This document shows positions 1 to 64,000 of a DNA stretch of 64,000 nucleotides, in pieces. The notes under the pieces were generated by a model that saw nothing but the letters and a program-made list of their open reading frames with translations, was not told where the DNA came from and did no database searches. Source of the DNA: Chiua virens. Taxonomy: Eukaryota; Basidiomycota; Agaricomycetes; Boletales; Boletaceae. The stretch spans positions 62,001 through 126,000 of the forward strand of contig JAHNUO010000048.1 in NCBI GenBank assembly GCA_019787685.1, written 5' to 3'. The position numbers and the translations under genes are program-made. Each line of letters opens with the position of its first letter. Within the stretch, counting starts at the first letter, position 1.

Positions 1-495
1 GGTGCGGGGAGAGGCGTGGGGTGGTTGAGGTGGGTGTTGGGGAAAGAGAATATGTGATGCTGTGATGTCCCCACCATTTTCTTCGGGAACTCGTCCCAAC
101 ACCATCGCGACTGGCCCTGGGTAGAACGTTGTCATCGTCGTAGGCGATCCCCGCCCGCTTACTAAGAACTCTCCCTCAATGGCAGTGCGGTCTCAACTGA
201 GTAAATCCGTCTTCAGGGCCGTTGAGCCTTCCCAGAAATAACCCTACTCAGATCTCTCTCGCGACCATGCGTCTTACGAGTCGCCGGGTCATCATTCTCC
301 CCTGAAATTGGACCGCTCTGTAGTCTTTACCCAAGACCCACTGGCAGTACCGCAGCCCAGAATGGATCCCTTGCTGCGCCCACGTCAAACACTGAAGCCA
401 TAGAGCGCAGTCAGACTAGGCTGATACGGTCTGAAGCCAGATCCCTCACATGTTCGTGTGCGTCTCTGTTATGACGCTGAACCACCGGTTCGATC
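1..495. other. 5' flank of the Zn2Cys6 gene
   Basis: No coding exon is recognised here. The interval precedes the first exon of the transcription-factor gene on the + strand and presumably holds its promoter and 5' leader. I see no TATA box or repeat that I would defend. Confidence 0.4.
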
Positions 496-2965
496 ATGTC
501 TTCTGCCGAGGAGGATTACAACGACCTCGAAAACTCGTCCACGGTCACCCCCAATAGCAAGAAATGGCGGGTTCAACGAGCATGCGATACATGTCGCCGC
601 AAGAAGAGTGCGTCTTTCTCTTCGCGTTGGAATCAAGAGGGTCACTCATGACAGTTTCATATAACTCGGTCGGGGTAACCAGTTCGATGTAAGCGGTCTC
701 TCTCGACGGCACTCGAGTATGCTGATATAGGCGTTCAGGCGATGTGAGTCAGATGCCGGGAAATCGTTGTTCCAATTGTATCGTGTATAGTTTCGAGTGT
801 ACGTACGTGGAGGCTACCAATGTGGGTCCCCTCCGTGCTCTCCGGTCGCTTCATATCCACGGCTCACCTGACACCAGAAGCGTGGGTCCTCCAAAAGGGT
901 GCGTCACTTGTTGAGATGTGTCACGCGTTACGCCTTCTCATGCTCCCCAGATACATCGAATCACTCGAGAATCGTCTGGAGAAAAAGGAAAGGCTTCTCC
1001 AAAAGGTAGGGCATTCGATTGCATGGGGGTGAGGCTCGTGCCAATGACGTGTTACTGCCAAGGTCCGTCCGGATGCGTTTCTCGCAAGAGCTGGGCGGTG
1101 GTGTCCGAATAGACCGGGAGATGTGGCAGAAAGGGAACGCATCCGCCAACGCGGGCCAGACAATGAACGCCGCGGGGTATGGCAGCGCGAGTGCTCCAAT
1201 GGACAACCTCGTCCTGAGCGACGACGAGGACATCATGACCCTTCGGCTCTCGGCGAGTTTCAAGTCGATGAATTTAGTGCCCCGTCGGCGTGCACGCTTC
1301 TTTGGCAAGTCGAGCGGTGTCATACTCATTCAGAAAGCGATCGGTCTTAAAAAGGAAGCAACCGGTGCGGACGAGGGTGACCCGATCATATTTCGCCCGG
1401 TCGACGACGACTGCTATCCGGTCCGTCCTTTTTTCTCTTGTGCACACCTGTCTTGATCACACCCTCAACAGTGGGAACTCGCCGCGAGAACGATCGCGGA
1501 ACCAGAGACACGTTCCCCGACAACGGTCTCGGCTTGGGCCTTGTCCATCTTTATTTCGTGCACATCAATCCTTTGTCGCCGTTTTTGCATCGTCCGAGTT
1601 TTGAGCGCCAGGTCCGGCAGGGCGTGCATTCGCGCAACTCGTCATTCGGCGCCGTCTATCTTCTCGTCGGTGCATGCGCATTGCGTTACTCGGACGACAC
1701 GCGCGTCTTTCTCGATTTCGTCGAGAGCGGCATTCACGAACACTCGGCGGGATGGAAGTATTTCGAGCAAGTACAGATGGTCAGGAGGACGTTGCTCGGA
1801 CCGCCCTGTTCGGAGGACTTGCAGACCTATAATGCATGTGTATTTGTCTTTGTGCCGACAGGACTTATAGTCACAGTTGTCTGTCCAATTCTTGCAAGGG
1901 ACGTCGGCGCCGCAGGCGTGCTGGACGATCGTCGGGATAGGTATTCGACTGGCACAGGATGTGGGTGCGCATCGGCGCAAATCGTACAACGAGAAGAACT
2001 CCGTCGAAGGTGAACTCTGGAAGAGGACATTTTGGTACGGACGATCCGTTCGTCCCAGACGTCACTCAAGAGTGCTTGTAGGTCGCTCGTCTTGTTTGAT
2101 CGTCAGATGAGTTCCTCTCTGGGTCGGCCATGTGCCATTCAAGATGAAGAGTATGTTTTTCGTTTCCTCTTGAAAGTGTCTCATCGACACGTCGCAGTTT
2201 TGACCTCGACTACCCTATCGAATGCGATGACGAATATTGGGAGCATCCTGACCCGGAACAAGCATTCAAGCAACCACCCGACAAACCTTCTACTGTTTCC
2301 TACTTTGTCAGCTTTATCAAATTGAACAACATTCTTTCGTTCGCGCATAGGACGATTGTATGTTTTCTTTTCGCATTGTTTGTCCACACATGCTGACAAC
2401 GTGACATAGTACTCAATTAACAAGTCGAAAATTCTGTTGGGGTTCGTCGGTCCGCAGTGGGAACAACATATTGTAGCAGAACTCGATTCTTCGTTGAACA
2501 AATGGATTGATGAGGTCCCTGATCACCGTGAGCAACGATCGCTCCATTCGCCTCTCCTCGGATAACATTTCAGACAGTTCGCTGGGATCCCACTCGGGAC
2601 GGAAACTCACACTTTATCATGCAATCGTGTTCGCTGTATGCGTACTATTACACCGTCCAAATGTTCATCCACAGGCCGTTTATCCCCTCTCCCCGTAAAC
2701 CTTCCCTTCTTTCCTTCCCTTCGCTTGCTATTTGCACCAACGCCGCCCGCTTGTGTAGCCACGTCATTGATATTTACAGGAAACGGTCCAGCACATATGC
2801 ACCCTTTCTACAGGTAGGATACTATCTCGCGCCTTTATAAGGGTTACTGAATATGTTTGGCAGATGCAAGCTTTTACTGCTGGGGTCATGCTTTTGCTGA
2901 ATATTTGGGGAGGGAAACGGTGGTCGAGCGAAATCGACTTTTCCATGACAAAGGAGCTGTTGTAA
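496..2965 (+). CDS. Zn2Cys6 fungal transcription factor (zinc cluster plus fungal-specific TF domain), possibly truncated
   Basis: Predicted nuclear DNA-binding regulator. The start ATG at 496 opens an exon reading MSSAEEDYNDLENSS. After splicing, the cluster cysteines fall at residues 30, 33, 40, 50, 53 and 60 (C-x2-C-x6-C-x9-C-x2-C-x6-C), the canonical binuclear zinc cluster, followed by a basic linker and the coiled coil YIESLENRLEKKERLLQK (951-1005). Later exons carry the fungal_trans middle homology region: FVHINPLSPFLHRPSFERQV near 1560, SAGWKYFEQVQMVRR near 1750, GIGIRLAQDVGAHRRK near 1935, LGRPCAIQDE near 2120, WEHPDPEQAFKQPP near 2240. The reading ends in NIWGGKRWSSEIDF and a TAA at 2963-2965, where relatives I recall continue for over 100 residues. 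Joining exon 4 (ends 898) to exon 5 (starts 951), and the stretch near 1070, needs a non-canonical splice or a 1-nt shift. The regulated pathway is unknown. Confidence 0.8.
683..688 (+). other. 6-nt microexon in the zinc-cluster coding region
   Basis: The six bases TTCGAT sit between an acceptor (accag, ending 682) and a donor (gtaagc, from 689). Exon 1 ends with AAG A at 607 and exon 3 starts GC GAT GTG at 739. Joined, they read K-I-R-C-D, restoring the third cysteine of the zinc cluster, whose codon straddles the microexon/exon 3 junction. Without it, the conserved K-x-R-C-D motif cannot be formed. Confidence 0.8.
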
Positions 2966-4385
2966 CTACGATCACAATCCTATATTAGAGAAACAATAGG
3001 CATGAAGAACCGACCAGACGCACATGCTCGCTGTTCCAATCTCAAATCCACCCCCGTAAATCCACTGTCAGGAAGATTGTATCTCAGTGGCAGACATGTC
3101 GCTGGCACACGTTACTCACCACTAGCACAGGTAAGTTAGACGCGGGGGTTGTGGTGGTGGGGGTGATTACATTCAGTGTCAGGCCTGCATTACCCGCACC
3201 AATTCAGCCTTGCAACCATGGGTGAGGGCATGTCACAGAATCTCGTACGCACAGTCCTCTGAAGAGTATGTGATTTGCGGGGAGGTGTCATTGAAACCTG
3301 GCGGTGTCTTCTCTACCTGCTGAGGACATGCTGGACCGTACTGCGTTGCTGAGAAGCTGGTGGTGTATGGCGACAACTTCTTGGGCAGTTGGAACCGTAG
3401 TTTTCCGGTCCTGTTCAGGTTTCGAGAGAAGGGGCAGAGATCAGCTGTCTGACGAACGCAATAAAGCATGGCTTGACATACGTGAGTTTGGAAAATGGAA
3501 TGCCTAGGAACTCGTTAGTAGAACCAGAACCAGGCCCGTTACGGTCGCGTGGTCGCGCGTAACCCTGGGTGGTGCATCCACTTGCAAAGATACTGCAGTC
3601 ACCCGACCGAAGACAGTGAAGAGTGCCAACGATGGCACGACTATACGCAGCATGATCGAAAAAAAAAAACAGGCAAGAGCCTTCTGAATAGTGCGAACTA
3701 TGACGAAGGGATAATGGTCATGATGAAGAGGCTATTTATCAGGTTCGAAGGAGAGAAGTGAGAACCGGATGATGGAGGCATCGACAACGGTGTTGCCTTG
3801 CGAGATGATTGGCGACAGTCCGATTCCATGATATACTACGTAATTATTTAGTTGGCACAGCACTTACCGGTCACCTGTCAATCGTACTTACTTGTATTCC
3901 AACCGAGACGCCGTTTACTTCAGGAACATGTCCTGATCGTTCGAATTGATGATGTGTTTTATTCGAGGACATGACAGGTACTCGGCTATCCAGCATGTGT
4001 GAGAAGACATTCGTTTCGAGTGATGGTCCACTACTAGAAGGGAAATGGGGAAGGGGAATAGAATCGGTGATACTTGGAAAGTTACTTCATGTTCTAGAAT
4101 CATCGAAAGCGCAGCATCTGCAATGGGTAGACAGTTGAAAATGAAGAACGAGCTAAAACCTGGGCCTACCCACCTGGTCTTCGGTAGCTAACCTAATACG
4201 ATATATGACAGACACTGAAAGCCGATATATCATGTTATTAGGTACTAGCATCGCCACAGTCGAACTTGAAACCTGCAAGCTCAAACAGGAAGGATACGCT
4301 CCGATGCTGTTGGAGCCGCTTGTCATCACAGGTCAGCATCAGGGCATTCTGAGTTTTCATTGCAGCGCCAGCTTTGGCATTTGCC
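2966..4385. other. Non-coding or unrecognised interval
   Basis: Only short open frames without conserved motifs are present on either strand. No continuation of the transcription factor and no further part of SYF1 could be found. An A-run at 3660-3669 is the only low-complexity feature noted. Confidence 0.4.
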
Positions 4386-5403
4386 TCATTTGATTGCAGT
4401 GTCGGCGACGTTGCGACCGACCTCATCGGAGAGGCGCTTAGCGACATCGATGAAGTCCCCGAGGAGCTGATACGGACTCTTTCCCTCCGGACTGGTGCAT
4501 TCACCTTGCGCTGCTTTCCTTGCCAAGAACAACATAAGCTTCGCGGCCTCCAAGGGTCTCGGGGTGGGGTTGGCAAGTGAGAGGAGGATGGAAGTGTAGT
4601 GCTCAGTCAGATTTGGGTTACCGAGACAGTGGTGACACCACCTTTATCTTCAGCCCATAGCAGACACCTGACCCAGATACGGGAGTGCAGAGAAGGTGGT
4701 GGTGCGTGTAATGCACGATCAAACGTTCGCCGAGCATGGGTATGCTAGATCGTGGGAGGACACGTGGGATGGTGAAAGAGTGAGAAATACATCATCCGCA
4801 GGCGCAGTAGCTGTGAAATACGTTAGCACAAGTAAATAATAGGTTGGGCTGACGAAACCTGCCTTGGGCAACAACATCAAGGTCCGTCCATATGCTGCAA
4901 CAAGAGCTCTCCACTCTTCCCATCCGATGACGCCGTCAAGCCCGCCTTCTCATTCTTCCAGACTGTCTCGTTCTTCCTCCAATGCGTCCCTCATTTCAGG
5001 AAACCTTTTCCTCCCACCCGCTTGTTTCTTATGCACCGATTTGCCAAGAAGGTATGACATCCTCATCTGCAGATATCATTTCCATAGCTGAATGATCCCG
5101 GAAACTGGACAAGCACAGCTTCGTAGGTGTACGCGGGGCATTGCAAGGAACATCTCGCAAGCGGAGTGGAAAGCGGTCCCAGTAGTTGGGCGCTCTCGTC
5201 AAGTGAAGAGTTTTCGCGTCGTTCCTCCTTGAGCAGTGCGTTAAACGCGTCCCTGGTGTTTTGCATGGCTGTCCACCGCACCCGGAAAGACCAAGGATTT
5301 CGGAGCAGGTCTTCCTCGCGGTGAAGGTCTTGGATGGTGAGCAGGTGCGGATGCGTGTTTGGCATCGGAACAGGCAGTGTCAAAGGAAAGTGAACAGAAT
5401 TAA
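4386..5403 (-). pseudogene. syf1: SYF1 (pre-mRNA splicing factor) 5' fragment, pseudogene
   Basis: Relic of the N-terminal part of SYF1, a HAT-repeat protein of the Prp19-associated spliceosome complex. Recognisable blocks, in order, are FPLTLPVPMPNTHPHL and REEDLLRNPWSFRVRW (5' end), QLLGPLSTPLARCSLQ, KRFPEMRDALEEERDSLEE, GGLDGVIGWEEWRALV, RTFDRALHAP, RIWVRCLLWAED, NLTEHYTSILLSLANP and ARKAAQGECTSPEGKSPYQL (residue range about 1-300 of a protein normally above 800). Two in-frame stops are visible: one at 5076-5078, and one at 4950-4952 that replaces a conserved Trp (E-E-TGA-E-G-G). A 1-nt frameshift lies near 5090, between FPGSF and LWK. The sequence ends in a TGA at 4386-4388, with the rest of the protein missing. 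It directly abuts the Med12 relic on the same strand. Confidence 0.85.
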
Positions 5404-5434
5404 GATCCGAGGAGCCAGAACCGTGCATCTACTG
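5403..5434. repeat. 32-bp direct repeat, copy 1
   Basis: Identical to 5831-5862. On the - strand both copies read D-A-R-F-W-L-L-G-S in one frame. This copy sits exactly at the junction between the last Med12-like codons and the first SYF1-like codons. Confidence 0.85.
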
Positions 5435-8137
5435 GTCCTTCCTGCCATCGGTGTGCATCTTCTTCCACAGCTGGCTCCCCTAGATTCTCGATCCATTCCC
5501 AAGGTCGGTTTTGGACGGGTGCTCAAAACACTATGTGACCAGATATATCACGAGGGCATGCATGAGGTCTGTCACAACCTTGTCAGGAGGGGGTTGTGGT
5601 AGCAACGTGAATAATTGTCGGCAGTACCCAGTAGGAATGTCTTTCGAAAGCTCGTTCTCTGACATGTTGGGGTTATATTTGAAGAGGTCTGTCGTGCTCG
5701 TCTTGGATTGTGAGTGGAGCTCTACTGGGATATGCGTCAACACCTGTAGATGACGTAGAAGATTTCACGGAAATTACCATCGATCACAAAGTACAACGTA
5801 TCAATAAACAGAGGGTACGCCACGGAGTCGAGATCCGAGGAGCCAGAACCGTGCATCTACTGTGTCCTCAGCATGTATGTCGTTGTTCATGTCACGTACG
5901 CATACCAGAGCCAGCCGGAAAAATATGGATGAGAGCATCTCATGCTGTTCGCGAACAGCAGTCGTCCAAGATCCCCCAAATCCTAGATTGAATTGTACCA
6001 AGCGCGCAACGAAGAGGAGGTTCTGCGTCAATCGCTTCGATGTGACAGAGTCCGCCGACGTAAGCATCGACTCTACGGAAGAGTGTGGTGCATATAACTT
6101 TGCCGAGTCGTTCCTGACAGTTGGCATCCAGTTGGAAGACGGTCCCCTTTGTACGGAAAGGTTCAATCACATGTGATAGCAGACGCAAGATCTCCCCCGC
6201 ACGGTCAATCCGTCCTACGAGGTTGTCAAGCACAGCGGGGGTCGATGGATGGAGCAGAATCGCCCCAAGGCTCTCCATGCCGTTATTCACGAACTAGAAG
6301 ATGGTTGAGAAGTGAAGGCTTAATGGATGTAAAATGAAGGAAGGAACCTTTTCAGCGACAGCGCTATCAATCTCCTTCACCATCTCGGCAATGAAACACG
6401 CTTCCTCGTACGCAATTGAATGATGAAACAGGACGGAGGTCATCTTGTCTAGGGATGCGCTGGCAGCTTGTCTCGTCGAATCGTTCGCCATCGCACGGCC
6501 TAACTGCCGTAGTCCAAACTGAAGCTGAACAGCAGTAGCAGCAAGACGCCACGGGCTGAGTACTGATAAGATCCTGTCATTCAACAATGTATTCGCATCT
6601 GTGCCCGAAAGTCCTGTTCGGCGACTGAGATGCATGCAGCGAAAGAGAAAAAAGGGTGCTTACCCTCGCCTGAATCACTAAGAATCACCTTGAGTGCGTT
6701 TACGAGCGGCTCTCGATAGATCCCGACTGGATAGGTTGCTCGAAGGCCCTCCGTATGACGTCCAAATCACGGTATGCAGCGAATCAAAACTGTCGGCTCT
6801 CGCAGGTCCTTACCCGGAGTACCTGGGCCATATCGCGAAGATGTTGCGGGACGAAGGAATTATGCTCAATAGAGACGAGGATTGGCATCTCGGCGGCGAG
6901 GAAACCAAAGTGTAATTCGCCAAACGCATCTTGTCTGCGGGTATAAAAGCGGCGGATGTCCAAAAGGGTATTCGAAAGCGTGGATGATATCTGGGGCTCG
7001 GACCTCAGAATCGGGGAGTCAAACAGTGCGTTTGCGGATTGGATGTAGGTTGCCAGAGATTGTGCTTGTTCAGAAACGACGTTTGCTAACTGCGCCCATG
7101 CGGGGTAGACAAGGCCCCGAAGGATAGTTGTGGATGGAAGCGCACCGTGGGCGCCGAGAAAAAGAAGCACGATGGTGAACGCATTCCACGCATCGACGGT
7201 AAGCGCCAAAATTTCGTTCTTGCCAGTGCCGAGGAACCAGCGAAGCACTTGCTCGTCAATACCCGCAGGGAGGTGCCGGTCGATGTGCAACAGAAATTGT
7301 GCGTATTGCAGTGCAACCATGTGCCGTTTGAGGGTGTCATCTGTCATGAGTGGCACCTGACGCAAGGACGCAACAGCGTTGTCCCAAACCTTCCAACCCC
7401 AATCTGGCGACGTTCGGTACTTATACCACAAGCTATTTGCGAGCATAGAAGGTGCATCTGGCTTGGGATCTTCTGCAAGTAGTAGCATCTCCGGCAAGAC
7501 AAGAGGGACTGCGTCATGCATAGCTGTTTCCGGAGCGAGGGCCTAAGAAATGTCATTGTTAGATTGTAAACGACTAGGATTATCGCGTAACTCACGCGGG
7601 CAAAAGATAACATGTCTGCCGCCACAAGACTCCTTGCAGATCCATCTAGATAGCGACCTCCGTCCATTTCAACGAGAAGAGCGAGGAGTGACCTTACTTG
7701 CATCCCTCAGTTCCTCCAGACCATATGAGCAGCATGAAGGGCGTGTGTGATACCACTGGTCGCGTTCATAGCGGTCCAGACAGTGGCGAAACGATGGAAT
7801 ATTTCGCCCACCGCCGTGACTACGCCAGCATATGAGGTCTGGGACAGTACTGAGAGGCTTAGCTAAAGAAAAGAAGATTAGTTTGTCGCTAGCCTAACTG
7901 CTAAATCAAATTTACCTCGAGTAACGAACCGTAACAAGATGCACAGCATAGAAGCTCTACCGCTGCACTGTATGTTTGAAGTACGAACGTCTCGTCAAAC
8001 TTATCAGATCTGCAAAGGTCAGATAGGTGTGAAAAACTAAGCAACATCACAACGTACGAGGTCGTAAAATTTTCGTAATTTGGCAGAAGCCACTCCTTGA
8101 ACGTCTTGACTTGCTCGAAACGCGGAGCGTCAAAATT
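5404..8137 (-). pseudogene. srb8: Mediator subunit 12 (Med12/Srb8) C-terminal fragment, pseudogene
   Basis: Relic of the C-terminal half of Med12, a subunit of the Mediator kinase module. The largest exon (6784-7521) reads MHDAVPLVLPEMLLLAEDPK through NSFVPQHLRDMAQVLR. Further exons give VLFHHSIAYEEACFIAEMVK (6294-6635), GMESLGAILLHPSTPAVLDN (5940-6290), LVQFNLGFGGSWTTAVREQH, SVAYPLFIDTLYFVID (about 5770-5830), SENELSKDIPTGYCRQLFTL (5531-5743) and the terminal VQNRPWEWIENLGEPAVEED (about 5440-5510). The N-terminal half, including the Med12 and LCEWAV regions, is absent. Frame breaks occur near 7710 (VWR to the next block needs 1 nt) and around 5755. It is fused upstream to AROM sequence and downstream to SYF1 sequence, so it has neither its own start nor its usual end. 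The assignment rests on recalled C-terminal motifs. Confidence 0.7.
5831..5862. repeat. 32-bp direct repeat, copy 2
   Basis: Identical to 5403-5434. Here it lies inside the Med12 relic at the acceptor side of a predicted intron, just upstream of the exon encoding DLDSVAYPLFIDTLYFVID. Confidence 0.85.
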
Positions 8138-10735
8138 GATACGATTGCACTCTTTGACGCGTTGGTTTACGATCCCACGAATACGCAGGACGTTTTTGCC
8201 AGCACCACCTTCCCCGCCAAGCCCACCATCCGTTGCAATCGCACCGACGACGGCAGCAGTCAAGAACCTATCCGTCATGGGCTCCATGTCGACTTCACCC
8301 ATTGCCTTGAGTGTTCCGATCGGTGGTCCAGTGGCGGTCGTTTCTGCTGCGGTCTGAACAACAGCACATCCCATTGGCTCGAGCACTTCCTTAGCAAAGC
8401 GTGCGTCACCCTGGAGAGAGGAAAAACCGATAGAAACGAGTACGCAAGAGATACCGGTGACAGCGGCGACTGCGAGCGGATATGTAGCGCTTGACGCGTC
8501 CGATTCGATCGTAAAGACACCCGATTTTGAGACGGTGTAGATGCCACACGGAATCTTGCACACGTTCAGCAGCTCACCCGTCTCCTGATCGCGCTCGCGG
8601 GTGACATCGATCCCCCAGTCACGCATGAGTGCAGTGGTCATGTCGATGTAGAGTGGGAAATGACGGCTTTCCCGGTGAGGACGAGGGTGGTATCTTGTTG
8701 AGCGTACGGCGCACAGAGGAGAATGGATGAGGCGTATGGGGATGAGATGGAAGCATCAAGGGAGAGTGTGCCACTAGGAAGACCTTAGGTGCAATGGAAA
8801 GCAGTAGGCAGCCGGATGTTTCAAAGTAACTGATATCCGCAGAAGCCTCTGAGAGGGCTTCGACAAGCGGCGCGATGGCACGTTGTTTCATGCGTGAGTT
8901 TCCGGTGATGACAGTGCGATCCGATGCGGACGAGTTATCAGAGGGGGAGACGTGAGTACACGCGGTGGTGGGGAATCGTGCAGCAGTACCAGCATTACCA
9001 AGATAGATCTCTGCCCCGGGTGGGGGAAGGGAAAGTTTACCACCTGATCCGGTAACGACGAGGGTTTCATCATTGTCGGCCCACTCGAACGCGGCTGCCT
9101 ACCGGAGGATGAAGCGAGAATGTGTTGAACGACTGACCTTTAGCGTCTGCAAGGCTGCTATCATAACTTGTGCGTCATCCGAATGGAGCAGGTTCTTCAA
9201 TTTGACGGTGCCGTTAGAAAGGGCTGCAAGGACGAGAGCACGATTTGAGATGGACTGGGAACCCGGTGTGGTGAGGGTAATGTGCGGGATGCCGCCAGAA
9301 TTATTGGCGGTCAGGTGAGTGACGACAGGCGGGGAAGGGATTAACTGAGGAGGCAAAGGACCCTTGTCTGCCACGCCTGGTAGCTCCCATAGCGGGATGG
9401 GAAGGTCGGGTTTGACGTATCTACTGGGGATACCGCTGACAACCGTGACGCCATCCGCAAGGACCTTTCTAATTTCATCGTCGGGTATGCCTGTAGCTCT
9501 AAGTTCGTGAGTTTTTCCGATGCGAAACAGGAGAACTATCTTCTTGAGTTTCGACGTGGTGTTTTTTTTGTCGATGCCCATCCGATCGAGGAGGCCATCG
9601 GTGGTCATTTCAGGTGCGGAGGCAGCACGTGCGCGTTCCTGAGAGTGCAGGACGAAAGGTTGGAATAAGGAGGTCGGGAGGTGTAGGAATCGATGCAACG
9701 ACGGAGTCTCCCTACACCAACTTGACCGAAGCCGGTTTCCCTTCCGTAGCCGCGGGCAATCTCTGCCTCGAGGACCGTACCCATTGCGACACACTCGCCG
9801 TGGAGAAGGTAGGGGGTAAGGAAGGCTTCGACGGCATGACCGATGGTGTGACCAAAGTTGACGAGGTTGCGGAGATGAGACTCTTGGGGATCAAGAGAGA
9901 CGATGGCAGCTTTGGTTTTGGCAGAGGAGATGATGGGGGTAAGGAGAGGGTGGGAAGCGAGATCTGCGAGAGATTGTGCATGGATATCGCCAAGAGAGTC
10001 GAGAAGGGTGGTGGTGGAGGATTCGAGAAGGGCAAACGCGCCCTCGTCCCAGACAGCGGCGGTCTGTGGCGTGATCAGGGCAGGTGGTGATTGGGGGGAA
10101 GCGAACAAACCTTGATGATCTCCGCCAGACCGTTTGCTAGTTCACGTTTCGGGAGCGAAGCGAGGAAGGCGACGTCGATAAAGATGTACTCTGGCTGCCA
10201 AAAAGCACTAGTGAGAATCTCTCCCAGGGGTGTGTCTACGGCGGTCTTTCCGCCGATGGCCGGGTCGACCGTGGCAAGGAGCGAAGTGGGGATCTGGACG
10301 ACGCGCGCACCTGCGCATGCTGCAGAGAATCGATCATGCTGTAAAGCGAATGAGAGAGGGTACGTACGAGGTGGCAGCGACGTATCCGACGAGGTCGCCA
10401 ACGACACCGCCTCCAGGTGCGAGAAGGGCGGTGTTGCGAGCGCACTTTCAAGTTTGTGCTAGCAAAAAGTCTTCCACGGCAGCCTTGCCGTCGCGTGACT
10501 TCGCGGTCTCGCCTGGTGGGATGACATGGGTGATGAAGTGGGGAGCGGCGGTGGGATCTGGAAACGCGCGGTGGATGCGGGTGTTGAGGGCGTGCACGAA
10601 GAGTGGGAGGTAGAGAGGGGCGATGTTCGTGTCGGTGATGAGGACGTATCGGGTCGCGGGCAGATCAGAGAGGAGGGTCTCTGCGATGTGGTCTTGGAGA
10701 TGAAAACTGCAGCGAATGGTGTCTTTGCCAAGCAT
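8138..10735 (-). pseudogene. aro1: Pentafunctional AROM polypeptide, 5' half only, pseudogene
   Basis: AROM carries steps 2-6 of the shikimate pathway; this copy keeps only two domains. The 3-dehydroquinate synthase domain comes first: LGKDTIRCSFHL, YVLITDTNIAPLYLPLF and VIPPGETAKSRDGKAAVEDF (10448-10735), [35 protein letters not shown] (10075-10340), and the metal-binding stretch [19 protein letters not shown] near 9830. The EPSP synthase domain follows: [20 protein letters not shown] near 9250, EIYLGNAGTAARF near 9010, [18 protein letters not shown] near 8490, [10 protein letters not shown] near 8290, and [10 protein letters not shown] ending at 8138. The normal continuation of EPSP synthase and the shikimate kinase, dehydroquinase and shikimate dehydrogenase domains are missing. 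One-nt frameshifts are apparent near 9685, 8785 and 8652. A functional copy must exist elsewhere if the organism makes aromatic amino acids. Confidence 0.9.
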
Positions 10736-11235
10736 GCGGTTGGTGTGGATGGACGTGTCAATATAAGCCGTACGTGTCTATATTAGCCGCGGTTGTCAGT
10801 CGTTTCGATCGTGTATCTGCACATCTGATCGGGGTTTCATCCGCGATCCGATCCGGGTCACCCGTTCCTCGGTCTTTAAGAAATCACCGGTCCGTGCTCT
10901 TCTCTAGTACTCGTGTTCGCTCGCCGTCCGTCCCCAGAGGGGATGTCTCAGAAAGAGAAAAAATGTCTTTACCAATATTAATTATCAGCGAAAGTTGCAC
11001 CGCATAATACTTATGTAATGGCATGTTGCACAAACATCGACAAATATTATGCACTGCAGGTTGCCAGGTTGATTCTGCTCGTTGCCAGTTGACCAGCTGG
11101 GCGGGTCGAAGGTTTTTGCCCAGTGCGGGGGCCGTTGGCTAGTGCTAGTGAAGCCCTTGATGTGTTGCATGGCTGCGATCAGGGCTGATGATCTGGCTAG
11201 TTCTATGGTCCAGCACAGGTGGGACGACCGCGGTG
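10736..11235. other. Upstream flank of the AROM relic
   Basis: No coding exon recognised. The stretch up to about 10930 would be the former promoter and 5' leader of the AROM gene; the rest leads into the minisatellite. Confidence 0.35.
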
Positions 11236-11745
11236 GCGGGAAGTGATGCCCCCGTCACCGGCAAGCACCGGGACAAAAACGGGAAGTGATGCCCCGCTGC
11301 TGGCAAGCACAAGGACGACAGTGGGGATGCCCCCATCGCCGGCAAGGATGAGGATGGCGATGGGAAGTAATGCCCCGTTGTCGACCAGCACGAGGATGAC
11401 GGTGGGAAGTGATGCCCCCATCGCTGGTAAGCACGAGGAAGACGGCGGGAAGTAATGCCCCGTCGTCGACCAGCACCAGGGCGACGGTGGGAAGTGATGC
11501 CCCCGTCATCGGCAAGCACGAGGACGACGGCGGGAAGTGATGCCCTGTTGTTGACCAGCACAAGGACGACGGTGGGAAGTGATGCCCCCACCGTCGGCAA
11601 GCACGAGGATGGCGGCAGGAAGTAATGCCCTGCCGTTGACCAGCACGTGGATGGCGATGGGAAGTGATGCCCCATCGCTGGCCAGCACAGGGATGACGAC
11701 GGGCAGTGATGCCCCTATTGCCGGCAAGCACCAGGACGGCGGTAG
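11236..11745. repeat. 42-43 bp minisatellite, about 12 copies
   Basis: Units begin GGGAAGTGATGCCCC or GGGAAGTAATGCCCC and end in GAGGACGACGGT-like sequence. Two sub-types tend to alternate: one with CGGCAAGCAC and one with CGACCAGCAC in the middle. Unit length is 42-43 bp with point variation between copies. Because 42 is divisible by three, long open frames run through it on the - strand, but these are a by-product of the repeat, not evidence of a gene. Confidence 0.9.
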
Positions 11746-14700
11746 GGAGGCTGTCAGCCAGTCCGAGATCATGCCAGGGGCATTGCAGACGAAGCGTTAG
11801 GACTCCTATCCTGCAGCCATTCGCGGCACTGCATGTTATTGAAGTAGGAGTAAATGAATGAAATACGGTGAGCTGGAAAAGATTCTTCCATCCTGCGGGT
11901 GGACTCGCGCACCTCGAACCTCTAACCCTGACCACGTGCTTCCATGGGTGCCGAAGGCTTAGGGGTGCGCGGTATGATTCTGCAGCCATAAGCTTCCTGG
12001 TTCTGAGCAAACCTAGATACTCATACTGCAGTCGGCTCCCTTGTAACCCTTACCCCTTATAACCCTTACTCCTTAATAACCCCTGCATTCCTGGGCCCCT
12101 AAGGCCCAGGTTTCAGAGGTGGGCAGAGTGCCAAAAAATGACGGATGTCTCGGACCGGTCAGAGTAGGTCGGATTTGAATTCTTTGTAGGATGGGCTGGG
12201 TTTCGTCGCTGCTCCGATTTCATCTGAGTCTCAACAGATCTAATCGGACGTTGTCGTCGGATGTTGTTTTCTTCTAGCTCTTCGTTTTTATCTCTTCGTC
12301 GTGATAGCTATCGCTGCAAATCGTATGTCTTTTGCCAATATCGTCTGTGTCTGAACGGATCTTGGATGCTGTTGTTTCCTTTTATAGCTTCGTTGCGATA
12401 GCTATTGTCATTTTCTCTTACTCTTATCTCTTTGTCGTGATAGCCATGGCAGCCCGAAGTGCGCCAATACCATGCATTACATCATAATTTGCTCTGCACG
12501 TCCCTCCGTACACCACTAAATCTGCCACAGACATGAAGCCTGCTATTTTTTTAACAATTTTGTTGGGTATATGTCCCAAGAGCATGCCGGAGGGACAACA
12601 TGCGTGAAAATTCTGTGTTTCAATACATCAAACTGCTCCTGTCTCGCGAACGGAACATACGCTGACTTCGACTAAGGTCCACAATGGTGTCAAAGATCGG
12701 AAATACACCGGTTGCTAGCTGTCTTGAACACTCTCGTTCTCTCACAAAAACATTCAAAAGTACGTACCTTTCTAATCCGCGTTTCCAATGAATCTTTCGC
12801 ATGCAGGCACATATCGATAAGAATGGTTGAAACGACAAAACGATGAATGGTGCGTATTTCAGGCTTGCAAGTCATAAGCCTCCTTTCGCATCAAATCCCG
12901 ACAACACAAATTCATATCGCAATCAGTGGAGCGGATATCACCTAGTGTATTTCAATTCACGCTTCGATATGTGTGTGATGATGATTAAAATTTTGCATTT
13001 GAATCACAAACGTACCGCAACGACAGGCTGTTTCACTTGTAATCCCAATTCCCTGATAAATCTGCTCGTCTAGACCTGTCCATAAATTTTTCAAATCATT
13101 CGTCTAAGTCGCAGTCTCACGACCGCCGGTCCCATGCGTCTTTCATTGCTATATGTAAACCTCCGAGTTGAGCTCATCGAAACATCACCTTGCACCCCTA
13201 CACTCGGGCCCTCATGGTGACCCACCATGATGTTGTAAAAGATGACTGTACGGTGCGACAACTTCTTGAAGTATGTATACAATCGCTTTCTCCACTATCG
13301 TACTATATATCTTTGTGCCTTTCTACAGAAAAGCGTGTTCCTTTGTACTTACTATGGAATCATATAGTCTATGTCCTGCTCCCTGTCCCGTGCAGTTTCA
13401 AGGGCCCTGTCCTTGTCATGATGCTGTCAAAATGCTGCCCACGCATATACACCCACGTAACGGGGCCACGTTCCGATGGAGGCCGTTCAATTTATTTCCC
13501 ACATTCTGGCAACGTCAGTTTATCACAATTGATTAACATTTATTATTCCTGCTCATGTTCTTTACAGGCTTATTGTTCACTCGGCTGATCTAGATGATTA
13601 AGTATATAAAATGTATCTACTGTCTTCAAAATCTTGCAGGTCGAACTGTGGTGTAGCGAGGCACGAGCACAGCCACAGTGCAAGGTCTTTGGACAAGCGA
13701 TGCAAGCGAGAGGCACCGCTTCCGCTTTTGCCTCCACCACGTCGCTCATCCACGTCACAGCACTCGCTGCTCATCCTTGCCCGTTTCAGCACACCCACCT
13801 GCCACTCCCTGGGCCTCCATGCCCCATTCCAGCTCCTTGCAGCTCACTCCCCTGCACTCACAGCTCACACATACCCGGCGGCCCAGGACCAGAGTCTTGC
13901 CCAAATCTCGCCCACCTAGTCCCTCTGCCTGCCTCTCCTCACAGCTCAAGGAGCGACTTCCAAAGATCATAAATTGCACAATGTGTTAGAATAGCATGTT
14001 ACATAATCTGTTTATCACTTGGGGTACAAAGCATGACTTTTTCTGAGTCCATTGACAATCTACACCCGAGTTGTGACTGCCATTATTTACTCAAGCAGGT
14101 GTAAGTTTCGTTTCGATCTTCAACGCAAGAAATCAACTGTCTCTATCATAACATGCATCTACTGTCTTGCTCGTGAATCGTACAATGTATTATTTATATT
14201 AACATGTTACATAATCAATTTATTGCTCGGGGTCCAGGTCTGCCCGCAGGGCTGTTAAATTTTCCTGACTCCCGAGTCTGTTCGCAGTAAATTCTGGCCA
14301 TACCCCATACCCCATAGCCGTTGGGATGGTGATAACCCTCAGGTCGCTGTATCAGAAAGTGCCAGGATTATAGAACCGTTGTATTTTGCTCATCCCCACA
14401 TGGCAATAATGACCCCACTCTTCAACAGAAGTCCTATAATGGTCATTTCAATGAGAAAAATTATATAATTTTGTCGAATTTGAGATACGATCACATGGTA
14501 ATTTATGGTAAGTCATTCCCGGCCGTGCAAAAAAGTTGCGACATACGCTTTAATCAAATTGACCTTTCCAAGCTTCTTAACCCCGCTTGCGAGGCACGCA
14601 GCATGTCTGAAGCAACTGACCAGGAGATTTGTGATGCTATCAAGGAGATTGGCACTCACTTTGCTCACATGTTGGAAATGATGTTGCGTAGGTTCAGTTG

Positions 14701-15083
14701 TGAAACACGTACGTAGGGCATGCAGAGCATGAATAATACCAAGATTACCATGACTAGCTATTTCACTCGTACATAACGCCCTTGCATTACCACTAAGCTG
14801 GTGGAGATACGTATATGAAAATTTGTCTTGTAATTAGTGACCTGTTGCATACCCCATACTCTCCCATAACCTGTGACTTATGACGACTCCCGAGGGGGTA
14901 TGGGTTATAAGGGAGTCGACTGTAGTGATGTTGCTGAGGAAGATAGCTGGTTACTGGTACTCCCTGAGCAATGCAATCACTGATCACTTTTGCAACTGAC
15001 GGTCATTCAGATATGATGCAGGACATATCTATCCAGTCATTCATCAAACCAAAGCTGCGAGCAACGAAAGGGATGAATGAGAT
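11746..15083. other. Long non-coding or unrecognised interval with a diverged dispersed repeat
   Basis: No gene recognised in about 3.3 kb. Around 12030-12060 lies a CAGTCGGCTCCCTTGTAACC-type block whose reverse complement recurs, diverged, at about 14890-14935 (GTTATAAGGGAGTCGACTG), followed in both by a CTGAGCAA/TTGCTGAG motif; this looks like a scattered inactive repeat in inverted orientation. A short open frame at 14471-14716 (+) has no recognised motif. Other open frames near 13600-13980 are low-complexity Ser/His/Pro-rich. Confidence 0.4.
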
Positions 15084-16420
15084 CTAGATTGAATTCATGA
15101 AGCTAATGCCATCTGGCCCGGATTCCACAACTGCGATGACCCTACGGCGTGCCTGCACTTCATCCGACGCAAACTTAGACATCTCGTGCAAGATCCATCC
15201 CGCCCGAGCCGTGTAAGGTTTGAAATGGTCTACGTGCACTATGGCACCGATGATGTCGATCTGGTTCTTTCCGTCTTCGAAGACCTGGGGGGCAGATAGG
15301 TGGCTGAACGCGAGCGCAATCGTAGCAAGATAAAATATTTGATCGAGAATTGCCTCCGCAGATGGTGGCGTCATGCCCGCTGCTCCCGTCACCGTGCGGA
15401 TGTTGTAAATGGCGTAGGATATTACTTGAAGAAGTGCCTCAGACTCCAAAAGGAGTGGCAAGACCGACAACGGACCTCTCGGATGTCAATCGACTGGGGC
15501 ACGATTGCAGGATCGGCCTCGCTTGTCGTCTTCTTCAACCGCGCCTGGGGTGCTGCTTTGACTTCTTCGCGTCTGTTTCGAGTGTGATGATAGCAAAAGG
15601 GGTGGGCTTCACCGTGCAGTTCATCTTTGAGCTCATAGATTCCTGCGTCAGCCGTGGCTTCTGGTGCTCTAAAGTTGGCGACTTAGGTGTTTCGGCCTCC
15701 CTGTCGACAAGTAAGTAGGCATCGACGACGCGAGGATAAACGGCTGCGAAATGGTTCCCTAATAACCGTCTTAGCTGGTGACAAATTTCAATAGGGAAAC
15801 ACTAAACCTACTGTGAGCCTGCGTGGATGTGATCGTATGAGTGGTGATGCGTGTATCTCCTTCAGGCTGATGCCGGGCTTCTTCCATGGCGAGTGTGATG
15901 TAAAAACACCCAGTCGATCTTGGTCGGATTGGGAACCTTGCTGGGAAGATCAGAGATGCGGGACGTGGAACCGTAGGTGTGGCTTTCACTGCGTCTTGGT
16001 GCGAGCAATTCGGCTGCAGCCATGAGTGATGGGCGTGTCGATGCCGAGTCGACTGCGAGTGAAGTCAAGAAGCCACTCGATGAGGACGACGGCGGCCTGC
16101 TCTCTGAAGGTGTCACACGCGTGGCGAATAGTGACGCCAAGCTTGACCTCGGAAATGGCCTGAGCTATAGCAGACGAGGGGCGTTGGTGTTCATGTCGAT
16201 GGCACGGGCCAAAGCAGTGGCTTCTTTCCTATCACGACTTGTAGCCTCGCAGATGAGCTGAATTACTTCGCCACAGAAATGCTTGTCGTCATTCCATACG
16301 ACGACGGAGTAGTGGTCTTTCTGCATAGGGTTGGCGGTGGGGAGAAGGCGGCGGTCAGCTTCATGGGAAGGCGCGCTTGGTTCGTCAGGAGAACAGTCGA
16401 GAGTTCTGGGGGACAGGCGG
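15084..16420 (-). pseudogene. ubr1: UBR1 (N-recognin E3 ubiquitin ligase) fragment, pseudogene
   Basis: Relic of UBR1, the E3 ligase of the N-degron pathway. The upstream part resembles the ClpS-like N-domain: DHYSVVVWNDDKHFCGEVIQ then LICEATSRDRKEATALARAI (about 16170-16330). After a frame change at about 16158 come AIAQAISEVKLGVTIRHACD and FREQAAVVLIEWLLDFTRSR (about 16060-16150), then VPNPTKIDWVFLHH near 15910. The downstream part (15084-15470) reads SYAIYNIRTVTGAAG, PPSAEAILDQIFYLATIALA and HFKPYTARAGWILHEMSKFA, as in the C-terminal region of UBR1. The large middle part, including the RING-like and substrate-binding regions expected between and before these blocks, is absent. Frameshifts near 16158 and 15905 and internal deletion make it a pseudogene. 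It has the same orientation as the AROM, Med12 and SYF1 relics. Confidence 0.7.
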
Positions 16421-17777
16421 TATGTCGACGTCGGACATGGACCTCGGGAGAGCTCTTGGGGACGCGTCAGGAGCAGGAGAGGTGTTACGATAGCTCCAGG
16501 TAGGAACTAGCGTGACCGCAAAAGCGCCAAGAATCAAGTGGCTGTGATAACTCAAACAACCACCACTTGATACGTGGTGCGCTGAAAGAGTTCAAGGTAG
16601 ACTGCAGTTAGCGAAGTGCTAGCGGCAGAATCAAGGATAGAACTCAGGCGTTGCTGAGAGCGTCCGGTTGGGAATCTATACCCGAGGGACCAAGGGACTT
16701 CCTCTGGAGTTGAGGTGGAAGGGCCTAGGCATTGGCCGTAGGTGTCGAGGGTCAAGGGTCAAGGAGGTCACAGGCGCTGTGGCGAGTGGAGCAGAGATAC
16801 TCAGCTAGATTGCGGAGATCAAGACTGGAGTACATGGGTATCTCTGCGAGGTATTTATACTACGAGAATCGTGCACGGACCAAGTAACTAAAAGGAGTAG
16901 GCCAGAAGGGCGGAAGGGCCAAGGGCCAAAAAGGGAGTGCATGATTTCCAAAAGGGGTGGCCAAGAAGAGCGGAACGGAACAAAGGGCCAAAAGGGAAAT
17001 CGTACGATGCGGAGGCAACGGATGATGACGAAGGTGAAATGACTAAGTGCAATGCCATCGGATGATGACGTGAAGGAGGAAGAGTAAGCATCGGGTGAAG
17101 CCGATGGTGGTTACATAATGTGAAATGCGTACGGATGAGCGCACGAAGATACCTAGGTATCGAGTGAAGCAAAGTAGTACAAGTGAAATAAGGAAAAGAA
17201 AGAAATCGTAACAAGAGGAAGCATTGAAGGGGCAATCTGGGTCTTGGAAGAGATGGTGGAGTGGACGCTGGATATTGCAACGCCAGGCTTTGGCATCACC
17301 GCAGTTGCAGCAACTGCCAAGTTGCTGGGCGATGAAGAAGTTGACGTGGTGGTCGTTGTGAGAGCTGGCGCAGAAGCAGCAACTACAAAGAACGCAGCTC
17401 TCATCGAGGGTGCAGTCTCTGAGGAGAGATGATGAGGTGAAAAGGGAGAAAGGGAGAAAGGCAGGATATGCACTTGCATTTGAAACAACTTTTGCTTTTG
17501 GTGAAGGTGTGACCACGAGGACGACCTGGCACCGTGGGATCCTCCGATCCTGCGCCGGCAAAACTGAGCTCCTAGTCAGCCTAGATCTGACCGAGGGTGG
17601 CATGCATGGGGAGACTCAAGTTTGAGAGTGGGAGGAAGAGGTGTGCGTGTTGGCCCCAGAAGGCGTCGCAGAGTTGTGAGAGGATCTCTGCGTGGGTTGC
17701 GGGAGTGAGCATGAATTTGCATGAACCGGGCATCATTTCAAGTGTGAAGCAGAGATGAGAGTAGATCGGTCGGTCGG
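16421..17777. other. Unrecognised interval, low-complexity open frames
   Basis: No conserved protein found. A purine-rich stretch at 16890-17000 contains imperfect repeats built on GGCCAAAAGGG. A TATTTATA sequence near 16851 could be a promoter of a degraded element. Open frames at 16888-17603 (-) and 17244-17432 (+) have repetitive composition and no motif. Confidence 0.35.
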
Positions 17778-18179
17778 TCACGCGGATTCTTCATCGGGAG
17801 GGAATTTCATGTTGAAGAACCCAATGAGACCAGACATAGTGGTAGACAACTGCTGCCCCTTCGAATGACTAATCTGGGCAGATTGGTGGGGGTCAGCTGG
17901 TTGATCTGGCGACCCCTTAGTCTCAAACCTTCCGTTTTGGTACCCTCGCAATACATATTTGCATTTTTGACACGCCAGAAAATTGTTCTTGAGAACCCCA
18001 TGATAAATCACCATCCCCTTCACATACGTGTGTGGCACATCAGCAGTGCTAATGGCTTGGTGGTGTACTAGTAATGTCATAACATATTCTTCAGATGCCC
18101 CTATTTTCACTTCTGGAAGGTGCGCAGGTGTCTCAGCTGTGCTGCATGGAACAAGTATGGGAATTCCATCAGGATGCAT
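17778..18179 (-). CDS. Unrecognised open frame, 133 residues
   Basis: A single open frame beginning MHPDGIPILVP and containing KNNFLACQKCKYVLRGYQNG. It includes a C-x2-C pair (ACQKCK) but no second metal-binding half. It lies downstream of, and on the same strand as, the dioxygenase-fold gene, so it could be a fragment of a neighbouring transposon-borne gene. Function unknown. Confidence 0.3.
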   Translation of the reverse strand: MHPDGIPILVPCSTAETPAHLPEVKIGASEEYVMTLLVHHQAISTADVPHTYVKGMVIYHGVLKNNFLACQKCKYVLRGYQNGRFETKGSPDQPADPHQSAQISHSKGQQLSTTMSGLIGFFNMKFPPDEESA

Positions 18180-18504
18180 GAGTTCGTGTTTCTTTATTCC
18201 CCCCTGTCTTCAGAGGTGCTTTAATCTCTTCTAGAGCACTTTGCCAGTCGGTATATAAAATGACATATGACATCATCGGCGTATATCATCAGGGCACCTG
18301 TACAGGACGCTAGTATGCCCTCTCATTCATTTGTTGACGCACTTCCAGGGCTCTTTATGAGGATCTGAAGCTGTGGGGAGTCAAATGAACATTCCAGCAG
18401 CATGGGAAATGTATTGGAAACTCAGAAGACTTTAAAAAACATACTATTGTAGCTTCCACAGCACATATGCAGATATTATAAGGAATAGAATATTCTAGTA
18501 CATG

Positions 18505-20643
18505 CTAGTTGGGGCGTATGAAGACTGCAGCAGGGGTAAAGAATCCATGTGCATCCTCTTGAAAGTTTGTAGCGGTATCAACACCTGCTTCTTTAGCCTC
18601 CTTAAGGCAGCGATGGCCCACACAGGCTGCTTGAATCATGCTTGCCTGGTTAAACCACACCAGGCTACCTCTTCCCTGGGCATCACTGTGCCATTTTGGA
18701 TACTTTCCTTGTTTTGTGATGTCTAGGAAGTCCTCAGAGCTGATCACCTCTAAATCTGGGAGGAAGGAGTGCAGGGGTGTGAAGGTGTGAAGGAAAAAGG
18801 CCCACATACCAGTGATGTCTATGTTAAAATGATAGAACAAAGCAGATGGATAGAGCAAAACTACTCCCAATGGCAGCTCAAGGATCACACGGAGTTCCCA
18901 AATCACAAGCCACGTCCTTTCTTTGGAGTTGAATGACTCTAGATCCACTTTGAGTTTAAAAGGAATCAGGAATAAGCTGCACCTACGTTTTTGGGAGTAG
19001 GCCATTAGTGCGCAGATCCCTCCTGCAATATTCTTGTGGTCTGCATGGGGAAGCGTGTGCACTCTGCCTGCACCCTCAGGTAGGGGTATGTTGGGGCAGA
19101 AGTTAAAAAAAAGGCCAAATTGGGCTTTGTAGCCCCTCTCCTTCCAAAAATCAACTGCAAACTTGTAGCGGGCAGCGCACTCAGGAAAGTGAAGCTCCAG
19201 CACCCGGCAAACGTGCTTTCTATCTAGAAAATGAGCAGCTGAGTGCTGCAGGAGCAAAACCCACTCATGTAAGGTTCTGAATCATTGGGGAGTTGATGAA
19301 ATCACCGGACTGCTTTTCATTCAGCCGATGCAACTCTGACAGAGTGGGGTCCTGAAAAAAGGACAAAGCTGTCACCATCAATGGCACAAAATGAATAAAA
19401 CAGGCCCACCTTTGTGTACTGGCGATGCAAACCAAGGAGAAAAGGCACATGGTTGCCCCGAGGATTTGACCCGTACCTCTCCCACAACTTTTTTCTTGAT
19501 ATCGGAATATCCCCGACAAGTTTTGCCAGTAAACTGTTGAGTTCAGCCGCATTCTCTATAGCAAAAGATGCCACCCAGCTGCGTAAAACCAGCAGATGGT
19601 GGTGCTGGTCAAAGATCAGCAGTGGCCGGTGCCTAGTGTTGATGAGTTTTGCCAGATGAAGGAAGAGAGAAAGAGAAAGAAGATTCACTCATCATAAGGA
19701 ATCCTTTGAAATGCCTTAAGCACGTACAGCACCTCCCCAGATTCAAAAAGATGCCGCATTTCCTGTTTTTCTGCTCGTGTCGACACCGTGCGGCCAACCC
19801 ACCCAGTTTTTGAGACTGGGGCGGAGCAAACGTCAACCGGGAGAGTCAAAACTTGCTTTGCCTGGAGGTTTTTTTCCACAGTGCAGCGAAGCCGCTGTGC
19901 AAGTGCAGCCTTGTCATGGAGCCTGTTATGCGAATGTCGTTGCTGACACCCCCTGCCAGTTCGGTTCTGAGGGCCATCAGCAGGGATCTGGGGTGTAGTT
20001 AAGATGCTGGTTGCTAGGGAATCGGGAGTCAAGATTCATGCGAGGAAACGACACCTCACTCACCCACGGAGGCAGGGTTGATCGCAGCACCACCAGCATG
20101 TGAGTTGTTGGGGGGGTTGGGTTGGAGATCCTTCTTGACACGCCTCTGCCTGCTTTTGCAACGGAATTGCCTGTGGTTCAGGGACTCTGGGGCGTCACCT
20201 GTAGTTTTAAGCCTGTTTGAAAAGATATGAAAAGAACTGAGCCCCATCACTCTGCATACCCACCTTTTTTGGGAGGGACTGGCCAGGGGGAACTGAGATG
20301 CTGTCCCGGGATGAACCTCAGGCTCCTGCCATGCCTGCTCCGCTTCTCTCCAGCAGACATGGCCTTTGAGTTGGGAGGCCTCCTCCTGCAGTGACTTCAG
20401 AATGGGGTCAGAGTCCTCCGGCTTAACAGGCGCAAGCGCAAGAACTGTGTTGCAAAAGATGTACGCCTCCTCTTCGCAGATTAACTTGAACTTGAAGTGA
20501 GTTGGCTCTTCATCCTCAGGTCGATCATCTTCATAAGCCTTGAGAAGACCTGCAAGGTCAATGTCCCTGAAAAAGAACTCCTCCTCTCTCTGACCTGCAG
20601 ATTCAACATCCATGCAGGAGAAGTTGTCGAGGAAATCACTCAT
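18505..20643 (-). CDS. Repeat-associated protein with a putative 2-oxoglutarate/Fe(II) dioxygenase fold (TET/JBP-like?)
   Basis: Multi-exon gene of about 600 residues, start ATG at 20641-20643, stop at 18505-18507. The N-terminus is acidic (MSDFLDNFSCMDVESAGQRE). Middle exons read VSKTGWVGRTVSTRAEKQEM, RHRPLLIFDQHHHLLVLRSW and ISRKKLWERYGSNPRGNHVP. The C-terminal exon (18505-19257) holds FGLFFNFCPN, then PHADHKNIAGGICALMAY with an H-x-D pair, then LELPLGVVLLYPSALFYHFN with a later His, and GRGSLVWFNQASM. The H-x-D...H spacing and the LYPSALF strand resemble double-stranded beta-helix dioxygenases; TET/JBP genes are known to expand with transposons in Agaricomycetes. That assignment is inference. 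A 1-nt frame change near 19280, between NSPMI and RTLHEWVLLLQ, suggests decay. An LTR-like sequence lies just upstream on the same strand. Confidence 0.55.
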
Positions 20644-20982
20644 TGCAGCAGTGTGCCGATGAAATGAGGTCGGGTGTGATAAATTTTGAGGCGCGGCGGC
20701 GGTCAGACAAAAAAGGAAATCAGTGCATCGTTGTAGAAAAGAAATAATAGGTGATAAGAAGAAAGGTGGGGCGATAGGTTCGTCCCAAGGGGGGTTATGT
20801 TTGAAGGGATGATGGATTCAGGTTTGTCTAAGAGTCCTAGAAGCTGCTGGACAATCCGGAATGAAAAGCGGTCGATATAAAAGTATCTGGGTGGAGGCGA
20901 AGCGATGAGAGTATTGATTTGAGTAGATGAGACGTCGAGGAACGATAGGACGAGGTAAAAGAGAAACTATCCAGCTCACTCA

Positions 20983-21382
20983 CGCACGGGAGAATAAACA
21001 GGAGATCTCCTGAACGCAGAAAGACAATATTTTTTTGTGTTAGAAACAGGGTTTTATAGTCCTGGGCATAACCCAGGACTGTTAAAGGTAATCCGACCCT
21101 AAGTAAGTGTACAGGATTGACGTAGGGTGAGTATGGAAAGAAGGGGGGTCAAACCTTGTAGATGACAAAGAAAGGGAAGGTGTTAGGATAGTAATGACGA
21201 AAGCACCGGATTGGATCGCGTTGACTCGGATTGGACTCGGATTGGACTCGGATGATCTGTAAATGCTAGGAATGAAACCAGGCTGGCACGAAGTCGATGG
21301 CGGATGAGACGGGAGATGATATGACATGATGAAGAGCGAGGAAAATGTATCCTACAACCGTAGGGAGTATCTAACTCCTACA
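20983..21382 (-). mobile_element. LTR-like sequence, possibly solo
   Basis: Read on the - strand, it begins TGTAGGAGTTAGATACTCC at 21382 and includes a TATA box (ACTATAAAACCC, about 21052) in a GGACT/AGTCC inverted-repeat setting. The element at 26.0-26.6 kb starts TGTAGGAGTC and also has ACTATAAAA. The outer end is supported by this shared terminus; the inner end is a guess. No second matching copy was found nearby, so it may be a solo LTR that now lies upstream of the dioxygenase-fold gene. Confidence 0.4.
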
Positions 21383-21535
21383 CCCGAGGGGAACTTGGAT
21401 GCCGACTGTCCTCAGTCAGTCACGTGATGTATGCACGAGCTGGGTTTGAAAACTGAACAATGTGCCACCGGACATTACTTGAACGCGTCGCGTCCACACT
21501 TCTCTTCCATTCTCTTTATCTTTTACACTTCCACT

Positions 21536-22822
21536 ATGTCGTATGCCGAGTCGATCCTCAAATATGTGGACACGCAGAAAGCGGTTGATCCGTACGAACC
21601 ACGCGTCTTCGCCGAGATGGAGCTGAAGCATGCGAACGGACGCGCCAGGGACTTCGCGAAGACGATCCCGGACGATAGGGAGGACCTGGCCGAGGAGCAA
21701 ATGATGTGGCGAGAGGAATGGGATGAGATCCTGGTACGTAGTTAACCGATCGCGTCTCGTCGTGTACTAACCGCGAACTATTTGTTTTTACAGAAACATC
21801 TCAGCGATTGTCTTCGACAGGCTCGGGACGCCGGCGTCGAGGCTCGGGTTGACAACGCAGTCACCCTCGCGATTCAAGAGTTGCAGAAGGTGATGGAACG
21901 GTGGGACGCGGCCAAGAAGCTACAAAAGGCGGCTGATGATGCGGCGAAGGCAACGGCAGCAGTGCACGAGAGTGAGGAACGAGAGGATGCAGGGGATGAG
22001 AAGACGCGAAGGAGGCGCGAGGAGAAGGGGAAAGCGCCAGAGGGGAGAGAGAAACAGAAGGTGCGTGTCCAGATACATATCCGGTATGCGCGATGCTAAC
22101 GAGGTTATACACACAGCGTCCTATCGTGATGGAGAACGAGTCGGAGGGCGAGGACGAGCCGATCATCGTCGAAAGCAGCACGGCCAAGAGCACACCGCCG
22201 ACCCATACTGATTCGCTGCAGGAGGAAGGCGACATCGACCACAAGGTGCCATGCGAGCGGTGCGAGGGCGCAGGGTACCCCTGCTTTGGGGTTCCTAGTC
22301 GTGTATGCAGACGCTGCAGAAAGGACCGCCAGAGCTGCACGTATTCAAGCGGACGTGGTGGCAAGAGGGCAAAGACGGATGGGAAGGCAGAAGCGACGAG
22401 GGTCCCAGGTGAGCAATAATGCATTGCTCATCAATCCGCGTGTATTAATACACGGTTTAGCTTCGCAAAAACCGGTGGTATTCGTACCACCGCGCCGACT
22501 GTTCGCGGAACCGTCCAATCCGGTTCCGGATACATGCAAGGCAAGGCCGAAGCCGCGTCCTAAGGCTAAGGCATCCATCGTGGACAATGAGGAGGAAGAG
22601 GATACGGGCCCCAAGAAGAAGCAGAAGACGTCGGGTCAAGACGGACCTATGCGCTCTCAGGTCGACGCGGCCAAACGGGCCATGCTCGCTATGGAGGCAG
22701 AGCTGCTCGCCTCCAAAACCGAGTACAAGACGCTTGAGATGCAGTTGGCGGATAAAGGGACAGCAATCGTGTCAAAGGAGGCTGAGTTGGAGAAGGTGAA
22801 GGCCGTACTACAGCTTCTGTAG
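21536..22822 (+). CDS. Cys-cluster, coiled-coil protein of a transposon-associated basidiomycete family
   Basis: Exons joined by short introns (donor near 21733, GTACGTAG; next exon from 21794) give about 370 residues starting MSYAESILKYVDTQKAVDPY. The N-terminal third is helical and charged; the middle is rich in Glu/Arg (HESEEREDAGDEKTRRRREE). A cysteine cluster follows near 22250-22340: CERCEGAGYPC, then VCRRCRKDRQSC, in a Zn2Cys6-like spacing but without the usual basic linker. The C-terminus is a coiled coil (MLAMEAELLASKTEYKTLEM) ending EKVKAVLQLL and TAG at 22820-22822. I recall similar proteins beside repeats in mushrooms but cannot name a function. Reading is open throughout, so it may be expressed. 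Confidence 0.6.
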
Positions 22823-23318
22823 ATAGAGTCGTCATTCCCGCTGTGTCGTAGTATAGCAATCGATCCGTGTCCTCTGTCCAATCCGGTCGCGATCCCTAAT
22901 TAAGCAACGAATGGAAAGTGATCAATAAAACGAAATGTGAGTGAAAAGAAACGAGAATAATTAATACGGGGTGCGGTTGTCCATCCGGCTTGTCTTCTTC
23001 GGTCATCTTTCGAGTCTATACCTGCACTAATCGCTTCACCGAGCGGCCGGATTGCATATGACAGTATTTGGTTTCAGATGAGAGAAAAGAAGTAGTAGCG
23101 AAAGTGAATATCTAAATAACAACGGTTATGATCGAAGACAAAGGAACTGGCAGTATACGAATGGTTTCGTTGTTTTATTTTTCTGTCTTGTTGTATTGAA
23201 GGAAAGAGTGTATCATATAAATTGTCTGTGTGTTTATCGGTGGTTTTCGTTGTTTTAGAGGCACCGGATCGAATCCCGGGGTAGAGACGGATACGTATCA
23301 TATGGCTGACTTTATGTT
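22823..23318. other. Non-coding interval between the Cys-cluster gene and the LTR remnant
   Basis: No coding exon recognised. A CCGG-ATCGAATC-CCGG hairpin at about 23265-23280 looks superficially like a tRNA T-arm, but no other tRNA arm is present. This interval should hold the 3' end of the LTR element, but I could not find a repeat matching its upstream LTR. Confidence 0.35.
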
Positions 23319-24536
23319 TTATGCTTTGAGACAATGCTTGAACCATTGCCAAGTAGTCGCGACGTCGACTAACAACGGCGGATCATCAGGTTGAACTATA
23401 AAATCAATGAACCGGTTAGTAATGCGCAGAAACAGATCCGTATACGAGCGGATGGCATCGAAAGTGCGTGTTATGCGACTAAAAACGTGAAAAACTGAGC
23501 TTGGTATTAGGTACCAACCAAGCTCACACCGAGGGGAACTTGAAATGATGACCTCCCGGGCATCGAAAGTACGCAAGGGCTGCGTTATATGTACTTGCGG
23601 ATTAAGCAGTGACAGATGAGGAATAGGTGGATTAAGTTTTGAAGGCTCCGTGGTGAAACCGGCTACCCAGGCGGATGGTGAGGACGAAGGCAAAGCGGCC
23701 GTAATGGAAGACCGGATGTGAACGAGGGGAACTTGAATAGTAAATGACAGGAACGCGGATGAACGAATGCAAGAAGGAGGCGGATTAAAATGGGGTAAGG
23801 ACTCGTGTGTAGGTAGAATGAGTAGTTGAAAGGTGCCCGCACGAACGTTCAGATGTTTCGTGGGCCTTGGGAGTATGCAAACGGCAGCGATCCGGATACG
23901 ACCGGTTGGGACTGTCTCAGCCGGCGGATCATGACGATCCTTTACAAACTGGCTGACACTCGTTCGTCCTAAAATGTTAGTCTTGCGCAGGTATGAAACA
24001 AAAATAGATAAAAATGAATGCCTGAAACGGTCAGGGTACAGCCGAGGGGGCTCGTGTATGCTGCAGATCGAAATGATATTACCGGCCGGTAACGCCTGAC
24101 TCGGTACAATAGCGGTCCGCGGATGGAGCAGCTGTAGTAGGAAAAGGGAAAATGATCGGCGCGAGTGGGGGATGGGTCGATAGGGAGCATTTGAGAGTGA
24201 TTTCGGGGGAATGGGACGAGAGGCCGGATCGGATGCGAGACCGAGTGCGGACACGACAACGGGGGTATTTCGTAGCTGGGAAATGGTGGGGCTGATTATA
24301 GGTTCTACCGATCCGTCATTTGGATCGTCCGAATCACGACCGGTTTCGATTGGACGTGGTGCTGTGTCGTGTATTACCAGCCGAGTTGTTACCGAATATG
24401 ACAGAGTGTCCGGTTCGATGTCAAGTAGGTTGCAAGGACAGGCTGACCATGCGTCCGTGATGCTGAGAGGTGTCGTGATGACGGTTGCACGAGGTGCAAT
24501 CGGGGTTGAGAGTGGTGAGACCGGTTCAGTTAACAC
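23319..24536 (-). CDS. Uncharacterised long open frame in the LTR retrotransposon remnant
   Basis: A 405-codon frame on the same strand as the gag-like gene, about 420 bp downstream of it. It is Pro/Ser/Arg-rich, with no protease, reverse transcriptase or integrase motif. The short string CGAGGGGAACTTG recurs at about 23530 and 23717 within it and at about 21391 outside, which suggests repeated non-coding DNA rather than protein-coding sequence. Function and coding status are unclear. Confidence 0.25.
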   Translation of the reverse strand: MLTEPVSPLSTPIAPRATVITTPLSITDAWSACPCNLLDIEPDTLSYSVTTRLVIHDTAPRPIETGRDSDDPNDGSVEPIISPTISQLRNTPVVVSALGLASDPASRPIPPKSLSNAPYRPIPHSRRSFSLFLLQLLHPRTAIVPSQALPAGNIISICSIHEPPRLYPDRFRHSFLSIFVSYLRKTNILGRTSVSQFVKDRHDPPAETVPTGRIRIAAVCILPRPTKHLNVRAGTFQLLILPTHESLPHFNPPPSCIRSSAFLSFTIQVPLVHIRSSITAALPSSSPSAWVAGFTTEPSKLNPPIPHLSLLNPQVHITQPLRTFDAREVIISSSPRCELGWYLIPSSVFHVFSRITRTFDAIRSYTDLFLRITNRFIDFIVQPDDPPLLVDVATTWQWFKHCLKA

Positions 24537-24956
24537 AGTCGAATCGATAATAAAATCTGTCGGTCGTTCCGTAACCGACGGTCGCGATGACAGAGCAACA
24601 CACGGGTTGATGTCCGTAACCGGTGCGATAACCGCAGCACTATACGAGTTAGTAGACGGTCCTTGGATTGATGGTAAAATAAAAACGGATGAAGAGATGG
24701 GTCGGTTATACGGAAGCGGATTGTAAGTGTCAGGTAGCGAAAGTGAAGGTGATCGAAGGCAAAGCGAAGGTGTAGGTGTAAAATAAGAATTTGATCCTGA
24801 TAAAAGAAACTCGGCTGCGTCACGAACGTTCTCGAGCGCATACGAGGCATCCGGGTGGATATCCGGTCGCAGGATCGCTAACCGTCGACGAATCTCATAC
24901 TGTAAATCGACTGGGAAACCACTAAGAAAAAGAAAGTCTCGATCAAGAGTTGCTAT

Positions 24957-25367
24957 TCATTGTCGGGTGAGGAGGAATGATGATACTTTTGTAAATTCCC
25001 GAATATACTTCCCCAGCTCGTCAAGGGAGCGCATTGACTTGGATCGATAGTGATTGACGAGATTTTGGAGATCCTCAAAACAGTACCGGTTATTGAGTTC
25101 TGGGTAGAGTGTCTTGACGGCTATAATGAACGCCTGCCAATCCGGTGGATCGGCAACCGCTTCAGGTAGGGTCTCCCAAAGGTCGCGTATACTGGGATCG
25201 ACGTAATGTAATGCATACCGTACTTTCTTCGATTGGGGCAGTCCGACGCATGTGCAAAGAAAGTCGACGTCGTCTAGATATGGTTGGAGATGGGAAGCTT
25301 TTCCGCTGAAGGTTGGTGCATCCAGGGTGCCTCGATACGGCATCTGGATTATGCTAGCCGCGATCAT
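24957..25367 (-). CDS. Gag-like protein of an LTR retrotransposon
   Basis: A 136-residue frame beginning MIAASIIQMPYRGTLDAPTF. The block GTLDAPTFSGKASHLQPYLD, followed by LWETLPEAVADPPDWQAFII and VKTLYPELNNRYCFEDLQNL, is the capsid-type start I recall from gag proteins of Ty3-like elements in Agaricomycetes. It stops after KVSSFLLTRQ, far short of a full gag with its zinc knuckle, so it is truncated. It lies downstream of the LTR-like sequence at 26.0-26.6 kb in the right orientation. Confidence 0.6.
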   Translation of the reverse strand: MIAASIIQMPYRGTLDAPTFSGKASHLQPYLDDVDFLCTCVGLPQSKKVRYALHYVDPSIRDLWETLPEAVADPPDWQAFIIAVKTLYPELNNRYCFEDLQNLVNHYRSKSMRSLDELGKYIREFTKVSSFLLTRQ

Positions 25368-25999
25368 GATGGACAGAAATGGTGTCAGTTGATTGTCTGA
25401 TGCGCTCGTGACCTTCGTAGCTAAGGGTGGATGTATCGTGAGACACGGCGGAAGGGTTAGTAACGGTACAGGGGTGCGAGCAGGGTGAACGGGGACTAAA
25501 AGTCAGAAGGTATCGTAACTGGATCCGAAAAAAATATAAGGTTTGTGAAACCGGATAAGGCACAAGTCTGGGACGGGTGTAGGCGAGGTGCGCGGCAAAA
25601 TGAAGGAAAAGCAGTAGGAGAGCAAAGACGTCCGAATCCGACCCTTCTGAAACCACCCCTCGCGGTGGGCTCCAGTTGTAGAAATAAAGAACGGGCTGGT
25701 GTGACAGGAACAGGGTTAGTAGAACTGTCAGATAGAAAAAAAAAGGGATGGGCGCGAGTATGACTCGTCCCAAGGGGTTCTGAGGTTGGAGACGAAGTGT
25801 CAAGGCGTTGACAGGAGCTTTGAAAGCAATCCGGACGCGTTCCCGGGTGAAACCGTACGAAGGTCGACAAAACCGGCCGAAACGCGGACAGTCGGATAGT
25901 TCGGCGACAAGGCAGAGACTTGAGCACAACGGTGATCGAGTACGAGTAAGGGCGGATAGAGAAGATAGATAAACGGGCGAGGCGACTTAGAACGCGAGA

Positions 26000-26564
26000 G
26001 AAAACGGGGATCCAAAGATGATATTTTTATTTACGAACACAAATTTTATAGTCTCAGGTATCCCCCGGGACTTTTACAGCGGATAAAGTATCAAATAAAT
26101 AAGGGAAGTGTACGTATACGGAGCCGACTCTCATGGAGATCAACCCGTGAAAAGGAAAACAATGTTCTGTCAAGGTGGGATAAGGTTTGATCCGTGAATC
26201 AATGGACTACCTTTAAAATGTTGTACGACCTGACTATCCGTTCCTTATAACCAATCGGATACGTGTTGATAACATGGAACCATCTAAAAAAAAAAATCTA
26301 AGAAGGTACGAAATAAAATAGAAATTGGACAAAAGAGAGTTGATTAGTGTACATCGTGCGATCCCGATCGAGCAACCCGATTCAGTCACCTCATGCGAAA
26401 ACATGTAGGAACGAAGAACAAAACATACGAATATGGGTTGGATCCACTCGGATGGACACGGGACCACGACGGACGGGTAGGACAATCGATACGGGCAATC
26501 CGGGCATCCTGTAAACAAAGCGGGAAAACGGGTTTATCACCTCAAGGGGTCATTGACTCCTACA
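26000..26564 (-). mobile_element. 5' LTR-like sequence of the gag-bearing remnant
   Basis: On the - strand it starts TGTAGGAGTCAATGACCCC at 26564 and contains a TATA box (GACTATAAAATTTG, about 26044-26053). Its position about 600 bp upstream of the gag-like frame fits a 5' LTR. The inner boundary is estimated. No clear primer-binding site was recognised. Confidence 0.45.
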
Positions 26565-26859
26565 TCGTGTCGTATCAATCACTGCAGAAACGGAAAAACA
26601 AACCGTGCAGGATAGCCACTGAATAGACACCGTAAGTGTCATCTAATCCGACGGCAGATCAGAAGCCTTAAGCTCTTTGAATAGAGTCACCAACAACAGC
26701 ACAATCAATGGCAAATCTGAGCAGGAATCCACCTTGAATTCCTACGTTGGCGCCCCTGCATCCTCATCGTAGCCATCTAATCAGACGTTCAAATATACTT
26801 GATTCGTTGCCAGAAGAACCTTGATTTAGATAAATAAGAAAGCTAAAACAGATCGACAT

Positions 26860-28535
26860 TTGCTTGGTGGGGACAGAAGATCATGCATGGGTGCATGCCC
26901 TACCAGCGACCAAAAAACCTGCCTCACTTGTCCCTGTCCTCCATCTGCTCCCATGTACTCAGGAGATTCTTCTCGTGAGGATGTTTTTGCCCTTGTTGCT
27001 GAAGTCAGACCTCTTGCGGATGTGATGAGGAACCAAGAAACCATCAGCAGTGAGCTCAAGGAAAAAATTGATGAGCTTACCCGGCGGTTTCAGGAAACCC
27101 AAAACCAGCTCACTGAATTGAATGAGCAGCTTGTTGGACTGGGGGAGGCTGAAAAAATGAAGCCGGAAAAGGATGGAGCTAACACACACCCTGCTCTCAA
27201 GGTAAGTGACATCGTCTGTTTGCAACTTCTAGCTCACCTAGTTCCTCAGTGCATGATCCATCTAATATTTGCGGACTTCTGCGGGATTGAACGCATGCTT
27301 GAAAAAGCAGAACGTGTCCACGCATTTACAGCTCTTCAGCCATGGGAAGATGGTCAGCCAAAGATGACGACTGAGGGTGGGCAAGTCGTCTGGCATCTCA
27401 ACTTCAAAGGAACTGCTGGAGAACCTGCAAACGCCCAGTTCATTGAGGCAGTGGTAAAGAATGTCATGGAGAACAAAAAGGTAGTAATTTGCCCGCTTTC
27501 AAGAGCAGACGTTACTCACGAAAACAAAGGCCTTGCAGGAGAACAATCAAGGAGAGCTGTCAGATGGAGATTATAAGGAAAAGGTTGTCCGAGATTGTGT
27601 GAAGGCTTACTTCAGGAACCTTCACCAGCAGGTTAAGGATCGCAGTGACCCGACAAAGGCCGCCAGGTTGGAATTAGCAAACCAATGAGGACGCCATAGG
27701 GGTCGACGCTCCCATGCAAGTTTCTCATCACTCCATTTTGATAAGACACTGGCATACCGTGATACTATGTCCAACAGATCGCTACCAAACGCTGTAAAGC
27801 TGCTGACCAGTTCAAAAATGAAACTGGGTTCGATGGGGCCCAAGCAATGATCGATACGGAATGTTGTCCTGATCCGGTCACTTGCGACGAAAACGCAGAT
27901 CCCATCCTTCGTGGGCGTCGCAATAAGATGGGGTTGGGGAAAGGAACGGATATGGCAGTGGGATTAAAGTGGAGATCTACACATGTAAGTTTTTTGATGC
28001 ATTATGAGGGCTAGACTTACAGGGTATATGGTATGTTGCCTTTCGACACCACTTGTCTTTCTGAGCGGCCGGTGGAAAGCCTAGAGGCAGCCATGACATT
28101 CCTGCAGAAGGGCAGATTAATGGACAACCTCCTCAGAAGAGACAGCGCACGACTGCCAAGAAACTTACCAAGAAAACTGTTGATGCGCCTCTATCCCTGA
28201 TGTCCAAGAAGTGGCCAAGTTCATCCAAGAAACCTTTTCCCACCATCCGGTTCGCAGTCATAATTGATCCTAAATGGCTGGAGACGCACCTTGACTTCAA
28301 ACCACTGACTGAGAATCAACCAATGTGGCTGGAAAACTTCTATGAGGATGTAAAGCGAGGGAAGTATCCTATCTTCCCTGAAGATGCCGAGTACTTGAAG
28401 GAGTTAGACGAATGGAGGGCAAGTGCTTTTGATTCAGGTGATGAGGGAGATGACAAGGGCCTGGGAGATGACGAGAACAGCTATATGTAAAGATGTTGAC
28501 AGCTGTGAGGTCATCGCTGTTGATTCGGTGGAAAA
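26860..28535 (+). pseudogene. Uncharacterised basidiomycete repeat-family gene, probably decayed
   Basis: Coding blocks on the + strand: a heptad-rich segment REDVFALVAEVRPLADVMRN and SSELKEKIDELTRRFQETQN (26960-27120), FCGIERMLEKAERVHAFTAL (27270-27340), GDYKEKVVRDCVKAYFRNLH (27570-27630), GRRNKMGLGKGTDMAVGLKW (27915-27975), and WLETHLDFKPLTENQPMWLE with an acidic C-terminus (28275-28490). A TGA at 27686-27688 follows KAARLELANQ, where the frame otherwise continues GRHRGRRSHASF; it looks like a CGA-to-TGA change. The end of the gene runs into the left inverted repeat at 28536. No domain recognised; an intron-rich alternative that avoids the stop is possible. Confidence 0.4.
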
Positions 28536-28776
28536 CTATCTCTATGTGTCGCCGTCCATGGTACCGCACTCTGTCCCTGTCCCCGTCGCCTTTTTTGGCT
28601 TTTTTCCGACTCCGGTCCCCACCCCTGCTGTCACTTCTCAACATTCTTCTCTCTGTCCCCATTCCCGTCGCCCTTTTTGGCTGTTTTATCGACTCTGGTC
28701 CCCGCCCCTGCCGTCACTTCTTGACATTCTTCCTTTCCCTGTTCCCCATCTGACTTTAATTTCGACTCTGTCCCCA

Positions 28777-28840
<64 letters not shown>

Positions 28841-29265
28841 CATCCCCACCCCTATCTCTGTCCTCATCCCCATTCTCATCACTGTCCTCATTCAACGTCT
28901 CCATGCCTGTGTTCCTCAAATGTACACTAGTGTACGAAACCCACACCAAGTACTTGCCACTTTTTTTTTCTGGGCTGACGTGTCATCGAAACCATTGTCC
29001 CAGTTCCCATTTCAGCTCTCTATCCCATCATTTACCACATAACCTTTCTACAGATACTCTTCTATAACTTTTTAGAATACAAGTACACCCATTCTTCCCT
29101 TCTTTGCTTCATCCCATAGCCTTCTTGTGACCTATGTTCTACACCTATCCTTTCTCGTTGCCTACCCATCGTGTCCCTTGGAGACTACCTGTCCATCTCA
29201 TCATGTCCAAGTCATAACTACCTGCTATGTGAATCTACTAACCATCACTGTCTCCATCCTCTGCC
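28536..29265 (+). repeat. Left copy of a ~735-bp inverted repeat with hexamer minisatellite
   Basis: Begins CTATCTCTATGTGTCGCCG. It contains two ~100-bp tandem blocks with TTTTTGGC and GACTCYGGTCCCC, then a CTGTCC hexamer array at about 28776-28845, then unique sequence ending CTGTCTCCATCCTCTG. The whole stretch recurs in inverse orientation at 46663-47388. The long Leu/Ser/Pro-rich open frames here come from the hexamers and are not proteins. Confidence 0.9.
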
Positions 29266-30053
29266 ATCATAATCTCTCACTCGTCATGCTTCATACACAC
29301 CCCATACTGCCATCGTTCCTTCGTCACACCTCACTCCATAGTAGTCCTCATCCTGACCGAGTCGCGAATGAGTCATGTTTGAACTTCAACAACCCCTCTT
29401 CTGCCAGATTCAGGTCTGGTGAACACGGGTGAACCTACTGGTCTCAAATAAATCAGGATGGTCCATTATGAGTGCAAAAAATGTTCCCCACATGTATATA
29501 ACACCTATAGACCATGATACAATATATAGAATTGCACCAAAAAATATTTGAGACATGTACCTGCCCCTTCCCCCTCCTCCCCTCTTACCTTGCTCAAAAA
29601 TTATTCTGACTGCCGTTTTCTTACAAAACTTATTTGGGATATCCTAATATATATATAAACAATCTTCAATCATTACTTCACCCAGATTTTGGTTTTCAAA
29701 TTGTAATTACAATTACCCCAGGCTCTGTATGATATGATGATGATGAGATAATATAAGATTATATAATCAAACAATCAGATGAGATGAGAAATGAGATGAT
29801 GAGAAATCTCAGGAAAGAAAGAAATATTTTTGTTGTTATTTATTTTGGTTTTTAAAAAAAGACTAATGACAATGACATATGATGATGAAGAAGCTAGCAT
29901 GGAGAAATGTCAATAAGGTTCAACAATGAAAGACATGAGAGAATGAACATGAACAACAAACAAAGATGAAGATTGAGAGTAGTTCAGTTCAAAAACAAAT
30001 AATATTGTGTTTTTGAGTATATTCATCATTTTTCATGTCTAAAATGGTCTAAT
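29266..30053. other. AT-rich interval inside the inverted-repeat unit
   Basis: No gene recognised. Simple-sequence tracts such as GATGAGATGAGA and GAAATGAGATGATGAG occur at 29735-29815. This is the distal flank of the giant-protein gene and leads into the first palindrome cluster. Confidence 0.4.
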
Positions 30054-30454
30054 TTTCCGCATTTCGACATGTTTGTCGAAATGCGGAAATATTGCCTTAT
30101 ATAGACTGCCCCTAACATGACGTGAATGGATATAAAGTAGTATACTTGACAGAATTCAAGTATAACATGTGTCATGATCACAAAGTAACAAGGATCATAT
30201 ATTTGATTGATACAACTTGGACACACATCATCATATCATAGTATCTTGATGTCCCGCATTTTGACACGTATGTTGAAATGCGGGAAATCAACTTGGATAC
30301 CGTCAACAAACAGATATATAGACTATGATATTTTGGGTTAACTGGCAAGTCATGTGTCCTTTACTGTCATAATACTGAGTCATACTACTCATTCATTTTT
30401 GAATAGCATTAGCATTGGATTTCCCACATTTCAACCAACATGTCGAAATGTGGG
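30054..30454. repeat. Palindrome cluster P6: three copies (30054-30089, 30253-30284, 30423-30454)
   Basis: The first copy has perfect 16-nt arms TTTCCGCATTTCGACA around a TGTT spacer. The second and third are diverged copies with one to a few arm mismatches (CCCGCATTTTGACA, CCCACATTTCAACC). All lie downstream of the giant-protein gene stop at 30554, in its presumed 3' flank. Confidence 0.85.
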
Positions 30455-30553
30455 AAAATAGTAGTTAGTATGATTAAAACACTGTGACATTGACATGACA
30501 TGAATGACATTGTAAATTGATGCATGCTGCTTGAGCATGTAGAAATTAGAAGA

Positions 30554-33500
30554 CTATGAGATACGTCTTCGATTCGTGGATGGCATGGACAGTACAGTAT
30601 GTCCTTGAGGGAGGACGATCAGATCATTATCATCGCTGGACTCTTCTCCTTCTCCAAGACCATCGCTGTCGTCCAGACGACGTTTGCTCGTCGATGCATG
30701 TCTGTCACCATTTCCTTGTCCAAGTGTGTTAGACATTGTGATGGCAGCATTGGAGTCGATGTGACCGCGTGTGCGAACCCACTCGTTCTCAAGTAGAAGC
30801 ATGGCAGTGTGTTCACCTGCCAGCTCAACAACTGCATCATATGCTCCATATTCCTTGTTTGTCATGAGATGGTGCTTGATACGATCCCACATCCTCTTGA
30901 TCTCTTCTGCCGTGGCAGGAGTGGTGTTCTGATTCCATCTCGGTCCCTTGGCTACTCTTTTTCCAAAGGGTTTGGCAAGTCTGAACCGTAGGATGGTGTT
31001 CGTGAGAGTGATTCCTTTGGCAGCTATAAGATGTCACAATTAGCCAGCATCTGGCCCACTGGCAGCCTGAGGTGCGTACTATGTTTGTCAAGGAACATCT
31101 TCACATCGTCCGAGTCGGTTCCAACCTTGTCACAGAGCGGTGAGTGCTTGTCAAGGACTGCAATGATGAACCCTGAAGCCATGGTGACGAATGGTTCCAA
31201 CTGCTTGGCACCCCTTTTGTTCTTTCGCTCCGTCCAAGCCATCATGGCATAAAAGTCGGCCAGCTCCACAGAGGACCAGTGCTTTGAGGTGTTGAGCGTC
31301 GTGGGAGCAAAGACCTTGGGAGTCAGTCCAGTGTAGATGAGAGCGATGAACATGGCAATTGCATGAAGTGGGTTGGATGTAGGATCGTAGTTTGCCTTCA
31401 CCCACTCGTATACAGACTTGGAGAACGGTGTGTTGGACACATGAGAGAGGTTCCATTCTGTCGGCAGAGAACGCTTGTGAAGGACCTTGTGGAAGTCAGA
31501 CAGGCGATGACGGCAGGCTGACCAGGAGGTCCTAGGATCATCATGAGCAATGCGCTGAGATGACATGACAAGCTCTGTCTGTCGAGTCTGTGGAGGGTTG
31601 AGACGAACACGGACCATGCCACCATTGCTGCCGGTCTGAGTGCGCTCACGCTCAGCCTCTCCCAAAGGCAGCCAGGTGGTGTGTACGATCCTTGAAGACG
31701 GTCTTCCAGGACGTCTCTCTTCCTCCGCAGTCCTTGATTCTGACCAAGGTACATGATTGACCTTCATTTTACCGACAACCCGTGTTAACGATGCTCTGAA
31801 CATGTTGTTTCCGCTGGTATCGTCGTCGTCCATGAAGACATTGCCCACCGTGGCCATGACGTATGGTGTCCGTCGTTGTTGTTGACGCCATGTGATCTCT
31901 TTCATCTGATCAAGGGCGGCAGCCATAATATGCTGGAACATGCCATCCTGAATGAAGGGTGGTGCACGACGCTTGTGTGCACCGTCGAGGATGCTCTGGA
32001 CAAAGAAAGAGAGTGGACGACGACCTCCATTTGGGATCTGGAATGAGAAGGGAATGGGGTTGTTGTCATGTCTAGCTGGACTGACGGCAGAGAGCAAATT
32101 GAGGAACTGATCTTCATAAGAGAGTGGATTGTCTGACTTGAGCCATGTTTTGAGTTCAAACTTCCTTGTCCTGGCTGTGTCCTTCTCTTGTCTCGTGCCA
32201 TTGATGAAGATGGGTGCCAACTCTGTCATGACTGCCTTTGAGACCAGGGACTTGACGTCCTCAATATAGATCTTCATGGCGACCTTGAGGACACGGTCCA
32301 TGATGTCGATGGACATGTTCGACATGTCCTGTTTGGGGACATTGGGAGAGTAGTAGGATGTGAGAGACATTGGAGGTGGATTGTCGATCGTGTCCGTGAT
32401 GATGAAGCATGCTTCAGATCTCTACAAATAGAATTTTGTCAGCAACATGTTTTTCTTCAATAAAATAAAATCATCGATTGTATCCTATTCCCGCATTTCG
32501 ACAAGTATGTCGAAATGCGGGAAAATAGAACTTTGTAATCGATCCATGACAGTGCCAGTGCAGACTTGAACTTGGAGATATCTCAGACTCACTTGTGCGT
32601 AAGCTTTTCCATACGTCAACTCCTGCACGCGTTTGGAGCCCATCAATGGTCGATCGTCTTCCGGACAACGTGCCCAAAATTTGGTCTCCACATGAAGGAC
32701 CTTCATAGACAGTTGCATGAAGGGAACGACCTGCTGGTTCAGACATGGGAAGCCATCATGAATGATGCCCAGACACATGTAGTGAGGGAGCATGAGCTTC
32801 TTGCATAGGACCTTTCCAGAACCGGTGTGAGCATAGTTCAGACATCGTTCCAACATGGACATGAATTCCACGTGATAGGGATCGATGGCCTGGCCCAACC
32901 GAATGCCTGCCCTTTTGTGCTGGTTCCACACTAGCTCGATCAACGATGTCAAAGGGTATGTGGTCCAGTTCAACAAGTTCGGTATGACCTGCCATGAAAT
33001 CATAAAGTTTCGTCAGAGATCAGAGACTACTACTAGGCACTGGCAGTCATTCATTATGGTCATGAAAGCGAAGGTGAAGGTGAAGCACTACCAGTGGCGG
33101 TCAGAGACAGAGCTCACCTCAGGCTTGAATGGCTTGACACAAGCCAGGATTGGATCCAGAGTACGTGGATGAATGAACTGCTTGCATAGTTTCGACACGA
33201 CCTTTTCATAGATTGTCCTGAAAAGCAAGGATAAGTCTCGATGAGATGAGATGAGATGAGATGAGATGAGCACTCAGGCTGGCCCATCTCAGACTCAGAC
33301 TCAGAGTCCAAGTCTTGCCAGTCTGATCCCAGTCACTTACCTTCCATTCCTATGTCTTGGACGCAGACGATGGACGTCCAGCACATACGTTTGCTCCACT
33401 CTCAAGGCTTGTGGTTGGTCATCGCCTCTCACCATGCGTGCATATCTCTCGTGTGGAAGACCATTGTCACAGTGTTCCTTCCTTCTCTGGAAGCGTCTCT

Positions 33501-35630
33501 TGCACGACGGCGTGTCTGCCTTGGTTCCGCACAGGACAGAGGTGGCAAGACCCAGCTGTACATAATGAAAGCGAGCTTGTTCACGCACCCGATGAGCGAT
33601 GGCATTGTACATCTGACAATATATCCCATGCAGGACGGGCATGCCATGTCGAACCTGATTCAAGTTCAAGGCATGTTCGTCCTCATCCTCATTCTCCAAG
33701 TCATCCATCTGGTCGTCCCCCTCGTCCTCTTCATCCAAGTTTGCTGGCCTGGGTAGAAGAGGAGGCGTCAGCTTGACATTGATGTCATTCAAGCCTTTGT
33801 CGAAAGAGACTATCGTTCTGTTCGCCTGCACGTTTCCATATAGCTTGGTGAACCCAAGCGGGTAGGCATGGTGGGTGTTCCTTCCATTGTCATCCGGAGG
33901 AAAGAGAGCATCGACTTTCGTGAGATCCATGAGAGCGCCAGATTCGATATAGCCATCTAGAGTAGGAATGCGTCTCCTGACACGATAGCCATCCCTGGTG
34001 TAGACAGGAATTTCATGACCGTCTTGAAGTCGGTTGAGATCGACCAGAGTGCGAGCAGGATCATCAACAGGAAGATCATATAGATCACCATGGAAGCGAT
34101 GGAGGGCTGGACCAGAAAGGTTCTCCCAGTTGACAACCTCTCTGAATCTACCAGTGCGCCAGTGGTCAGTGGACTCAGAAGACGATGAGATTAGAGATCC
34201 TGAGGCTGCAAGACTCACGAGAGATGATGTGCGAGAGAGAAGGCAGCAAGACGCAAGTGAGAGTAGTCTCTGTCTCTGTCCCATGCATTGGACTCCTCCT
34301 GGAGGTGTTCTGGACGATGTGAATGGCAGATAGGTTGATTCTGGCCATACCTGACTGTGAGGGCGACAGGAGAGTTTTGTGTGAGAAAGCCATCGCGCTT
34401 CCAAGACTCTGGGGCATCATGGACCCAAGCGTCCCAATGAGCTCTGATGTGACGGTCAAGATCGCGTGTCTGAGCGAGAGTGAGCTGGAAGCTTCGATGA
34501 TTCTCATCAAGCCTGCCACTATGAGATGTGAAGAGTCAGCATCATCATATTGAACAAGTCGAACTTGAACTTAAAAAATGACAACAGAGAACTTGGGAGA
34601 AGGTGATGAACGAACGATCAATAATGATAATTTTTGAAAGTGGAAACTCGAAAGGAGAAAAGAAAAGAAAAGAATGAGACAGGAAACTGACTAACAGCAG
34701 TTCAGTGGACTGTCTGACGGCGTTGGCACTGATGGGATGAGGATATTTGAGCCTGTAAGAAACATCCTGGAAATGCATCTCAGAGAGAAGGAATGCGAAG
34801 AACATGACAGCCATGTAGGCATGTTCTGGCGTGAGACAGGAGGTTGTGGTGGTAATGGAGAGAGGTGTCATGTCAGGAAGGGCATCTGGAGTATCCAAGA
34901 GGGTGGAGGGGACAAAGGCAAGCCAGATCTCCTCCTGACCACGATCGCCCAGACAGAGCATACGACCTGTGGTGGAGAAAGGGAGGGAGAGGTGAGACTC
35001 CTTCCAAGACTTGAAGAGACGAGAGAAGGTAAGGTTGACATGCCAGGTATGGTCAACGAGGACGCGAGGACTTGGAAGAAGGGCATCGAGACCGACGCGA
35101 GCGCCAAGATACAAGGTGAAATCGATGTAGTGATGTCTGACGGAGGGGACAACGTCATGGGAATTGAGAGTGAGGGTGAACTCATGGTTGACAAGGAGCT
35201 GAGAGCGAGACCTAAGGAGGTTGATGGCTGCCTGGTGTTTTTGGTTGAGGAAGAGGTTCTTGAGAGTGGAGAGGGAGAGGGAGTGAATGGGGGAAGTCCT
35301 GAAGTGAGCTTCATGGTTCCTGTCGATGTTTGGGTCGTTTGTGCGTGTGGAACGCATGATGGCGTCATCTATAAGGGACTGAGGGTAGGGGTGGTCTGCA
35401 TGAAGGTGGTCAGGGACGCGAGCGACATCAAAAGATGTGTCGAGAGGGTGAAGGTCGAGGAGGGGATCTGTGTCAACGTTGTCGTTGTCACGGTCATTGT
35501 CGCCATCACCGTCGTCGTGGTCATTGCCATTACCATTACCATCAGCGTCAGCATCAGCATGATCCAGGTCATTGACTCGGAGAGGGAGTGGCTGAACTTG
35601 AAGTTCAAGTGGTGGTGCATGCACTGGCAT
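30554..35630 (-). CDS. Giant uncharacterised protein (about 1,500 residues) of the palindrome cassette
   Basis: Multi-exon gene. Exon 1 (34696-35630) starts MPVHAPPLELQVQPLPLRVN, has an Asp/Asn/Gly-rich tract, then VGLDALLPSPRVLVDHTWHV and GRMLCLGDRGQEEIWLAFVP. The next exons read HWDAWVHDAPESWKRDGFLT (about 34420) and NWENLSGPALHRFHGDLYDL (34060-34140). Then come TIYEKVVSKLCKQFIHPRTL (about 33150-33210), LERCLNYAHTGSGKVLCKKL (about 32800) and TDTIDNPPPMSLTSYYSPNV through SVELADFYAMMAWTERKNKR (31024-32420). The last exon encodes AEEIKRMWDRIKHHLMTNKE and ends RRRIS at 30554. Frames join through normal GT-AG introns; the intron at about 32423-32597 contains one palindrome. No catalytic motif recognised. 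I recall similar very large proteins in other Agaricomycetes with no assigned function. It is the last of three genes read in the same direction. Confidence 0.65.
32488..32523. repeat. Palindrome P5 (single copy, core 32490-32521)
   Basis: Arm CCCGCATTTCGACA, spacer AGTA, then the reverse-complement arm, extended by TT/AA outside. It lies inside the intron between the exon ending KAYAQ (about 32598) and the exon starting RSEACFII (about 32422) of the giant-protein gene. Confidence 0.9.
33239..33270. repeat. GATGA pentamer microsatellite
   Basis: About six units of GATGA within a predicted intron of the giant-protein gene, just upstream of the exon encoding TIYEKVVSK. Confidence 0.8.
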
Positions 35631-36675
35631 GAGAGCGTCAGGCTGGGGATGTAGGCGGTTGATGTTAATGTTGATGTCGCTATGAAGACAGACTTGGAGG
35701 TGATGGGGATGGAGAGATTGTGGATATATGGAAGGTGGTACTGGGAAGGGGATGAAAATTTTGGAGGAGGGGAATAAAAAATTTTGAGTGGGATGGGCAA
35801 AGGGAAGGATGAAAGGCGGACAGGAACAGGGACAACAATTTACAAAGGAAGGTTAGGCTAGGGTCGAGGGTGAAGGACGGGATCGGGATGGAGAGGAGGT
35901 CGGGCGTTGAAATTGAAATAAATCGAAATCGAGATCGAGGGTCAATAGCATAGGTGTACTGAGGACGTACGAAACATCATGATCTATTATATTTTGGGCG
36001 GTAAAGAAGGATGAAACTCGAAGGGAAGGACTCACTGGCACAGGCAGAGCCTGAAGTAAGTGTGTGGGTGCACGTGCATGGGTTTGTTTCTGAGAAGAGA
36101 AGGTGGAAGGGACGTATTGAACTCACGGCAACGAAGGAACTTACTAGTGGATGGTGCCGGACAAGGTAGAGGAGACGATGCAAAGGGATAAGATTGATGG
36201 ATCGATTTGTGACGTTACAGGACAACGGACGGAATGGGTTGAAAAGATAATAATTGGAACTTGGAACTTGGAACTTGTGAAAAACGGAAAGAGTGGGACA
36301 AAAACACACGTTATGCATGAAGGACTCGGAAGCTGAGGACTTGGGACAGGGGGAGGAGGGTGAAGCTTTCACAAAATGAATGTGATCGATTCGATTGCTT
36401 GGAAAAGACGACAATGCGATATGGACAGGAGGACATGGACATTATCATCATCGCGTGATATACAGAACGGGAGTGGGAACATGATAGATCAGGTAGAAGT
36501 ACATGATACAACACGAAATTCTGGAGGTGGCGGCAGAAATTGGGATCGGGATGGAACAAAAAGAGAGGAATGGCATGGAATGATGACGGAAGTGGGGAGT
36601 GGCACATACATACAAACTCTCGCTTTTGCTTTTGCTTTTGCTTTTGCTTTTCTCTCTCTCCCCCTCATGGCATAG
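35631..36675. other. Spacer between the ParB-like gene and the giant-protein gene
   Basis: No convincing exon. It should hold the promoter of the giant-protein gene (- strand). No palindrome copy is found in this spacer, unlike the other flanks of the cassette. A CTTTTG hexamer run at about 36625-36652 lies next to the 3' end of the ParB-like gene. Confidence 0.4.
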
Positions 36676-39600
36676 AATAGCCCTCCTCGACACGATCAAT
36701 GTTGATATCATGCATGTCGATGTCAGGTTGCTGGGGGTGCTGCTGGCGAGAACGAGGGATGGGAGCAATAGGAGCAGGGGTGGAGGTAGAGGGAGCTGTG
36801 CGAGGAGGGTCTTGATCTTGATGGATAGTACGGGGACGTTTCTTCTGTGGAGGACGACGGGGAGCTGCAAAGGACGAGAAGAGAAGAAGATAAGCAAGGA
36901 GAGGAGAGAAGAGAAGAGAAAAGTTGAAGGAGAGGATCGGACGCACGGGATGTGGGCATAGAGTCGATGGACTTGGGCTTGTTGCGCTTGTTGGAGGACA
37001 TTGTGGGACTCGGATCGTGAGAGTCATCAAGCTTTTCGTTGCCCATGCCGTTGCTCTCAGACTGGAAAAGAGCTTGAATACCGTCGTCGTCGGTATGCAT
37101 ATTGACGATGTCCGCGGTGATGCCTGCCAGCAACATATGTGAATATTTGATTCGGTCAATGATGAATGAATAATGGTGGACAGACGAGGAGAAAAGAGTT
37201 GAGAAAAAAGAAAAAAGAAAGAACGTACTCTGCACCGAACGTTCTACGAGCGGAATACCTGAAATGGAATGTTACGTTAGAGTCATGAGGACAGGAGGAT
37301 AAGACGGGTAGGGAACAGGGAGGATTGAATGCGTGGAAACGAACGATACGTATCATATATTGTATCATACGGCGAATGAAGGAATGTTGTAAGTGTGTTT
37401 TGAAAAATGGCAAAAGGGTATTAAAAAAACCCGCAAATCGACAACATTGTCAAAATGCGGGGAAACAAACCATACGATATGAAGGAAGGGAACAAGGAGG
37501 GGTTGTAAAGGGGTCAAAAAACCCGCAAATCGACAATGTTGTCAAAATGCGGGAAATAGAAGGGTGTGACAGAAGGATACGTATTGACAACATGTGAATA
37601 GAATGGCGTTTTCCCGCAAATCGACAACGTGGTCGAAATGCGGGAATCTAGACATGTCTAAAACAGGTCACGTACCTTCGTCGTTGTCAATGGGCTGTGT
37701 CCTCACGAGACCACCACTGGCTGTGTCGATATCTTTCCAGTACATGGACTCGTCGTCGTCATCGTTGGTGTCGTTGTTGTCGTCAAGGGCAGACGGATGG
37801 ATGGGCACTGGCATGTGACCACTGGCAGGATTGTCGAGAGGGACCATGATGGCTGCTGGATTCGCTTGAGTAAAAGGAGGTACGAGAACGGTTGTAGAGA
37901 GAGGATCTTCGTGCATCGTATCTAGCATATGATGAGACGAGATTAGATCAGATGAATGAGACATGATGCTGGTGCATGGTAGAAGGTGGACGTGCGTACC
38001 GATGCCAGTGGTGTCGTCCGCGTTGTCGTTGCCGCCAGTCGGAAGAGAGACCCCCAACGCTTCAATGAGTTCCTCGATGCGTTCGCGTGTTTTCGACGGG
38101 GGGAACAAGAATGTCGTCCATTTGTGCTTCAAATCGAGTTTGTCGTCGGCGTCCTGTTCATTGTCAATCACGTCTTCGTCGTCTTCGTCATCTTCGTCTT
38201 GGCGCTGCTTGAATTCGAATTCGAACCGATCTTGGTTTGGCATATGGGAAACGTTGACGTCGAGGGACATGTTGAATGATTTCTCGCGATGTTCGTAGGC
38301 ACTTTCAGTGAGTATCTGGTGACGACGACTCGGTCAATCAGAACAGAACAGAAACAGAGGACTCGTGTGGGACGAACCTTGACGATCTCACGCAAAGGAG
38401 CATCGAGCTCTGCACGGACGGCACGAGACTTGGACGGCGTGTCCTTTCTGGACTCCGATCCAAGAGGCCAGGCGGGGGGGCACGACTGAAGCGCATTGAT
38501 GACCTTCTTTATGGAGTCGTAGTCCTTCTTCCTGGTCGCGATCCGGATGTTGCGCCTGTTCTCCTCGACGCTGTCGAAGACGACGTCCTTGAGCTTCATG
38601 GTGTCGACGTCGATGCCGTCGGGCCAGTGGATGATGTAGCGCAGGTCATCGTCCTCGTCATCGTCCACGATGCCACGTGACTTGGAGGGGTCGGTGTGCA
38701 TAGAGAGTGCGATCTCCAGAGCTGAACGCATGAATGCAGACGCACTGTTTGCCTCATGAAGGAGTCGGCGCCGGTAGTCATTGATGATGCAGAACTCGAC
38801 GATGGCGGAGCAGATGGTCTCTCTGCGAGAGCGGGCCTCGCTGTTTCCAGAGGGTGATCCCCATGCGGCAGTGTGGTAGTTGAGGATGGTCAGGGTACGG
38901 TACATGGGACTGGCGGACGGCGGTTGGACGTGTATCTTGCGCGACCAGCGTTTGCCCCATTCGACGGCACGTTGATCTGGGATGCCATCCCTGAAGACCT
39001 GCTTGATTGCGGCCTTGAGTGCATCGTCGACAACGCCAATCTCCTTGTTGATCTCGACGAGTTCGGGTTGGGCTGGCGCGTGCGTGGGAACGGACGAGTT
39101 TCGAAAAGGAAAGCGTACTCACGTGCGTCGCTGCTTTCAAGTTGTTGCGCCGTCGTGCTCTTGCTTTGCGCGCCGCCCTTACGTCTCGTGGTGATCTTTG
39201 TTTCCCCCTCGAGGAGCATGAATTCTTTGACATGTTTTGCAGAGTCTGGTCTCAAGGGCATGTCGATCTTGGACAGTTCGTCCTCCATGCGCAGCAACGC
39301 AGGGAAGTTTCGGACGAGAGACCATACGAGCTATCGATGAAAGGTAAATGAATGGAATGATTCGTACGCTATCGGTTGTGATGTGATGCGATGTGATGCT
39401 CACCGTGTTCATCGACAGCAGGGAATGGTTGCGCCTCAAGTCTGGATGAGACGTGATCGCACGTATCATGTCGGCGCTCGCAGAGCCGATCTTCCATCGC
39501 CCACCGATGACCCTTTGGTTGTATACGAGGGGGCTGAACCAAGAGGATATCTATGGATTGGTCGTGAGTGATCAGTAGTTATCCTATTGTTCTCGTCGAC

Positions 39601-41638
39601 AGAAGAAGGCCTGAAACCCCGCATTTCGACAACATTGTCGAAATGCGGGAAAACGTGCACACGAACGCATGACGTGTCACTGTGCAGTCGACGATGGAGA
39701 CGCTTGAAACCCCGCATTTCGACAACGTTGTCGAAATGCGGGAAAATGGATGTTAGAGCCCACCATCTGCATCCAAGGATCTCAGACACGCACGTCCGTT
39801 TCCCAGTCGAAACGTGCATATAATCCCCCATCATCATTCATGACAATTGTTTGATCGTTTGCTCACCTCTACCATCGCAGATGGCACCCGCTTCAACTGT
39901 CTCGCCAACGCATGCCACACCCCGACGGACATGAATGGTAGTCCGTGCGGCGTGAGCGCCGTATATTCGATGTTCAGAACCAGACGTGCTTTCGACGCGC
40001 ATGTCTCCCAGGCCGTGGTCACGTCCTTGTCCGCGTCAGTGAGTCGTCCTTTGGTGCTCTTGTACGTTGTCTCCATCGTCTCGATCACGTCCATCACATA
40101 GTCTCGATACGCGTTCATCCACACCTCGGATCGCGTCCCAAAATGACGCCAGACGTTCTCCTTGTCCAGCGTCTTCCGGTACACCTTGTCAATCGCCCCT
40201 CGCAACTCGTCGCTGATCACGCTCGCCATCGGTGTCTCCGATCTGAGATTTCTCAATTGTACGTTCAGGTACTTGTCCGCGTCTTCTTTTTCTTGATCTG
40301 TGATCGTTGGGTCTTCCAGCAGCGCCATCGTCTTCCTTACCTTCTCTCCATCCCAGCTGGCACACGTGTTGAAACACAGACGGAGACGATCCTCAAGAGA
40401 TACAACCAGCGTCGCTAGCATCTGTCGAGGAACACGTTTGTTCTCTCTTCACAATAGACCGTATCATGTCACTCACCCCTCCATACTCCGATATCAGATC
40501 ACTCGTCAGTCTCGTGATCTTGAATATGTCCGAGTGCGTGTAGTGCGTGTTCGACGTCCCTGCGATCTTCTCTAAAAGCCGCCACACGTATTCTTGCTGC
40601 AACAGCATCCGGATCTTGTACCCAGCCTTTTGAGAACGAAGTCCGGACTCGATCGTCACGTCCGTCCACTGTTTATCTTGCGATTGCATCAATTTGAACA
40701 GTTGAATCACACCCTCCTCTGCGGTTTCCGCATAGCTGTACAGTCGCTGGTTTGTCGACAAGTGCAACCCAATCGAGTCCGTCATTTTCCCTGTCGTGAG
40801 TCCGCGTTTGCATTCAGATTCGTTCATGTCACCTCACGTCAGTCCCGTATCACGCACCCATGTCATATATAGCAACTATCCACATCCCTCCCGTCTTGAT
40901 TTCCGCCCGGATCGTGTCCACATCGCCGCGCGCCTCTTGCAGTCTCGCATCCTCTTGTGCTATCTCGCCTTTGTCTGCAAGAACTTGAAGATCCTTCCGG
41001 AGACTTTCCCGCGTCTTCAGTGCGTCCTTCTTTGCTTCCACCCATCGACTCAAAACGTGTTGTCGATGTCTGCCGCCAGCCGCTCTGATCGACGGCCCAA
41101 ACACAGTGCGTATTGGCCTCTTGTCCTCGTGGATCTCCGTCTTCACATCGTCACCTTTCAATTTCAGCTCTGGAAGTCCCTCGCCGACTCGACCCATCTC
41201 TGTTCGTGACAACATTTGTGTCGTCAACGGCGTTTCGATCGAGTCACGATCGATGATCAGGTTGATCGCGTTGTCGTATTCGAAACGTCGCAGGCCATTG
41301 CACACGAACGAGTCCATAAGACTCTTCGATTCGTCGTCGTTCAACCGACGATCGTTGTAAAACCCAAACGCCAGATTGCGTTCGATGAGGTCGGTGCGTG
41401 CGTACCCAATTAAAAATTCCCTCGCCTTCTCCTCCAGGTCATAATACTCATCCATGTACTTATCAATCCCCATCGTTCTACGGGTGCCAGCCTGAGTCCC
41501 TGCATGTTGACTCCCTCCTTGAGCACCAGTGCCAGCATCTTTGGCGGTACGATCGGCCATGGGAACGTCTTCCTCGATCCCTTCGTCTCCCTTCTTGCCC
41601 TTTCGGTTCGTTTTCGACTGGGCTTGTCGTGGTGGCAT
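36676..41638 (-). CDS. ParB/sulfiredoxin-like domain protein of the palindrome cassette (about 1,200 residues)
   Basis: Start ATG at 41636-41638 (MPPRQAQSKTNRKGKKGDEG). About 11 exons end in NIDRVEEGYSMP at 36676. Residues 85-290 resemble the ParB N-terminal fold: NDRRLNDDESKSLMDSF (95-111), AINLIID (124-130), then the signature-like GGRHRQHVLSRW (188-199), MWIVAIYDMGKMTD (252-265) and STNQRLYSYAETAEEG (272-287). These mirror ParB's G-x-R-R and E-N-x-Q-R boxes. The exon joined at 40864/40796 continues that block in frame. The rest is helical and uncharacterised (WMNAYRDYVMDVIETMETTY, VIGGRWKIGSASADMIRAIT, YHTAAWGSPSGNSEARSRRE, KWTTFLFPPSKTRERIEELI) with an acidic, low-complexity C-terminus. 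Palindrome clusters P3 and P4 lie within its introns (about 39552-39872 and 37259-37677) and P2 lies just upstream of its start. I see no clear helix-turn-helix. Nucleotide binding or DNA binding is inference from fold resemblance. Confidence 0.6.
37430..37644. repeat. Palindrome cluster P4: three copies (37430-37461, 37522-37553, 37613-37644)
   Basis: All three share a variant left arm CCCGCAAATCGACAA; right arms are TTGTCAAAATGCGGG in the first two and GGTCGAAATGCGGG in the third. Starts are 92 and 91 bp apart. The intervening sequence differs between copies. The cluster lies inside a predicted intron of the ParB-like gene. Confidence 0.9.
39618..39742. repeat. Palindrome cluster P3: two copies (39618-39649, 39711-39742)
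   Basis: The second copy is a perfect 32-nt palindrome, CCCGCATTTCGACAAC followed by its exact reverse complement. The first differs only in the central pair. Starts are 93 bp apart. Both are preceded by GAAAC and followed by GAAAA. They lie in the intron between the exon ending VPSAMVE and the exon starting ISSWFSPLV. Confidence 0.95.
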
Positions 41639-41865
41639 GTAGAGTGTGTTTGTATCTAGAGCGTCGTTTGTTTTTGTGTGTGTGTCCGTTTAGAGCGTCT
41701 GAGCTGTATCTCAAATTGGTCGGCACATAATATTATATATACATGCATTTACAATTCATGTCACGTGCCCATGAGTTATCATTCCCTTATATAAGATTCA
41801 ATGTGCATGATCAACGTTCATATTGTCTACTGATGTGACCGACATGACACACATACCCCTCATTT

Positions 41866-41990
41866 CCCGCATTTCAACAACATTGTTGAAATGCGGGAAA
41901 TGACAGGTATGAATCAGTATGGATGTCATAAGATCTGCTTGTTAAAATGTCTTGATTTCCCGCATTTCGACATCACTGTTCGAATGCGGC
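41866..41990. repeat. Palindrome cluster P2: two copies (41866-41897, 41959-41990)
   Basis: The first copy has a paired compensating change: CAACAA in the left arm and TTGTTG in the right, so complementarity is kept. The second is degraded in its right arm. Starts are 93 bp apart. They lie between the ParB-like gene start (41638) and the RING gene end (about 42235). Confidence 0.9.
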
Positions 41991-42234
41991 AAATCACACG
42001 TACTGATCCTCTCATTCTGCACAATCTGTACACAGTTCACACTACTTACACATACGTTCTCTAGCCTACTCCATCATCATGACTTCAAGCTCTTCAATAT
42101 TCAACTGAGTCCGACTCGCTACACTTCACATCTCTTATCACATCAACACGGTCCTTTACAACTCTTCCCTGCCAAAGGTACGTCTATACATCCTTCGTGT
42201 TTTGATTTTACACAGATCGTCACACACACCCTCA

Positions 42235-43860
42235 GCTTGATGGTCCTGCAATACCACCGTCCCCTTCTGATACCTCGGTGTCTGTCAATTCAACCACGTC
42301 CTCCATCCAAGTCTCTCTCGCCCTCACCCTTGCCCTTGCCATCTCGCCATCTCTCTCTGCACCCTCTGCAGTCATCCGTTCAGGAGACGCATCTCGTCGT
42401 CGCATCACAACCCGTGGTCGTGGTCGCGCTCGTGTGCTACTCTCTACATGTCGACCATCCATTCGGTTTGTCGTCTGTACCCCTCCTTCCTCCGGCGAGT
42501 TGATCTGCTGCGTCTGTGTCTCTTCTTCTACAAGTGCCTCAGGTAGCCTGTACGTCCCATCTCTTCTCTTCTTCATCACAAACATCTTCCCACTTTCCAC
42601 CAGATCCCTGCTCGTCTTCGTTCTCCAATACTGTTCAAATCGATCCACCATCTCTCCACTCGTCCTTGCACACATTCTCCCTTAAGTACCTCACTCACTT
42701 CCATCACCACACATAGTATTCACTCACCTTGACATTTTCTGGTACCATTCCAGCATACTCCCTTTTTCTCTCCATCGGTCTCGCATCTCCCCATCCTCGT
42801 CCCATTCTCCTGCTTCTCCTAGCCATTCATCCACTCCACCCATCATCCTCACTCCTTCCCTCATCACCCACTCAATCATGCTTCCCATCCGGTTGTCTCG
42901 TCGGAATGGTAGGCTCCCTTCCATCTTCCTCTCTTGCAATTCAGGTATCCGCCCCATCTTGAATCGGCATATCGGACACTGGAACACTCGTTTCGTCCGA
43001 TCCTCGTACGTATTCCCCTTCTCTTTCTTGTACCACGCTAGCCATGTCTTCACCATACACCCGCCGCAAAATACATGCAGGCATGCTGCACGCACAGGCG
43101 TGCTCCTACATCGTCCAAGTTCAATTCATGTCAGTCCTCTTCTCTCTTTTCCTTCAAAGTCGTTACTCACAGTATCTCCATGCATCTGCAATCCAGTCCC
43201 AACATGTACGTCAGCTCTCAGTTCTCCTCTTCGCTCTCCTTCACTCACATTTCACACATCAGATGTCCCCTCGTCAATCCATCGATCATCGTCGCTCCCC
43301 CCCACTCTTTCATCATCTCTCTTGTCGTCCCCATCTCCATCTTCTCGTACGTTCCTTTCCTCCACTCACCGTCCTCAGGCTTCTCCTTTCCAGCCATCAT
43401 CTCCAACTCCAGCGCCTTCATCTTCCACACCTCTTTCTCCCTTCTATCTTCTTCCCTCTTCTCTTCCAACTCCTGTATCATCCCCATCAATCGTGCGTTC
43501 TCTCTCTCCATCCTATATCTCTCGTTCTCATCCGCACTCGCTTTCATCTTTCCCTTCTCTCCACCCTTCCTTTCATTACTCACTTTTATACCTCCCTGTC
43601 CATCCTTCATCTCAACGTCACCCACACCACATTCAACCTCATCATCATGGTCCTTCATCTCTCCCCCCATCTCCACCTGTTCCATCAACACATCCTCTGC
43701 CACAGCCGACCGTTCATCCACGCTCACTTTCCTTTCCTTTTAGTAACACAGTTGTCTCGTATATATATGTACAGATGTACTTACATGCTGTCTCATCCTC
43801 CAAATCAAAGAACAATCCAATTGTTTTTTCTTGTCGTTTGATGCTCCTGTAGAGTGACAT
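42235..43860 (-). CDS. RING-finger protein of the palindrome cassette
   Basis: Start ATG at 43858-43860 (MSLYRSIKRQEKTIGLFFDL). After an intron the acidic exon SVDERSAVAEDVLMEQVEMG leads into a coiled coil (NERYRMERENARLMGMIQEL). Splicing through two short introns gives MCEICMEILSTPVRAACLHV, FCGGCMVKTWLAWYKKEKGN and RVFQCPICRFKMGRIPE. That is a canonical C3HC4 RING: C-x2-C, x11, C-x-H, x2, C-x2-C, spacer, C-x2-C. The linker exon reads GSMIEWVMREGVRMMGGVDE, and the last exon (42235-42675) ends VVELTDTEVSEGDGGIAGPS. RING fingers of this type are E3 ubiquitin ligases, so the likely role is ubiquitylation of an unknown target. First gene of the three-gene cassette on the - strand. The final splice is uncertain. 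Confidence 0.75.
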
Positions 43861-44038
43861 TTGGGATTTGTTTGTCTGTTGTTGTTGTGTATACAATGTG
43901 GTGGTGAGAGTGAAAAAGAGGATATGCGCAACCTTCTCATTCTCTCCATTTTATATATGTCTCACATACATACAACTACATCATTATTACGTACATTATA
44001 TTTCATATCTTCATACCTTCTTGTAGATCATTCAATTT

Positions 44039-44251
44039 CCCGCATTTCGACAACCTTGTCGAAATGCGGGAAATTCTCAGCTATCTCATGTAGTATCAAC
44101 TTATAATTTGAATATATATTATCTCTAGCATTGTTTGGGTACACATACAGTACTTACTAGTATACTAGCATCATATATATTAATATTCACTTTATATTAT
44201 ACATCATAGTATCTTGTGTCCCGCATTTCAACAACATGGTCGAAATGCGGG
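44039..44251. repeat. Palindrome cluster P1: two copies (44039-44070, 44220-44251)
   Basis: Arm CCCGCATTTCGACAA with centre CC in the first; the second has CAACAA on the left and GGTCGAAATGCGGG on the right. Starts are 181 bp apart, close to twice the ~92-bp spacing of the other clusters. They lie upstream of the RING gene start in an AT-rich region. Confidence 0.9.
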
Positions 44252-44759
44252 AATATATATCATCTCAACAGTCAGTGCAGTAGCTTACACTCAATCAATA
44301 TATTGTCCGCATCATCAATATTTCATATTTGCGGTTGAATTTATATATGATTTGCTACTGGAACCCCAAGTCTAACCTAACAACATTAGGAAAATATGCT
44401 AAGATCGGGATGATCGATCTGTTCTCTCACGCTGTCAGATCTCATGGGAATTCTCTCACGGAGCGGCGTTCTCACGTCACGCAAGGTTTTGGTTTAATCT
44501 TAGGGCATTTAGGGTTTGTTTCTCACGCAACGGGGAACTCACGTCACATAGAGTTTCATCAATCTCCGATAAGGTTCGCTGTCAATAGACGGGAATCAAC
44601 TGTCACCGTTATCAAGATAGCGGGTATTAAAAACGCAGTCAGGGGCACAGGAGATAGAGCGGATCTACTGGAATATTTTTAGGTTTTGAGGTCCGTCCCG
44701 TTGTGTCTTATCATCGAATCAGCTTATCCCGCAAGTTGCCGAAATCACGGGTCTAAAGG
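44252..44759. other. Unrecognised interval upstream of the hammerhead candidate
   Basis: No gene recognised; one open frame at 44329-44682 (+) has no conserved motif. The word CTCACG recurs several times between 44425 and 44545 (TCTCACGCTG, CTCACGGAGC, CTCACGTCACG), giving weak internal repetition. It may be part of the element that carries the ribozyme. Confidence 0.35.
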
Positions 44760-44767
44760 TATATAAA
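44760..44767 (+). promoter_or_regulatory. TATA box upstream of the hammerhead candidate
   Basis: TATATAAA at 44760-44767 ends 36 nt before the 5' end of the candidate ribozyme (44804). A transcript starting 25-35 nt downstream of such a box would begin almost exactly at the ribozyme. Promoter activity is inferred from sequence and spacing only. Confidence 0.4.
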
Positions 44768-44803
44768 CCCCCGTGAGTCTATATGTTCAAATATACTATC
44801 AAG

Positions 44804-44872
44804 AATAGAGCCTGATGAGTACCTAACGAAACAGGGAGGTAAAGGGTGGTTCCCTTAACCTGTTGCTCTATT
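44804..44872 (+). ncRNA. Candidate type I hammerhead self-cleaving ribozyme
   Basis: Open-ended stem I is 8 perfect base pairs (AATAGAGC 44804-44811 with GCTCTATT 44865-44872). The conserved core CTGATGA is at 44812-44818. Stem II is short (GT/AC, 44819-44820 with 44826-44827, five-nt loop). The conserved GAA is at 44828-44830. Stem III is 5 pairs (ACAGG 44831-44835 with CCTGT 44859-44863), capped by a second helix AAGGG/CCCTT. T44864 then sits as the unpaired nucleotide before the predicted cleavage site, between 44864 and 44865. All invariant core positions of the hammerhead (RF00163-type) are present. The weak points are the 2-bp stem II and U rather than C at the cleavage site. Confidence 0.75.
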
Positions 44873-44925
44873 TCACTCGTCCTAGACATACTGGCCTAGT
44901 TGGTTTGGATTAAACTAACCTAACC

Positions 44926-45093
44926 ATGTTGAATATCATGCATGGGGAAGATTATTAGGGAACCTGCGCGCCCTGCGCGCATGGCGCGCAGCATGTTGAA
45001 TATCATGCATGGGGAAGATTATTAGGGAACCTGCGCGCCCTGCGCGCATGGCGCGCAGCATGTTGAATATCATGCATGGGGAAGATTATTAGG
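44926..45093. repeat. 67-bp tandem repeat, about 2.5 copies
   Basis: Units start at 44926, 44993 and 45060 (ATGTTGAATATCATGCATGG) and appear identical where compared. Each full unit holds a GC-only block with GCGCGCCCTGCGCGC and GGCGCGC that can fold on itself. The third copy ends after ATTATTAGGG. It begins 54 nt downstream of the hammerhead candidate. Confidence 0.95.
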
Positions 45094-46662
45094 GTTTCGC
45101 TGCAAGCATGATCCTCCACCAGCCCTGGACATAGAGTCGTCAGGGTGTGTTACACACGGATGTCATCGCCCAGAGAGGCACTCCGGCTGCCATGTAGTAC
45201 TCCCTGAGCGGTGACTAGAATAACTCACAAGCGACCCTAGGATAGCCCAGACAGCTGGGACCAACGCTGCGGGATGAGTCAAAGGACAATGATCGAGGAG
45301 GATGCGAGTACGGGATGCTGACAACCCTCCCGGCGAGAAGGTATGCCGAAAAGGGTCAGATTCTACAGAAAAAAAATCCGGTCAAGAGGTGCATCGAAAA
45401 TCAAATCACATACTATGGCATATTACTGCGTTAGAGACTTGGAGTACATGCCCCATGACGTGGTAGCACCACAATAATGCCATGATGAAAGGCAAATGGG
45501 CTGTCGGATTCGATCTAGAAGCAGACCTGGGCCTGAAGAAAAGTGGTCGCAAGTGGACTGACGTGTGGATGGTAGTTAGCGCTGGCTCAGATAAATGACA
45601 TGCTTGGTAGAACCGAGTGAGAACTGCAAGTTCAAGAGATGGTGACATGACGATGACCAGGAGGTCACATCAGCAACTTGTCGGCCTGACTGTCATGTCT
45701 ACAGGACTGTGGATAGACGTGTCAAAGTCCTGGATGTACAACCGCATCACCTGTTCTCAGTCCATACGTGAGCGGAAAAAAAAAACAAACAAACAAAAAA
45801 TCAAGTCCAGTCACAATCACACCTCGATTACAACGATTATGATGTCTCATTATACATACCTCGAATTCTGACGAAGCTAGGGTTTTTGCTTTCGAAGACG
45901 ACAGACTTTGAAGGTGTGATCGAGCGAGCAAAAGAGTTGACGACAACAAACATGTCGATCAACCTCGTCATATTCAGGAAGGAGAGGTCTAGTTGAGCTG
46001 CAAGTGCAAACGATGAGAACGAAGATCCAGAGCGACATAGCAAAGAAGAAAACATATTCTTCCGATGATACCGGTACAGCGAGGGTGATGCCATATCACC
46101 AGAGAATGAGATTTCTGAGCGCTGCCGGGTCTACACGAATGTGACAACTGAAGAACGCCGCCGATGAACCTCTCAGTCCTGACGGCTTTGAATGTCGAGG
46201 ATTCAGTCTTGTGACGATCGGGACACCACCTGAAAGCGAGCGACTCATAACACACAGCCTAACTGTCATGCCTGCCAGTGGATGGGCTGTGGACCAACCG
46301 TCTGCACTGTGCAAGTCGGGTGGATTGCCTACAGACACCCACAGCTTACTGCGGTTTCTCCGGTGGACAAAAGTCTCAGGACGGCGAGGCAACGATCTGA
46401 TTTTGCAGCCATTCGTATAAATCATGGCAGTCCTGTCGATTTCGTGGTCGATGAGGATGTCGTGTACAGGATATAAATGTAGATATGACATGGTAGCAGT
46501 GATGGGACCGATGGAGCAAAGCCTTAAATCATGGACGGCGTAAGGCTCGTTGTGATCAGGGTTCACGAAGGACTTGGGTCTCTTATACTAGGGATCGTGC
46601 TGCCATCATTCGGAAAGAAAGGTTTCGTTGCAGCGTCCTGGAGCTCTCGTGGCAGACAGAGG
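45094..46662. other. Unrecognised interval inside the inverted-repeat unit
   Basis: No gene identified. On the - strand, frames at 45837-46094 (containing LDLSFLNMTRLIDMFVVVNS) and 46096-46566 look weakly protein-like but do not join cleanly and match no family I know. An A-rich tract lies at 45776-45800. Possibly a degraded gene. Confidence 0.35.
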
Positions 46663-47388
46663 ATGGAGACAGTGATGGTTAGTAGATTCACATAGCAGGT
46701 AGTTATGACTCGGACATGATGAGATGGACAGGTAGTCTCCAAGGGACAGGACGGGTAGGCAACGAGAAAGGATAGGTGTAGAACATAGGTCACAAGAAGG
46801 CTATGGGATGAAGGGAAGAAGGGAAGAATGGGTGTACTTGTATTCTAAAAAGTTATAGAAGAGTATCTGTAGAAAGGTTATGCAGTGAATGATGGGATCC
46901 TGGAGAGCTGAAATGGGAACTGGGACGATGGTTTCGATGAGACGTCAGCCCAGAAAAAAAAAGTGGCAAGTACTTGGTGTGGGTTTCGTACGCTAGTGTA
47001 CGTTTGAGGAACACAGGCATGGAGACGTTGAATGGGGATGAGGACAGAGATAGGGGTGGGGACGGGGACGGGGACGGGGACGGGGACGGGGACGGGGACG
47101 GGGATGGGAACGGGGACAGGGACAGGGACGGGGACGGGGACGGGGACGGGGACCGAGTCGAAATTAAAGTCAGACGGGGAACAGGGAAAGGAAGAAGGTC
47201 AAGAAGTGACGGCAGGGGCGGGGACCGGAGTCGATAAAAAAGCCAAAAAGGGCGACGGGGACGGGGACAGAGAGACGAACGTCGAGAAGTGACGGCAGGG
47301 GCGGGGACCGGAGTCGAAAAAAAAGCCAAAAAAGGCGACGGGGACGGGGACGGAGCGCGGTACCGGGGACGGCGACACATAGAGATAG
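46663..47388 (-). repeat. Right copy of the ~735-bp inverted repeat with hexamer minisatellite
   Basis: Reverse complement of 28536-29265 at high identity in the unique part (two visible differences over a stretch of about 100 bp compared by eye). The hexamer array here is GGGACG-type (about 47058-47155), where the left copy has mainly CTGTCC, so the arrays have diverged. Outer edge at 47388, where CTATCTCTATGTGTCGCCG begins on the - strand. Confidence 0.9.
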
Positions 47389-48668
47389 GATACACCGGCA
47401 TGCTTGTGGCGAAGCCGTTCAGGTTCCTTTCGCGCAACGACGAGTTCTCCCGCTTTAGCATTGCCTTCAAGTTTCCATCGTTCGATCTCCTCGAGCTCGA
47501 AGGGGTGAGCTGATGACATGGATTGGTTACATTCAAACTCCTTGATTCTCTCGTGAGCCGAGGCAACCTGTTGCACTGTTGTAACGTCTGAACAATGTTT
47601 ACTCCGCGAGCTCGAAAGTGAACTTACCTGCTCCCACTGTGTGGTCATCGGCAGTAGCGGGTAGGTCCAGACGAAGTTGATCGAGATCCTTGCGAGTAAC
47701 ACCGAGTTGCTCGGTCTTCGTAGCGTCCGAGTGCTTCCACTCCTCGATTTGGGCGGCGAGGTTGGAGATCGTGCGATCTTTGTCATTGCCGCAGGATACC
47801 ACGACCTTGAGTCGTTCACGGAGAGAACTGAGCTCCTTCGAGAGAATCTGATCATGTTGCTGAAGTTCGGAGATGCGAGAAGATGAAGTGAACAGCTCAT
47901 GTTTGAGTTTGCTTGACACCACATCATGAGTCTGCTTGAGTTCTTCGGTTCGAGCAGACGCGATGGAAAGGTCATGCTCAAGGAGCTTGTTCTTTCTGGC
48001 TTCAGCAGCAAACTGTTGCGTCTTCTCAGCGACTTCGCGGGTAAGCGAATAGATGTTGCGATCTTTCTGTTCCCGGAGCGATACTGCCACCTGCAACTCC
48101 TTTCGGATAGAACTAAAAGTTGTTGATAGCTTGTTCAGCTCAGTGGTTAGATCCGACGAGAAATTTTCTAGTTCGGTGTTCGAGATGGTAATGTACCCTG
48201 TATTCTTTGCGAATTTTTGCTTCCAGTGTTTCATCCGCGCGGCGATGGTGGTCGTGATAGTCCTGAAAGTGGAACCAGTTTCCTCTGTCTGCAAGGCAAT
48301 CTCGGCAGGGTTCCCCCGGAGCGATTTGAGCTCAGCCTGGAGCTGAGTGATCCGAGAGCTGGAATCGACCACCTTCTGCGAAAGTTCCTCGTTTTCCCTT
48401 TGGAGAATCATGACCCTCTCTTCAGAGCCGCGCCTGCAACCCTCGCATTCATCCGTCAACAGAGTGAACACGCGGTACTTTTCTTCACTATGCCGACGCT
48501 CCATCTGAAGAATTTGTTCTCGCACACAAACCGGCGATTTTGATGGAGTCCCGAGACATCGAGATTCCGCAGCCAACGAAACAGGTTGGATTCTCCCGGG
48601 ATGGATTGTCTCCAATGTAGGGGAGATCGTTTGGATATATTGTTGGCTTGCGGTCCATTCGGACTACT
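47389..48668 (-). pseudogene. Coiled-coil protein gene, 3' end replaced by the inverted repeat
   Basis: The main exon (47599-48615 and slightly upstream) encodes about 340 residues of nearly continuous heptads: ERVMILQRENEELSQKVVDS, ITQLQAELKSLRG, ELQVAVSLREQKDRNIYSLT, RISELQQHDQILSKELSSLR. A further exon at about 47400-47565 reads QVASAHERIKEFECNQ and LEEIERWKLEGNAKAGELVV. It then runs into the inverted repeat at 47388 (RHKHAGVS, then repeat-derived residues), so the native C-terminus is lost. The upstream exon before 48668 is uncertain, with several frames near 48660-48780. The family is not recognised; the protein would be a structural or tethering type if expressed. Confidence 0.5.
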
Positions 48669-49427
48669 AATGGAGAACGATCCCATCAGACCATTTCTCC
48701 ATTGAAACTCACGCCTCGTTACCTTAAGGCTAGGAATCCCAGCTTGCGCTGTAGCCAAGTTAACCGACGTGGCCCCCCCGCTCGTGGGTTTAGAATCGTG
48801 ATTTACATCAAGTGTTGACTGTTCTTTAATTTCTGGTGGTGCTAGCTGACGCTGAGGCGTGATTTAGAAATGTCGACCTTGTCCACGAGAAGCCTGACCG
48901 TATTCACGTACCTGATAAGCTTTTCTTGGTTGTTTCGGTTCCCTGCCCAGGGACGTCGAAGGTGGAAATAGCGAGGTGAGGAAGAGCATACCCGAAAAAC
49001 GTAACGGCACCTGGAGGAACGAAGTTGATACCGTTAGGAAGACATTCGCATTAGAAATATGGTTGATATCCCACACGCAGCTGCACGCAATCCGGAGTTG
49101 AATACGTCAATGGGCTGAGGGCTCGAAGTTAATGACACTGGCCCGATTACTATGCCAATACTAGTAAAGTTGTGATTGATCAGACTCCCAGTGGAGATAC
49201 GCAGGGTATATAATTTCGAAAATCCATTATCTTGGGATTCTGTCATCCCTTCAAGAGTCAAATCACCCAACAAGACCCCACTTATTATCGCATGGAGAAT
49301 CTATAGTCCATAAATCTAGCAGCGGGTTCAATCACTGGGCCCCGAATGAACTCGGTTATTGACACTCACCATAATACCTATAATACCTTTAATTTCTATG
49401 CTCTCACAGTGGGTATCCCTAATTTCT
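48669..49427. other. Spacer between coiled-coil and IBTK-like genes
   Basis: May include a short upstream exon of the coiled-coil gene near 48720-48780 (TAQAGIPSLKV on the - strand). Otherwise no coding sequence recognised. Includes the 3' flank of the IBTK-like gene. Confidence 0.35.
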
Positions 49428-52400
49428 CTATGACGGTCTTCGATTGCTACGCGACTGCGTCTGGTTCAACGCCCCCGATGGTCTTCTCTCTTGCGGTCTT
49501 TCTGCCTTGGGCTTGCGAGATCGCCCCTTCCCACCTTTGTCCTTGTTCTGGTGGTGCGTCCTCACGCGCAAGGTCGCCTGCTCCTGCTCCAAGGTCTCAA
49601 GCCGCACACGCTCCTCCTCTGCGGCCCACCACCGCAGGAAATCAACTTCTTGCTGGCGCGCTCGCTCCTCCTCCTGAATCTCACGCAACGACCGTTTGTC
49701 CCTGGTCGTGGACGTTGCCTCTTGCAACGCTTGCATCCGTTGTATCTCTGCAAACGGAAGCCTGGTCGAAGTCGACACTGTCGGCGCGGTGATAGGTTGT
49801 ACGGGTGGCAGTGTCCACGCACCACCCAACCTAGATTATAAACGACCATTACAACCCGAAAACGCCAATCTGCGTAGAAAAAGGCACTTACGATGGTTTC
49901 CGTGGGCTCCCAGTGCGGGTGCTGGTGGACGCAGATGTGTTCGAGGTCTGGCGAACGGGCGTGATGACAGGGCCCATGACCGGCCCCGGTGACCTTGAGC
50001 CCGGGGGTGGAGTTCGAACAGCGCCACTTGTGCGACTTGCCATCAGCGCCGGGATCGACTCTGGTTTCTGAGTCACAGAAGGGTTTGACGGGACGCGACG
50101 TGGTATTGGTGGATCGTCGGATCGCCAAGACTGTCCAGATAAACGACCTGGCCCTGGCGACACACCCGCGCCTTGCGCAGGCCTTGCAGGTACAGTACTC
50201 ACGTTTGTGTAAGCATCGCTGCCAACAGCCACCTCTGTACCCGAACCTAGGGTGCGTGTGTGTGTGTGCCTCCGACCATTCTCCGCCTCTGCCATAATCG
50301 CCTTGAGGTCCGTGCTATACCGACGTAAGAATAAAGTAGAGATATCAAAAAGTAATACTGACCGAGGCATCACCCCATTCTTCTTCCATCCCGGTTTCGC
50401 AGCTCCAGCCATTGGCATCTGCGCGAGCGTCTCCTCACTTGCACTCGTCTGCAAAGAACTCGGTTTAAGGGGAAAGCCCACATCCGCATCGTCCATGGCA
50501 AAGATTTCGTCTCCTAGCGGTGGCTGTGGTGTCGCAGATGGACGAAGCACAGGACTTGGGGTTGGCGAATATAGCCACAATTGGCGGCCAACCGTCTTCC
50601 TCGCTGAACCAGGTGCTGACGTTCGTGGTGAGTCTTTCGCAGTAAAGACTTTCTGACTGGATATAATGGGAACCGGGATATCTTGCAGCGCAAGCCAATC
50701 CTTGTGCTTCTCCAATGCTGCGTGTCCCAGCTTATCGGATCGAGACACAGGTGAGTGGGTTGCCTGCTGAGCACGCGCGTGTTCCGAGAGCTTGCGTACA
50801 ACTCGAAGATCGAGGTCGTCGAGGATCCTCGACTCGAGTAACATCTCCATATTGGCAACCATATAACCTTGGACGCGATCCGCCAGCTCGACCGCGTTGA
50901 AGTGTATGGCGTCCGTGAGTAGGCAGCATGCATTGTACGTGTTCAAATACTGGAGGATAATTCGAGAACACAACAAAACCAGCCGGTCTAGAAGCAATTC
51001 GTTCTGGTTGAGAACATATTTAATGATATTGCAGACAAGTGATGGAGGAGACCTCACCGCAGCAGATATTACGAGGAACATAAACTCGAGCAATTCATCG
51101 ACATTGCTCACGAACTCTGGAAATAGATTGACATGGCGTGTTATGAAACTCAGAGGGACTTACCAAGCATTTCGAACATAGCTTCATCGCCGAAACAGAC
51201 GAACCGCAGTACAAACTGCATGACTTGCCACTTGTGGTGTCTTAAGTCTACATCGACCACGCCCGCGTCGTCTCTCCGTTCAACGGTCCAGTCCTGATCC
51301 GAAAAAAAGGCAGAAAAGAAGTCGGATCGCGCACGAAGTACAGTGGAATGTGTATAAACAGTCTTGTCCGCCAAATGGAGTGCGACATTGGGCGCAATGG
51401 GATCTTGACAGACGTTCCGTCGCGACAAACCAGAAAGCTGCGCCTGATCGAATAGCCACTGGAAATCACTCCCAGCAGACAACTTTGCGTCTCGTTTCCC
51501 GACAGATTGCAGTGCTGATGTGAGGTGCGGAAGTTGGAGCAAGTCTGCCAGAATAGTAAGGTCCGCCTTGACTTGTGTTGCGGACACGCCGAGACGTGAA
51601 AACTGGGTCTCGAAGAAGGATTCGATACGACGATCCCAAATGGCCAGGACTTCATCTGCGTATACATAATGCAGGAGGATCAGCAAGGAAAGTGGACTTG
51701 TTCCCGTAAACTGGAGAACCGGGGAACCTGACGACGCCGACCCTGAAACGTTCGATGACATGAACGTTACGCTGACCTTGGAAGATTTGTCACGGGCGGC
51801 TCCGTGGCCACCAAGCACCTCACGAAGTGGCGCGCAACGCGCTGCAAGAATGACCCGGTGGGCGGGTATCTCGAATTCATCACCAACGCGGACGGTGAGG
51901 TCCACACCATGCTTGCTGCCCCTCACGGACGACTCCGCTTGATTGGCCTGAGCACACAGTAGACTTGTCAGCTTTGCGAGTCCGTTGATGTCGTCGAGAA
52001 TGGACGAGTCTTCAAGATCGTCATCAATATTGACGATCACGTCCAACGGCACGTTCATATCCTGCGGCACCGTAGCTTCAGAGAGGAATGGTGCGATCGC
52101 GGCCATGTCAGCAGAAAAATGTCTTCCAGAAACATTGACTGGGGTCGGTTTGTAATCGACTCGAAGAGCGCCAAACGAACCCGTGCCGTTTGCACACACA
52201 GCAACGGCTCGTTGTACATGGGCAACACGTTGAAACTTGAATGCCTTCGCCCCATTGCCCGTCGTGCCAGCCTTGAGGTTTCGAGAGCGAACAAATACAT
52301 GGCCTGACTGTGTGCACACAATCAGAGCCCCGTTTCCACCAATGTCGACATCCTAATACGGTAAAAAATTAGATCTTAGACACGACAGCGAAGTGGTAGA

Positions 52401-54313
52401 CAACGCACCCGCACACTGCTCCATTGTCTTCTCAAGGCCCACGCACGCTGGGGCTTTATCTGGCCCCTGCTACCACCAGCCGGCACTCCGGGGACACCAT
52501 CTGCTTCGGTGTTGGTCGGGAGAGCGAATGTGAATACCTCTCCATTCGAGGAGAGGGCCGCGAACGAGTCTTCACATCCGGCAAGTTTAGTGATCGCAGG
52601 TCCGCGGATAGCTTGGGGTGGTCGATATACCATCGAAATATCCGAAGGAAAAGCGCTTGGAGGGAAACTATATATAAAAGTCAGCGTATACCACAATCTA
52701 TGCAGGCAATCGTACTTTATCTTCGAAATACCACCATTCCACGCGCACACGACTTCCCCAGTGGTAAAGAGACACGCCATCGTTGTTTCCTAGATATATT
52801 GTCATTTAATTACACGACTTTAGACTTGAGAAAGTACGGACCGACATCGAAATATCGCGGATCGGTTGTGTAATGATCGATGCCTTGCGAGGAAGAACTT
52901 GAATGGGGCTCGATGTCTTGCTATATCCTAAGGATCACGCGCCGATCGTAAGCATTGGTTCGACTCGACAAGCCTTGCGCCTCCCATGAAGATCAAACTT
53001 ACCTAGTTGCCCGCCGTTTGTTCCCCATGTCCACACGTCGCTATCCGACCAACACGCGCTTGCGGTTTTGCAAGCAGCAACACCCTTGACGACCTCTTTC
53101 TTCAAATGGTTGATCTTGCGCGGCGTAGTCTGAATCGACTCATCTGCGGAACCTCCTTGGCCTGACTCAACGACGTATCCAAGCTGAGCAAATCGATTGA
53201 GTCCCCAGCTTGTGATCTCACCCGCACTCGTCAGGGCAAGTGTATGGTCTTGACCGAGGGCGACAGATACGATAGAGTGGGAGGAAAGGGCGAGCGGTGT
53301 TGGAGTATAGAGCGTGTGAGAAAATGGACCAAGGCTGAAAGGAGATGGCAGGGTTCAGGAAGCGGGATACAGGGACACAAGTAGAAACACACCGTCCGCC
53401 ACTACCGAACCCGCATAAACGAACGTTGTCCCGGGCTTCGTCTGTAAGGATCACTGTACATGTGTATGTTAGAGGTCAGGCAAGTCACACTGAGCCCTTC
53501 TTACCTGTGTGCAACTTCGACATCCTGACGCCTTGTACCTTGACGGGCCGGAACCGCTCTTCCAGGGTACGATCGGCAGGAATTGGTGTATCTTTCTTTA
53601 GAACGATAACGTGGTCTGGATGCGCTCGATCGTTACTATCTCCGAGACCCAACGCGGCATTTCTACACGTGGCAGATAACACATGGCGAGAACCGTAGCG
53701 TACATACGTCATGTCGTGTAGAATTGAGTCCTGGAATTGATTATGCGGGGGAAAGGACTCACCGATTAGCACCCCATGTCAGCAATTCGGCATAACCGTC
53801 TTTGAGCGAGGTCGGATTCGCACTTCGGACGGTTGAATTGTAGAGGTCAAAGGCCGTATAGCCTTCCATGTCCTTGGCGGACGTGTCTGTATCCGTCCGT
53901 TTGAGTAACATGATACTAGAAAAGTCAACCTCAGCGGGCCGGTCCGGCGCACGACAAAGCGAGGGCAACACCTACGCGGCCTCGATATTGCCTGCATACA
54001 TTGCACGGTGGAGGGCAGTCCAATGGTTCTCCTTGTCGACGAGGTTGACGCTGATAGCGGGGTGTGCGAGCAGCATGCGTGCATACTCCAAACTCGCAGG
54101 CTCCGTGGAGGCGCACACGAGATGCAACACGGTGCGACCGAGGTGGTCGAATGCGTTCACTTCGAGGGCGGACGCAATGTTCTTGCGTGTCCAGGACTTG
54201 CTGGCGCTTGCACTCTGACTGGCCTGGCTGGTGCCGGTTGAGCGGTCCCGCTCAAGGAGGCGCTGGAATGCCTGCTGGTTGCGAAGGGTAAAATAGACAT
54301 GGAGGAGTGTCAT
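49428..54313 (-). CDS. IBTK-like protein: ankyrin repeats, RCC1 repeats, BTB domain
   Basis: Multi-exon gene of about 1,400 residues starting MTLLHVYFTLRNQQAFQRLL (54313). Ankyrin repeats come first: NAFDHLGRTVLHLVCASTEP and NLVDKENHWTALHRAMYAGN, then KDMEGYTAFDLYN. RCC1-type blades follow: YAELLTWGANR, VALGQDHTLALTSAGEITSW, VWTWGTNGGQLG, KLAGCEDSFAALSSNGEVFT, GHVFVRSRN. Two BTB-like segments (51150-52319) are visible: DLTVRVGDEFEIPAHRVILA and VALHLADKTVYTHSTVLRAR. A Pro/Ser-rich region precedes the last exon (49428-49829), which reads LPFAEIQRMQALQEATSTTR and EVDFLRWWAAEEERVRLETL. This order matches the inhibitor-of-BTK family; fungal members are thought to act as adaptors for cullin-3 ubiquitin ligases. 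No frame break was found. A spacer of about 400 bp separates it from the downstream end of coronin. Confidence 0.85.
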
Positions 54314-54712
54314 GCAGCACTAAAGACCACAGTTGAACTGGCCTGCGTCGGAGACACTAGTGTAGTGACTCCGTGCGGACCGCGTGTGTCCAACTTCCGT
54401 GCGATGCCGATAAAACACTGACCCGGACTCTGTCGCCGCTTGTTGGTCCACTTGAATTGTCGCTATGGACGTCGTAGATGGTGACAATGGTAGTGGGTTG
54501 TACTAGGAAGGGGTTGCCATACAACCCTGTGTTATCTTGCCCGGCGCGGCATCGCACGTGTGTCGACTATTTCAGTCGTTCCCGTTCCGCACAGGCTTGC
54601 GAGCCTCGTGTACAGTCAGCAATGCAAGGCGATGCTTGCCATCCTTGTACAATTACAAGCTAAACAGTTAGGGTCGTCTGTGCCGGGTATGATTTAAATT
54701 TACTACGATTAT

Positions 54713-56661
54713 TTATCCCTCCATCAAGGTTTGTGCGGCTTTCCTTGCGTTGGCTTTCAAGCCTTCCACGTGAAGCTCGAGGTTACGAATCTTTTGTCTG
54801 GCTTCACGCAGTTCCCCATTCAGGCGTTCAACTTCCTCCTCGAGTTCAGGATTTCCCTAACGAAAGTGACTCCATCATCAACGTTCGGTCATTAAGTTAC
54901 AAGTACGCACGTGGTTATCGGGAGAATCCACAAGTGGTGTGCTGGCAGGAACCGATTCGGCCCGCACGGCTGGTATCGTCGTTGTTTTGGTCACAGTAGG
55001 AACGAACGTCGGTTCAGATAACGGCGCAAACGCTGGTATCGGTGCGGGTGCAGGTGCAGGGGGCGGGACAGAAATAGCGGCCGGCGCAGGTGGTGTGTCG
55101 CTCCCGGCAAACACGGCACCATTCTCGAGGCTGATGAGGTTTAACGGGGCTGTTTTTCCGGAGAAGAATTCTGCAGCGGTGAGGGACGGCTCCGAGGATG
55201 GCGCAGGTGGGTAGATATCCGATTGGAAAGAATCCGCCTGTGAGTTTAAACGAGTGAGCTCGACGTGCACACAAGGACACGGAGAATGAAACGTGATCTA
55301 CTTACCCTGCGAGGAACAATAAATGCAATAGGTTCCACACCGTTGCTGGTAACTTTGAAGGCTCTTGCAATTTCGCATTCGGAAACTTCCAACGCACGTC
55401 TCGGGAGGAAACACATGCCACGCTGCGGGTTTGAAGTCGAGTGTTCCGCGAGGGAGTACAACGAGTCGGACTCGTACTCATAATACCGGATGTTACCATC
55501 CCTGTCAGACACCAGTTGAGTGACAAATGCAACATCCACAGCAAAAAAAGACAGACCCCTTTCCGGCTGTCGCAGATGTGATCAGCGAACACACTCAGCG
55601 TCAGACAATAAGCAGACATACCAAGGAACAGGATACCATTGTCGCTCCAGAATGGCATAATGACACCAGCACTTTGGTCGATCGTGGTAGTTTTCACGTT
55701 TGCAAGTCCTCCTGTTTCCCAAACACTGAGCTGTCGGTCGCTCATTTTGCTGAAACCGGTAGTCGCAATGCGATCATGCTCTCCCATCCAAATCACTCTT
55801 GTTCCTTTTATACCGCCATGACCCTCTGTGACACGGACAGGATCAGCACCAGTGCGAGGATCGAAGAGACGAAGTTTCTTGTCTCTGCACGTGGTCGCAA
55901 GAATAGTCCCAGTCAGGTTGAAAGCGAAAGATTGGATGGTATCACCGTGACCATTGAGGGTGGAACGAGGACGCGACGGATCGGCTAGATCCCAGAGCTT
56001 CACAAGATGTTCTCCGGATGCAGTGGCGAGTACATTGGCGGCAGTTGGATGCCAAAGGACTTGGCCGACTTTTTTGGGGCTGACATCGACCCTGGCGACG
56101 GGCTCCAAGTCTTGCGGTTCCCAAGCGTCCGAGGACCAACCATCAAAGAGGTGATCAGGGACTTTCCAAAGGAGAGAGGTACCATCCTCGGAGGCAGAAG
56201 CGACGAGAGTGTCGTTGGCAGGAGACCAGGCAGTGTCGAGAACGGCTGCGGTGTGGGTGCGAGCGAGGGGAACAATGTCGGGGAGCTTGGAAGGTACATC
56301 GTGTGTGCTTGAACCAAACGGGGATGGCAGCGGAAGTACGGCAAAAGCACCACCACCAGATGCAGACCAGTTGATACTGATGTAGCTCTATACAAGAATG
56401 GATGAGAAGGGATCACGGTGCGTGGGTGACACTTACTGCGGACGCGGCGACAAGGTTGGTGTCCCATGCGCTGGAAGAGACTTTGACATTGTCGTAGCTG
56501 TGTTCCTTCTTGGCTGCTTGACCGAAGACGTGGCTGCGGACGCGACAATGGGGTCAGTGGACGTGGCGAAGGGTGAAGGGTGACGACGAAGACGACGACA
56601 AGATTAAGATCTGTGAGAACTGGACATACCGATACTTTGAAGCGCGCACGAATCTCGACAT
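54713..56661 (-). CDS. crn1: Coronin (actin-binding WD40 protein)
   Basis: Coronins bind F-actin and Arp2/3 at cortical patches. Start ATG at 56659-56661: MSRFVRASKYR, intron, then HVFGQAAKKEHSYDNVKVSS, the conserved coronin N-terminus. WD40 blades follow: LDTAWSPANDTLVASASEDG, VGQVLWHPTAANVLATASGE, IQSFAFNLTGTILATTCRDK, KMSDRQLSVWETGGLANVKT, GNIRYYEYE and RGMCFLPRRALEVSECEIAR. A Pro/Ala-rich linker (AAISVPPPAPAPAPIPAFAP) leads to a C-terminal coiled coil, EVERLNGELREARQKIRNLE, ending KAAQTLMEG and TAA at 54713-54715. Exons are separated by 45-70 nt introns and frames join normally. It appears intact. Confidence 0.92.
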
Positions 56662-57059
56662 CCTTCAAGGTCTGTAATGCGATCGGATGATAGTGATGAG
56701 TCTTGAGGATAACAGCTTAGGTTATAATTACATAAAATCTTGCGCGACCCACCCATGACGGAACGCGCACCAAATGAAGTCGCCATAAGGCCGTACTGTA
56801 ATTCGAAGAGCTATCACGCCTGTCTCACTGCCGAATCTGCAGGCTCTTTAATTTTCATTTTCAACCGTGCTGTGAGGACTGTCACTCCATCCTTCTTACG
56901 CCTGTCAAAAGCGATCACACCATCATACTATCGAGGTCCCATACCCATGTTTATCCCGGAAGAGGTTGTCATTCCGCACCGTTAAACGCCAGCAACGCTC
57001 GCTAGGCTGATTACTCTGTCTAGGGTCTCGCCATACTTTCTTCAGCTCCACTCTCCCTT
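56662..57059. other. Coronin upstream flank
   Basis: No coding exon recognised. Should contain the coronin promoter (- strand). Confidence 0.4.
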
Positions 57060-57564
57060 TTCATCTCCATTTGAACGGTTCGCTGTCTCCACCACTCTCA
57101 CCACCATCGCGAGTGATCTACACTCATCTCAGTTCCCCTGGGTTGGTTCTGCGTACGCTCTCACACCCCATCCAAGCACTGCCCTGTATTGGGTCATCCA
57201 GAATGCACTGTCTAGACTCGCTTTCATGTGGTTTGTTCGCTCGTTTGCCTCCGTGAGTGTCCTCTTTCCCCTCGTTCGTAGTTACATCGAACGTCATTCG
57301 TCATAGGTGTGAACCATTGAGTGCGGTTTTCGGCTTCAAGTTCCCGCATCGTTTCTCGAATCCGTTCCGCAAGAAACTGCCATCACACACGCCCTCATAC
57401 CAAAGCTCTCCATCCTTCCACCGCAGACTAGGACGGAAATCGGGATTGCATTTATGGGAAGCCTTGCGGTGGTGTGGAAATTAATGGCTGCTATTGTTGG
57501 CACAGGTATCTTGACGTCGCTGCTCATGCGCGAACTTCCGCTGCTAAACACGCTCATCGGATGA
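57060..57564 (+). pseudogene. MFS transporter pseudogene with a large internal deletion
   Basis: An N-terminal MFS block (AVSTTLTTIASDLHSSQFPW, VGSAYALT, from about 57082) is followed almost at once by late transmembrane sequence NALSRLAFMWFVRSFAS, an intron ending near 57306, and C-terminal sequence ETAITHALIPKLSILPPQTR, TEIGIAFMGSLAVVWKLMAA, ending TGA at 57562-57564. The intact transporter 1.6 kb downstream has about 350 residues between these two blocks (ATALPTIAHDLRASQFVWVG versus ARSLGVLWQVLSAICAVGG). The fragment is therefore a deleted tandem paralogue. Confidence 0.75.
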
Positions 57565-59161
57565 GTGCTGGACATTGTCAAAGGAAGGTCACTCTATCTG
57601 AAAGTCCATCATGTTGCGTCACAGACGCACTTTTGCACATGACGGTAGGAATGGAGAACCACAAATCGTCGATAATGTTGACGTCTATCGGATGAACTAC
57701 GTGACAATAGCCGCCCCTTGTTCTATTCGTAAGGTAAATGTCACAATGCACGAACTATATATACAGACAGACAGATTTATAGAGACAAACACGATCAATA
57801 TATGTACATATATGTAGCTACATCATGATCAAGAACGTCAACGTGGACATGAAATGAACGTTAATGAACTCGCTAGGCCATCGGAGCTAGGTTATAAATT
57901 TAGGCTAATAAAATTTAGCCCTTTCAGATGTTCGTCGTGCTTATCTCTTAGTTTGAAGTGATGTGAGAATCTCAGGCTAATGTCACTTGAAGTCAGAATA
58001 TACCGTTCAATTTGATGGAGGTTTCATAGAGGAATCAGAGTGAAAACTCCAATAAGGCTCGAAGCTTCAGAATTCAGTGTAACTGCCACCTAGTCTGGCT
58101 GGAAAAAATCCAAGGGTCGCGGCAGCCTCTAGAGCCTTGACCAAGGAAGTTCTGCCAGTGGCAAGTTCAATGATGGTACATCCAAGAAACCACTGGCATG
58201 CCAACGGATATCGATCGATAATTCGCAGGGGTGTTCGGTGTCCTGCCCTATACCCTTACCAAAAATAGTAAGTTAGGATATTTTATCTCCTTTGTTTTCC
58301 GTCATTTTTCTTATAAGATATATCACTTGCGCGCGCGCGTACATATTATATATTGTGCAGTGTAAACTGCGTCAAGGATTCAATGTCGCTCTGGAATCTC
58401 TGAGGACGGATTCATTGTGAATCATTCCAATTTCCACCACTTGGAACCCGATTCGGACCGCGCAATATTATATCCTTCCGGCAGTTCAGAGCCCTATAAA
58501 TTCCTTCGTGGCTAGCATCCATGCACCGACGCCTCGGCGAGGACCAGACGAGGCTAGTAAACATCAATAAAAGCAGGACCGACCAAAAAGGAGGTACGTG
58601 GTTGCCTTCCAGCGTCTGAAAAGGAACCTGATGTGATCGTCGCGAAGATGAGAACCCTAGGTGGCACGGGTTCGAATTCACTCCGGAGCTTTGACTCGCC
58701 GGATAGGAACTGTCACTTTTCATTTTTTTCAGATCTGGTCTGCTCACGGGTTAGGCGTCAGGCGTCCCGCGTCACCTTGAAGGTTTTTCCTGACACTTGT
58801 ATTCCAACGCCCGCCCTTCCAAACCCAATGAGGTCAAGCAAGCAGACTTCCGAGTATCCAAGTATTATATAGGGGTACTTGGGTTTCCGGAACGGTACAA
58901 TTTCAAGTTCTTTAGAATCCCGGTTTCATCGTGCTTTATAAATAGACAGATTCGAAGATCCATGAATGCCACCGTGATGCGGGGAAAAAGAAGAGTCGAC
59001 CCATCCGTACGCTGATCGTCCATTCGGAGTGTGTCCTGTTTTCCGTCGACCCGCGGAGCCACGTCGACGCCAAATTTTGAAGGACACGTAGGGATGTATC
59101 GGGCATGTCGGAGACTCGCATAAAAGCAGGTGTCGTGTCGTTCTGGTTGTCTTTACTCAAC
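57565..59161. other. Non-coding interval upstream of the MFS transporter
   Basis: No gene recognised. A (GC)n run, GCGCGCGCG, occurs at about 58331-58339. The + strand before 59162 should contain the transporter promoter. An in-frame upstream ATG at 59105 could extend the transporter by 19 residues. Confidence 0.4.
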
Positions 59162-61363
59162 ATGTTCATCGTCTCCCCCCCGGACGATAGCCATCTCTAC
59201 AACACCGAAACCAGCGAGGCCACCCATGTCTCCACAGCGGTGCAGTCGCAGAAGGCTCTCAAGTTCTGGCTTATATTCGTCTCCATGTGCACATGCCTTT
59301 TTCTCTCTGCACTCGAGCTATCGTCAATCGCGACAGCGCTCCCTACCATCGCCCACGACCTCCGTGCGTCCCAATTCGTTTGGGTCGGCTCGGCATACTC
59401 TCTCGCGGCCACAGCCTTCCTCCCAATGAGCGGTGCTTTGGCTCAAGCATTCGGTCGCCGACCTACACTCTTGATTACTATAGGTCTTTTTGCACTCGGC
59501 AGTGGCATCTGTGGCGGCGCAAATCGTATGAACATGCTCATCGCGGGCAGGATAGTACAAGGCTTGGGTGGAGGCGGCATTCAATCCATCACGAGCATCA
59601 TTCTCGCAGATCTCGTTCCTCTTCAAGAACGCGGCCTCTACAACGGCTTGTTTGGGCTGTGAGACACTAGCATGAATGGATTCGATCCCGATCGGTATAT
59701 TCACATCTCATTCTCTAGCGTGTGGTGTCTCGCTGCGTTTGTCGGTCCTGTCGTTGGAGGCGGTCTCGCTGCACAAGGCCAATGGCGCTGGCTTTTCTGT
59801 GCGTGCGATGCCGTTGCTCACAACCTGATTGGGTCACACTCAGATAATTAGACCTTAACCTCCCCATCTCACTCGTTGCGTGTCTCTCGGTTGTCTTCCT
59901 CTTGGATCTACCCACTCCTGATGGCAATTACCGAGACAAGCTCAGACGCATGGACTGGACGTCGGTCTGGTTACTGTGTTTGATGGTCAATGGAACTAAC
60001 CAAGGTTTTCATTGACAGCGGCAATTTTCTTGTGATCGCGAGCACCGTCGTATACACGATCGGATTGACGTGGGGAGGTACCACGGCGCCGTGGAATTCA
60101 GTTGCAGTGATCATGCCCGTCGTGCTTGGCCTCGTCGGTCTCGTGGTGTTCATCGCGTACGAAGCGAGGTTTGCAACCCACCCCCTCGTACGTCTGTCTC
60201 TTTCGAGTACAACCATAATTTTACTGTCATCCATACTGAACTCGTCGATTCTCTAGGTGCCGCTGGCGCTGATGACGAATGCGACCACTGTTAGCGGGTA
60301 AGAACGATTTTCATGACACACGCTATTGTTGATACTGACCTGTTCTCCATCAGATACATCCAGGCATTTTGCGTTACTCTCAACACGTTGGCCGTCGTCT
60401 GTAAGAGCAGCTCCTTATATTCCCACTTACCTCTTGAGCATTGTTTTCCCCATAGACTTTTTTCCCGTCTACTTTCAAGCTTGCAAAGGCGTCTCACCCA
60501 TTCTATCTGGCATCTACACCCTCGGTCTTTGCACATTTGCGTTCTCCGCCATCCTTGTCGGCGCGTCGGTGAAAGTGATGGGTCGGTACAGGCCGCAGAT
60601 GTGGGCTGGTTGGGTGATCGTGCTCGTCACCATGAGTTTCCTGAGTGCTATCACCCCGAATGCGATGGAAACGGACATCGCAACGTCGGTGGGGTTCTTA
60701 ATCCTGCTCGGTGTGGGTACAGGGTAAGTCCTTTGGTCGCCCTCTTCCCATTGTCTCTAGACCTTTTCGTCCTCTCGGGATTCGGTGGTGCATGGGTACT
60801 AAGAATGCCATCCTTTTCTGTGCTAGGGCCTTAAATGCGACGAATATATACCCCATTCAAGCACCATTGTCCGTCACCCACAACGCACCTGCGCTAGCCT
60901 GGATGTGGTTCCTCCGTTCATTCGCCGGTGTGAGCATCGTACCATGACCTATACTGCATACACGCTGATATCACCTCACTGGTGGATCCAGGTTTGGGGC
61001 GTCACGATAGGAAGTACTGTCCTCCAAAACGAGCTCTCAAAGACTTTGTCTGCGTCCTTTATCCAAAGCATTCAACAAGGGGCCGCCGTGCCCAACCTAT
61101 ATGCGCTCATTCCAGTCATCTCCACTCTCCCTCCAGATGTCAGAGTAGATGTTCAGGTTGCGTTCGCACGTAGTCTGGGAGTATTGTGGCAAGTTCTGTC
61201 GGCAATCTGCGCCGTCGGAGGCGTCGCGTCGCTGTTCATGAAAGGCCTTGCGCTTAATCACGCGCTTGATGAAGCATGGGCGATCAAGGACAAGGAAAAG
61301 GAGCAGGACCCAGAGGTAGTCACGGCGCGCCAGAAGGAAGGAAGCATCCAGAACTCCGGTTGA
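59162..61363 (+). CDS. MFS drug:H+ antiporter, DHA2 (14-spanner) type
   Basis: Predicted plasma-membrane proton-coupled exporter of toxic or secondary compounds. Eight or so exons encode about 560 residues. Helix 1 is FWLIFVSMCTCLFLSALELS; the family motif SSIATALPTIAHDL follows, then QFVWVGSAYSLAATAFLPMS, the loop 2-3 motif GALAQAFGRRP, and GRIVQGLGGGGIQSITSIIL (motif for helix 4). Further exons read GPVVGGGLAAQGQWRWLF, NFLVIASTVVYTIGLTWGGT, YFFPVYFQACKGVSPILSGI and VWGVTIGSTVLQNELSK, ending KEGSIQNSG at 61363. Introns near 59657-59717, 59800-59850 and 59972-60021 restore frame. I chose ATG 59162 because the family N-terminus is short; 59105 is an in-frame alternative. The gene ends 97 bp from the convergent oxidoreductase gene. 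No frame break seen. Confidence 0.88.
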
Positions 61364-61459
61364 CAACTCCAACCTTATGTTTGGCAGACGTCCCACGTAT
61401 CGTACAGCTATCATCCGATCCACCATTCCTTGTATTGGCCAAATGGCATGCCACTGACG

Positions 61460-63437
61460 TCAATTACGCATCGTCGTTCCGCGTTCCTCCCAAGTAAGGT
61501 ACCGTGTCGGAAGCCATTCAGGCCGTAACCACTCTTTACCTGCTAGCACTGCAACGATCATGTCTGCGACCACTTCGGCACTGAAATGGCATCACAGCAT
61601 GATCCAAACCGAGTGACGTGATGGCGAAAGAGGACATACCATCCAAACGCGCGGGGCATGCCGTGCCCTGAATGGCCGGCAGCGATATACTGGCCTGCGT
61701 ATGACATCGAATCGTTTCCTTGTGCCGCAGGCAACTTATCGATAGGCCCAACCTATCAGGACCATTGACCAGTCGTAGGTCAATGGAACATCTCGTTGAA
61801 GCAAGAAGAGAACCAAAAAGAATACGTACAAATGGATCCCCAATGGCCGTATAACCCATGATGCCGGTCTACAATCCCGATTCAAACCGTGCACAACGTC
61901 GCAAAATACTACAGCCATGGACATACCCATTCCATCTCGGGTTCTTGCCCGGGTTTGAACTTGCCCTCAAACACGGCGGGTAAAAACGCGCGGAGGGTTT
62001 CCCCGACCTTTGTATTACATGTGGTATCGTCGTCGACGTACAACTCATAATCTGGACTGGCGACTTCGCGCGCACCGCCGAGGATAATCAGCGGGTTTTC
62101 GTCTGCTGCCTTGACTGGACGAGGGAACCAGTATTCGAAACGCTATGATGCTCGTCAGTTAGCCGCAGGCTACGTAACAACATAGCAGGCAAGGTGCGAA
62201 GCTGAAAAGAGGTAGACGACACGCAAGAAGCAAAGTGAAATATGTCCTCTACGCACTTCATTGCCGCTCCAAGCGTTGGTCTTGATCTCGTTCGTACCGA
62301 CAGACGCCCGCATCGCGATGATTTGTCCACGGACAGGCACGATACCCTGTGGGCCTGCTAAAAAGGGGAGGAGATGAGAAGCATATCCATTCGTGGCGTG
62401 AACGACCCGCGAGCAGCTAACCGTGCCGCGGGGTGTCAAAAGGGTGTACGTGCGACTCGCGTTCATCAATTGCCCAGATGCAGATGCAGGCCCAAACACG
62501 TTTGCATGTTCGATTCCCGTGACGGGCGTGTGGGTGTGCAATACGAGCTCAAAGTGTGGACCCGTACGCGTCTTAGCCAGCTGGAAGAGTTTGGTGACGA
62601 GCTTGAGTGGCCAGACGTTGTATGCCGGGACCTTTACCCCCGGATAGTGTGCACCAAATCTCTGCCATCCGGTGATCAAGGTAACGACGGCAACAGGGTC
62701 AAACGCGACTTACGGCCTCGATCTCTTCTTTGCTCAAAAAGGCGACACCATCCAAAGACCATCCCGCATCCACCGCAGCCTCACGATCACGCCTTGCTTC
62801 CTCGACTTCCTTATCTGTAAACAACAAATCGATGCGATCCCCATGCACAAGATCGACATCGTTCGTCCACCCCTGTTCCCGGATGATGTCTACGAGAGAC
62901 GATGCGGTGTGTACTTCCAAGGCGCACGATTTCTTGGCTTCTTCAGGACCATACTTGACAGCTCGGCCGTGAAAGTCGTGAATGGAGGCTGGGGTGAGAT
63001 GACCACCGTTTCGACCTGCACGTTCGAAGTCGGAACCGTACAGAACATGACATAGGCAGGCTCACCGGTCGCGCCCGCACCTAAGTGGAACATGAGCTCA
63101 CAAAACCATCGCGGTATGGGAGGGCATGCGCACAAAAGTCTCTTGCCTCAAGGACGACCACCTTGAGTGACTGGAGTACGTTCGCTTCGATCGCTTCGGA
63201 GAGGTGATACGCGACCCCGATGCCTGTGAATCCCGAGCCGATGATACACACGTCTGCGTCGGTGGTCAATGGTCCTGTACTGCCTTCACTTGCCAATGGG
63301 TTCGCATCTGGCGAGGAATGTGTCCAGAAGGATCGTGTCGGGTTCGGGGAGGGCAGGCCAGCTGGCTTGCCGTGGCTGATTGAAAATAATTTTTGGTGGT
63401 TCTCCCACTGGTTAAGGGGGAGGGGGAGGGTCGGCAT
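61460..63437 (-). CDS. FAD-dependent oxidoreductase (DAO family)
   Basis: Amine/D-amino-acid oxidase-type flavoprotein of about 530 residues. Start ATG at 63435-63437 (MPTLPLPLNQWENHQ). The dinucleotide-binding motif DADVCIIGSGFTGIGVAYHL (G-x-G-x2-G) is followed by LKVVVLEARDFC. A 15-nt microexon supplies GATG, joined to RNGGHLTPASIHDFHGRAVK. Then come LEVHTASSLVDIIREQGW, HYPGVKVPAYNVWPLKLVTK, GTVSCSRVVHATNGYASHLL, GPQGIVPVRGQIIAMR, NPLIILGGAREVASPDYELY, SYAGQYIAAGHSGHGMPRAF and AEVVADMIVAVLAG, ending RYLTWEERGTTMRN with TGA at 61460-61462. Frames join through normal introns. The substrate is unknown; Gly/Ala-rich DAO fungal relatives oxidise amines or amino acids. It faces the MFS gene tail to tail. 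Confidence 0.9.
63066..63080 (-). other. 15-nt microexon of the FAD oxidoreductase
   Basis: Read on the - strand the exon is GTGCGGGCGCGACCG, between acceptor cttag (63081-63085) and donor gtgagc (63060-63065). Joined to DF-C upstream and RNGGHLTP downstream it gives the conserved FC-x-GATGRNGGHL stretch of this family. Skipping it would remove five residues of the flavin-binding region. Confidence 0.75.
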
Positions 63438-64000
63438 CGAATAGAACAAGAGCGATAAGAATTTCGATATGCGTCGATACATCAAAACGTCGGATCTGAT
63501 ATCAAGCGCCTCCGCTCGCTTCATCATCTTCCCACACCAACGTGAAAAACACCCACGCGAAGAACAAATATTGTCCTTTCAATGCTGTTTCGGAGTGCGG
63601 TCACAATGAGCGCGCCCACAATCCCGTCCTTCTACCCTTCAAACTTAGTTTCATTCGTGTCCGGCGCTGATCCTCTGAGGGTCAACGAGCGCCACATCCC
63701 AAACGTGTTCCAACGTATAAGACCTCTGACATTCTCCGCCGGGTTCTGGATGTTGCTTCCCCGCGCTGACGGTTGACGATACATGTTCCCTGGTGGGAAA
63801 ATGGATACATGGGGATGTGGCGTGATCCGTTGATTCATGGCTGTGGTGGACAGATATGCTTTCGGTTCTATCCGACGCGATAGTTTCAAACCTGCGCGAC
63901 AAGAAATGGCAACGGCACTATTGCGATGCGATCGGAGAACGGAAAAACCAAGATCACGATAATTTAAAACATAGCTCCATCTGGGGGGAACTGCGTGTAA
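63438..64000. other. Right edge of the window, mostly unrecognised
   Basis: Upstream flank of the oxidoreductase. An open frame at 63632-63889 (-) contains NPAENVRGLIRWNTFGMWRS and could be the last exon of a gene lying beyond the window, but I do not recognise the family. Confidence 0.3.

Follow-up and report, generated by a model that had tools for sequence, protein, structure and literature searches.

Private sequence motifs and possible escape from silencing

It is an open question how transposons escape silencing while all others are kept in check. In the literature examined, sequence-private anti-silencing has been described only for the VANDAL transposons of Arabidopsis. According to PMC5735166 and PMC10398659, VANDAL21 and VANDAL6, which have VANC anti-silencing proteins, carry short motifs that are concentrated in a single transposon family and located in its non-coding parts, including introns of the transposon's own genes. 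Related lineages in this methylating host carry different motifs, which are gained and lost by tandem repetition. VANC motifs consist of 9 bases and are arrayed in one orientation (PMC5735166). In Agaricomycetes, DNA transposons encoding TET/JBP dioxygenases are thought to escape methylation with a protein of their own (PMC12730594). Here, a set of palindromes in the genome of the bolete Chiua virens is compared with these and further systems; the window is the whole stretch of DNA that was analysed, 64 kb of contig C48.

A repeated three-gene element

The palindromes lie in a three-gene repeated element of about 15 kb (29434..44405, no strand), copies of which are found on other contigs with unrelated flanks past both ends. 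The match to the C47 copy (98%) starts at 29434, and matches to the C1, C11 and C13 copies (96.6-99.7%) end at 44405/44406. The block belongs to a family of transposable elements that comprises diverged lineages and no fewer than four near-identical copies (right ends on C48, C11, C13 and C1), a point missed in the preliminary description, where the block was read only as a three-gene cassette. The left-end segment (29435..29733, plus strand) contains one 149-bp unit that also occurs in tandem arrays elsewhere in the genome. Compared with the Helitron termini TC...CTRR, the right end begins A/TC on the minus strand and the left end is not CTRR; no Helitron Rep or helicase domain was matched by Pfam in the products of genes A or B.

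Gene A (30554..35630, minus strand) consists of seven exons encoding about 1449 amino acids in the splice model; a database model with a later start has 1358 amino acids. Gene A is a 100% match to P0009. A precomputed Pfam assignment places its product in PF26608, named DUF8190 in a UniRef entry, a family not listed by our own hmmscan. Gene B (36665..41638, minus strand) has 11 exons and encodes about 1222 amino acids (splice model) with a conserved N-terminal motif, GGRHR; its introns 3 and 8 are the longest (316 and 417 bp), the remaining ones having 50-105 bp. Gene C (42635..43860, minus strand; splice model with uncertain 3' end) encodes a RING-finger protein that is matched by Pfam RING models with a best E of 5e-5, under the curated cut-off. 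Literature searches found no description of a transposon family combining a DUF8190 gene A with gene B and a RING gene, and this family of Boletales is apparently undescribed.

Between the C48 and C47 copies, gene A differs by 25 synonymous and nine non-synonymous codon changes with zero stops and is under constraint. The decayed C1 copy shows CpG loss, CpG losses accounting for 164 of 228 transitions relative to C48. Pfam searches of A, B and their relatives recognized no DNA-binding domain in either protein. Transposase domains (KDZ, Plavaka, EnSpm, hAT and others) were not matched in eight gene B and ten gene A relatives at E values up to 10, with a Pfam set that also did not list PF26608 and that a diverged transposase could escape.

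Palindromes in the non-coding DNA of the element

A scan of the window with the palindrome consensus (type I, 28 specified bases) at up to 11 mismatches gave exactly 13 sites of 32 nt each, which confirms the positions in the preliminary description as well as its statement that there are no further copies in the 64 kb. The reversed consensus gave 0 matches at the same threshold, and a more permissive scan (13 mismatches, 8 of 16 positions paired) added one weak place at 51644. None of the sites has a strand. Three of them are located downstream of gene A (30056..30087, 30253..30284 and 30423..30454) and one in gene A intron 5 (32490..32521; intron 32422-32592, 171 bp). Gene B intron 8 (37259-37675) contains three sites, each with an asymmetric arm (37430..37461, 37522..37553 and 37613..37644), and intron 3 (39551-39866) contains two, at 39618..39649 and 39711..39742, the latter being perfectly self-complementary, as had been reported. 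Two further sites occupy the gap between gene B and the RING gene (41866..41897 and the degenerate 41959..41990), and two lie upstream of the RING gene (44039..44070 and 44220..44251, the last close to the right end of the element).

All 13 sites lie outside coding sequence as judged from hand-made gene models, although 60% of the element is coding sequence (probability by chance roughly 1e-6), in agreement with the earlier view that they are not a coding repeat. At least 12 of 16 positions are paired in 12 of the 13 sites. Windows reaching this degree of pairing number 12 inside the element versus two in the remaining 49 kb of the window, and 0-2 in 20 null sequences generated from the element by an order-1 Markov model. 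A CRISPR array, with direct repeats and regular spacers in one array, had already been dismissed and is contradicted by the scatter of 13 sites over 14 kb in several gaps.

In the whole genome (48.3 Mb), 48 distinct type I places were found at up to 3 mismatches and 0 with the reversed pattern. The linkage to the element is nearly exclusive: near-identical copies on five contigs hold 41 places (C48 13, C1 9, C47 7, C11 6, C13 6), and diverged relatives (C14 998-1000 kb, C29, C34) hold another five, at roughly 2 kb or less from gene B. No gene is shown at the remaining two places (C14 196-198 kb). The proposal that sites go with homologues of the genes holds for 46 of 48 places, but not always: on C9, 8 kb at a decayed gene-B relative, parts of which are 56-77% identical to the C14 protein, contain no type I site at up to 9 mismatches. 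Among the matches listed, the relative on C50 has no type I place either. Many unlinked copies, named earlier as the mark of a generic repeat, were looked for and not found. The sites share with REP/BIME or MITE-type palindromes that they are short repeated palindromes in non-coding DNA; unlike these, they are not dispersed outside the family, apart from the two places on C14. In the C14 relative, whose gene-B protein is 49% identical, introns 8 and 3 retain three and two type I sites; for the intron sequence around them, blastn found no match at E 1e-5.

Pairing, folding and inverted centres

It had been suggested that compensating changes in the arms reflect selection for pairing. Such changes exist, but they account for only 6 of 25 deviations from the consensus (three mirrored pairs), the other 19 being uncompensated. 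The three sites in gene B intron 8 carry a non-complementary arm, GCAAATC, and the arms of their C14 counterparts are non-complementary as well (two GCAAAT, one GCTAAT). These retained mismatches, together with the mostly unpaired centre of the type II repeat described below, speak against selection for pairing, and pairing is not the conserved feature.

This bears on the idea that the sites act as RNA or single-stranded DNA hairpins once folded, with the replication of the element or the splicing of long introns as examples. Folding energies of -15.7 and -16.7 kcal/mol (z about -7.7) were obtained for two well-paired type I sites, sites occupy the two longest introns of gene B, and the inverted loops show that the complementary arms come together when the element is replicated. 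The 37430 site, however, folds at only -7.6 kcal/mol, two of four tested type II sites fold better than shuffles and two no better, and an Rfam search gave no match. With the persistent non-complementary arms and the uncompensated deviations, a hairpin function appears unlikely.

A further group of explanations assumes recombination, transposition or partition sites, which would hold ends or sister copies together in a parS-like manner or be cut and inverted by an enzyme of the element. The GGRHR motif of gene B presumably resembles ParB/sulfiredoxin-type motifs, and bacterial ParB-parS systems likewise have palindromic sites near a gene with such a motif. Of the earlier designation 'ParB-like', the conserved motif stands, but no Pfam or PDB-sequence match backs it. 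The structure model of the GGRHR region is poor, the gene B structure model has no PDB match at E <= 0.001, and there is no Pfam ParB or recombinase match. Moreover, the sites of this eukaryotic element lie in introns and are distributed through non-coding gaps, not at the ends. Four of the 13 centres are exactly inverted, over 2-4 nt, between near-identical copies (30056 and 32490 in C47, 39618 in C11 and C13, and 44039 in C11, C13 and C1). Exact centre inversion is a recognized signature of template switching during replication, which has been reported where arms exceed 9 bp and spacers are short (PMC8604942 and PMC8794818); this accounts for the inversions and leaves such a role quite improbable.

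A different inverted repeat in a sister lineage

A sister lineage with the same gene order, in which the gene-B protein is 35% identical and the RING protein 27.6% (E 8e-7), carries a different 33-nt inverted repeat (type II), CRCCGAKAT-N15-ATMTCGGYG. It occupies compartments matching those of type I; for two of the six, the assignment is by position only. Genome-wide, the 36 places at up to 1 mismatch all lie within the three copies of the sister lineage, and a control in which the half-sites face outward gave no place at this threshold. At 2 mismatches, 10 of the 14 places listed lie outside the elements, and three controls give 1, 4 and 6. In the copy L027, nine of nine type II sites lie outside tblastn-supported exons, and no type I site with 9 or fewer mismatches occurs in L027-L029. 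Gene A intron 5 of the sister lineage (C78:24454-24654 by exon bounds) contains two type II sites, at 24504 and 24592. The comparison of the two site types covers these two lineages, with the A+B lineages on C21, C41/C42 and C11 (1.90 Mb) outside it.

The short inverted half-sites of type II are constant, which is partly circular because the sites were collected with that pattern, while the central 15 nt are variable and mostly unpaired, with centre positions paired in 1-3 of nine sites. By sequence, constant half-sites around a variable centre have the form of a putative dimer site. The presence of a different palindrome in the same slots suggests that the DNA of each lineage is marked for recognition by that lineage's own protein.

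The sites might instead be neutral remnants, either of a tiny mobile palindrome or of local duplications, that persist through copying of the element. Local duplication is visible in type II intron 3, where C78 and C28 have four sites versus three in C47 with similar spacers, and template switching can maintain arms. Nevertheless, this explanation is very improbable in view of the matching compartments, the confinement of nearly all type I places to the family and the survival of sites on C14 despite the divergence of gene B and of the flanking intron sequence.

Ordinary autoregulation, in which an element-encoded repressor or activator controls how the three genes are expressed and plays no part in escape from silencing, would fit the dimer-type symmetry of the sites. 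It would also fit the two pairs of sites that both lineages have, one between gene B and the RING gene and one before the RING gene, the second pair being assigned in the sister lineage from its position only. However, nine of the 13 window sites are intronic or lie downstream of gene A, an uncommon arrangement for simple operators, and we regard autoregulation as rather unlikely.

Candidate binding sites for a protein of the element

Among the functions proposed in the preliminary description, binding sites for a dimeric protein are favoured by the evidence. On balance, and by a narrow judgement, the palindromes are probably two-fold symmetric, lineage-specific sites for a dimeric DNA-binding protein encoded by the element, with anti-silencing as the likeliest purpose. 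The reader would be the product of gene B or gene A, with a slight preference for gene B. Bound in cis across the non-coding compartments, it could tell 'own' copies from everything else and most likely counter host silencing by CpG methylation, as VANC proteins do on VANDAL transposons; alternative purposes would be autoregulation or the assembly of a transposition complex. In favour of this view are the linkage and non-coding placement of the sites, the different site type in matching compartments of the sister lineage, the retained sites of the C14 relative, the form of type II, the CpG losses of the C1 copy and the constraint on gene A.

Several observations point the other way. Neither A nor B has a recognized DNA-binding domain, the C9 and C50 relatives are without sites, and type I is longer than VANC motifs. 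The good pairing of most type I sites and the folding of half of the tested type II sites would suit a hairpin role, and the ten 2-mismatch type II places outside the elements exceed their controls.

Tentatively, a broader view is possible, in which a fungal three-gene transposon family with DUF8190 as gene A has, in each lineage, a private, protein-read inverted-repeat address of about 30 bp in the same introns and gaps, address and reader change together, and the system is an independently evolved counterpart of plant VANC anti-silencing. The presence of both sister lineages in a single fungal genome provides a setting for cross-recognition: if this is true, the palindrome of a lineage should be bound by the protein of that lineage and not by its counterpart.

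Comparison with known systems

Like the TET/JBP transposons of Agaricomycetes, the bolete element may escape methylation with its own protein, but no TET/JBP or known transposase domain is listed by Pfam for relatives of A and B. Among the matches of A or B, none is named as a plant protein, judged by names rather than by a VANC profile. From the VANDAL/VANC system the element differs in its fungal host and in its site, a 32-33-bp inverted repeat in place of a 9-base motif whose copies share a single orientation; binding, here presumed, and demethylation would complete the parallel. Tandem gain and loss may be paralleled by the similar spacers in type II intron 3; type I spacers are mostly in the shuffled range (five of six pairs inside, one slightly above at 10.5 versus a maximum of 9.0). 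In the concentration of short motifs in one transposon family, their position in non-coding DNA including introns of its own genes, and the different motifs of related lineages in a methylating host, the bolete element, on the best reading, appears most like the VANDAL/VANC anti-silencing motifs of Arabidopsis.

Organization and copies of the three-gene element

The block at window 29434-44405 (about 15 kb), which carries genes A, B and RING, is a mobile or, at minimum, duplicated element. In the 48.3-Mb genome (136 contigs), where the window corresponds to C48:62001-126000, it recurs with unrelated flanks on contigs C47, C11, C13 and C1. The C47 copy matches from the left end at 98%, those on C11 and C13 cover the right part at 99.6-99.7%, and C1 contains the right 8.9 kb at 96.6%. 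C11 and C13 both begin, and C47 ends, at exactly the same element position (window 38879/38880), so this is a break of the assembly within a repeat and not the end of a chromosome. The four right ends, on C11, C13, C1 and the window's own contig C48, indicate at least four copies. Relatives of greater divergence are found on C29, C34 and C14.

The copies range from intact to dead. In gene A, 25 of the codon differences between C48 and C47 are synonymous and 9 non-synonymous, and none creates a stop. Gene B of the C1 copy has acquired a stop and lost 4 bases, and its changes number 70 non-synonymous against 49 synonymous. In 164 of 228 transitions that separate the C1 copy from C48, a CpG present in C48 is lost, as would be expected from the decay of methylated cytosines.

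According to hand-made splice models, all on the minus strand, gene A (7 exons) encodes 1449 aa, gene B (11 exons) encodes 1222 aa, and the third gene encodes a RING-finger protein. Gene A matches the C. virens protein JVU11DRAFT_12486 at 100%; it carries PF26608 in the protein database (DUF8190 in a UniRef name), a family absent from our own hmmscan listing of gene A. Homologues of gene A are recorded there for Boletus, Suillus, Pisolithus, Butyriboletus and Fomitopsis; for gene B they come from Chiua, Boletus edulis and Suillus spraguei. In B. edulis, one A and one B protein are each assigned to a 174,189-base contig, probably the same one. Gene B had been called ParB-like in the preliminary description; its GGRHR motif is conserved, but profile and PDB-sequence searches yielded no match in support of that name.

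Placement and genomic linkage of the type I palindrome

All 13 copies of the 32-nt palindrome (type I) are present in the window as first described. In the hand models, all 13 sites fall clear of coding sequence, although this occupies 60% of the element. Downstream of gene A there are three, and its intron 5 (171 bp) has one. In gene B, intron 8 (417 bp) contains three sites and intron 3 (316 bp) two. The gap separating gene B from RING and the region upstream of RING have two each. The two gene B introns with sites are the longest of ten, the others measuring 50-105 bp.

A genome scan with a degenerate pattern (up to 3 mismatches) yielded 48 distinct places, and the reversed control pattern none. 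Of these places, 41 fall in near-identical copies on five contigs and five in relatives with gene B close by (C14 998160 and 1000475, C29 113809 and 113969, C34 16327). The remaining two (C14 196046 and 197895) are 1.85 kb apart; no gene could be shown at this locus, and the pair may be a relic. In the C14 relative, whose gene B protein is 49% identical, intron 8 contains three sites and intron 3 two. The left-arm GCAAAT of the window's three intron-8 sites recurs in two of the intron-8 sites of this relative (GCTAAT in the third), which argues for descent rather than re-insertion. In the other direction, linkage is imperfect: the 8 kb covered around a decayed gene B relative on C9 contain no type I site with up to 9 mismatches, and none of the places listed by the genome scan (up to 3 mismatches) is near the relative on C50. 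On C11, a place eight mismatches off the consensus (L030:4583) lies some 280 bp beyond a relic of gene A and is perhaps a decayed type I site.

A sister lineage with a different inverted repeat

A sister lineage is represented on C47 (32-41 kb), C78 and C28, with a gene B protein (P0008) of 35% identity and a RING protein of 27.6% (E 8e-7); gene A was found on C78 and C28, and the gene order is that of the window element. Type I is absent from these loci at up to 9 mismatches. They contain a 33-nt inverted repeat, CRCCGAKAT-N15-ATMTCGGYG (type II), and all nine sites of the C47 locus (L027) lie outside tblastn-supported exons: two in a late gene B intron, three in gene B intron 3 (four each in C78 and C28), two between gene B and RING, and two beyond RING. 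The genome scan also places two sites in gene A intron 5 of C78 (24504 and 24592, within 24454-24654 by exon limits) and of C28 (418128 and 418216). As the alignment missed the last gene A exon and the RING start, two compartments, the one after gene A (C78 22204 and 22419) and the one before RING, were assigned by position. With this proviso, both lineages use all six compartments with different site sequences. The sister gene B also has two near-perfect palindromes, different in sequence, in its coding exon 1 (L027:4602-4720).

At up to one mismatch, all 36 type II places fall within the three sister loci (C28 14, C47 8, C78 14). At two mismatches, 10 of the 14 listed places lie elsewhere (50 of 51 places are listed in all); the controls gave 1 (reversed pattern), 4 (half-sites turned outward) and 6 (outward pattern reversed), so that these outside places are in modest excess.

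Sequence conservation, pairing and loop inversions

Selection for pairing, as suggested in the preliminary description, is not borne out. Most type I arms pair, yet the intron-8 sites do so incompletely; of 25 arm deviations, 19 lack compensation, and two of the three pairs that are compensated lie at CpG. In type II, positions CCGA and AT of the half-sites are paired in 9/9 sites, a constancy partly built in since the sites were gathered by that same pattern, and the centre positions in only 1-3 of 9. On single-strand folding of four type II sites, two fold and two are no better than shuffles. The conserved property is sequence rather than pairing, and inverted half-sites about 30 bp across resemble in form a site bound by a dimer.

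C48 and C11 differ by 15 mismatches in 5,527 aligned bases, four of them within the 36 central bases of six sites; these four represent two exact inversions (sites 39618 and 44039). With two further inversions in the C47 copy (30056 and 32490), the centre is inverted between copies in 4 of 13 type I sites. Template switching between short inverted repeats is described as inverting the spacer and evening out the arms (PMC8604942, PMC8794818). The inversions show that complementary arms meet during replication and say nothing on function; some of the arm symmetry could have its mutational origin in template switching.

Other lineages, derivatives and flanking repeats

Additional A+B lineages occur on C21, C41/C42 and C11 (1.90 Mb). 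Counts from the genome searches are lower bounds, two of these searches having scored 38 of 99 and 34 of 62 candidates. C21 harbours five near-identical, apparently recent copies of a third lineage (177-186, 291-298, 319-326, 473-481 and 493-501 kb), and neither type I nor type II places are among the listed genome-scan matches there. Short rearranged derivatives (C53:216-2111, C30:343938-346555, C14:5191-7809) combine the element's right end, a piece of gene B (94%) and left-end tandem arrays, and are possible non-autonomous forms.

Related to the element's left end (29435-29733) is a 149-bp tandem repeat that occurs at 20 or more other loci with a common right boundary. On C4 and C28 (L021, L022), such arrays come after an apparent acidic reading frame, so that they perhaps form the end of a different transposon. 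An inverted repeat pair of 91% identity flanks the element (28536-29263 and 46657-47388), its left member recurring on several contigs. The right flank (44404-44925) starts exactly at the boundary of another repeat, copies of which on C71, C12, C30, C29, C65, C39 and C36 begin at the same base; a 67-bp tandem repeat follows at 44925-45094. The ends of C1 and C11 (L018, L019) carry telomere repeats, mostly TTAGG and occasionally TTAGGG.

Comparison with known systems

Fungal transposons encoding their own TET/JBP dioxygenase are on record (PMC12730594); such a domain is not listed for A or B. The anatomy found here resembles that of VANDAL transposons, whose VANC proteins bind family-private motifs and remove methylation. 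There, the motifs are located in VANC21 and VANB21 introns and upstream of VANA21, and VANC6 targets carry other motifs (PMC5735166, PMC10398659). In both systems, the motifs are private to a single transposon family, occupy introns and other non-coding gaps and differ between related lineages; the gain of motifs through local duplication, part of the VANDAL anatomy, may apply here as well. The likeness extends to the host, whose genome here contains a dead copy with CpG decay. Based on this likeness, we propose that one of the element's proteins, B or A, would bind the sites of its own lineage; that such binding occurs, which protein is responsible and a role against silencing are all inferred.
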